From Ischnura elegans (lineage: Eukaryota; Arthropoda; Insecta; Odonata; Coenagrionidae): a stretch of 64,000 nt of DNA. The first letter of the stretch is position 1. Every line of letters starts with the position of its first letter. The DNA lies in assembly GCF_921293095.1 (NCBI RefSeq), contig NC_060257.1, forward strand, positions 54,348,968-54,412,967, given 5' to 3'. Positions 1-64,000 of the stretch are shown in pieces. The notes beneath the pieces were generated by a model. That model ran no database searches, had not been told where the DNA came from, and worked only from the letters and a program-made list of their open reading frames with translations. The translations under genes and the position numbers were made by a program.

Positions 1-1633
1 GTTCCAACAAAATAATCTCCCCCACGATTTGCGTGATAACTATAGGAAATACACAAATATAAAAAGCACTAAGCACAAAGATAAATCCGCATTAAAAAAT
101 CTCCCTCAAATTTCTCGCACTAGTACCTACTAATATTTTTTTTATACATTCCAAAGCGTTGATGCATTAACAACAAGATTACTTTCATAACCATAGAGAA
201 TTTATGAGACTGGGGTAGAAGTTCCCCCTTTCGTTGACCCTTTCCAGCCAGATGTAGCCATTTGGCAACATGAGTTTACAATGTATCTATACCTCACACA
301 GTGTATCAAATGACGTCCCCACCGGGTCTATTCCCTCTGTCTCCACTCTTGGATGTTAATATAGTTACAATAGTACTTTGTAGTCAAACTGATGTGTATC
401 CCGATCACTTCACTTCTTCAGTCTGCCGGAATTTCTCAGGTGGTGTAGTTGGCAGTTTTTAAGTTCATATAGATCTCACAAAACCGCAGTTACAACCACA
501 AAAAAATAGTTACCACGAGGTAGAAGTTTTTCTCTGTGGTTTTCATCCAGTTAAAAGAAATATTTGCAATAGCTTTCATCCAAGGTGAGTTTATATTGTT
601 GTTGCCACTTGGCAACATTGGTCCTTATGGGCAACATATCCTGGAGAGCGAAAGCGAATTTAGTTTCTCCTCATTCTGATTTCTGATTCTGACAGTATGT
701 TGTCATATGTCTACTTTGGGAACGTGGAGGCAAACACAACCACAATTGCCCAATGTTGCCAAAAAGGCAACATTTGTTTATTTTTATTAATAATAATGAT
801 AAATAGTGCAAATTAAAATAAAATCATTCTTTAAGTATGAGTTAACGAAAAATAAAAATTTTGATGGATTAAAAAAACTTGGGCTAGAAAGGATTAAACT
901 CGACTGACGACGAGGAAACTCGATGTGGAATTTCGTTATAATCACACAAAATCAGTTGGCCAATTTCGCACGCTTGAATACCGTTGATGGTAAGATGAAA
1001 TTATCGAAAATTTTACAGTTGAAGCAGTGCACGTTGACTGTGGAATTGACAACGTTTTTCTTTTTTTAAATTTCACTTCACATTCTAATAATTCGGAACG
1101 AATGAAAAATACATATGGTGCCATTTCACAGGAGTGTTAGCCTTGCATCAAGTTGTATTAATCTAGTCCTATCAGTACCATAGTGTGTTAGATGAGGTAA
1201 ATGTGTTTCTTATTATATGATATTTAAAAATATATAACAAGAAGCGTTATCCCATTTACAACTAGATACCATCAACTTCTAGAACTTTCAAATCACCAAT
1301 ATACCCCTACAAAAACTACTATAAACTATCTATTCATCAATTCGAATAAAATCTATTCTTAACAAAACATGGTTGGAACAGTGCCTTTAATGGGATAGAT
1401 ATTATACTTATTCTTTCTTATTTCAAAACGAATAAAAACATACAGCGTTACTTCTTACAGCCCTTCTATAACAAGTAACCATCAACTATAAATTTAAATC
1501 ACCACTACACGCCTAAATTATCACATTCACCTATCCCTTCAAAGCAATACGATTTGGTAGTAATATAAATCGGCCAAGAGAAATGACATTATTTATCCTT
1601 TTATAAATGAATACCTCGTCTTCCAACACTCAG
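1..1633 (+). other. Intron 3 of trypsin A (partial)
   Basis: The window begins a few bases after what would be the donor of the His exon. Positions 1-228 align with 13740-13970 in trypsin B, and about 897-1633 align with 13975-15042. No gene is seen. The only large difference from copy B here is the extra block at about 229-896. Confidence 0.8.
229..896. repeat. Insertion-like block in trypsin A intron, absent from B
   Basis: Trypsin B runs directly from the sequence matching 228 into that matching 897, so about 668 bases are extra in A (or lost from B). The block has several copies of a TTGGCAACAT/GTTGCC motif in both orientations. No clear terminal repeat or target duplication was found, so its class is unknown. 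Confidence 0.55.
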
Positions 1634-3905
<2,272 letters not shown>

Positions 3906-3965
3906 AAACGTCGACACATCAAATTCTGTGATCATTTAATCTCATCTGTGTACACTTGTTCGCTA

Positions 3966-3971
3966 AATAAA
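3966..3971 (+). terminator. Poly(A) signal of trypsin A
   Basis: AATAAA lies 61 bases after the TAG stop. The same signal in the same context follows trypsin B. Confidence 0.75.
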
Positions 3972-5935
3972 TATTATCATTATTATTTCCTTTTAATATC
4001 TGGTTTTATTGCAAATATACCCTCCCTTACTAGTACCCTCAATTCGTCTTCGTCTTCCAGGCTTCCAGAGAAAAGTTTCAAATTGAACAACAAAATTTCC
4101 AACGTAAATTTTTAAGCTAATTGGCATATTAACTAGCTGCTTACGGACGGCGAGAACTCTAGTCATTTTCCTCCAAAGAATTCGAACGAATGACAAAGAT
4201 TCTCATAATTTAGGCGCGTCAACTTCAACAACATTAAAACATACAATTGCTATTTGGGAGCACATTTTCAGTTCTGTTCACAACTCATTAAGAATGGACT
4301 TATCGTAGTATTTCGTTGGTTAATATTATATTTTAAAGATAAGCTTTTTAACAATGTTTCAACGAAATGAATTTCAATAAATTTGGAACATATTTTAAAC
4401 GTCCAAACCTCCTACCAGGTACGCCGTTCCTCTACATTTAAATACCCGTACGTAATGTGCGAAAACAATTAGGCACAAATTTTCGTTCCTACGCCAGTAT
4501 TACATAATTGAATGTATCGTATTGGAGATGTAGATAGGTTTTGAGGTAGTAAATAAACAAATTACACATCGACATTATACCCCAAAAGGTGCCTCAATTG
4601 GCGTGGTGCCGGGACAGTATCTGACGACCCGAATTAGGGTACGTATATCAATAGTCTCGGGTTTTACTTCAGAATAAGGGCCTAATTATTTTCCATTAAA
4701 GATAGTACATCAGAGAGACCATCTTAGGTTCGACCGAGTCAATCATTGATAATTTTCGAATAGGATGACTGGACCCTATTTTCCCTAGGCCCTAAATAAG
4801 GCCATAAACAAGGCCTTATTTTCCATTTACTGACAATGAATTCAAATAATTACCGACGGGAAAAAAAACGTAAGATTTCAGGCACCTCCCGACTTACCCT
4901 CTCACAATTACGAAATTTAGCATACACATATTTCTCTTCGTTGTTAAACTTCCCTTTCCTTCGGTGAATATCAATATTCCGTTCGAAACTTTATAAACTA
5001 CCAGCCTACCTGTAATTTCACTGATATAGGTCAGAACGAAATGCATGTTTAATTTGGTTCCAAAACAACATAAATGTGTACCAAGATTAAACAAACTAAA
5101 TTGAAACTAACACACAAAAATTCACATATTGCAATTCTCCTGACTATTTCTTTTCACTTCGTCCATCGCTGTTTACTCGGCTTCTAAGGAAGCAAAGTCC
5201 TTTCATCAGTAAAATCTATTGCTTTCAGAGTTCAATGATGATCAATGAGAAATATTCTGAGTGATAAATATTAAAAGCGAATATTTATCATAGGAAATCA
5301 TAATAAAACGTAGAGATAACTGAATCAAGTCTCGTAATAGTTTTCGCCATATTGGTAGAGTTCTAAAAGAATACAGGTAATGTATATTAAAGGTGTATCA
5401 TGATAGAAAATAACTACGAATTACGATCCCGAAATATTATAACATATGTATTGGTGTGTTTCATGTACATAAATAAACTGTAGAAGGGATAAGAGGCAAT
5501 GACTTCAGTCCTATTCGTTACTGCCTTTATTCAACTTAATATTTACCACTAAATAAGTATAAAAAAGATCGTTTGAGACGACTTTTCGGTTATAATTAAA
5601 TTAAACATCGCCGTAGAAGGCGTCTACGCCGATTTCTCGTACACCTGTCCTTCGACGATGCCCCATGATGCTGCCGATATTTGTCCCTTCATCTTTTTAA
5701 GAGTTTTTAAAATCCCTATAGTCTAACCACTCATGCCATCACTTCCTCATCACTTACTTGGTCTCTTACCTTCCATCAACTTATTATCTGAATCAATAGC
5801 TATTTCGGGTCTTAGAGAAATACTCCATTTAATCCATACTAATACCGAATTCATAATAGTATTCGGCACGACTATTTACCGGAGTGGGATCCTCACCAGT
5901 TATGCATTTACTCCTTCGCTTGTATCTGATATCAC
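3972..5935. other. Intergenic, no gene seen
   Basis: AT-rich sequence. About 3990-4200 is shared with the region after trypsin B (16998-17205), so the duplication extends past the 3' UTR. Beyond that no coding exon, RNA gene or element border was recognised. Confidence 0.5.
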
Positions 5936-6143
5936 ATTATAACTAGTGATGGGTCGGTTCGATTCCCCAATTCTTCGATTTCTCGATTCTCGACCAAGAC
6001 CCGGAATCGAAAATGAGTACTTGCAAAGGTGAAAAATCGATTCCGATTCCAGTAGTACTTGAAAGCGCAAATTTATACACGACCGCGTTTCCAACAGTGA
6101 TTTTTAATTTTCGCGCCACGTAATCGTAATAACAAAACACATA

Positions 6144-8024
6144 TCTTGTGCAAGTACTCGAAAATTTGAGTCGAGTAGTTGATACTCGACTCGAGCGTTT
6201 CGAGTAGCATTACGAATGTCGAGTAGTTAAGGTTACAAAGCTTTCGAGGCTATTAGGTCCAGCAATCTGTCGACAGAAAATGCTATCATGAAACTCATGT
6301 ATTAATACAGTTTTTAAAGCCAATAAGTCATTCTAATACCTTGGCCTGGTGGTTTCAGTTTGCCGAATACACTATAGTTGTCGACGTGGGCACCGAATAC
6401 CTTTACGCCAGCCGCGGCGGCCGATCGTCTTCCGACCCGGCGCACACTGGTCCTAAATCGGAAAAGCTGGAATAAAGTCCAAAATGACCTTTTTGGGGAT
6501 AGAGACTTGAAAATTAGCGTAAATACTCATAAATCATTACCAGATATAGATTTATATGCCATTTCACATAAATACGACCCTTTAGTGACATACAGTGGCC
6601 CAAACATGACCAATTTTTCAATGCCACGCGAGATATCATTTTTCCTCAAAACATCTTTGAATTTATCCAGGTGGTGTTGCGTTGGTTTAAGTTTTATGGA
6701 ATTAAAAACACAATATTCCTTTGACCTGGTGCTTTGCCTATACTTTAGATGACTTTTGAAGATTTTGGCTCTCATCTTCCTGGTTTTACAACGCAAAATG
6801 GCCGACCCATTTTTCACGTGAAATTTGACATAAAGTAGACATTATCTTTCGTTTACGAACAATATAACTCGGAAAATTTGAACCACAATATGAAGTAGGG
6901 ATTTCTAAAGAGTACTAAGTAGAAATCTTGGAAAAAAAATTTGCGACAAAGGAAATAAGAGCGATTTTTCAATCGTGCGTCAAGGCTGAGCTACACGCCG
7001 CGGAACTCTTGAGGCTCGGAAACTGAGGCCGATTTTTTAAGTTTTTTAAAACTTAAGTCTTTAAAATCGTCATTTAATGCATGGATAATCGTCTTCATTG
7101 ACTTAAAATACTAAACTGAGGATGTTAAAAAGGATTATGCATAGATCGACTTGACCGTTTAGCGCATTACTCGAGTGAAAATACTAAGGATTGGATATTT
7201 TTCGGAACCATCCCGCGCATAAGAAATATGGCTCGGGTATTGAAGTAAAGTGAAGAGACAAAGTCGGCGTAACCTGCTGCGTTCAGGTTCTTTCTTGAAC
7301 TTAAAAAAAACAAGAGTTTTTAAAGTCGATTAAATGACGTGAGAAGTATAGATTTTTTTGGCTTAACAAAACTAAAGCTTAGTTCTATAGTTCGTTTGCT
7401 TCGTCCACTTGAATTCCATGAAGATTCAAGATCCAAAAAAAACGTTGATATAATTTTTTATAAAAATTCCAATGTTTCCAAAATCTTTCATTTTTGGAAG
7501 GAAAGTACTTTCCCAGTCACACAAGCGTGTAGCAAAAGGCAATTTTATGCAGGCAGTAATACTGTAACATGGAGTCGTCAAAACCTGCTGGCTGAGCATG
7601 TGGAATAATTGGTTTTTCTGCTTGAGAATTTGAAAGGGCCAAATATTACATGATTCATATACGTAGTATGTAATCTTTATTATAGCTGTGAAAATGACTG
7701 TACTCAGGGCTCTCCCTTGTAGTTAGCATACATATATATGGTCGACATATTACTTGGGGTCAATTAATTTCAATCGTGCCAATGGAACTAATGAAGACAC
7801 ATTAATTTTCATTCATCTCTTACTTCTGAAAATAACCATCAACGATCCTCATTATATTTTCCTTCTTACATTAGGCTAGACATTCATCAGAGAAAATTGG
7901 AGGAGAATATATTGTAGTATGCATTGCTGTATTGCCTGGTTCAGAAATTATCATACTCGACTCAATACTCACGAGTAATTTTCAACTCGACTCGAGATCA
8001 AAAAGTGCTACTTGCACATCGCTA
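6144..8024. repeat. Possible nested TIR element inside the hAT
   Basis: The ends share TGTGCAAGTA in inverted orientation (6149 onward and about 8005-8020), each followed inward by CTCGACTCGAG-like motifs. Compared with the other hAT copy, the host sequence diverges right after AACAAAACACAT at about 6142. No matching 8-base target duplication was found, so exact borders and class are uncertain. Confidence 0.45.
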
Positions 8025-8399
8025 TTATATTCCGAAGGAGCAAATGCAGACAAGGGAGCCTGTGACAGGTATATGGTCAAGATCCAGTGATGCATTTGGA
8101 AAAGTACCCAAAGTCACCATAGCAAACACTGTTGAAGCTGAAGTGGAAGCTTAGTTATCAGAGATGAATGCACCACCAAATTCCTTCCCTGGAAAATACT
8201 GGGAGACTTGTATCTCCTATCCAAGGCTGAAAGTACTAGCGAAAGGTTTCTTGCCATACCGTCATCCACTGTTTTCAGTGAAAGACTTAAGTTCGGCATG
8301 AAAAATATGCGATGTAAAACGAAACAGGCTTTATCCTGACAGAGTGAAGATGCTTTGCTTTCTGAGCAAAAATGTAAAGTCTGTAAAAGGAGACTAAAT
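7924..8399 (+). pseudogene. hAT transposase C-terminal remnant
   Basis: One reading frame carries the hAT dimerisation-domain pattern: YPRLKVLAKGFL, then a degenerate Ser/Phe-Ser stretch, then KRNRLYPDRVKMLCFL. This matches the family form YPRLAxLAxxFL ... KRNRLxPxxVxxLxFL. In-frame stops at 8152 and 8300 break it, so no functional enzyme is expected. It lies inside the 5944-8787 element in the same orientation. Confidence 0.75.
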
Positions 8400-8916
8400 T
8401 TGTGAGAAATTATTGATAATGATAAGATATTTTCAAAGAAAAATAGATTCTAAAGGAGATACTTTTATTTTAAATTTAAACATGAGTGCTAATATTCTAA
8501 AGTAATACCTATGAGGTAACACCACTTTTCAGGCATGTTCTGTTTCGAAATTTAGATATTATATTTTAATTACATAGTGATGATATGAAAGATGCCTTTG
8601 TCAAATGATTCTTTCACGGAGTAATATTTTTTGAAGTGGTGGTCTTATTGCCTGGAATTAAGTGATATTTTTCTTGGAGCCTATGGTGTCAGAATCGATG
8701 AAATCGGTATCGGTAGAATCGGAATCGAAATGTCAAAATCGGAATCGGGATCGGAATCGATAAAATTTTGGATTCGACCCATCACTAATTATAACTTATT
8801 AGAACTTGGAACCCTGCCTCGGTATTACAGTCAGATAAGTTTTAATTCTCTTAATTGACATTTTATTCCTTCCCTTATAATTAATTGTGCATCGGACAGC
8901 ATTATTATTAATAGTG

Positions 8917-9166
8917 AAGGCCTGTTTACACGGTACATTAACACGCACGTGTTAATGTCCCGTGTAAACGCGAGAACGCGAGAACGCGAGAATGAACGCC
9001 AAAATGCACCCTGTAACCACCAAACTAGTACGAATGCATGCACAGAAGATAGAACCTTTTCTAATTAGGTTCATGCATTCGTACAATTTCCGTTCCGGTC
9101 CACAAAAATCATTCATACAAATATACATTATTACGTATGCGTTAATGTATCGTGCAAACAGGCCTT
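8917..9166. mobile_element. Foldback MITE, 250 bp
   Basis: Terminal inverted repeats AAGGCCTGTTTACACGGTAC / inverted GTATCGTGCAAACAGGCCTT span about 28 bases. A second inner inverted pair (GTACGAATGCATG / CATGCATTCGTAC) can form a large hairpin. It has no coding capacity, and the target duplication is unclear. Confidence 0.75.
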
Positions 9167-9174
9167 AAAGAGTC

Positions 9175-9650
9175 GTGATCATTTCACGGTGCTTTTTCGG
9201 CACGTGAAAGATAATATCAATAACCTGGAAACGCAGAATTGCACTCAAGCTGGAGATTTAAAAAGATGCTCATGCTAATTCTATAAAACGTAACAATTAT
9301 CTTATCATTGCGGGGTTCCCAAGTTCTAATCTCTCCAATGTCTAGCTGAAAGAGGTAACTCAAGGGAATACCATTCGGTAATCAAGATCAGTACGTACAC
9401 AAACAATGTTTAATATTAAAAGTGTGTTTATTCGAAAATAAATCGCTACGACCTACATAAATCAGTGGCTAAGGTCGGAAAGTCAATGATTTCATCCGGA
9501 GAATTTTAAATTACGCGACGAAATTTATCGATTACGTGTAACCCTTGAGGCACATGGAAGATTTTTGGCAAGAGGTGATTTTAAAAAATATTGGACGCTT
9601 TGATATGGCGTTAAAAAGGTTCACATTTCTATTTTTACATTAAGAAGCGT
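9175..9650. repeat. Dispersed repeat, copy 1
   Basis: About 470 bases align, with gaps, to 23485-23960; shared stretches include GGGGTTC(C/T)CAAGTTCTAATC and GACGAAATTTATC. Shorter related stretches lie at 21620-21880. No ORF is seen. The class is unknown. Confidence 0.55.
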
Positions 9651-11600
9651 TATATTGACATAAATACCTGTAATTCCAAAAATGGAAAGTCTGAATGTGA
9701 GAGCTATGTTTACTGATCTCAAGTCGTGATTTAATAATTTGTTGCATTTTTTTAGTAGTTTTTATCCTTCATTTTCAAATCAACCACATTTTCAGTACAT
9801 GATTTGAATTCTCTGCTAGCCATATGTCAAAGAGAGACCATATTTTCTAATATAAAACACATGTATTTAACATTATAAAACGTCGAAGAAGTCACCAGAT
9901 ACTGAGGCCTAAGGCTAGTGGGGATGATAGATTTTGATAGTTGAGGAAAAGACTATAGTCGAAATAAGACAGAGAGATCCATCAATTATTCACATAATAC
10001 ACACGAAATTTGATATCACCATTAATTTTACTTAACTCAATCACGATGGTCCGTTGGCATTCGGAATCAAACCACGGCATTGTCTGTTTAGTGAAGATTG
10101 AGTAAAATTTCAGAGTTAACGATCAAATCTTTATGAAAACAAATTCGCGACGAAAAATAAACGTCATGACTTCCCCGCAATACTTCACACGAGTACTAGT
10201 CTTATTCTTAGTCCCAAATGGGGTACATTCGAAGAGTAATTATACACCTAACCATCGAATTAGCTTCAGAGCAGCTATGAGCTGAGAGCCAGAATGAACG
10301 CAAGTGTATAATATAGGTATGTGTATATTTTGAAGGCCTTTTTTATGAAAGCTATTATTTAGAAGGAAAAGATTATTTGGAAAAACGTTCGACTAACTGT
10401 GTCGAGCTAAAACTATGTAGAGAAATAAAACCATTTCTTGCCGAATAAAATATATTATATTCAAAAATTCACGTACTTATCAACCACCCTCGTAAAGCCT
10501 AAACAATAGATATATTCAAATTATATAATGGTTCCCCTTCTTGAACGTAAGTTAGTTTAAGTAAGTTGACCCCTCAAGATAGCTGCGTAAGGCAGAGACC
10601 AAAATTGAAAACGCACCTTCATGATCGTTATGATAAATGGAATAAAATTGTTCATTTGATTTGCATCCAATGCATATTATTTCATAGCCCGATTAACATA
10701 TGTAAGTCACATCCATATATTATGCCTTCAGTATTGCGTTGAGAGTTTAAATTTAATTGATATTTAATTTTGCCTATTACAAGAAACAACATTTTTTTTA
10801 AATGTCTATGGCCTTAGTCAGCCAATCAATCCCAATACATGATCATGTATTATGTCATTCTATTGGTTGCACGCAAGTTCCAATATTGGATCTATTTAAC
10901 CTTAAATTCTTTGTATCATTTGCACATTTATTAGTTTTCAAGACATTAGTAACGTTTTTTACTCAATTTTTGAGTTTTTGTAACTAAGCTACTCAAAATC
11001 TTCCAGAAATGATGAAATCACGTAAATTCGCATTCGATAATACCACCTAATTATCATATATCGAGGGAAATATAACCCTAAGAAATTTCTGGATTCACAA
11101 CATTTACCAAGGCATTTTTTATTCGTAACATAATGATTTATTTACATATCGTAGGCGAAAATTCATTTGATTGAATTGTTTTCTAATGGTTACCTAGCCC
11201 ACAAACATTTACAGAAGATCTGTAAGGTATAAACAGACCAAGTGGGGCAACGAACTCGAGAAATCTCATTGAAAGCGACAGCTGATTGAATAAATTAACG
11301 AGACATAGTATCAAGTCCACAAACATAGATGCTGAAGATAAGAAAATCCTTCCATTTGAAAGAATAAAGCGATGGGGAAGGCCATGATTATGGAAATCCT
11401 TATCTATTTCACGGGCACTCAAGGTGATATCGCAATGAATTTTCAAAATTTCTAGATTAAATAAAAACAAGCAACGGGAAACCCATAAACACCGAGGTTT
11501 CAGAATGCAAAAATGATATCGCGGATTAAAAATAACTTGCAATATTTATCACTATAACTTAAGGACATGGAAGAAAAAAAAATTACGCAAATCATCAGGC
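9651..11600. other. Intergenic upstream of trypsin B
   Basis: About 2 kb of AT-rich DNA with no recognised coding exon. The only recognisable relic is a short mariner-type end near 10463. Confidence 0.5.
10463..10494 (-). mobile_element. Solo mariner-type terminal repeat remnant
   Basis: The sequence resembles the intact mariner end at 19622-19655 (CAAAAAGTCACGGACTTATC followed by AAACAACCCTCG), with about five mismatches. No transposase is adjacent, so this is a stray end. Confidence 0.45.
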
Positions 11601-11612
11601 TTATGATTCCTT

Positions 11613-11646
11613 TATATAGCTCGATAGGTTTCATAGATTTTCACAG
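11613..11646 (+). promoter_or_regulatory. Core promoter of trypsin B
   Basis: TATATA at 11613-11618 and an arthropod-type initiator TCACAG at 11641-11646 are spaced about 30 bases apart; the start codon follows at 11677. Trypsins C and D have the same arrangement. Confidence 0.65.
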
Positions 11647-11676
11647 ATCTCTCGAGGGACTCTGACGATAGACAAC

Positions 11677-16913
<5,237 letters not shown>

Positions 16914-16973
16914 AAACGTCGTCACGTCAAATTCTGTGATCATTTAATCTCATCTGTTTACTGTTGTTCGCTA

Positions 16974-16979
16974 AATAAA
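16974..16979 (+). terminator. Poly(A) signal of trypsin B
   Basis: AATAAA lies 61 bases after the stop, in the same context as in copy A. Confidence 0.75.
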
Positions 16980-17205
16980 CATTATCATCATTATTTCCTT
17001 TTAATATCTAGTTTTACTGCAAATATACCCTTCCCTACTAATACCCTCAATTCGTCTTCCAGGCTTCCAGAAAAAAATTTCAAATAAAACAACGAAATTT
17101 CTAACGTTTATTTTTACGCTAATTAGCATATTAACTAGCTGCTTATGGATGGAGAGAACTCTAGTCATTTTCCTCCCGAGAATTCGAACGAATGACAAAG
17201 ATTCT

Positions 17206-17375
17206 CTTCATTTAATCTCATCTGTTTACCCTTGTTCGCTAAATAAATATTTTATTTCCTTTTAACATACAGTTTTATTTCAAAAATGCTCTTTCTCAAT
17301 CGTACTCTCAAATCGTCCTCGTCTTCCTGGCTTTTAAAGGAAAATTAAAAATTACACAACTAAATCTATAAGGCT
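17206..17375 (+). repeat. Second copy of the trypsin 3' UTR block
   Basis: The sequence from TTTAATCTCATCTGTTTACC through CTAAATAAAT and the TCGTCTTC-CTGGCTT stretch repeats 16943-17120. It is a tandem duplication of the 3' UTR and poly(A) region downstream of trypsin B, including a second AATAAA. It was not seen behind trypsin A. Confidence 0.65.
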
Positions 17376-17518
17376 TATTTTTAACTTCATTTGCGCATTA
17401 ACACGTTACCCTCCGGGAGGCGAGATTTCGCATCATTGTTCTCCCGAGCGTAAAGATATTATGCTGGTTTATGAACGAATATTACAGCGCCTCATTGTTT
17501 TAATACTTTCCGTACCAT

Positions 17519-18164
17519 GATATAGATTCCGGTTAATTGGGAAATATCGGGACTTGTGCACTTTGCCCCAATTAAGCGGCTGTCCCAATTAGGCGAACTA
17601 TCCTGTATATGGGCATAAACAAACGTTGAAATGATAGGAAGATGACTAAAGAATGTTTATAATGCAACATAGGTTTATCAAACTATTAATTTGATAGTTT
17701 AATGTATTAATAAATAAATTTAATTATTTAATAGCGAGTTTAGTTAATTTATTATGATTTTTAATAATTATAACAATTTATATAAAAATATTTTTCACAG
17801 CGTCGGGCGACGCCAAATGAATGTCTTTTACTAAGTCCTATTAAAGAAAAGTCCTATCCTCTTGTGGATAGTATAACAACAAGAACTTTCAAAATAGGGT
17901 AAGAATAGGAACATTTGTGAAAAATAAGAGTAAATCAAAGGAGGTAAATATAAAAAATAAGTATTCTGAAAACAAAAAATTTTAATTTCGTCGCGAGTAT
18001 AGAGTCTATGTCGCCGACTCATGGCCCAATAAAGCGGCATGCTGTCCCAATTAAGTGGAGAATACTCTGGGATATTTCTCTATTGGGATCTGTTCTCCAA
18101 GATCTGCCCCAATTAAGCGGCTGCCCCAACTAACCGGTGGACCCATTAAACGGAATCTACTGTA
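17519..18164. mobile_element. pogo/Tigger-like MITE, about 645 bp
   Basis: The ends are inverted TATAGATTCCGGTTAATTGG and inverted TACAGTAGATTCCGTTTAAT, each followed by repeated CCCAATTAAGCGGCTG motifs, the pattern of pogo/Tigger-type ends with a TA target site. The interior is AT-rich and without transposase. Confidence 0.7.
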
Positions 18165-18335
18165 TTTAAATGAAGGGGATGAATAACACTGTTCTGCAAA
18201 AAAAAGTTCAAAAAATGTTCGGCTACAATTTAGGGGGTTTCTGGATAATTTTGGGTTGCTGAATCCGAAAATGACCTCCATTTTTACGAGCAACCCCTAC
18301 ATTGGGGAACTGCAACTGTGCGGAAATATTATGAA

Positions 18336-18596
18336 CATTATTATGGGTGTAAAATTTGTGACCAAGACAATTCGTGGGCCCCTAAATTCTGTTGCAGTGG
18401 TTGTCTTAGATGTCTTTGTGAATGGTTAAACGGGGAAATTGTTCCCTACATTTCGTAGTGCCAATGGTTTGGCGTGAACCCGCTTGCCATTTAACGGATT
18501 GCTATTTTTGCCAAACGGACACTATGGGGCTTTCAACAAAAAAAAGCTCAAATATAACCTCTTGGGTCGGCCCAAATATCTTACCGCCTATCCATT
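18336..18596 (+). pseudogene. Fragment of a Cys-rich uncharacterised protein family
   Basis: One frame reads a Cys-rich stretch (CKICDQDNSWAPKFCC, then CLRCLCEWLNG). A shifted frame continues VPMVWREPACHLTDCYFC and then NIT...PNILPPIH. From memory this pattern (C-x2-CDQD-SWAP, MVWREP-DCYFC, YPN-PS-PVPH) belongs to a family of uncharacterised arthropod and cnidarian proteins that often occur in repeated copies; a search must confirm this. Here it is a short piece with a frame change and an in-frame stop, so a pseudogene. The mariner copy abuts its right end. Confidence 0.5.
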
Positions 18597-19655
18597 TCTT
18601 CATATTTAGAGACAAAGTAGTCGCAGGGGCCTAAATCTGGAGAATATGCTGGGTGAGTAAGCAGTTCGCGGCCTAATTTATGGATTTTTGCCATGGTGAC
18701 CATACACGTGTGCACCCGTGCATTGTCTAGACGGCACAGTTCTTTTTTCTCCTTCAAATGCGGTCGTTTTTCCTTCAAATCAATATCGGATCCGTCCAAA
18801 AGCTCTTCATAATATTTACAGGTGATCTTTTTACCCTTTTGTAAAATATATATGCGAATGGCACCACGTGCATCCCAAAAGCTGTGGCCATGACCATGTT
18901 TGCCGACAGATACACCTTAGCCTCTTAGGTGTACGTTCATCCTCAGAAACCGATGGTCTTGCTTGTTCTTTGGTGTCTGTAGTATAGCGATGGCTTACTT
19001 TTCGCCCACGGTTACGAAAGGGCGAAAAAACTCGAACCGAATCCATCTGAACATCGCCAAGCACTACTTAGAAGTTCATACTGTTATGTTATGCTCCATG
19101 TAGACAATGGCGGCACCCATCGCGCGGATAGCTTTTTCATGTCCAAATATTCATGTAAAATGTGATATAAGCGCTCATTTGAGATGCATATAGCATCAGT
19201 CATCACACGAATATTCTTTTTTTAAACGTCCAATATCATTCCATGGGTTTTTTATCGATGATTTCTAGCGTCAAAACCTCTTTCGGGCGTCCTGAACGTT
19301 CGACGTTACTTCTACTGGTACGACCACAACGGAATTCAATAAACCACTTCTTTAACATTGGAATTGATTGCGCAGAGTTTCCATAGTGTTTATCAAGCCT
19401 TTCTTTGGTTTCAGCGTCAATTTTTATGCCCCATAAATAATGTTTAGTCAGTGCACGAAATTCAGTTTTTTCCATTACCGTTAAAATTCACAGGGTTGTC
19501 TGCTTTGAATGGCTGTCCAACGCAAATTTAAAGACTTAGCTAGCTCAAAATTTTACAGCTGTTTACTGATAGATAGTAACGAAAGGGAGTATTGTTGTAT
19601 TTATGGTCCCTACGTGAGAAATGCAAAAAGTCACGGACTTATCAAACAACCCTCG
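18590..19655 (-). mobile_element. mariner DNA transposon, truncated and broken
   Basis: On the minus strand the transposase starts at 19475 (MEKTEFRALTKHYLWG, then CGRTSRSNVERSGRPKEV), continues near 19010 (HRYTTDTKEQ) and ends near 18581 with LDNARVH and HPAYSPDLGPCDYF, the last Asp region of the DD34D core. Frame breaks lie between these pieces, and the C-terminus and right-hand terminal repeat are missing. The intact end is CGAGGGTTGTTTGATAAGTC on the minus strand, ending at 19655 beside a TA. Confidence 0.85.
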
Positions 19656-20358
19656 TAGCATTCGGTACGACGATTTTTGCGCAGTAAGATCACCAGGCAT
19701 GCATTCACTACTTACGCTTGAATCTGAAATCAAATTTCAACTACATCGAACTAACAACCATGCCTCGGTAGTGCATTTAGATAACTTTTATTCCTCTCCA
19801 TTGACAATTATAGCATAATTACCCGAGCCATTATAATTAATCGTGCATCTTAATCCATTTCCTATCTGTCACCGAAGTAGTCTGTCACTGCAGTTTCTTG
19901 TTGTCCTTTTGTTTTTGTAAATGTAATTATTGTTTTCTACATGTTATATTGCGTCTTCGTCCTCTAATTTATGTATTGTTACCTGGCCACTATAAAATGG
20001 CAAGTATATGCTGTATGTGGTTATATTTATTTAAAATAATATAAAGATAAAAATTTCCGTCAACCGTAGCTATATGACTACACCCCACTATTCTGAGCAC
20101 AAGAGTCTCTTGAAGAGAACCCGAGCTTTTTCATGATATCGCAGTCTTAAATATGTCGTTGAAGCTTGTTCTTCTTCTTGTTCTTCTTCTTCTTGTTATA
20201 ATCTGATCCACGTATTAGTTTATTTTTGAAGCCGGTCTTAATTAGCCCACTGACGGAAAGAGACGGGGGCGAAACGGAAATTCAATATGGAACCCTACTA
20301 TAACTATAGAAATACATGCGAGTATCATAAAACTAACCAGGAAATGGCATTTAATATA
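19656..20358. other. Intergenic, no gene seen
   Basis: No coding exon recognised. A (CTT)n-rich microsatellite lies at about 20166-20198. Confidence 0.45.
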
Positions 20359-20880
20359 TTACGAGCGGGCTTCCCCCGCTCTTTTTCATGCAGGTCCACA
20401 GAGGGGTAGGCGCGTTTCTAATTTTAAAATGTAGAAAAAAAAGGCAGGCTCTTATGTACAAATTTAATTGGAATGTTCATGTACAATTTGAGGTCAGAGG
20501 ACCTCTTTAAACACAACATTGGAAGTAATTACACTACCCTCGGTTAAACGCACATGATGACTCATACTTACGTATCAACAGGAGACTTGAATGTGGAATC
20601 AGCCGCATTTTGATAAAAGTTATTTAAAGAATTAGAGATATTGTTGCAAATGAACAAATGTATCAGTTTGTGCGCCGTTAACTTCAGGAATATTTACCGG
20701 TTTTTGTTTTTTTTTATTATTTAAAAACCAGTTTTGGGAAACAATAGCAATATTTAGGAAGTAAAATATGCCGTCGCATGTTCTCTGATAAATTCTGTGC
20801 ATTTTGGTACCTCATTTGTAGAGTTTGGTTGCGTATAAGTTGAGAAAAAGGTATCTATACAGTAAAAATAATATAGAAGA
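20359..20880 (+). repeat. Dispersed 517-bp repeat, copy 1
   Basis: About 95% identical by eye to 26926-27441, same orientation, starting AGCGGGCTTCCCCCGCTCTT and ending AATATAGAAGA. There is no ORF of note. Copy 2 lies within a hAT-like element, so this is probably the interior of a non-autonomous transposon. Confidence 0.75.
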
Positions 20881-20899
20881 GTGCCACTTTTCTTCACCC

Positions 20900-21880
20900 A
20901 GAAATATGCTATCCCTGAAGATTCTTCCTTTCCATCAAGGTCACTCGTATAAACTGAACAGCATTAGATTCTAACCTCGTTACCATCCAGTGTAACTACA
21001 TGACTATGGGTGTTTCTGAAGAAACAAGTTGAAGTATAACCAAAATATGACACTAGATTACTAGACTACCATACGAGCAGCGTACCTAAATATCTTCACA
21101 GTCTCTAGCAGAAAGTTTTCCTGGCGGAAACGGGTTGAAATAACCATTGTATTGGTCTTTTCCTCCCTCTCAACACCCGTAACTATGAACATTATCCACA
21201 ATTCGGCCTCAAAATGTGTTGTCGCCCACTGCGCAATTAAATGCGTTAACAAAAGTCTTCACTCATGTCACTGACGGACAAATTGACGTGAGTTTCACGG
21301 GGAAATATGGTATATATTAGGGATATTAATCTAAATTTATAGACATGAAGATGTGATCTATTATATTCAGTACTTTTCAATGCTATTCCTCGGAATGACA
21401 AATACTATGCTGCAAAATATTGGAAAAAAGTGCATCGCACCGCACTCATTATCGAGACGCGAATATTTTTCAGTTCAGCGCACACACCAGCAAATTTTAA
21501 CGACAAAACACTATTTACTAGTGCAATAACTCAATATGTCCCCGAGAAAGCGGCAGTTTACGACGGAAAACCACCTTCAAATGATATGCTGACCCGCAGC
21601 AAATTATCAAAGACAAGCTCGCTAATTTTTATGTAAAATAACAATTATCTTATCAAGACGGGATTTCAAAGTGCTGATCTTTCAAATTACTGTATGAAAA
21701 AGGCAACTTGAGAGGTTTCTATGCTATCATCTGAAGTTCAGCGCTCACACTAGAAAATGTTTATGACAAAACACTATTTACTATAGCAATAACTCGATAT
21801 GTCCCAGAGAAAGCAGAAGTTTACGACGGAAAACCGCCTACAAAAAAGTTTCATCACGGGGAATCATATCGAAATAGCAC
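20900..21880. repeat. Cluster of related noncoding repeat pieces
   Basis: Blocks here recur at 21890-22060, 23290-23960 and 24895-25140 (for example GCATTTAAATGGGTTTACAA, GATGTGATCTAT and CATCACGGGGAATC). Two half-repeats of the AGTGCAATAACTC(A/G)ATATGTCC type occur at 21520 and 21780. No coding capacity is seen. They may be ends of the adjacent Penelope-like family or a separate MITE family. Confidence 0.45.
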
Positions 21881-21899
21881 GAATATAACAAAAGAGGAT

Positions 21900-23150
21900 C
21901 CTCAAGCAGGCCTCTTAATTTTTTGTCGCTCACCGCGCATTTAAATGGGTTTACAAAAGCCGCCACTCGTATCGCTCAAGTTCAAATTGATTCGAGCTTC
22001 ACGGGAAAATATGGTATTATTACGGGAAGTAAGCGAAATTTATTCACATTTTGACGTGATCCATCTAATTCATTACTAATGTTGGTGGTGGTTTTCGCGA
22101 ATTGCCGCGTGGGTAACATTTTCACAATCAACGTTTCACTCCTCCTACTGGGAGCGTTATCAAGAGAATGGGAGGGATCCCGTTCTCGTCCCGAGCTTAT
22201 ATAGGTTTCGTTACCCATTGTTGACTCGATTTTGAATTTTAGGCGATAGCCGTTGGTATTAGGCATGGGTGGTCCTTAAAAATGTACCGGTATTTTTTTG
22301 ATGAGTATTAAAAAGCAATAATAGTACTCTCCCGGTAGTACCGGCGAAAAAATACCGGTATACCGGTACTTTCACAATTGATAAAATATGTTAATAAGTT
22401 GAGATTTAACGCTTGTCTTACCCTAATTATCCGGTATTTCGGCAAATTAGCGTAACATACAGAAAGAATACATTGAAAAAATTATTAACTGGATTTTTTT
22501 TACGAAAATTTATCGGAAAAATACATGAAGGCTAGATTCTCTAATAGTGAGAAGGGTGATAGCGATGAAGTTTTATTTCTTGGAAATGGCCTATTTCGCT
22601 TGATATATTATCAAAACTCAATTGTTTAAGTAGCTGGGTAGGTAGTTGATTGATAGCATATAAGATGGCAGAGCCGTCGAAGTACCGGTATTTCTAGTAC
22701 CGATACTCCGGTAGTACCGCCAAAAAAATACTGGCCGGTGCTACCGGAGTAGAAAAAAAATAGTACTCGGTACTACCGAATACCGGTATTTTTGCCCATT
22801 CCTAGTTGGTATATTGGGCCAGGAACCCTCTCCATATGCGGCTGAGGCTATCCATCCTCCCTATTAAAGTTGCTTGGCCTTTTCGCTATCTCGACGGATT
22901 CACGTACATGACGCGGATGATATTCTTACGTCTTCGCCCATACCCGTGTAGCGTTAAACATTATTTTATGCCCAGGGCTGGAGGCGTAATGTTCAGCGAC
23001 AGCTGATGCGTCCCACTGGTGTAGTTTTAACGCTCTTTCATGCTCTTTAAGCCTTCGGGAGATAGACCGCTTGCTCTGTCCCACGTAGCATCTGCCGCAG
23101 CAGCAGGGAACCTCATAAACTCCCATAGATTGAAGGGAAGGATGGCTATA
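21900..23150 (-). mobile_element. Penelope-like retroelement relic (GIY-YIG end)
   Basis: The minus-strand reading at 22926-23126 begins GVYEVPCCCGRCYVGQSKRS, the start of a GIY-YIG endonuclease as carried at the C-terminus of Penelope-like elements, and continues RLKEHERALKL. Further minus-strand coding resumes past the inserted MITE at 22260-22804. It is broken and only the 3' portion is present. Outer borders are approximate. Confidence 0.65.
22260..22804. mobile_element. hAT MITE with CCGGTA repeats, 545 bp
   Basis: Ends TAGGCATGGG / inverted TAGGAATGGGCAAAAATACC, with perfect 8-base target duplications GTTGGTAT at 22252-22259 and 22805-22812. Subterminal regions are packed with TACCGGTA/CCGGTAGTACC motifs in both orientations. 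Noncoding. It sits inside the Penelope-like relic and so is younger than it. Confidence 0.9.
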
Positions 23151-23289
23151 GCTATATCTTCATTCGCTACCGACATTTTCCATAATATTTCAAAAAAAAT
23201 AACTTCATGTAAGTATCAATATTCGAGGTGACTGGGGGAGTAGAAGCATCTTAGGTGAAAAGCAAGAGCAACATCGCCATAAGAACCTA

Positions 23290-23980
23290 TGATGTTTTTT
23301 TAGGTTAACCCTAGCCAACATTTGCACTGTAGCTATCTGGTTACGGGTCATCCTGAAGAAGATAGTTGATTAATTACAAAATACTTCATTGGCTTACTAA
23401 AGACGACTCTGGAAGCAACGTACCAAAATATCTTCTCAAGCGCAAGCAGAAAGTTTTCTGGGGGGAAATGAGTTAAATCGTGGTAAATTATCGGTGCATT
23501 TCTAACACGTGTCAGGTGATATCAATGACTTTCAAACGCAATAATGCACTGAAACTGCATATTAAAGAAGATAGTCATGCTAATTTTATCATAACATCAC
23601 AATCATCTTATCATTACGGGGTTCTCAAGTTCTAATCTCTCAGATGTATAGCTGAAAGAGACAAACGGATTTTCATGCGACAATCTGAAGTTCAGTGCGT
23701 AAACAAATAAATTTTAATAATAAAATCCGCTTATTTGTACGTAAACTCGCTACGTCCTCCATGAAACACTGGCTAACGCCGGAAGATCGCTGGTTTCATC
23801 ACGGGGAATCCCATTAAAAGGCATTCACACGACGAAATTTATCAATCACGAGCAACCCTTCAGGCACGAGAAAGATTTTTCGCAAGAGGTAATCTTAGAA
23901 GTAATGAACGTTCTGATAAGACATTTAAAAGTTTTACACTTTTACTTGTACACTATGAAAGCAGCATAATATTTTTTAAA
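23290..23980. repeat. Dispersed repeat, copy 2
   Basis: Positions 23485-23960 align to 9180-9650, and 23310-23480 resembles 20990-21120. Same unknown noncoding family. Confidence 0.5.
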
Positions 23981-24663
23981 TCTAATTTTCGACTTATCTT
24001 CCACATTAAAAAAATGATAAAAGAAAATTGAGACAATTTTATGTACACTTGGTTCAATTACATGCAAATAAATGAATACCCTATCTTTAAACACTGTTTA
24101 ACCACAACTATTAACGAAAAATACACAAAATTACGAAAAATAGTGACCGAGAAGCAATCGCACGTACGAGTTGCGTTCAGAAAATGACGGGAATTATAGT
24201 TTTTTTTATTCTATTCCTCTACCTTAATGTTATCGCCTTTAAAATAGTCCCCATTAGATAAAGTACTCAATTGAAAGCTACCTTAATCGGTAGAATACTT
24301 CAATAATATTAGTAACAAACGTCAAAGTGGTCCTGCTTATGCCAATACCAGAAACAACGAAGGCATAAGGTGAATGTGATGAAGGATAAAAAGACCACAG
24401 CCGAAAGGGGAGCAAGAGAGATATCATTCGTAAATGTGACACGAACGAGATACCAGGTAACCTTCAATTTTACTCAACTGTGTCTTGATGACTCATCGGC
24501 AGTCTGAATCAGCAGATTGTCTGCTTCGCTGCTCGCGAAGAGATAGAGATTTCTACGAAGGCGAGCCTGCCAGTAAACAATCGAGAGACGAAGGGTAAGG
24601 ACCTATTTAATATGCCCGATCGGTCATTAAATTAAAATCACAGTGATATCAATTTTTTTTATT

Positions 24664-25616
24664 TAATGATGGGTCGATCGGATTCCTCGAGTCTTCGATT
24701 CCTCGATTCTATTTCAAGGATCGGAATCGAAAATGAACATTTACGAAGGTGAAAAATCGATTCCGATTCAGTAGTACTTCAAACCACAAATTAATATACG
24801 ACCGTGATTCCAACAGTCATTTGAATTTTCGCACCACGCAATCGTAAAAACAAAACACATTCGAATCAGCGTATTGACTGTTTCTTCCACGAATATTAAA
24901 AAGGAGGATCCTCAAGTTGGCCTCTAAATGTGCTTTCAACCACCGCGCATTTAAATGGGTTTACAAAAGTCGCCACCCGTGTCGTTGACGGATAAAGTGA
25001 TCCGAGTTTCACTGGGAAATAAGGTATTTTTAGCGGATTTGACCGAAATTTATATAAATGATGATGTGATCTATCAAATGCATAAGAATTCAATGCTATT
25101 CCTCGAAATTACTAACATTATACTGCAAAACATTAGATAAAAGTGGATCGCATTGCACTCATCACCAAGCCGCGGACATTTTTGTAAACCGATTAAAATG
25201 CGACCAAAGTGGAAACAGAAAACACCCTTGTATGGGATGGAATTGGACGTCCACTATGCAGTCCCCATGGTTTCTTCCATGCCGGAGTCCCGTAGTGACG
25301 TTTAAGATACAAAAGTTTTCTAAACGCACACCGTTGCCGTCGACTTCTACTGAGAGTTTTAATGTCGAGAGTGTGGAATCATTTTCATATTGATCCTATG
25401 AATGATCAAATTGCCGTGCGTATCCACTACCACGCACGAATATCTGTCGGTGGAGCTTCAAAATCTGCCTCAAATTTATTTAAACATTTCAATAAACAAC
25501 ACAGATCCGTAGATGTTTTTCTTGGAACCTACAGCTTCGGAATCGGTAGAGAAAGGATCGGAATTGGAATGTCAGAACCGGAATCGGAATGATATTTTGG
25601 AATCGACCAATCACTA
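24664..25616 (+). mobile_element. hAT transposon, second family copy, 953 bp
   Basis: The left 180 bases match the left end of the 5944-8787 element, and the right end matches its GGAATCG-rich terminus, ending CGACCAATCACTA. Internally deleted and interrupted by the 24895-25140 repeat. No 8-base target duplication is visible, so one flank may have been rearranged. Confidence 0.75.
25362..25520 (+). pseudogene. BED zinc-finger N-terminus of hAT transposase
   Basis: The reading MSRVWNHFHIDPMNDQIAV, then SASNLFKHFNKQH, matches the BED-type finger that opens many hAT transposases (xVWxHF ... CxxC ... NLxxHL...H). The metal-binding Cys pair is replaced by Arg and Tyr (AVRIHYH), so the finger is dead. 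It complements the C-terminal piece kept by the other copy. Confidence 0.65.
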
Positions 25617-26605
25617 CTATCGGGGCAAAAAAGGAATTAATTTATTGATTAGAATTAATAATAAAGAGAGAAAATTTTCTTTGTACATTGATCTTCGTCC
25701 ACAGAAATATTAAGAAATGAAAGAACCCGACAATCTTGGTTGATAACAGTACTAAAAGAAGGTAAGCATCGAAGGGCATAGGATGAGACTGTGAAGAAGT
25801 ATCATGCAGAGACCCTAGTTTTTTATACAGATGAACAGTGTACCTAGCAATAGGCCAAGCCATAATAGTCTTAGGTCTTCTGAAATTTGATTTAATGTAA
25901 GCCAATGAACACCGAGCACTGAGAAATATTAACGTTTAATATTATGCTTGGAATGCGATTCGCAACGAGGAACTCTGGGCCACAAGATATCAATCAAATC
26001 CTGATGTTTCTCCTACTTTGTCGATAACATTAGATGAAATAAAATTTCCTATCAAATAAACAACATGGAAATAAACGCTGTCATCGTCTGCAGCCAATCA
26101 GAACCATCACACCTATCACGTGATCCCGGATTTTGCTATCAATCTTGGTCCTATGCTAAGACGACACTCTTTTACTGGATTACTTTAAAGCAAAGGATTC
26201 CAATTTTTTTTTGTTTTCACTTGCAAAACAGAGGGAGATAAAATATAGAGTTGTAGTCAAGCTATAGTCTTATTACAGATAGGAGAGACTAAATAAATGT
26301 CATTGGAACGAAACTAACATAGCATCATCTTCTATTTATATCCCATGTATTGATGATCGGAAACATAACGCTTCCCATGTTACATTTCCAGAAATTTATC
26401 AAAGAAATGAACATTCACCTTCTTATTAAATACATGAAGCGAATTTAAAGATAAAAATGATTCAGACGCTTTTTTTACTAACGCGATTATTTATTCGCTT
26501 TCTTACGCCTATTTTACTGAAAAAGACTATTTTTAAGTTTATTGCATATGCAGTACAAACTGTAACAAGAGTCTGCATGAGAATTAAGTGACACTAAAAA
26601 TTCGC
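25617..26605. other. Intergenic, no gene seen
   Basis: AT-rich sequence without recognised exons or element ends. Confidence 0.4.
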
Positions 26606-26720
26606 TTAGAGCAAGCTAATGCCAGCGCCGGGTTTCTCTCTGTCCTTCTTTACCTACCCTTCCCTCAGAGCGCAAATGACCTCAGCCGTTGGCCACCTCA
26701 CCAAACACCATACCATATCT
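26606..26720 (+). mobile_element. SINE 3' fragment
   Basis: The stretch from GAGCAAGCTAATGCC through ATGACCTCAGCCGT to CCATACCATA matches the 3' half of the SINEs at 34797-35093 and 35560-35860, in the opposite orientation. The tRNA-like head is missing (5' truncated). Confidence 0.7.
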
Positions 26721-26763
26721 TTGAGAGACATTAAGTTATAAGTGACAAAATATGATTCATGAG

Positions 26764-27627
26764 CAGTGACGGATTTATGGGGGGGAGGTTTAAGAGGTTT
26801 ATCCCATTGAGCAGATCCCTGCACCACATAAAATCGAAATTTTTGGAGATTACCTCTTTAAACGAAAGTATTTAGCAATATTTTCCGGTAAATTTACCTA
26901 CTACGAGCGTACTGCGTCCGCTCCCAGCGGGCTTCCCCCGCTCTTTTCAATGCAGGCCCACAGAGGGATAGGTGCGTTTCTAATTTTAAAATGTAGAAAA
27001 AAAGGCAGGGTCTTATGTACAAATTTAATTCGAATGTTCATGTACAAATTGAGGTCAGAGGACCTCTTTAAACACAACATTGGAAGTAATTACACTATCC
27101 TCTGCTAAACGCACATGATGACTCATACTTACGTATCAACAGGAGACTTGAATGTGAAATCAGCCGTATTTGGATAAAAGTTATTTAAAGAATGCGAGAT
27201 ATTGTTGCAAATGAACAAAGGTATCAGTTTGTGCGCCGTTAATGTCAGGAATATTTACCGCTTTTTGTTTTTTTTTATTATTTAAAAACCAATTTTAGGA
27301 AACAATAGCAATATTTAGGAAGTAAGATATTCCGTCGCATATTCTCTGGTAAATTCTGTGCATTTTGGTACCTCATTTGTAGAGTTTGGTTGCGTATAAG
27401 TTGAGAAAAAGGTATCTCTACAGTAAAAATAATATAGAAGATTACGAATTAAAATGCAAATTATTTTTAAACTCAGGGCCTATTTTACAGGTTTTACAAA
27501 ACTAATAAAATGACCAACTACAGGTGCTTATTAGTATCTTTTTTATCGAAGAAAAAGCCTAAAACCACCGTTTTTAACAACTGAAAATCACAAATTTCCA
27601 AAATCTCCTAAACTTCCTCCACCACTG
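26764..27627. mobile_element. hAT-like non-autonomous element, 864 bp
   Basis: Begins CAGTGACGGATTTATGGGGG and ends inverted CAGTGGTGGAGGAAG. Flanking octamers TTCATGAG (26756-26763) and TCCATGAC (27628-27635) agree at six of eight positions. It contains the 516-bp repeat shared with 20364-20880. No transposase. A small element with similar ends lies at 39813-39964. Confidence 0.6.
26926..27441 (+). repeat. Dispersed 517-bp repeat, copy 2
   Basis: Direct repeat of 20364-20880, within the hAT-like element at 26764-27627. Confidence 0.75.
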
Positions 27628-27933
27628 TCCATGACGGTTATACGAGATATGACAGCCCATCTCTCTGCAAATGAATGAGATACCATAAACAACAATTCTT
27701 ATCAAACTCACGGTCTTTTTAGGAAACCTGTCCACGAGCTTTCACAACTGAGCGGTCTACGTGACGAAGCAGCCGAAGCCAATACGACATTGAAAAAATA
27801 CACTAGACAACCTCCAACGGGATGATAACATAAGGATAGCATAACAAGAAATCCTTCTGGACGAGGGGTTTTTCACGGACATAAGAAGAAAAAATATACG
27901 AAACGTGAGAAATCCCATGGATTTGTATTCCTT

Positions 27934-27966
27934 TATATACCCGTTAGATTCCCAGTCGAGCACAGA
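27934..27966 (+). promoter_or_regulatory. Core promoter of trypsin C
   Basis: TATATA at 27934-27939 and initiator-like GCACAG at 27960-27965, spaced about 27 bases as in trypsin B; ATG at 27995. Confidence 0.6.
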
Positions 27967-27994
27967 TCATCAAAGGTTTCTCAAGACAAGCAAC

Positions 27995-35449
<7,455 letters not shown>

Positions 35450-35494
35450 AATCATTGCTTTTATAGATCTGTTTAATTCAACTTTTTTACCTAA

Positions 35495-35500
35495 TAAAAT
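35495..35500 (+). terminator. Poly(A) signal of trypsin C
   Basis: AATAAA lies 46 bases after the TGA stop. Confidence 0.75.
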
Positions 35501-35559
35501 TGTATTTATTTATTTAAAAAACTTGGTAATTTTGCTCCTCAATTTTCTCCCTTACCCTT

Positions 35560-35860
35560 CGTATGGTACTTGGGGGAGGAGACCGACAGCTTATATCATT
35601 TTCGCCACGAAGGAAGGGTAAAGAGGGAAGGGTGGAGAGAAACCCGGTGTCGGTATTAGCCTGCTCCTAAAGAAAGGCGTCAAGGATATCACGGCAAAAC
35701 GTCCCATTCGACGGACGGAGCGCTACACTTGAAAAGCCCTCCACTAGACACTCATGCATGGATGGGGCAGCCTCTGAAAAATCTTTACCACTGCCGGGAT
35801 TTGAGCCCAGATCAACCGGGTGGGATGCCAACACTCTAGCCACCTCACCAATCCGATCCC
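35560..35860 (-). mobile_element. tRNA-derived SINE, second full copy
   Basis: Same family as 34797-35093; minus-strand head with GGTGAGGTGGCTAGAGTGTT and B-box-like GGGCTCAAATCCC. Flanked by CCTTACCCTT (35550-35559) and CCTTACCTTT (35861-35870), nine of ten identical. It inserted about 50 bases beyond the trypsin C poly(A) signal. Confidence 0.88.
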
Positions 35861-35884
35861 CCTTACCTTTATACAACACTATCA

Positions 35885-36230
35885 TTCATGGTGAAACAAA
35901 AATCCAGTACTGTTCCACAAACTTTTATTAGCTGTCCACTAGTTCCTACGTCTATGGCGTCATTATCAAGACAAACATTATTATAATAACATTATCAAGA
36001 CTGTTTACCTTGACAATGACGCCATAGCCGTCGAAACTATTAAGGAAGGGTAGAGAGGGAAGCCATAGCCGTCGACAAGTTTCCACGGCTATCGCGTCAT
36101 TATCAAGACGGACATTATTATATTTACATTATCAAGACTGGTTATCTTGATAATGACGCTAAAGCCGTCGAAACTAGTTGACAATAAATAAAGGTTTGTG
36201 GAACAGTAATGGGTTTTTGTTTCACCATGA
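35885..36230. mobile_element. Foldback of Penelope-like ends
   Basis: The outer arms (ATTCATGGTGAAACAAAAAT and its inverse, which ends at about 36230) pair over about 100 bases. Inside are four related arms carrying (C/T)TTGA(C/T)AATGACGC...GTCGAAAC, in alternating orientation. The downstream stretch AATAAATAAAGGTTTGTGG suits the 3' end of a retroelement; from memory it resembles Penelope-like tails. No coding sequence. Confidence 0.6.
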
Positions 36231-39023
36231 ATATCTTTTCGTTCCATCAAGTCAGACCAAAAATCAGTTGATTTTAAACACTGTCATTTCCCAATATGCA
36301 AAATCGTCCAAAAAAATTTATAACGACAATAAACATACCGAACCTATCTCGGTCAAATTAAAAGTCTTATAAATTTCATAAGAGTTTCTTTTATGCTGTA
36401 ATAAACTTCTGCTGTAATAACGCACATACCCTCATTTAATCAAATTCAAATTTCAAATTAATTCAATACTATCGTAGTCCCAATGATATTACTACGTAGA
36501 GTCTGGTAAAAGGTATTGCAACCAAAAATATCATTTCACGTAGTAGCGCGCCCTAGGAAGAAATTCGCGAAATTGATAAAACTTAGCGGGTTAGGACAGC
36601 CTTTTGGTATACCCTACCACATTTTAATTACAATAGGCGAAAATAATCCTTATATCGGAAATAATTGGTGATTATAATTGGATAAAGTTAGAGTTAGCTT
36701 ACATCATTCATCCATATTCAAAGAAAAACCGTCGTATAGGTGAGAACGTCGTTTTCGCAGAGAATTAGTTTATAGAAGTCTTACTTCAGGAACTAGGAAG
36801 CCATATAACCATAATTTCATAATAAGCTCAAATGACAAACTATTTCAAGATATCAGAGGTTTAGCAACAACCCTACATAATAATTACCAAAATTTGTTTT
36901 AAATAACATTTACTTTATGCTACGACACTGTCTATTTTTCAGTCTAGAACAACGACGGCAAATATTTTTTCTTAAAAACACAAATACAATAAACTCATAT
37001 TCTGCGCTATTTTCTGGTATAAATACATAAAATCAACATTATCTTGAGCTCATTGGAAAAATAATAAATTTATAACCTAAATCAGTTACTGAAGAACGTG
37101 TAAATTGACGTGCAATTTGATTGGCGAGGTTAGGCTTTGCGTCGTTCAACTAAGAAAGTGTTGAAACTGAAGGTCGTTAATTGAGATTGACTTACCACAC
37201 AAAATGCCTGTATTTACGCCGGGTAAACCCAATTTTGTCGTACATCGGAGAGAGTCATAAAACTGAAGACGTTTAAATGAGGTTCCACTGTACAACAGAT
37301 GGACGAAAATACGAAAAAGAAACTATGAAAAATTATGGGGAGAACACTTTATGGACTAATTGGTACGTCAATAACTTTGGGGTTCGTTCATCATTCATTT
37401 TAGTGATTCCACCAGAAGCAAATGTTGGCTTCTCCGTTTCGATACAGAAACATAGAACATTAGAAAATCAAATCAAAGCAGAGTCTAAAAGTTCTACAGT
37501 GCGTTCCATATTTAATACACGGTACGGACCTTATGGAGAACAGCGATGGCAAACTTCCGCTCTGCAGGAAGACTTTCTGCAAAGGTATGCAACCTCTCAT
37601 AACAGACCACGAAAATTGTGTAGTTCAAAAAAATAATTTGGGATCGCACGAAAGACGACGTAAATAAAGAAATCGATAAGCGTAAATTACAGTTACTTTG
37701 CAAAAATATAACTTGAGATAACTTTTATATTCGTTTGTCCATCTTCGATTGGATACTGAAACATAGAAAATTAGAAAAGCAGATCACAGAAGAAAGCAAA
37801 GGGTCAACTTTATATTCCCTGAAACTTTCGAGATTATCACGTCACTATTAATCAAGTAATTCGTTAGAAAATTCGAACGGTCGAGAATGAGTGATGGTCT
37901 TCTTAAGAACATACATTTTTAAGGAGCTCAACGTCTCCTAATGACGTTCACAGCAGGACGAACTATGGGCAATAAAATTTCATGTCACGCGGCAGTACAC
38001 CCGAAAATGAATTATACTATAGTGTAACTTTAAAGTTATTATTTCCCAAAAAAATTATTTCTCAACCCTCTATCTTCCTTTTCAATGTATTTCTTTAAAT
38101 TTCTCAGTAGATATATAATTTTTATGAGGAACATATGAACTTTAAAGTTATTCGAAGTGAGTTATATCGATACCTCCACTGCAAAAACGCTCAAAAATCG
38201 CCCAATGAGTAAATCCGCTCATCTAGGAGCGTAACAATACGGATTCGCCGTTTTGTTTGTTTGTTTGTTCTCCGGCTCCAATTGATATTATCTTCCTCGA
38301 TTTGAAGGCAGAATCAACCTATTTTATAACGTTTTAATTAACCCGCTTCGATGTTAGTCGTTTTTTTCCGCGTCAAATCTTTCAACTCAATTTTAATTCA
38401 CTTCCCGATTGGCTTTCAAGCTGGAATTTTCAGAATAATTCAGAACGTGATTATAATACAACATAATAACATTTTATAATATGAACTGGTACTCGATTTT
38501 TATTCCGATTTTAAAATTATAAACGGAAATTTTAGATGGAGAAAAACTTTTTATAAACATTTGTTTTCTTTTTTTGTTACATTACTATCAATATTGTTAA
38601 ACTACTATCAACTTTGTTCCCGCAAGTAACGTCAAAATCAGTTGATTTAATGCATTCATATTTTTAAACTTCCTTTGAATTTAGTAATATCCAAGACCTC
38701 CATTCAAATCAAACCTTGATATCTCTGGACGGACAACTTCAAAGACGCTCAGCTGTTCCGCTTGAGCATCTTCAGTTTTTTTCACCAGGATATTATTTCC
38801 CAAATTTCTTATCTTTTTCCCTTCGTGAATGCCACCGCTATGAGGTAAGCTGGCGAAAGGCCACAGCTTCCCTAAGCCCGAAATGCTTCATATCTGTCCT
38901 CAACATTGAGCTTCTAAACTAGGGCAAGGCCTATTCTTAGTCATTCTTTTATCACTAAACCGACGTCTAGGTCATGGATTTGAATTCGGTAGTTTTCACG
39001 GGCTCCTCACTAGATTAGAGAAT
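36231..39023. other. Intergenic, no gene seen
   Basis: Mostly AT-rich. It contains a (GTTT)n microsatellite at about 38253-38269 and one possible pogo-type end near 37285. No exon recognised. Confidence 0.4.
37160..37287. mobile_element. Possible pogo/Tigger-type end
   Basis: ATGAGGTTCCACTGTA ends the stretch; inverted it reads TACAGTGGAACCTCAT, like the ends of pogo/Tigger elements with a TA target. The partner end was not found. Confidence 0.35.
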
Positions 39024-39719
39024 AGTGGTTTTCTATTATTTTTTCATTGCCTAAATCGAAAGACTATTACTCGTGGAGGACACATTTCACGATTTTAGAT
39101 TTTTAAATGACGATATCTATTTTTCTCGAGTGAAATATAACTTGACATAACTCAAATCTACTCAGAAATGAAAAGTGAAAATTTTCAAGCGCGCGAAAAC
39201 GCGACGGGTAAGTATGAATACTGGGAACTGACGCCTGGCTGCTGCTGTGTGGGGCCACCTGGCTACGAGGCTGCGAGATTATGAACGCCGCTACGATGCA
39301 GGCTGCTTGCTGCCGAGCATGGCGGTAGCGTAGAGTATCCTGCGAGCAGGTAGCTCTTGGCTTAAATAAGGATTATTAATACCCTATCAAATGAAGAAAA
39401 CTTGCCGACAATAGGCAATTTTAATAGGTGATTATTAAAAAATGTTTCCCTGAGCTCTATGCCTCATGCATAAAAATTGGTAATCTCAGGCGATGTAAAA
39501 CTCCTATCTACTCGTATTGTGACGTCAAGTGGAGTGGCATCGCATGGGCGCCAATCTGGCCTTTTTCAAATGAGGTTAAAATGGACTATTAACATTCGTC
39601 TAAACTGGGATTTGTAAAACCAAATAATTTTTATATTATGAATACACTGATGGTGGGTAACGAATCGCAATCAATGCCTTCCGTTTTCTATGATAAAGGA
39701 AACTACCCTATTATTTTAC
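39024..39719 (-). mobile_element. MITE, inverted partner of 29257-29914
   Basis: Reverse-complement match across its length to the MITE in trypsin C intron 3, ending GGAAACTACCCT. About 40 bases longer, with an extra GC-rich stretch (CTGCTGCTGTGTGGGGCC) in the middle. Confidence 0.75.
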
Positions 39720-39812
39720 AAAAAATAAGCTAAATATTATCTTACTTTGAGTGAATTCATTGCGATGAAAAGAGATAAAAACAAAATATGATAAAAAAAT
39801 AATATACGCAAG

Positions 39813-39964
39813 CAGTGACGGATCCAGGATAGGAACAAAGGGGGTAATCTTCCAGTTATCGTGGGGGTCCGAAAAAATTACCATTCTATCTGCTGTAAGT
39901 TGGACACCGAAGAGGGGGCTAAAGCCCACTACCCATCCCCCCCCCCCCCATAGATCCGCCACTG
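39813..39964. mobile_element. Short hAT MITE, 152 bp
   Basis: Starts CAGTGACGGATCCAGG and ends inverted CAGTGGCGGATCTATGG. Flanked by TACGCAAG (39805-39812) and TACGCAGG (39965-39972), seven of eight identical. A C homopolymer precedes the right end. Confidence 0.85.
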
Positions 39965-40023
39965 TACGCAGGAATGTATGTAGCCAGGGAATAATGCTGG
40001 AATGCTATGGGACCACCTACCCT

Positions 40024-40071
40024 TTGCGGAGAAAGAAAAACCACTCAAAAGAGGTTTTTCTTTCTCCGCAA
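40024..40071. repeat. Perfect 19-bp stem hairpin
   Basis: TTGCGGAGAAAGAAAAACC pairs without mismatch with GGTTTTTCTTTCTCCGCAA across a 10-base loop (ACTCAAAAGA). No terminator or gene end is nearby, and no similar copy was noticed elsewhere in the window. Confidence 0.85.
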
Positions 40072-40849
40072 TTTTTTAATCAATTAATCTACTCAGAAAT
40101 TGTACGATTAATCCAAGTTTCTCGTGAGATTTTTTTAAATATTACCGGAAGGGATTGCCAGAGAAAAAAATCATCATACTGTTTTGGAAAATAGGTTTAA
40201 TAATTTGAAAGCGAGGTTGCCACAATTTCGATTTGTTAATTTTTTCTAGGGGCCCACGATCCTTTACGGGGGCCAGGCTACCCCTTCCTAGAGGTCCCAC
40301 CAACTAAGCCCATGTACTACGTTAGTCACTTCCCTGATAAATTCAACCGTCTTTTTCCCACAAAAAATGTAAAATTCTGAGCATTAAAATAAAAACGCTG
40401 GAATTCGTGTTCAGGTGGGCCTTGCCCTACTTATAGATTGCAATGTCTAGGGCAGATAAGTTTATCAAAAAGGTCGAGAGCAAAAAATTACAAAGCTAGA
40501 CAAGTCTCACGACTCAGTCCGCGTGCTTTACGGATTTGGTTGCATAAGCATTTTCTCTCTCGACTCGCCCGGCGGCAGAATACGGCGTAAGAAACCTGAA
40601 GACTAAGCAGACACCCGAACTACACTGATAAGACGGCAATGACAACTAGAAAAAAAAGAAAAAAGAGATGATTCAATAAGGAAACGGAAGACTAAGGCCA
40701 CACCTTTCCATATAAAAAAATTGAAGCATGATATGAGATGTCCAGATTAGACGTGGGAACAAAGATGATTACTGCCTTGAAACTCTTATTCATCAATCCT
40801 AATATTGGTTTAACGCATTCCGGTCTTCTATGCACTAGCCTTTTCATAG

Positions 40850-41010
40850 CGACGTATTTTTTTTATTTTACATCCTTTACAGTCTGTCCTTTGTAACTCA
40901 TTCGGGACCATCCCTTGCCCTTCTTCCCTTCCACCTGTCCTTCTAAGATTGTTTTCATCAGGCCGTCATGTCTCATAATATGGCCAACTAAGTTTTACTT
41001 CCTTCTCCTT
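40850..41010 (-). mobile_element. LINE 3' coding fragment
   Basis: The minus strand reads LGHIMRHDGLMKTILEGQVE followed by GKKGKGWSRM, the block after the reverse transcriptase of L1/RTE-type LINEs (WIGHxLRxxGLLKxxIEGxxEGKRxRGRPR). Only this piece remains. Confidence 0.65.
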
Positions 41011-41599
41011 AAGGTTTTAGAACATGAATCTATATTGCTAATACCGGATGCTAACCAATACTGGTTTAAACGATCTAACACCACACGTAAATTGGAAGCA
41101 AATGGAATAACTGCACGTACAAAATGACCACGTACTGAAGTGCTGTATCGTGGCATTTTAACTCATCCCATACCATAAACATACATTTTGAATGAAGCGT
41201 TATATATATTACTTCGTTTCCTTAATGTCATTGATAAATCTTCAAATACTGACAATATTCTCAATGGAGGGTAAATTTAGTTTTATGAACTCCGCAGGGC
41301 AATTATTCTTTGCTTAGGCCAGCATACTCGTAAGCATTACGCAAGATTCTGATTTTCGAATTCAATTTCCACAAGACAGCCCCATGTATAAGGCATATGC
41401 GGGAGATAATTAAGCCAAAAAGGGCATCTATCGGGCAGCGGATGGTGGGTCAACCTCTAAATATAAAGATTAGCTGCGATATAAACGGGTTTACTTGTCA
41501 AATGAGCAGTCGTGGACAAAAAGCGAAAGCATTCCGAGGTGGAATGAGTCGTCAAGCATGGATATGATTGGCCATCTAAATAATAAAGTAAGCCTTTAG

Positions 41600-42262
41600 A
41601 GAAGAGGTGGTCCAAGGATTATATTAATCAAATATTCAATCGCTATGTCACAAATTACAATATCACACCTTTAACGCCAGTATTATAAATAAAATTCAAA
41701 CATCTAAAGAAACCGGGAACAGTGTTTATGTGGTATGGATAGAATTGCGTGAATTACTATTCGATTCGGAAAATTCGCGTCGCGTTAACGTGAAATGTAG
41801 CTAAGTTTTACCGAAAAAATTAATTCAATTAAAAATAAAATACAAGACTAAAGATTAATAATCCACGGAGATAAACGCTCCGTTAGGTTTAAAGCATACG
41901 ATTTAGATTAATACTACTATTTTTTCTTCCGGAAATAAATCAATTTAATGCGTAATGGCACGAGTAAATTAAAACATGGCGCTCCATTAGGCTTAAAGCC
42001 TATGCAAATTCAGCAACAATGACCTGAGCCCGTAACTAAGATACACCCTTGGAATACTTCACTCGATTCACTTGAAAGCTAATTGGCGAGGAAGAGTCAA
42101 TAGCGATTCCAAGCGAATTACAAAGTAATCCAAAGCTTACGAAAAACTTGTAAGCATCTTTACATCATTGTGTGAAGAGTACTACAACGACCGCATTGAA
42201 CGTAGAGAATTCCATTTCTCCCCGGCGCAAAACATTTCCGCTCTATATCCAACACAGAGGGT
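41600..42262 (+). repeat. 5' block of repeat unit A
   Basis: Motif GCTCC(A/G)TTAGG(T/C)TTAAAGC occurs at about 41877 and 41988. The stretch 41980-42262 aligns with 56445-56718 in unit C, including GGCGAGGAAGAGTCAATAGC, and both end in a donor-like GTAAGTTGGA. Probably a 5' noncoding exon or promoter block of the duplicated gene. Confidence 0.5.
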
Positions 42263-42480
42263 AAGTTGGAGGCCTCTAATGATATCACATAGACAAGTTT
42301 AATTCAGTCAATATATTTACACAATACCATGAATTAATAAGTAGCGCCTAATTCAATTAGTTAAATAGGGTTTGGCTAATATCAAGAAAACTTTATTTTC
42401 AGTGCGTCATCGCTGAGCCTGTTGGTTTTTCGTCCGATACCATTTTCATTGCACCCTGGGCAAAAGTCAAGAAATCAATC

Positions 42481-42885
42481 ATGGGAATTCGGAAGGCTAT
42501 GAAGTGGTTGCAGCCCTCTAATTCAATGGCTATGGCATCCAGTGCCCTCATGATGGTCCTGACGACGTTGATCAGCGACCGAAGAAGAGAGGACACCAGC
42601 GTGCATCCAGAGGAGGTGCAACACCTCACCATTAAGACGGTGGGAGGATACAACCTGGACGAGGCGATGTATAACGTCATACCAGCAGAAAAGGCGAGGA
42701 GGCGGACCTCCAAGATGCAAGAGCTGTATGTACTCATCCAAAATTGGAAGAATTTGGAGAAACCCGTGATATTACAGGAAGAACAAAATTTTATCCTGAA
42801 AAATGATGTTCCAATATCCACCAAACACATTGGAAATGGTGGATTATTTTCATCTGTAAGTTTGGAAAATGTATCCTCCAGGTAA
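42481..42885 (+). CDS. Unrecognised duplicated protein, copy A (134 aa)
   Basis: Function unknown. The ORF starts MGIRKAMKWLQPSN, has a hydrophobic run (MAMASSALMMVLTTLIS) near residues 17-33, a basic patch (DRRRED), a polar middle, and ends SLENVSSR. It aligns throughout with 56884-57291; the only length change is a three-base indel near 42695 that keeps the frame, which argues for past coding constraint. The open frame extends upstream of the ATG to an acceptor-like TTTTCAG at 42402, and the end TCCTCCAG|GTAAAC is donor-like, so this may be an internal exon rather than a whole gene. No signal peptide or known domain. An antisense ORF at 42399-42830 is probably a shadow. Confidence 0.5.
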   Translation: MGIRKAMKWLQPSNSMAMASSALMMVLTTLISDRRREDTSVHPEEVQHLTIKTVGGYNLDEAMYNVIPAEKARRRTSKMQELYVLIQNWKNLEKPVILQEEQNFILKNDVPISTKHIGNGGLFSSVSLENVSSR

Positions 42886-43137
42886 ACGAAACCGCTTATG
42901 TCTAAATTCTAATCTCAACAACTCTATTATGTCTTTTTCTTTTGAATTTTGTAAGTTCGAATTTAAATATTTCTCAAATTTCGTTTTCTTTTGTGATGGA
43001 ATAAATTTTCTTTTGATAGCATGCGAGTCAGCATGCATTCAACATTTTTACTGCTATAATCCGCCTCTAAGTTATTACATTTTATTTAAGAGTCCCATAC
43101 CCATTGCTGACACAAAAGAGACTGCATTGACCTTTCC

Positions 43138-43305
43138 ATGACACGCATAACTAATGAAAATGTAATGAGAGTAACTGTTGGCATCTACACAAATGGAACC
43201 TATGAATATCCCGGCTTCATCTTTCTTACCACTACAATAAAAATTCTCAAATGGAGAAAGGCTCAGGGAAAGGAACTTTTTTATATTTCATTGGCTGATA
43301 GTTAG
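43138..43305 (+). CDS. Short ORF homologous to 57824-58054
   Basis: A 55-codon reading starting MTRITNENVMRVTVGIY, then PGFIFLTTTIKIL. Unit C has the same frame from about 57800 (ITRITSGNVVRVTFG ... PGLIFLQTTLKIL), but the two diverge after GK, and there is a two-base indel just upstream. It could be a later exon of the same unknown gene. Weak evidence. Confidence 0.3.
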   Translation: MTRITNENVMRVTVGIYTNGTYEYPGFIFLTTTIKILKWRKAQGKELFYISLADS

Positions 43306-43329
43306 GTCTACCAACCAATATCCAAAAAA

Positions 43330-44090
43330 AACCTTCTAGTTGATACACCGAGTGAGTTTGAAGAAGATAATGTTGATAATATTCTCATAAAAACTCTATT
43401 TCCTTAATTGTGTGTGTTCATAATTTTTACCCTGACAATTCCACCAGTTACTTGTTGTAAAATGATTCTTTCAATGGGTAAATAATACATTTACTGCAAT
43501 GATGATTGGCAGATTTTGTTAGCACACGCAGGAAAAACCTTTTATTTATAAGAGGTTATAACGTACACATCCACTGCAAACAAGAGAAACAGTTACATCA
43601 ACATAAACATAACCTTGGCAACGCCTTTTCGAATTCCACCCAGGCGCTGCTTATTTTGTTAATAACGTACTCCAACAGATTTACTCACGGAAACTTTTTT
43701 ACACCAGTAATTATCGATGGATCACAGCGTATCGGATGTGCGTCAGAGACGAAGAAGGCATTGCCATCTATAACCTTCCACAATCATTCCAATGCGCATT
43801 AAGCTTTTAGGCTTACAGAGCCATCTCTGGTACAAGACTATTGTCTTGTACCAGATATTGGAGCGAAATGCGTCGTGCTCATGAAAGTTAAATGACTAAA
43901 TACCCGATGATAATTACGAAAACAAAACATGCTCCATTAAAAGACATTGACACCTTAATCCGGTGAGTAAAGAAGAATTATACTTTAAAAAGCAGAGAAT
44001 TTATTTTTTTAATTGTGCATTGACTTTGTTGAGGAGCCATTCCTTTCACAACGAACCTAAAACTTAAGTTATTTCACTACGTCGAACTTC
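43330..44090 (+). repeat. 3' block of repeat unit A
   Basis: Aligns piecewise with unit B: 43345-43410 with 48865-48915, 43430-43520 with 48940-48985 plus 51940-51980, 43735-43870 with 52040-52190, and 43925-44080 with 54055-54190. The last piece carries CATGCTCCATTAAAAGACAT followed by a GGTGAGTA donor. Relative to unit B its exon frame is shifted by two bases, so this copy looks decayed. Confidence 0.5.
43826..43855. repeat. Perfect 13-bp hairpin in unit A
   Basis: TCTGGTACAAGAC pairs with GTCTTGTACCAGA across a four-base loop. Unit B keeps the right arm at 52167-52177 and has another inverted partner downstream. Confidence 0.75.
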
Positions 44091-44208
44091 AACTATACCA
44101 CTCCATGATCAGTTGATTTGATTCGGAAGCTGCCATCTTCGTGCATCTGCCATCATCAACTCCAAAGAATGCTCCAACAATCGCACTACCGCCACAGACA
44201 AAACACTT

Positions 44209-46580
44209 AGAGGCCTATTACGAACGGCTTACCGCATGCGGTGAGATACCGCCTGCGGTATCATACCGCCCCGAAGCGCGTTTACCGCCCCCGAGCGATT
44301 ACGAGTGGCCACCGGTCGGTATCATACCACGGCTTAGGGGTCGGTATGATACCACGGCCAGCTACCCCGGTGGTGAGATACCGACCCCCTAATGGCGGAC
44401 GTCTGTTTACATTTTTCGGGTCGAGTTGGCGTTTTTAAAACAAAATATCCGACGATAGAAACTCGGAAGCTATCACATTTTGTGTTATTTATAATATTAA
44501 TGTCTGAGTAAGCGTATAAAATACAAAACTGGAGCCGACTGGAGCAGTTGAACAAAAAAAGTATAATACCCATATAACAACAACGTTGTAGCCGTCTGAG
44601 ATGAGAGAGAGAGAGCCACGGCCGTAGGAGATGGATACGTTGATTGTAAGTTGACCCTCATTCATTTATTTAATTAGAACAATTTGGATGTTTTTTATTG
44701 TCCGCAATGTTTTTATATGCAATAAAATCTTCCATTTCTTCATAGGTGCCGGAAAATTCGTCGTTAAGGACTGCCTGTGCTTGTATTGTATGGTGAATAC
44801 AGCTGTTGCTCGCCGCTTGGAGATTTCTACGAACATCTTTTGTGGCAAAATATTATTTTTTCAACGTGACAACTTCTTGTATTGCAAGGTGAATACTACT
44901 TTTGCTCGCTGCTTGGAGATTTCTACGAACATCTTCTGTGCCAAAGTAGTGTTATTTTCAACGTTATAACTGCTTGAATAGTGAGGTGAATGTAACTTTT
45001 GCTCACTGCTTGGAGATTTCTACGAACATGTTTTGTTTCAAAATAGTGTTATTTTCAATGTGACAACTACCGTTAATCACAGTACCAGTGGTTGTAATGC
45101 ACAAAGTTTGACGAGGTTGACAAACATCTGCCAGGAGCTGTAGTTATCACTGTTCCATTGTGGTTGGTTTTTAAACAGTGGTTTACGCTATCGAGAAGTG
45201 TCTGATAGTAATGTAAAGATTGTCAGTGGCGTTTATACCTTCGTCATTCACCGCAGAGATAACATTTCACGATCAAGCTATCAAGTTCAAAGTCATGTGT
45301 GAAATTTGTTTATACACTAGTATATCAATTTCGTACCAAGGAATTGTAGTGAGAAAAGTAACCTGTGCCACTTGCGTGGGATAATGTGAGGCTTAAAATC
45401 AGTGATTATATAGTTGTTTTCATCATAGCGAGCTCTTGATTGTAATGTTTACGTGATGAATATAAGAATGGTAGTGACTTCCAGTTTTTTATGATCGTAT
45501 TTGCCTGTTTACCATTATTTATAATGGTGTGAGCTTGTATCGATTGTGGATTTTACCTGAAATATTGAAATAAGTTGTAGCCTGTGTGTGTGATTGCCGA
45601 GGAACCGATTCGCGATCTCACATGTTTATTGTGGGCAGACTGTTTTGCTGTGGTTGTGTACCCGTGATTAAACCAAAGAAATGGTGAAACTCTGTCATAT
45701 TATTTTGAAATAAAATTTTATTTTAACCAGAAGTGAATATCTTGTGTTTTTTAATTCTCCATTGCTTTTCATAGATAGCAGCCAAAAAGTTATTTTTCAT
45801 TATTTTTAAAAGTGCCTTTCTTGTTCTCTGAATTTGCATTAGGTTTCCAAACCCCGTTACTAACACGAAAGGAATGCAGAGCAACAGATATTTTGTCATT
45901 TCACAGATGTTGAGTGTCGTATTGTCTGTGATTAAGGGTCTCCAGCTAAGTATTCGTGGTGGATTTTCATATATTTTTTAAGAATGCACATTTCGGTCAA
46001 AGCTCTTATGGAATTGGTGGTTCACCTTGCCCGTTGGCCCTAAAAGTACTTCTATCGTAATTTTTCGATGGTCTGCCACGCAATTTGTCACTACCTGCGT
46101 CTGCTCATACGTGATTTTTTGATGATATCTTCCGCAAGTCACTGCTAATTATTGTTTTATTCGACTTTTTATCCTATAAGTAAGAATTGAGGAGCAAAAT
46201 TCGTTCATTTGTCAAACTTTTAAGGTGAATTAACGAAGGACACATCCTTATTAATCCATAAATACCACTAATTGTCTTTATCGACTGCCAACAACTCTTG
46301 CCGAAATATTCGTCTGCTAGGAACAGTTGCCGCGGAATTGGAACACCGCACGCCCTTGCCATTGGCTACACCATTTTCGGGCTGAAGGAACTCAGAATTT
46401 TTCATACAAACGTCACTTCCGCCGCATCGCTCCTTACCGACCCCCTGAGATGTACTCTCCGCCCGGCGGTGACTTTCCGACCGTCCCACTCGTAATCGCA
46501 AGGGGCGGTATGATACCGTATACCGAACGAAAACTCCGCCCGGCGGTAGCGTACCGCCCGCTCGTTCGTAATAGGCCCCT
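44209..46580. mobile_element. DNA transposon with long GC-rich inverted ends, 2.37 kb
   Basis: Ends AGAGGCCTATTACGAACG and inverted AGGGGCCTATTACGAACG, each followed for about 130-180 bases by matching inverted CCGCCCGG/GGTATGATACCG-rich sequence. Target duplication is not clear. The interior has no transposase; it includes a (GA)n stretch and a 97-bp tandem repeat. Superfamily not assigned. Confidence 0.7.
44767..45070 (+). repeat. Tandem repeat, about 97 bp x 3
   Basis: GCTTGGAGATTTCTACGAAC recurs at 44815, 44911 and 45008 (spacing 96 and 97), each within a longer repeated block. The spacing does not keep a reading frame. Internal to the 44209-46580 element. Confidence 0.75.
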
Positions 46581-48417
46581 TAGTCATTCCTTGCACGGTC
46601 TAAGAATATGAGAAGGTCTGGACACTCTCCGTTCAGGCATGGTCATTTAATGAAGCCGTTTCCCATTGAGGCCGGTAGGGGCGCCACCTATCCTGAAGGG
46701 CAAGTTTCCTACGCATCTGTATAAGATACATCAGTAATTATGAACTAATTTATGGCAAAAATGAATATAAACACATCGACAGTGGTTACTAGTTAACAAG
46801 TTCATATGCACTTAACATCATATAGCGAAAAATACCTAGAAATCGTTCTCATACGTGAGTATTAATCAAATGGAAGGCGTTGGATTTCAGCTTCGTCTGC
46901 TTCCATACCTTTGTAAAATCAGTTACAGCCATAACGAAAGATTGTCAGCAGTTAAAACCTTATGTAGTGAGGAAAGGTATTTTTAAGGAAATAATTATTT
47001 ATAGCTATCTTGTGGTAAACGTTAATATAAGTTGTCATAGAAGCTACGTACGCACCATTGCCTCTGAGCCCATCGGCATGTTTCCACGGCCTTATAAGAA
47101 TATAGATGTTATTCCTTGCTTTCAAACACTATTAACAAATATAATATCAGAAACGCAAACGGCTTCTTACCAAGGCCGAAGTGAAATACTTCTTATGAAG
47201 TGACGTATGTTAATGTTTTTAATCTCCTGAGTCTCGATCAAGTGATAATAATAATGGCAGGGCACAGCAAACCTAAAAAAAATGATTCTATCCTAGGGAC
47301 ATTTTGCGGGTATAGAATAGGCATATTTAATCGTTGAACAGGGTGAATAATTTCCGGAAGTACCATTATTACCGTTAAAGGCTATTTTATAACGATGCTT
47401 GTCTACTCACCAAAGGAATAATTTGAGATTTAAGGAAGTAAAATACCATATGAAAGATAAGAATGAAAGAGATTTTGCAAATAATTTCCGAATAAACTTC
47501 CACGAAAACAGTGCAATGGATATAATCCGAGGGATTTGCTGATGTCTGATCACTTTCAGGTGCTGGCAAATCTGAAATATTATCCCTCGCCCAAAAATAA
47601 GACGAGTAGTACGACAGAAACCACAGGCTAATACTGCTAATACGCGGTGAATGTACTTTTCATGAGAGTTGCACGCACCATCGATAACAGTTGCATTAAA
47701 AGAAATCATCGAAAGAGGTATTAAGAATGAAAACGATTCACATTTTTCCAACTTATATAATGTACACACACATCAAATCTACATTTCCAGAATGATTACG
47801 CAATGCTATTGAAACTGAGATTATTTATACAATCAATGCAAGGTAATGTCATGAAAAATAAATTTTAAGTACTCACAATTTAACATTTCTATTAATTCTT
47901 TCTGTTACTAATTTCTATTTCTAATTACTAATCATTCTAAGAGATTCAATTTAGTAGGAGAGAATGATGAATAGTTGATGAAAGCCGTCGCACATCTTGC
48001 ATTTTCTCAGTGTTACTTCATTCCTCCACTATGAATGACATTGACCACTGGAACAGCAGAACCTGTAATTTAAAATGTATAAATTTTGGAGCTTTAGCAC
48101 ACCAAAAAAAGGAATCGTACAGCTATTTCATCGCTTCTCAGGGTCCTTGGGGACTCTAAAAAGCGAAATCCCCGAAGTCTTGTGGCCATAACCAGTGGTG
48201 CAACGCGGTACCACACACGTCCACGGCATTTTCCTTTTTTCAGTAAATCCGCGATATATATCCACGAAATATTAATGTAGAACAATAAGGAAATAATGCA
48301 GAAGACTAACATTCGAAAATAAATGAAAACTAATTCTTAATTAATAACAAAAATGACTATTTCCACTCACCTGTAGTATGCGCTCAACAATACGGAAATT
48401 AACTTACCCGCTAATTC
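46581..48417. other. Intergenic, no gene seen
   Basis: AT-rich. The 120-codon minus ORF at 47407-47769 shows no domain or partner copy and is treated as chance. Confidence 0.4.
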
Positions 48418-48990
48418 TTGCCCTCCAGAATACGTGGCGCCGCCCCGGCAAACGTGCGGCAGGTCGAGGAAACGACTTCAATAAAAGACCATGGGTTCCC
48501 AATGGAGTGGGATAGGAAGTGTCATGGGGCTGATTCCTTGTTTAAATTTTGGGAAACTACGTTTGAAAATGAGAATTATTCAACAATTTCTCATAACGAT
48601 GGCAGTGTAATCATGCGAAAAATATTTATTTGAAAGGTTAGAGGCTATTAGAAGGACACAAGGTTATCATTAAAATAAATATATGCCAATTAGAACAAAT
48701 AAACTAATAGTGTTCACCCAACCACTCATGATAAAATTCAACACAGCGGATCCTCGCAAATATGGGTCACGGTAAGCTTGCAAAACTAAGAGATATTGAA
48801 ATGCTGTATCGTGATAATCTATTCATCGAATGCAATCGTAAAAAAGACGAAATGAAACCGATCGAGTTTGAAGAAGTGAATGTTAATGTTATTCAGATAA
48901 AAACTCTATTCTCTAAATTCAATTTGTTAGAGATTATTTATTCATTCTACCAGTTAATCAGGCAAAAAGATACTCTAAGTGGTTTGAAGT
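48418..48990 (+). other. Left part of repeat unit B with open frames
   Basis: Two unrecognised plus-strand ORFs: 48418-48633 (71 aa, contains WDRKCHGADSLFKFWE) and 48762-48995 (77 aa, contains IEFEEVNVNVIQIKTLF). Part of the second matches unit A near 43345-43410. The frame of the second runs into the LTR at 48991, so its natural end is lost or lies at 51940 onward. Function unknown. Confidence 0.3.
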
Positions 48991-51939
48991 TGTAACGCTT
49001 CAATTAATTTCTCTTTTTTTTCACGTCACTTACAAATATTTTATTAAACTTTAAATGATACAAACTCGGGAGCAAGGGAACACCCGTCCGCCATAACTAT
49101 CACAATCCCACTTCCCTCTTTTCATCTCCTCCCGCGCCGTCAACAATCACAACAATTACCTCACTCCACCTCTGCTGCTTATTATCCTCCTGATGTCCTC
49201 CCGCGCCGTCAACAATCACAACAATTACCTCACTCCACCTCTGCTGCTTATTATTGCTTGAATTACGTCACACCAAAACCAAAACAAACCACTCAAAATT
49301 TGGTGTTACATTTCACTCCACTTCACACACTGGCATTTTATTATTCTATTTGTCACACTTCTTTTACTTATCACTCCCCTTCTTTGTTCACTTTACTCAT
49401 TCATTCATCATTGTCATCATTCATTCCAAGCATATAAATATTAACTATGTACTTAATAAATAATCAACAAACACTTTTGTAATCATCCATATCAAATTAT
49501 TACACATGTATTTACCCTCATTTTTTTGTCATATCACCCTTCCACCGTCTCTCTAGGGTGTAATTACTTTCGCCACTTATCTAATTGCCCTATTTTAAAT
49601 TTTACTCTCTTCCTTTTCTCTTTCCTCCTTCTTCTCTCCACCCGATTTTCGTCCTTTCTTACGTTATTTTCACGTATCCTAAATATTCTCGCGATCTTCT
49701 CAGAGTCACTTTCTCCTGCTGATCTAAGCTCGGTTATGTGTAGTGATGGGTTGATCATGAACGATTCGATCAAAAAGATTGAATCACTAGGTGAATCAAA
49801 TGACTCATGATTCATTTCGTTAAACAAGTCGATCATCAATCATCAATCACTCCGACTTCCGGTTTCATATCAATCATCTCGGTTTCCGGTTTGATTCAAA
49901 ATTTGGAACGACCGATGCTTAATCTCTTTTCGTCAGGGCAGAAATAGTTGTGATAAAATTAAATACTATGTTATGAAGAACTGAATACTTGTGTAATCTT
50001 TCTCTTAAATTTTTTCCAGCAGTTATCAGTATTAATAACACCAATACACGTAAAAGGAAAATATTAAGATGACTCCTGTAGGAGAACGTTAAGAAGTAGA
50101 AGTTAAAGCTGGTTATATTTTATTGTGCCGTTCATAAAATTATCCTGCAGATCAGATTCATGCATAGTGTGTGGTGTATTTTGTGTTATATTTTGATCAA
50201 CTATAGTTAGAAATTATTTCATTAGTGTTAAGAAACTGTGGCAGTTTCGCCTTCCCAAATATTTTCATGACACTGCTTCCTTCATTTTTGCAATCTAATT
50301 TACTCATCTAGGAATTCATAATTAAAATAGGTTATGAAATGATAATATGGATAGCAATCAGCATTACCAATGCTCTTCGCAGATGAGGCAGTATTTATTC
50401 GATTATTCAAAGTGATTTATTACATCCATTGATTGAGTCTTTTCGATCTTGATTCCTTTTGAGTCTTTTCGATCATGATTCCTTTTGAGTCTTTTCGATC
50501 ATGACTCCTTTGAGTCTTTTCGATCATATAGTGATTGAATCTTGATTTGAGTCTTTTCGATCATAGTGATTGAATCAATTGATTGAATCACTTATGTGAC
50601 TCGATTCAAAATGATTGAATCACTAAAATGATCGACTTTGCCCATCACTAGTTATGTGATTGTTTCCTTCCGCCATCATGGAATTGACAAGGTGCTGTCG
50701 CTCCGGTTGGCGCGCCTCCGCTACATTGTTTAGTGCAGGCCGCTGATCAGCTGATCTCTCGCCCGGCCGGTGAACGTATCCATCGCCGCGAAAGTTTTTG
50801 TCTCGTCGTCCCTCTCTCTGCTGGCTCGACGCTTGCCATTCCCGTTGCTGTGATTTCTTCGAGTCCCATCCGTGCTGCTGGTTGTGCTGGGATGCGCTTC
50901 CCGATGTCCTCCACGTACGCTCCTTACGGGGTCCTGATGTATGCCTCCCATCGAACGTCGGGACCTTCAACTGTACCGCGGATGCCATTGTGACGCTGGG
51001 TCTCGTGTCTTTCTCACGCACGATGCGTTGGACTGCTTCCTCATCTAGCCCAGCTGCCTTTGTGGTGGATTGTTGTCCTAGCTCGTCCGCCATCTTACCG
51101 GGCACTTCCTCCACTTGTTTTTCCTTTCTCCCCTTACCTTCTCGCCGAAACGCCGTTAGCCGTTCGTTGATGCTTTTCATTGTCTCCTCCAACTTTTTGT
51201 CTCTTTCTTCTTGTTTGCTATCTCGCCTCTCCAGTTCTGCTTCCCATTTTCTATCTCGACTATCCCTTTCTTCTTCCCATTTTCTATCTCGACTCTCCCG
51301 TTCTTCTTCCCATTTTCTATCCCGACTCTCCCGTTCTTCTTCCCATTTTCTATTTCGACTCTTCTATTCTTCTAGCATCTGTCTTAGTAGCACCCGTAGG
51401 TCACTGTATCCTTGGTCCTGCGTCTCCATCTCAAACTCATGTGTCTCTATATCTACCCCTTCTTTTATCAAAAGCTGTTTTAAACGCTCCTGCAGCTCAA
51501 ATTTTTCCCCTTGGGTCGTCGATCCCCGATCCCTCAACAAACTTTGTAAATCCACCTTTTTCAGTTCGTAAAATTTTTTCACTCCCGCCATCTTGAATAC
51601 CCGCTCTCTACGACGCGACTCGTTCCTCAGGCGTTCCGTGGTCTCGATCCTCTCGTGAAGTCGTACCCTACACGTTGCGGCGCCAAAATGTAACGCTTCA
51701 ATTAATTTCTCTTTTTTTTCACGTCACTTACAAATATTTTATTAAACTTTAAATGATACAAACTCGGGAGCAAGGGAACACCCGTCCGCCATAACTATCA
51801 CAATCCCACTTCCCTCTTTTCATCTCCTCCCGCGCCGTCAACAATCACAACAATTACCTCACTCCACCTCTGCTGCTTATTATTGCTTGAATTACGTCAC
51901 ACCAAAACCAAAACAAACCACTCAAAATTTGGTGTTACA
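48991..51939 (-). mobile_element. Fossil LTR retrotransposon (Gypsy/Ty3-like), broken
   Basis: Long terminal repeats at 48991-49310 and 51689-51939, both starting TGTAACGC and ending GGTGTTACA, flanked by a four-base target duplication AAGT. Next to the right LTR the minus strand shows a primer-binding-site-like TGGCGCCGCAACG. gag-like coding lies on the minus strand between about 50660 and 51600; no pol region is present. The left LTR carries an extra internal repeat of about 69 bases. The LTRs are otherwise very similar, so insertion was fairly recent. A hAT element sits inside it. It is broken and heavily deleted. Confidence 0.8.
49741..50650. mobile_element. hAT MITE inside the LTR element, 910 bp
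   Basis: Ends TAGTGATGGGTTGATCATG and inverted TAGTGATGGGCAAAGTCG, with perfect 8-base target duplications GTTATGTG at 49733-49740 and 50651-50658. Contains a minisatellite of GAGTCTTTTCGATCATGATT units at about 50430-50560. It shares its terminal ten bases with the 5944-8787 element. Noncoding. Confidence 0.92.
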
Positions 51940-52300
51940 AAGTAATAAATTCCCCGCAATGTCGATTGATAGCTTCACTGGCTGAAACCTTGCTATCCCA
52001 TTAAAAGTCGAGTTATTACAAGGGTACCAATGTTCGTTGAGCGAAGAAGGAATTGTCATCTTTCAAAAAAAATACTATTGCACCCCTCCACAATCATTCC
52101 AATGCGCACGCCGCGTTTCGACTCACAGATCCATCATCTGATTCAATATCTGGAGAAAGACAATCGTCTTGTACCAGCCATTGGATCTAGACCCGTCCAT
52201 TGGATCAAAATCCAACAGCTGGTACAATACGATTGTCATTTTTTCCGGATATTGGTTTAAAACCCGTCGTATGCACTGAAATAATTTCCATGTCCAGGGA
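51940..52300 (+). repeat. Unit B sequence right of the LTR element
   Basis: Continues the alignment with unit A (43480-43870) that is interrupted at 48990, including CCACAATCATTCCAATGCGC at about 52088. This shows that the LTR element entered an existing unit. Confidence 0.6.
52159..52237. repeat. Long hairpin, 20-bp stem with one mismatch
   Basis: GACAATCGTCTTGTACCAGC (52159-52178) pairs with inverted GACAATCGTATTGTACCAGC (52218-52237) across 39 bases; the loop holds TTGGATC...ATCCAA, which can pair further. It is the unit B counterpart of the hairpin at 43826-43855. Confidence 0.75.
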
Positions 52301-52309
52301 TTTCTAGTT

Positions 52310-52460
52310 AAGAGCTAACTGGAGAGCCTCAAGGGATTTTTTAAATCGTAAGCGTATGTACCAGATGCATCAGTTACATTCATCAAAAATTTTCATTTTC
52401 ATCGTGAGAGCAATTGAGAGAAAGTATAATGCCAATGGCATAAACTGAAGCCGTTATTAA
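52310..52460 (+). repeat. Direct repeat with 53385-53535
   Basis: GAGCCTCAAGG, CAGCGTATGxACCAGA and TCAATGGCATAAA-type segments recur about 1.08 kb downstream in the same order. Noncoding; origin unknown. Confidence 0.5.
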
Positions 52461-53983
52461 TACTTATTTACAAGCGGCTTCGCGCGGCAAATCCCATAAC
52501 CCAGAGTCAGACATACCCGTGTCCACTGTAGGTGCCAACCTGCGCGGAGCTTCAGGCAGACTCACGCTCGCACTACACATCCTTTTTGGGTTGGATCTGA
52601 CGCTCGTAGACGCTTGACTTGAGACCTCCTTTGTCCATAAGTTTCTCTTCACTATTCAAAATATAACGGAAAGTCCCCATTGTCACCCGATAGTTGTCAA
52701 GAAACGTTGACGTTTCATATTCCAAATCCATATGCACATGTAAATGCACCAAAGGATGAAGTTCGCCATGAAAAAATATAGACTTAGCCGGGATTTACAA
52801 AAGGTTGTACTCGCCCATCGTCCTCTGATAAATTCGGTTCACCCAACAAGAGCTTTTTTTTACCAGCTAGCATCTGACGTCTTATAAGGCAAGTACTCTC
52901 AAGCAGGCATAGTTCCTCGAAATCCATATTTACGCTGTTTTTCAAACATGGCTAAACTCACGTATGTCTGTGAAGAATACACAAGTCCACTGGCAGCGCA
53001 AGTTCGCTTGCAATGGACGAGCCCTACGCCTGTAGCTACTCAGCTTGTTGCCAGTTCTTGCCTCTCGAGTACGTGTGAGACCGAAGCCGCCTGAATACGC
53101 TTCCAGTGCACGACCAGCCTTAAGTTCGTCTACATTGTAATGAGGAAAATTAATGATTTTGGAAATGCACAATTGTTTTGAAAAAAGAACAGTTCTAAAA
53201 AAAGGGTAGAATATCACCACAAACAAAGTTAATATAAAACCACAGCTTTCGCGCAAGTAGGACCTCGAAGTGACTTACGATCCCCGAAATCCATCGAGTA
53301 CATCTGGAAAGGTAAATTTACATGTTTCTAGTATGAGAAAAAATTCATGCCAGCAGAATATTGTTCGTAAGTTAAGGCCGCGCGACAGAGCCTCAAGGCC
53401 TTTTCATATCGTCAGCGTATGAACCAGACACATAAGTTATATTCATGAAAAATTATGTTTTCATCGTAGAGTCTGAGCAAATGAAACATGTCAATGGCAT
53501 AAATCGAAGCCAAATCTGCTAAATAGAAAACACTACCCATGGCAACCATGTAAATAATAACAGCGAAATTAGAATTTTACACATTAAAATAGCCTAAAAG
53601 CAATCAATATGAGAGTAAGTGGCATAGTAAGTTGCGTAATATATTTTAGAAAGAGATTCATAAAATATAGTATGCTAGATCTGGTGAAAAGTGCATCGGC
53701 CGATGTCTGTGGAAAATACTCATTCATTATATCGTGATGGGCTTAATGAGGAAGATACTGAATAGTTATGCTTAAATGTGAGGACGCATCAAAGAAAATT
53801 ATTGATGTACATCTTCCCGTCCACAATGAATGCATATTCTGCATATGCGGTAAGATTCAGTTACTTTACAGTATTTATTTATTTAATTGTATAGTCAATA
53901 CGTCTCTTCTTCTTATTGAATAAATATATAATATTCTATATAATTCTAATCTAATAATTCTTGTCCCCCAACGGACCTTATAA
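52461..53983. other. Unit B middle, no gene seen
   Basis: Contains the second half of the direct repeat (53385-53535) and otherwise no recognised exon or element. Confidence 0.35.
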
Positions 53984-54092
53984 CAGACACAGAAATGAAG
54001 GCAAAGATGCATAATCATCTTCTGCAAATACCGGAAGATAACCACGACAAAAACGAGCATGCTCCATTAAAAGACATTGACAGCTTTTTCAG
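53984..54092 (+). CDS. Candidate exon of unknown gene (unit B)
   Basis: Between an acceptor-like TTATAACAG and a strong donor AG|GTGAGT is an open frame with ATG at 53995 reading MKAKMHNHLLQIPEDNHDKN, then HAPLKDIDSFF. Unit A holds a decayed version at about 43895-43972. If spliced to the acceptor at 54826 the frame continues into a Cys-rich stretch (CCWSCHQQKDSC). No known domain, no signal peptide; prediction only. Confidence 0.3.
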
Positions 54093-54826
54093 GTGAGTAT
54101 AAGAATTACAGTTTAAAAAGCAGAGAATTTATTTCTTTTTATGCAATGACTTCGTTGAGGAGCCATTCCTTTCACAAGGGACCTAAAACTTATATAACTG
54201 CAGTCTATTATAAACACTGACCATATTCGTAATAAAACTTAACTACCGTTCGTAATATAACCGCCTCTTTAAAAATGCTAATATAACCGACCCGTGTATG
54301 GATCATATAAGACACCGTGCATGGCGCTCATATTATGGGATTATGCCCATTCTTGAGAATTCCATATATTTTTCCGAGTGAGTAAGAAGTTATCATGACG
54401 TAAAATCTTTTGTATACCCAAAACATGGGGCTGCAACGTGGGAATGGAATTTGAAAAGCAGAACTTCAAATAATACCGTCTTCATATCAAAGTTTCCATG
54501 TGGCTCCTCTTCTTAGGACTTACTCATTACTTATTGTTAGTAGGTCGGTCCATTTGATCCTTATCATTCTTCTCTAGCACCATTAATTCAAAGATCACCA
54601 ACATAGATTTCCTCTAGTTTTTCAACACCCATACCTCAATTCCGTAGAGAAGCTTACTCCAAATATAAGTTCGGATAAATTAAATTGAAACTTGACGCTT
54701 GAACGTGGTGGAAGTGCTATAAAGTACTTTCATTGCTAATCTAATAAATTGATTCCTTCCTTCTGTTTCAATTGACAAATTTACCATTCAATTTATAACT
54801 TTCTACAATTCGATATTTCAATCAGG

Positions 54827-55008
54827 TGCATCCAAAGCAAGCTTCCCTGGAATCACTACAGCTGCTGTTGGAGCTGTCATCAGCAAAAGGACTCGTGCAA
54901 CCCACAACCACGGGAAGCAAAGAAAAGAAACATGAAAATAAATATTTACCTATGCCTTGTGTTTTGTACATGCATTTGTGTTTTTACTTGTTCATACTAG
55001 AATAAAGA
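54827..55008 (+). CDS. Candidate terminal exon, Cys-rich
   Basis: Follows TTTCAATCAG. In phase with the exon ending 54092 it reads CIQSKLPWNHYSCCWSC and further to a TAG at 55000, beside AATAAAG. Another frame reads a basic tail (ISKRTRATHNHGKQRK) to a TGA at 54933. Which, if either, is used cannot be told. Confidence 0.22.
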
Positions 55009-55129
55009 ATCATTATCATGATTATTTCTTTCACTTCATATGATTCCCCATGTATGGGTATCATTCAGTGATTCAACCCTAAGGTTAGTTTGCATAGGTG
55101 AGGATGGCGCTAACTCCGAGCTAAGTTAT

Positions 55130-55305
55130 TAGCGTGTGATTTGCACAAATTCAGGCGAGGAAGACCAGTTCCTTTCTCTGAGCCTCCTCACACTTAGAGA
55201 ATTTTATTTTCAGGGGTCTCCGAATGTTTCATCCGAGATTCGAACCCGTGACCCCTCGATTATCGGCAAAGCCACGTACCCAATAACCACCATGCTCCGT
55301 TAAAT
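55130..55305 (-). mobile_element. tRNA-derived SINE, different family
   Basis: The minus strand carries GTGGCTTTGCCGATAATCGA (A-box-like) and GGGTTCGAATCTC (a good B box), then a body rich in GAGGAGGCTCAGAG. The head is tRNA-like but is not a foldable tRNA. Borders approximate. Confidence 0.6.
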
Positions 55306-55539
55306 AAGTGACTAAATTAAATTTTTATTAAATATTAAAAGTATTTCAATAGTAATATCTTTTTAAAAATTCTTGATATGCGTGTGATGAAAATATTTCC
55401 AATGTATGGTCCGTAAATATTCCATACAGCACTGGTATATTTCCGGGTTACGGGATATATATATTCTATGAATTAATAATATAGTCCTCGTGTATCAGAG
55501 TACCGTAGAAAAGCAAGTGCGGTACGCATAGAATTACCT

Positions 55540-56450
55540 GACTTCCTATACGAGACGAAATATCCACGTCGCGATAAGACAGCAATGTCTCAGCATTTAA
55601 CTAAAAAATGCATTTAATTAAATAAATAAAAAGACAAGCCTGAAGAGAAATACTACGAAGAGATAATCACTCCATTACGTTTTGAGCACATTCTATGAAA
55701 AAATAAGTGTGGTCCAAGGAGTAAATTCATAAAATACTCAAATGTTAGTTCATAAATATTGACTTAAAATTACCAAACTTTAACGCCAGTATTATGAAGT
55801 AAATTTAAAAAGGATTATAGAAGGTAGAGAACGTTTTGAAGTACGTGGTTTTCCATTCGAGTTTGAATATCCACTTTGCCTAAAGCTGGAAGGAATCAAA
55901 CTTTTTCTGAAGAAAGGATACATACACATACATATGATATCATTCAAGATAAAAAGACAAGCCTTAAGAGGATAAACCAAGCGGATATAAATGCTCCATT
56001 AGGTTTAAAGCATATGATTCATATTTATATAATTATAATGTATTTTAAGAAAAAAAGTCAATCCAAAGCATAATTGCACGTGGAAATTAGAACAGAACGC
56101 TCAAGATGGTGAAGGTATATTTACATTAACAATTTTTTAACGCCAATTTAGAAACAAAATTTACATTTCATAATAAACAGAGAGCAAATCTACTTTGATA
56201 CACATACAATTTACCATATGTGTCAGAATATCCACGTAGCGTAAAGCCGGAAGGCATCATAATTATTCTGAAAAACGGATTACATTCGAGATTAAATAAA
56301 AGCACGAAGAGTAATACCACTCACAGATAAACGCTACATTAGGTTTATAGCACATTATTCGTTTATATATTATAAAAATATTATTTTCTTCTAAGAAAAA
56401 AATCTGTTAGGTAATTTCACATGGAAATTATAACACGATACTCCATAAGG
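55540..56450 (+). repeat. Tandem 5' blocks of unit C
   Basis: Three diverged copies of a block of about 330 bases, with landmarks TATCCACGT(C/A)GC, AAGACAAGCCT(G/T)AAGAG and GCTCCATTAGGTTTAAAGCA at about 55672, 55990 and 56331. Related blocks precede unit A at 41880-42000. Noncoding. Confidence 0.5.
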
Positions 56451-56883
56451 CTAAAATCCCATACTAATCCCGCAACAATGAACCGAGCCCGTTACCAAGA
56501 TACATTCTTGGAATCATCACTTGATTCACTTGAATGCGAATTGGCGAGGAAGAGTCAATAGCGATTACAAGCGAATTACAAAGCAATCCAGCACTTACAA
56601 AAAGCTTGTAAGAAATATTGCATAATCGTGCGAGAAGTATTACAACGACCACATTGAACGGAAAGAATTCCAATTACCTCCCAGCGCGAAACGTTTTGCT
56701 CCGTTACCAACCAAGAAAGTAAGTTGGAACCCAATTATAATTCCACACGGAAAATTTTCCTCGGTCAGCAAATTTACAAAATACCATTAAATATTAAATG
56801 ATTCAGCGCGTAATCCCTTAACTAGTGGCTTATCTTTCTATTCCATTTTATTTGCGTCCAGGGAATAAGCCAGAAGATCCATC

Positions 56884-57291
56884 ATGGGAATTCGGAAGGC
56901 GATGAAGTGGTTGCAGCCATCTAATGCTGTTGCATTGGCATCCAGTGCCCTCATGATGGTCCTGACGACGTTGATCAGCGACCGGAGGAGAGGGGACACC
57001 AGCGTGCATGCAGAGAAGGTGCAGCACTTCACCATTAAGAAGCAGGGAGGATATAACCTGGACGACGCGATGTACAACGTCAGACCAGCTGAAAAGTCAG
57101 CGAGACAGAAGACCTCCAAGATGGAAGAGCTCTATGTACTCATCCAAAATTGGAAGAATTTGGGGAAACCCGTGATATTACAGGAAGAACAAAATTTAAT
57201 ACTGAAAAATTATGTGCTAATATCCACCAAAAGCATTGTAAATGGTGGATTATTTAAGTCTGAAAGTTTGGAATATGTATCCTCCAAGTAA
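56884..57291 (+). CDS. Unrecognised duplicated protein, copy C (135 aa)
   Basis: Homologue of 42481-42885, full-length with no internal stop: MGIRKAMKWLQPSNAVAL, hydrophobic run ALASSALMMVLTTLIS, RRGDTSVHAEKVQHF, and a C-terminal half containing MEELYVLIQNWKNLGKPVIL, ending SSK. Differences from copy A include many amino-acid replacements but only one in-frame codon indel. The ATG directly follows an acceptor-like TGCGTCCAG at 56861 and an in-frame TAA, so here the ATG is the likely start, or the exon is entered in another phase. The region around it repeats unit A. No known domain. Confidence 0.5.
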   Translation: MGIRKAMKWLQPSNAVALASSALMMVLTTLISDRRRGDTSVHAEKVQHFTIKKQGGYNLDDAMYNVRPAEKSARQKTSKMEELYVLIQNWKNLGKPVILQEEQNLILKNYVLISTKSIVNGGLFKSESLEYVSSK

Positions 57292-57700
57292 ATGATCCCA
57301 CTGATGTCTAAATTCTAATCTCAACAACTCTATAATGTCTTTTTCTTTTGAATTGTGTAAATTCAAATTTAAATATTTCTCAAATTTCGTTTTCTTTTGT
57401 GATGTGCCAATATCCACCAAACATTATGAAATGGTGGATTATTTTCATCTGAAAGTTTGGAAAATGTATCCACCAAGTAAATGAAACCACTTATGTCTAC
57501 ATTATAATTTATACAATTCTATTATGTCTTTCTCTTTTGGAATGCTTAAATTCAAATTGAATACTTCTTAAATTGTGTTATGTCCTAATTCTGCAATTCC
57601 ATTTTCTTTTGAAATGTGTAAATTCAAATTTAAATGTTTCTAAAATTCCCTTTTGATTTGAAATTTAATAAATTTCTAATTGAAAGCATGCAAATCAGCA
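57211..57700 (+). repeat. Internal tandem duplication of the ORF 3' end
   Basis: 57211-57403 (last codons plus 3' flank, GTGCTAATATCCACCAAAAG to TTTTCTTTTGTGAT) is repeated at 57404-57600 (GTGCCAATATCCACCAAACA), and a third partial copy of the flank runs to 57700. The duplicated ORF end keeps the stop codon context GTATCCACCAAGTAAATGA. Confidence 0.7.
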
Positions 57701-57823
57701 TGCATTCATAATTTTTTCTGCCATAATTCGCGTCTAAGTCATTTTATTTACGAATCCCATACCTATAGCTGACACCCAAGAGACTGCATTGACCTCATAA
57801 CACGCATAACGAGTGGTAATGTA

Positions 57824-58054
57824 GTGAGAGTAACTTTTGGAACCTTAACTAAAGGTGCCTCTTTAAATCCCGGCTTGATTTTTCTTCAAACTACATTAAA
57901 AATCCTCTCAGAGAGAAACTGTTCTGGGAAAGGAACTTGCCCGGAGAATGTGGTATATAGGCGTCCTTCAAAACAGCGGACAGATGATACAACCACCTAC
58001 GCAAGTTTGAGAAATTGCTTCATGCTTTATTGGTGGAAATGCAATAGAATTTAA
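57824..58054 (+). CDS. Short ORF homologous to 43138-43305
   Basis: 76 codons beginning MRVTFGTLTKGASLNPGLIF and continuing past the end of similarity to unit A. No domain. Possibly a later exon of the unit C gene. Confidence 0.3.
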   Translation: MRVTFGTLTKGASLNPGLIFLQTTLKILSERNCSGKGTCPENVVYRRPSKQRTDDTTTYASLRNCFMLYWWKCNRI

Positions 58055-60967
58055 GTATGAACTATGAATGGTAATTGAATATAAGGAATAGAGGCCTTGA
58101 ATAGAAATTGTAAGATGAAGTGCTCCAACTACCGGCAATCAATCGTCTATGTTCGATAAGCACCTTCGTGAGAGCAAAAATACCTGTAACTCAGACCTGG
58201 AAAATAAAAATAGAAAAGAGAGGTGAAAAAAATTGATTTTCTGTAACAATACGAAATAACTAAATTATAGTTTCGGATTTAATAAGATCAGAGTCAAATT
58301 AGTTTCATAAATCTTCAGCTTAGTTTAGTGACATAATATTTTTACTTAAATCGCTGCTAATTATACTCATTCCTTACGAGCAAACTAAGGTAAGAACACA
58401 AATTATTTACCAAATCCGCTGGTACAAAATCTAGCGTTGTAACACGGCTTTCTAAAGCTTTCCAAATTCAGTAATGTCCTTGAAAGAAACTCATTCATTC
58501 ACGACTTTATAAGGAAAATATTCAAACATCAACAGGCACCGTCATATCACGATATGAGGCTATCTCTATTCGCTTAAGATTGCCCAGATATTTCGCTTAA
58601 CATCTGGAATGCTGTGACGCATGGATTCCATAATAAAGTGTCTACTATCTCGACCTATTTACGGTAAACTTGACCCAATTCCCTCACATATAAACGTATT
58701 ACTAGCAAATATGCGCCTTGTATTGCAAGGATAAATACAGATGTATGACGAAATTTCTAGAGCAGGCTTTTTGATAAGACCACTATTTCTAGGTTATTGG
58801 ATTAATTAAAACAAGCTTGGTCCCATTTGGTTTTGATTTATATCAATATAATTAGATCCATTGAAAGAAATAGTAGTTTCAAACAAGAAATAAAATCAAG
58901 TTCACCCAAGTAGGTAACCGTAACTAATAAAGCATAAGCAGAATTTTCTATAATTTAGCCTTGAACGGCTTTGCACAATGGTGGAAACCACAAAGTTAAA
59001 ATAAGATGTGACTTCACACCTTCCTTCCACTAAAAGTACACAAAAAACGCAATAAATACGATTTATAATCGGTTCAATAGCATAGAATTTTAATTTAATT
59101 TAAAACTTGATGCATAGCATATCATAAAACTAAATCTCACTTCTTACCAAACTTCACCTACATACTTAAGCACTATAAGAATTTTTTAAAGGCATTTGAC
59201 TCAGTAAATTTTCAAAGATGACTAGATATATTTACTAAATGACGATAAAGATTTCTCCCAAATTTAATGAATCCTAACCGCAGTGAATATTTGGTCACTT
59301 TTTCTTATCAAACTGCACGAGGGAATTAAAATAAAATCACGCTCAAGAAAAAGTTACGGGTCCAACGACCAATTTAACTTGGGTGTGAAAACTTTGGATG
59401 GAAAATCTACGGTTACACACACCGCAGCGGAGACTACTGAATTTATGATTCAATTAAATTTGTACTATTAAAGTTAATTTCATTGTCGATATAGGTTCGC
59501 AGTGCCACTGATGTGGTCTAATACCGAATTAAAAGATTCTGTCAGCCATTCGGTTGGATTTAGCACCTGATTTTACCCAACATTCTTTCCATTGAACGAC
59601 TCACAATTTACTGTACATTCAACTATAATACTCCGCCAAAAGAAAAATTTTATGCGCTTAAAAATACAAGAAACGAATTCAATAACATTTTAAAATGTAC
59701 ATCTACCCTTTATTAAAAGTATTGCAATAATTGTAATTTCAACGAGTTTAAGTAAAGGAATGAGAAAATAGTTTTTTTGCGTGATATAAATTTCTTGGGC
59801 AACCACTCAGATGGAATAACGAAATTTATAGCTAGCTTATATAACAAAATTATGATTTTTTGGCCCAAACATATAAGAATAATAGGCAACCCTCATACCG
59901 CCCAAGCAGGCCCTCCCAAACAAATTTCTAGCTACGAGCCTAATTCGTGTGGCATTACTTGTCCAAGCAAACGAATTTTTTTTTTATTACTACTATAGAA
60001 TCACTGGTTATGTTATTGTTACAAAAATTTGTGTAATATTCGTTAAGCCATACGAATTACGATCAAAAATAACCATGGGCAAGTCACCATAATTTATTGA
60101 AGAATTATGGAGGGCATTCAGTAATTAAGTCAAATCAAGTACGTCTTATGAGAAGGGTGTTACGATAGGCTAAAATATCTTTAAAAACTTATAAGCAGAT
60201 AATTAAGGGAGAAACCATTCGACGTGAGGTGTTACAGAAGAATAATGAAGATCAAATGAGTAATTTGTGTGAGCAATGTTGACCTCCTTAGAAGAGTGGG
60301 ATAAAAGAGAATTTTTCGAGAAAACATATGAAGAAGATGGTAAACCTTAATCGTCAAAACATGACAACGATGGCCCGATGAGGGCAGCCACTGAATGAAA
60401 AGTGATAAGGAATAACGTCAAAGAAAGGTTATGGATTCTGTTAATAATAATTATTATTAATTTTTACTAAATCAAAACACTACTAATTATTTTTAATAAT
60501 TATTACTAATTAGTAGTATTTTAGTAATGGATGAAGGAATTCAAGCAAAATAATCGAGAGATAAAAAATTAGCTTATCGGAAAATTCAGTGGAGAGCTAT
60601 TAACCAGAGAGGAAAAACCTATCTAATGTTTATTGACGTGATGATGAATTTTTAATATAACTACCTGCCATTTATTAAATATTGTGTTTCAATACTCTTT
60701 TCGGATGCTTGAGCGAGAATTGAATAAATTTATTCAAGCGTAGCGATCAAACATCAACAAAGATTGCGGTATTTCTCGTTTGAATCATGAGTGTCACGGC
60801 CATTTTTTTAACAGAATTCTCACCCAACGCTGATAAGGTAGGTAGAAGATATTATGATTACAAGGCTATGAGAGGCGGCCTTAAAATAATATCACTGAAG
60901 GATTTACCATGAAAATTCAATATCAGCGATCCTAGAAAAAAATGCAGAGCAAAAGTAGGAGAACCCC
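58055..60967. other. Intergenic, no gene seen
   Basis: AT-rich 2.9 kb without recognised exons. A near-palindromic AT tract (TTAATAATAATTATTATTAA and ATTACTAATTAGTAGT) lies at 60438-60530. Confidence 0.45.
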
Positions 60968-61006
60968 TATAAAATCCCAACACATTTGATGATTCTCATC
61001 ACAGCC
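60968..61006 (+). promoter_or_regulatory. Core promoter of trypsin D
   Basis: TATAAAA at 60968-60974 and initiator TCACAG at 60999-61004, with ATG at 61026, matching trypsins B and C. Confidence 0.65.
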
Positions 61007-61025
61007 ATTCGTGGAGTAATATACC

Positions 61026-63325
61026 ATGTATCGACTGACGATCCTATCCTGCTTGGTGGCATGCACTATTGGTGAGTATTTTGCTACCCTTTCCATCTCG
61101 TCAACGAAATTTGGACGGTCGAAACCCCATTCTTGGAAACATTCGGTCGTTACCGTGAAATTTGTGGCATCGTCTGCACACACAATTTTTATTGGTACAA
61201 TATTATTTATTCATCAAAATAGCGTACAACTTGTGTTAGGTTTCCATGAAGCGCTTTCTCTTCCACCATCTGAGAATTTCCTATTCATATCACACAACGG
61301 CCAACTACCTTCCATTCCATTTAAAAATCCTATTCTCTTCCTTCCTCTTTCTTGTATACCTGGCATCCTACCCTCTGTAACCTGTAGTAGTGTTTTCAAA
61401 ATTCCCTCGCGTTAAGTACTCGCTCAATCCATACCTTGTCTCCTCCGTATTTCATCTAAAATCTGCCTCTTCACCCACCATGTCCAGCACTTCGTCGTTC
61501 CTCCTCCTTTCCGTCCACTTCACCTTCTCAATTCTTCTCCAGACGCACATCTCAAACGCCTCCAGTCTTCTCTCGTCATCCCTCCTAAGCGTCCATGTTT
61601 CCGCACCGTAAAGCGCTACACTACAATCAAGCTCTTCACTAGTCTTTAATTTTTTACATAACGTTAGGACTAAGAAGTTCATTTGTAAAGGTTAAGAGTT
61701 GTCGTGAGTTAATTTTTACCGTTGACGCAGTTTAAGATACTGTTTTGTGAATTGTTAGGACATAGATTGATTTTTCACAGATTATGGAAAAAGTCCTGAT
61801 CGCATTAAGCCCTTCTGAACCATGAATGATGATGAGTCTTAAAGAAATAAGTTCGGTTACCGATGTTTTAAGCTCTCGTGGGTTAATTTTTTTCACGTGG
61901 ATGCATTTAACGCAAGCATTTTGGCCAATAAATCGATTAAAGTACAGCACATTTATTATATATACAAATATTTTTCACTGATTATAAAAAAATTCCTGTT
62001 CATATTTCCACCTTTTGCAGAAAATGTGTTGACTTTCTTAGAGTAAATATTTCCCATTTTTCGCTTAAACTGACATGGTCCATACTATACTTAACACCTA
62101 CTATTCCCAGACACTGACTTACTATTAAAGTTTCTTAATCGAGGAAATATTCCAACTACAGAGGGCATAAAGTCAATGACGTCATGGCAAAATTAGCAGT
62201 GCCGGAACGCACTTTCTTTCACGGTCTTTAGAAGTGAAATATTACTCTGTGCGTGCTTTTTTATATCAAGTCATTATTTAAATTATATTACTATTTTTTG
62301 TTTTGGTTACAAATGTATCAATTAGTAATTTTGAGGCTATTTTGACTTTTGTGTCTTTTGTTAACCAGAGCCGGATCGCCGTTACGGCACTATGACTCCA
62401 CTGCATAAATCTTAATATGAGAAAAGCATAAGTACATTTTTTTCGAAAATGGGCACACATTCGAACGAGGGAGTTTATAAACAAACTCACTGTTATGGGG
62501 AAACAATTCCTGAAAATAGTACCAATCATGTTAACGTGATTGAAAAATTATATAAATAAATTTTGTTATAAAAGTCAGGGATGCAGGTAATAGGTGATTC
62601 CTTCCAGAATGTCGTTATCACATTTTTAGTCCTCCTGCTAGTTCTAGTTACGAGCCTTTCCCGATAGTTTTTTTTACCTCATTGAGAGGGTAAAGAAAAT
62701 TAATTGTTTTAGCCACATTTTTAAAAATTTCTCATAATTATTGATCAATCTTTTAACTACGAAAAAAAGGCTCACTATGAAGAGATTTATTACCTCACAC
62801 ATTGATGACTCCACTTCCACATATTAATGTAAATAATAATATAAAATTATCTAATGAAAAATAAACGGAAATGAAACGCTAATAAAATTCATCCTATCAT
62901 GGGCTACCCAGCGGGAGGCAACAGGGGGCAGCACCCCTCCCCCCCCAGAAGCACAAGTAAATTTAGTTTAAAACGAAAGTTTTGAACAAATTTTTTTTAC
63001 ATCCTAAAAAAAGTGATATTATTATAAAACAGTGATTAAAATTATATTTTTTCGAGCAATTAATATTAAGAAATAATAAAGAGTTGTCATGATTTTCTTG
63101 AACTTTTGGTTTCCTTAGCCTTTTCTGTGTTACAACTTGAACGACCACGGCTTGCACCCCTCTAGTTTTGATCCTGGGTACGCCCTTGATCCGTACGATT
63201 TAATACAAAAGTTTGATCCTCCTCAATCATTTGTTCAAACAGGGGGGCCAACATTGCGGCGTCCACTGCCGGATGGAAAGATAATTGGAGGTTCTCATGC
63301 TCCGATTGAGTCCTACCCGTATCAG
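61026..63325 (+). CDS. Trypsin-like serine protease D, 5' part (two exons)
   Basis: Exon 1, 61026-61071, encodes the signal peptide MYRLTILSCLVACTI, with the same 46-base length and phase-1 donor as trypsins B and C. Exon 2, 63243-63325, begins within a G run, codes a propeptide rich in Arg/Pro ending DGK, then the mature start IIGGSHAPIESYPYQ, and stops at the same codon (YPYQ) with a phase-0 donor. Exon 2 is one codon shorter than in B and C. Activation after Lys28 is expected. Catalytic exons lie beyond the right edge, so protease function is inferred from the family. More diverged than C (Ile-Ile-Gly-Gly instead of Ile-Val-Gly-Gly). Confidence 0.85.
61212..61690 (-). mobile_element. LINE C-terminal fragment in trypsin D intron 1
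   Basis: The minus strand reads SVALYGAETWTLRRDDERRL and EAFEMCVWRRIEKVKWTERR, then (shifted) LLQVTEGRMPGIQERGRKRI: the post-polymerase block of L1/RTE-type LINEs. At least one frame change separates the two parts. Confidence 0.8.
62885..63190. repeat. Transposon remnant just upstream of trypsin D exon 2
   Basis: Begins GGGCTACCCAGCGGGAGGCA with a C/G-rich stretch and ends near GATCCTGGGTACGCCCTTGA, an inverted version of the GGGCGTACCCAG ends seen in trypsin C intron 5. The end lies only about 52 bases before the exon 2 splice acceptor. Confidence 0.55.
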
Positions 63326-64000
63326 GTAAGTTCATATAAATCATGCGGGAGTTTTTTGGTCTTTCAAGTGATAATAACTGTATACTTACACAACTTATGG
63401 TAATCATATGCAAATCATGTAGCCACCAAGAGAGAGTTATTTTTTCGCATGCCCATAACCGATGCTAAAGACTTCACTTTGTTAAATAATATCAAAATTT
63501 TGCAAAGCGGACTGTATTTCTACAGTTCACAACTTTCACTATGGTATCAAAAATTACTCTGGAAATTAGAGTTTATTACTCAAAATAAGATTTCAATGAC
63601 TAAAGTAACGCACCTCAAATCCCTCCAATAGTACTAAACCTAAAATGTCATGAAAATTAAGGTAATAACTAAGAGGCAGAATTTTTAATCTATTCAAATT
63701 GATTTATTTATTTATTTATTTCCTTACGATAAACGAGTAAATTCTAACCTTTAAAACGATTTTTTTTTTTTCAAAAAAATTTTACTCTACCCAACATAAG
63801 CCATTGCCGCAAAATGTACTTTCCTACACAACAGGGAAAAAATACAGGTTCAATTATGAATTCAACCGACTACGATTTCAACAAAATAACATAAATATAA
63901 ATTGAAAATGACAAAATGTGTTAAAAACCAAGGAAAAAATAAATGTTTGGAATATAGGAAGCGAAATTTCATTTCTGTTTAGCGATTCCGGATGGAACAG
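63326..64000 (+). other. Trypsin D intron 2, partial
   Basis: AT-rich, with a (TTTA)n microsatellite at about 63704-63720. No next exon is seen before the window ends. Confidence 0.6.

What the first reader, a model, noticed from the sequence alone, without database searches (positions are those of the whole stretch)
41600..58060. Undescribed duplicated gene family in tandem units
Units A, B and C share ordered blocks: 5' repeat blocks, a 134-135 codon ORF, a short MRVT-type ORF and a 3' block with splice-donor-bearing exons. The ORF pair stays open with one in-frame codon indel, but no known domain is recognised. Unit A joins the parts kept separately in B and C. This may be a fast-evolving, lineage-specific gene.
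Basis: partly seen in the sequence, partly recalled or inferred. Interest (0 to 1): 0.72.

Follow-up and report, generated by a model that had tools for sequence, protein, structure and literature searches.

The report
Tandem family of small unknown genes
This looks like a real family of about two dozen small, two-exon animal genes in tandem arrays, whose roughly 135-residue protein is kept intact by selection but resembles no known protein domain, so it is a sound but fairly ordinary case of a gene family without known relatives.

Summary
The core holds; several details do not. The window lies in a 1.72-Gb genome, apparently an animal's. The 134/135-codon ORF of A and B has 24 copies in clusters on C12, C3 and C103. 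Of 25 near-full copies, one old relic included, 23 are open. Codon models on these 23 reject neutrality (omega 0.40; 2 delta lnL 55.9). They share a gene anatomy: TATA-like box, untranslated first exon with GTAAG(T/C) donor, short intron, AG acceptor (22 of 23), one coding exon, AATAAA. This is a small protein-coding gene family with no convincing Pfam or PDB relative. The 'MRVT' ORF is not conserved. The 'splice-donor' block belongs to a second, spliced, apparently non-coding module found upstream of 13 of the 24 copies. A's 3' part also carries a solo LTR and a dispersed repeat. Unit A is atypical: acceptor lost, one codon deleted, selection not demonstrable. Expression, function and occurrence in other species could not be tested.

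The parts
42118..42125 (+). TATA-like box of unit A (TTACAAAG; TTATAAAG in most copies)
   Evidence: aligned column: TTATAAAG in 18 of the 23 intact copies, TTACAAAG in 2 (A and B), TTATATAG in 2, TTGTAAAG in 1
42150..42260 (+). unit A untranslated exon 1 (5' end inferred, ~30 bp after the TATA-like box)
   Evidence: promoter plus exon 1 mean pairwise identity 85% against 48% upstream; indels not multiples of 3 in the 13 copies displayed
42261..42266 (+). splice donor GTAAGT, unit A
   Evidence: GTAAGT in 22 of 23 intact copies, GTAAGC in 1
42457..42458 (+). position of the shared acceptor, TG in unit A (lost); an upstream TTTTCAG at 42396-42402 could replace it (inference)
   Evidence: AG in 22 of 23 intact copies, TG in A; upstream motif read
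42481..42885 (+). gene X coding sequence, unit A (134 codons plus stop)
   Evidence: selection tests
43000..43005 (+). poly(A) signal AATAAA, unit A
   Evidence: AATAAA 517-525 nt after the ATG in 22 of 23 intact copies; at 783 in B, which has a duplication there
43517..43677 (.). solo LTR (161 bp) in unit A's 3' flank; target-site duplication GATTT at 43512-43516 and 43678-43682
   Evidence: 39 other places at 95-99% end at or within a few bases of these borders, eight pairs of them 2.6-2.7 kb apart (40 of 185 candidates scored); duplication read
43776..43856 (.). dispersed repeat present in both orientations, source of part of the A-C similarity
43898..44066 (+). fragment of module Y (exon 2 end and intron start)
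   Evidence: 85% to 54026-54192
53493..53849 (+). module Y exon 1 region (5' end not determined), donor GTAAGA at 53850-53855
   Evidence: 11 copies aligned, GGTAAG in 10 of 11; small ORF from 53703 not significantly constrained
53987..54092 (+). module Y exon 2, donor GTGAGT at 54093-54098
   Evidence: acceptor AG 11 of 11; GTGA(G/A)T donor 10 of 11
54826..55025 (+). module Y terminal exon (3' end inferred) with AATAAA at 55001-55006
   Evidence: acceptor ATCAG|G and AATAAAGAAT in 12 of 12 homologous copies aligned; no frame open in all copies translated
56576..56583 (+). TATA-like box TTACAAAG, unit B
56607..56718 (+). unit B untranslated exon 1 (5' end inferred); donor GTAAGT at 56719-56724
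56860..56861 (+). unit B splice acceptor CAG|G
56884..57291 (+). gene X coding sequence, unit B (135 codons plus stop)
57402..57574 (+). tandem duplication of the ORF end and 3' UTR in unit B (source 57212-57386)
57667..57672 (+). poly(A) signal AATAAA, unit B

Best explanation
Units A and B are two members of a family (here 'gene X') of small protein-coding animal genes. Each has a TATA-like promoter, a ~110-nt untranslated first exon, a ~120-210-nt intron, one coding exon for a 134-136-residue protein and a short 3' UTR ending at AATAAA. The family grew by tandem and segmental duplication; neighbouring copies mostly lie 4-14 kb apart on C12 and C3, and the five C3 copies form one clade in the tree (no support values computed). 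An upstream module (Y) with its own splice sites and poly(A) signal was amplified along with many copies. The protein has a positively charged N-terminus, one hydrophobic stretch (residues ~15-31), an invariant RRR (34-36), a conserved middle and a looser C-terminal tail. I think it most likely is a small protein entering the secretory pathway, by signal peptide or single-pass anchor (about even odds). Shown: copy number, open frames, purifying selection on the family, conserved gene signals. Inferred: transcription, the ends of the transcript, secretion or membrane insertion, any physiological role. Unit A is probably drifting and unit B probably still constrained. The confidence given is for the protein-coding family, not for the secretory guess.
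For: 24 places by translated search, the same 24 by DNA. 23 of 25 near-full copies open from the same ATG. omega 0.40 on these 23; 2 delta lnL 55.9 against omega = 1. Over the 24 places found by DNA there is one disabled copy (L032), where about 17 stops alone would be expected from the substitutions on the tree of the 23 if unconstrained (rough estimate); the other five frames of the 23 hold 14-221 stops. Donor GTAAG(T/C) 23 of 23, acceptor AG 22 of 23, AATAAA 23 of 23. Mean pairwise identity: promoter plus exon 1 85%, coding 89%, 3' UTR 81%, against intron 66%, upstream 48% and downstream 51%. The promoter/exon-1 block has 24 listed places in the genome; 23 lie at gene X copies. Hydrophobic stretch from residue 15, mean hydropathy 1.7-2.3 in the 4 copies measured.
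Against: No expression data. The 23 copies were chosen for being open, so their lack of stops is partly by choice. Unit A's branch omega is 0.89, not distinguishable from 1 nor from the rest; A and B pooled give 0.52 with omega = 1 not rejected at 5% (2 delta lnL 3.7). Pairwise dN/dS is moderate (median 0.43), and constraint is not significant in the C-terminal third (omega 0.69, 2 delta lnL 2.5). No homolog was found that would suggest a function, and the structure prediction failed (mean pLDDT 33). Gene conversion among paralogs could bias the selection estimates; it was not tested.
Confidence: 0.85

Rival explanations
1. The units are copies of a transposable or viral-like element, and the ORF is an element gene.
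For: Multicopy; dispersed elements are nearby, including a solo LTR and a dispersed repeat inside the A flank. One sub-threshold Pfam match to a virus family for the upstream-extended unit A frame (Adeno_PIX, 16.4 bits against a cut-off of 27), absent for the ORF from its ATG.
Against: 24 copies in a few clusters, and elsewhere only relics. Conservation follows promoter, exons and poly(A) signal and fades on both sides rather than stopping at element ends. No transposase, gag or other domain match above cut-off.
Confidence: 0.05
2. The X loci are decaying duplicated pseudogenes or non-coding segments, the frame open only by recent origin.
For: Unit A has lost its acceptor and a codon and looks relaxed. 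Two of 25 near-full copies are broken, and C5 holds fragments. Private codon changes lean to replacement in both A (19 of 24) and B (14 of 18), a crude count biased against silent changes.
Against: omega = 1 rejected for the family, and weakly for B alone (2 delta lnL 5.6); A-B pair 28.5 replacement and 16.5 silent differences over 316.5 and 85.5 sites, Fisher p 0.017.
Confidence: 0.07
3. A functional RNA is the real product and the ORF is incidental.
For: The untranslated first exon and 3' UTR are also conserved.
Against: omega 0.40; variable columns most frequent at third codon positions (77 against 66 and 49); no Rfam family at its gathering score in the window.
Confidence: 0.03

Closest known systems
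Tandemly expanded lineage-restricted ('orphan') gene families of insects and other animals (general knowledge, from no call)
   Same: short coding sequence, no known domain, clustered paralogs, moderate purifying selection, occasional pseudogenes
   Different: no family of this protein sequence was found in Pfam or PDB; whether relatives exist in other species was not testable
Trypsin-like serine protease cluster in the same window (PF00089)
   Same: also tandemly duplicated; surrounds units A and B
   Different: gene X has no Pfam match to trypsin; five probe peptides (four of trypsin exons) matched trypsin only in the window and its two neighbours L049 and L052, not in the other stretches held by then

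Membership tests
Tandem protein-coding gene family | several paralogs in clusters on the same chromosome | tested here: met
   24 places, 16 on C12, 5 on C3, 3 on C103
Tandem protein-coding gene family | conserved reading frame under purifying selection | tested here: met
   omega 0.40, 2 delta lnL 55.9 on 23 open copies
Tandem protein-coding gene family | shared splice sites, promoter and poly(A) signal | tested here: met
   by sequence only
Tandem protein-coding gene family | transcription and translation | not testable with these tools
   no expression data
Lineage-restricted (orphan) family | no known domain | tested here: met
   Pfam, 23 members; PDB profile
Lineage-restricted (orphan) family | absent from related species | not testable with these tools
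   the genome tool states it has no relatives for this genome
Transposable element | dispersed copies | tested here: not met
   clustered copies and a few relics
Transposable element | defined termini or target-site duplications | tested here: inconclusive
   the averaged alignment profile fades on both sides without a common end; copies were not checked one by one
Secreted or membrane protein | N-terminal hydrophobic signal or anchor | tested here: inconclusive
   17-residue hydropathy maximum 1.7-2.3 at residue 15 in 4 of 4 copies measured; no signal-peptide predictor available

The most novel reading that the evidence does not exclude
The arrays are a two-part amplified unit: a new small secreted or membrane protein (X) together with a spliced, polyadenylated, mainly non-coding transcript (Y) whose splice and poly(A) signals are kept while its reading frames are not. 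Y would then be a regulatory RNA co-amplified with the protein genes it neighbours.
Probability: 0.2. Interest if true: 0.55.

Novelty: new member of a known kind. Interest (0 to 1): 0.36.

Why it matters
It adds an apparently undescribed protein family, with predicted exon boundaries, that domain-based annotation would miss, and a set of 23 intact paralogs that makes its constraint measurable. The accompanying Y module offers a testable case of a possibly non-coding transcript amplified with a coding gene. It does not overturn anything known.

Tried and rejected
MRVT ORF as a second coding part: rejected, no shared start and frame-breaking indels in the 13 copies displayed. Antisense ORF at 42399-42908: rejected, over the 23 coding stretches the three minus-strand frames hold 38, 14 and 221 stops, with 5, 13 and 0 copies open. 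Module Y as a conserved protein gene: peptides from two of its exons gave only weak, partial matches in other copies; in its terminal exon no frame is open in all copies translated (10 of 12; the script's motif missed or misplaced the acceptor in the other two); the first 24 codons of its small exon-1 ORF have omega 0.67, not different from 1, and a shifted frame gives 0.50. Solved-structure, Pfam and Rfam searches gave nothing convincing. Structure prediction from the two window proteins gave mean pLDDT 33, so no fold search was run. A COX1 search meant to help name the species listed 43 matches, most with in-frame stops, which I take for nuclear mitochondrial fragments. Paper searches by topic: one search listed 1 paper, 12 of 101, 4; I saw the listings and starts of abstracts only, none of them about this family as far as those show; two peptide strings of the family occur in no held paper. 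The species was not identified. A trypsin exon against PDB gave vertebrate and mite trypsins among the best 60 of 137 and did not help to name the species.
Full report
Setting. The window is C12:54348968-54412967 of a 1.72-Gb genome held in 110 contigs. It carries exons of trypsin-like serine proteases and a mariner-like transposase piece (my naming from memory of the family; one search gives only the ORF). Most of the 43 nuclear COX1-like matches carry in-frame TGA, which fits an animal mitochondrial code. I take the host for an animal, probably an arthropod; the species was not identified.

The repeat. Units A and B align in ordered blocks, the longest 77% identical over 41835-42998 and 56291-57404, with parts up to 90%. 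The ORF is 134 codons in A (42481-42882) and 135 in B (56884-57288), 82% identical as protein.

Copy number. A DNA search with unit A (40 of 254 candidates scored, so a lower bound) and a translated search with its ORF found the same 24 places: 16 on C12 (49.26-54.41 Mb), 5 on C3 (9.5-13.0 Mb) and 3 on C103, a contig of 39 kb. The translated search lists 30 places in all: besides the 24, one old relic on C12 with stops inside, two adjoining fragments on C5, and three matches with E 0.27 or worse that I take as chance. Of the 25 near-full copies (24 plus the C12 relic), 23 are open over 134-136 codons from the same ATG; one (L032) shifts frame near codon 104 and the relic (L033) is broken.

Selection. 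On the 23 full copies a codon model gives omega 0.40 with lnL -2455.04, against -2482.99 with omega fixed at 1 on the same tree. Median pairwise dN is 0.080 and dS 0.181 (253 pairs). By region omega is 0.23 (codons 1-40), 0.34 (41-100) and 0.69 (101-end; there omega = 1 is not rejected, 2 delta lnL 2.5). The 23 were chosen for being open, so their lack of stops is partly by choice; but among all 24 places found at the DNA level only L032 is disabled, where about 17 stops would be expected from the ~370 substitutions on the tree of the 23 without constraint, a rough figure. The other five frames hold 176, 135, 38, 14 and 221 stops. Branch models of my own script give omega 0.89 for A (omega = 1 and the background value both allowed), 0.32 for B (omega = 1 costs 2 delta lnL 5.6) and 0.52 for both pooled (omega = 1 costs 3.7). 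Counting only private codon changes, A has 5 silent and 19 replacement, B 4 and 14; this cruder count leans towards relaxation in both and is biased against silent changes at codons where others vary.

Gene anatomy. In the 23 intact copies the aligned positions read: TATA-like box TTATAAAG 18, TTACAAAG 2 (A and B), TTATATAG 2, TTGTAAAG 1; donor GTAAGT 22 and GTAAGC 1; acceptor AG 22 and TG 1 (unit A); AATAAA 517-525 nt after the ATG in 22 and at 783 in B, which has a tandem duplication there. Mean pairwise identity is 85% in promoter plus exon 1, 66% in the intron, 89% in the coding exon and 81% in the 3' UTR, against 48% upstream and 51% downstream, gaps counted as mismatches. A search with the promoter/exon-1 block of unit A lists 24 places; 23 lie at gene X copies and one, at C12:48552155, has no ORF hit beside it. 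The promoter of the copy at C103:30869 was not listed there although one search matched it, so that list is incomplete. In the 13 copies displayed, exon 1 has indels that are not multiples of three, so I take it as untranslated.

The protein. Forty-four columns are invariant in 23 copies, among them M1 G2 A6 M7 K8 W9 L10, R34 R35 R36, G55 G56 Y57 and P95 V96 I97 L98 Q99. The most hydrophobic 17 residues start at residue 15 in the four copies measured, which hold 0, 0, 0 and 1 cysteines. No Pfam family is matched by more than 2 of 23 members, at best E 0.076; the frame of A extended upstream of the ATG had one sub-threshold match (Adeno_PIX, E 0.013, 16.4 bits against a cut-off of 27). The PDB profile search gives one chance-level 22-residue hit (E 1.3). 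The structure model from the two window proteins is useless. Secretory entry is my inference from the N-terminus alone.

Blocks from window 53207-55107 recur on C12, C3 and C103; the terminal-exon block lies 1.3-3.4 kb upstream of an X copy and on its strand in 13 of the 24 cases, B included; for the other 11 none is listed, in a list that scored 40 of 1021 candidates (compared). Aligned copies show an exon donor GGTAAG in 10 of 11, a next acceptor AG in 11 of 11, a GTGA(G/A)T donor in 10 of 11, and a terminal exon with acceptor ATCAG|G and AATAAAGAAT in 12 of 12. Yet the frames are broken differently from copy to copy, and the best small ORF is not significantly constrained. I read Y as a spliced, polyadenylated, mainly non-coding or decayed transcript unit; no transcript was seen. 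These copies were found by similarity to Y, so the counts are of copies that still resemble it.

Foreign pieces in A's 3' flank. 43517-43677 is a solo LTR flanked by GATTT on both sides; 39 other places match at 95-99% to nearly the same borders (40 of 185 candidates scored), eight pairs of them 2.6-2.7 kb apart. 43776-43856 is a dispersed repeat found in both orientations. 43898-44066 is a piece of Y. Hence A's '3' block with exons' is a mosaic and not part of gene X.

Verdict. A small protein-coding gene family without known relatives in the libraries searched, amplified in tandem. Its members in the window are one probably constrained copy (B) and one probably drifting copy (A). Unresolved: expression, function, and whether other species have it.

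Noticed in passing
window 1629-35446 and 63254-63331; L049, L052: Cluster of trypsin-like serine protease exons, including two near-identical sets (1.6-3.9 kb and 15.0-16.9 kb) about 13 kb apart.
   Followed up: partly
window 48991-49310 and 51689-51939: Nearly identical (99-100%) direct repeats 2.6-2.7 kb apart enclosing minus-strand ORFs, one with a sub-threshold SAP-domain match: looks like a young LTR-type insertion between units A and B.
   Followed up: partly
window 43517-43677: Solo LTR with 5-bp target-site duplication; 39 further places listed at 95-99% identity, eight pairs 2.6-2.7 kb apart, so the element was active fairly recently.
   Followed up: yes
window 18581-19487 (-): Mariner-like transposase fragments (family named from memory; ORFs).
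   Followed up: no
window 44778-45068: Three tandem copies of a 97-bp unit.
   Followed up: no
G000 C12:48552155-48552306: A gene X promoter/exon-1 block with no X ORF found beside it.
   Followed up: no
G000, many contigs: 43 COX1-like matches, most with in-frame TGA or other stops: probably nuclear mitochondrial fragments.
   Followed up: no
G000 C3:9514639 (-) and C3:9525125 (+): Two neighbouring X copies in opposite orientation, unlike the same-strand arrays.
   Followed up: no
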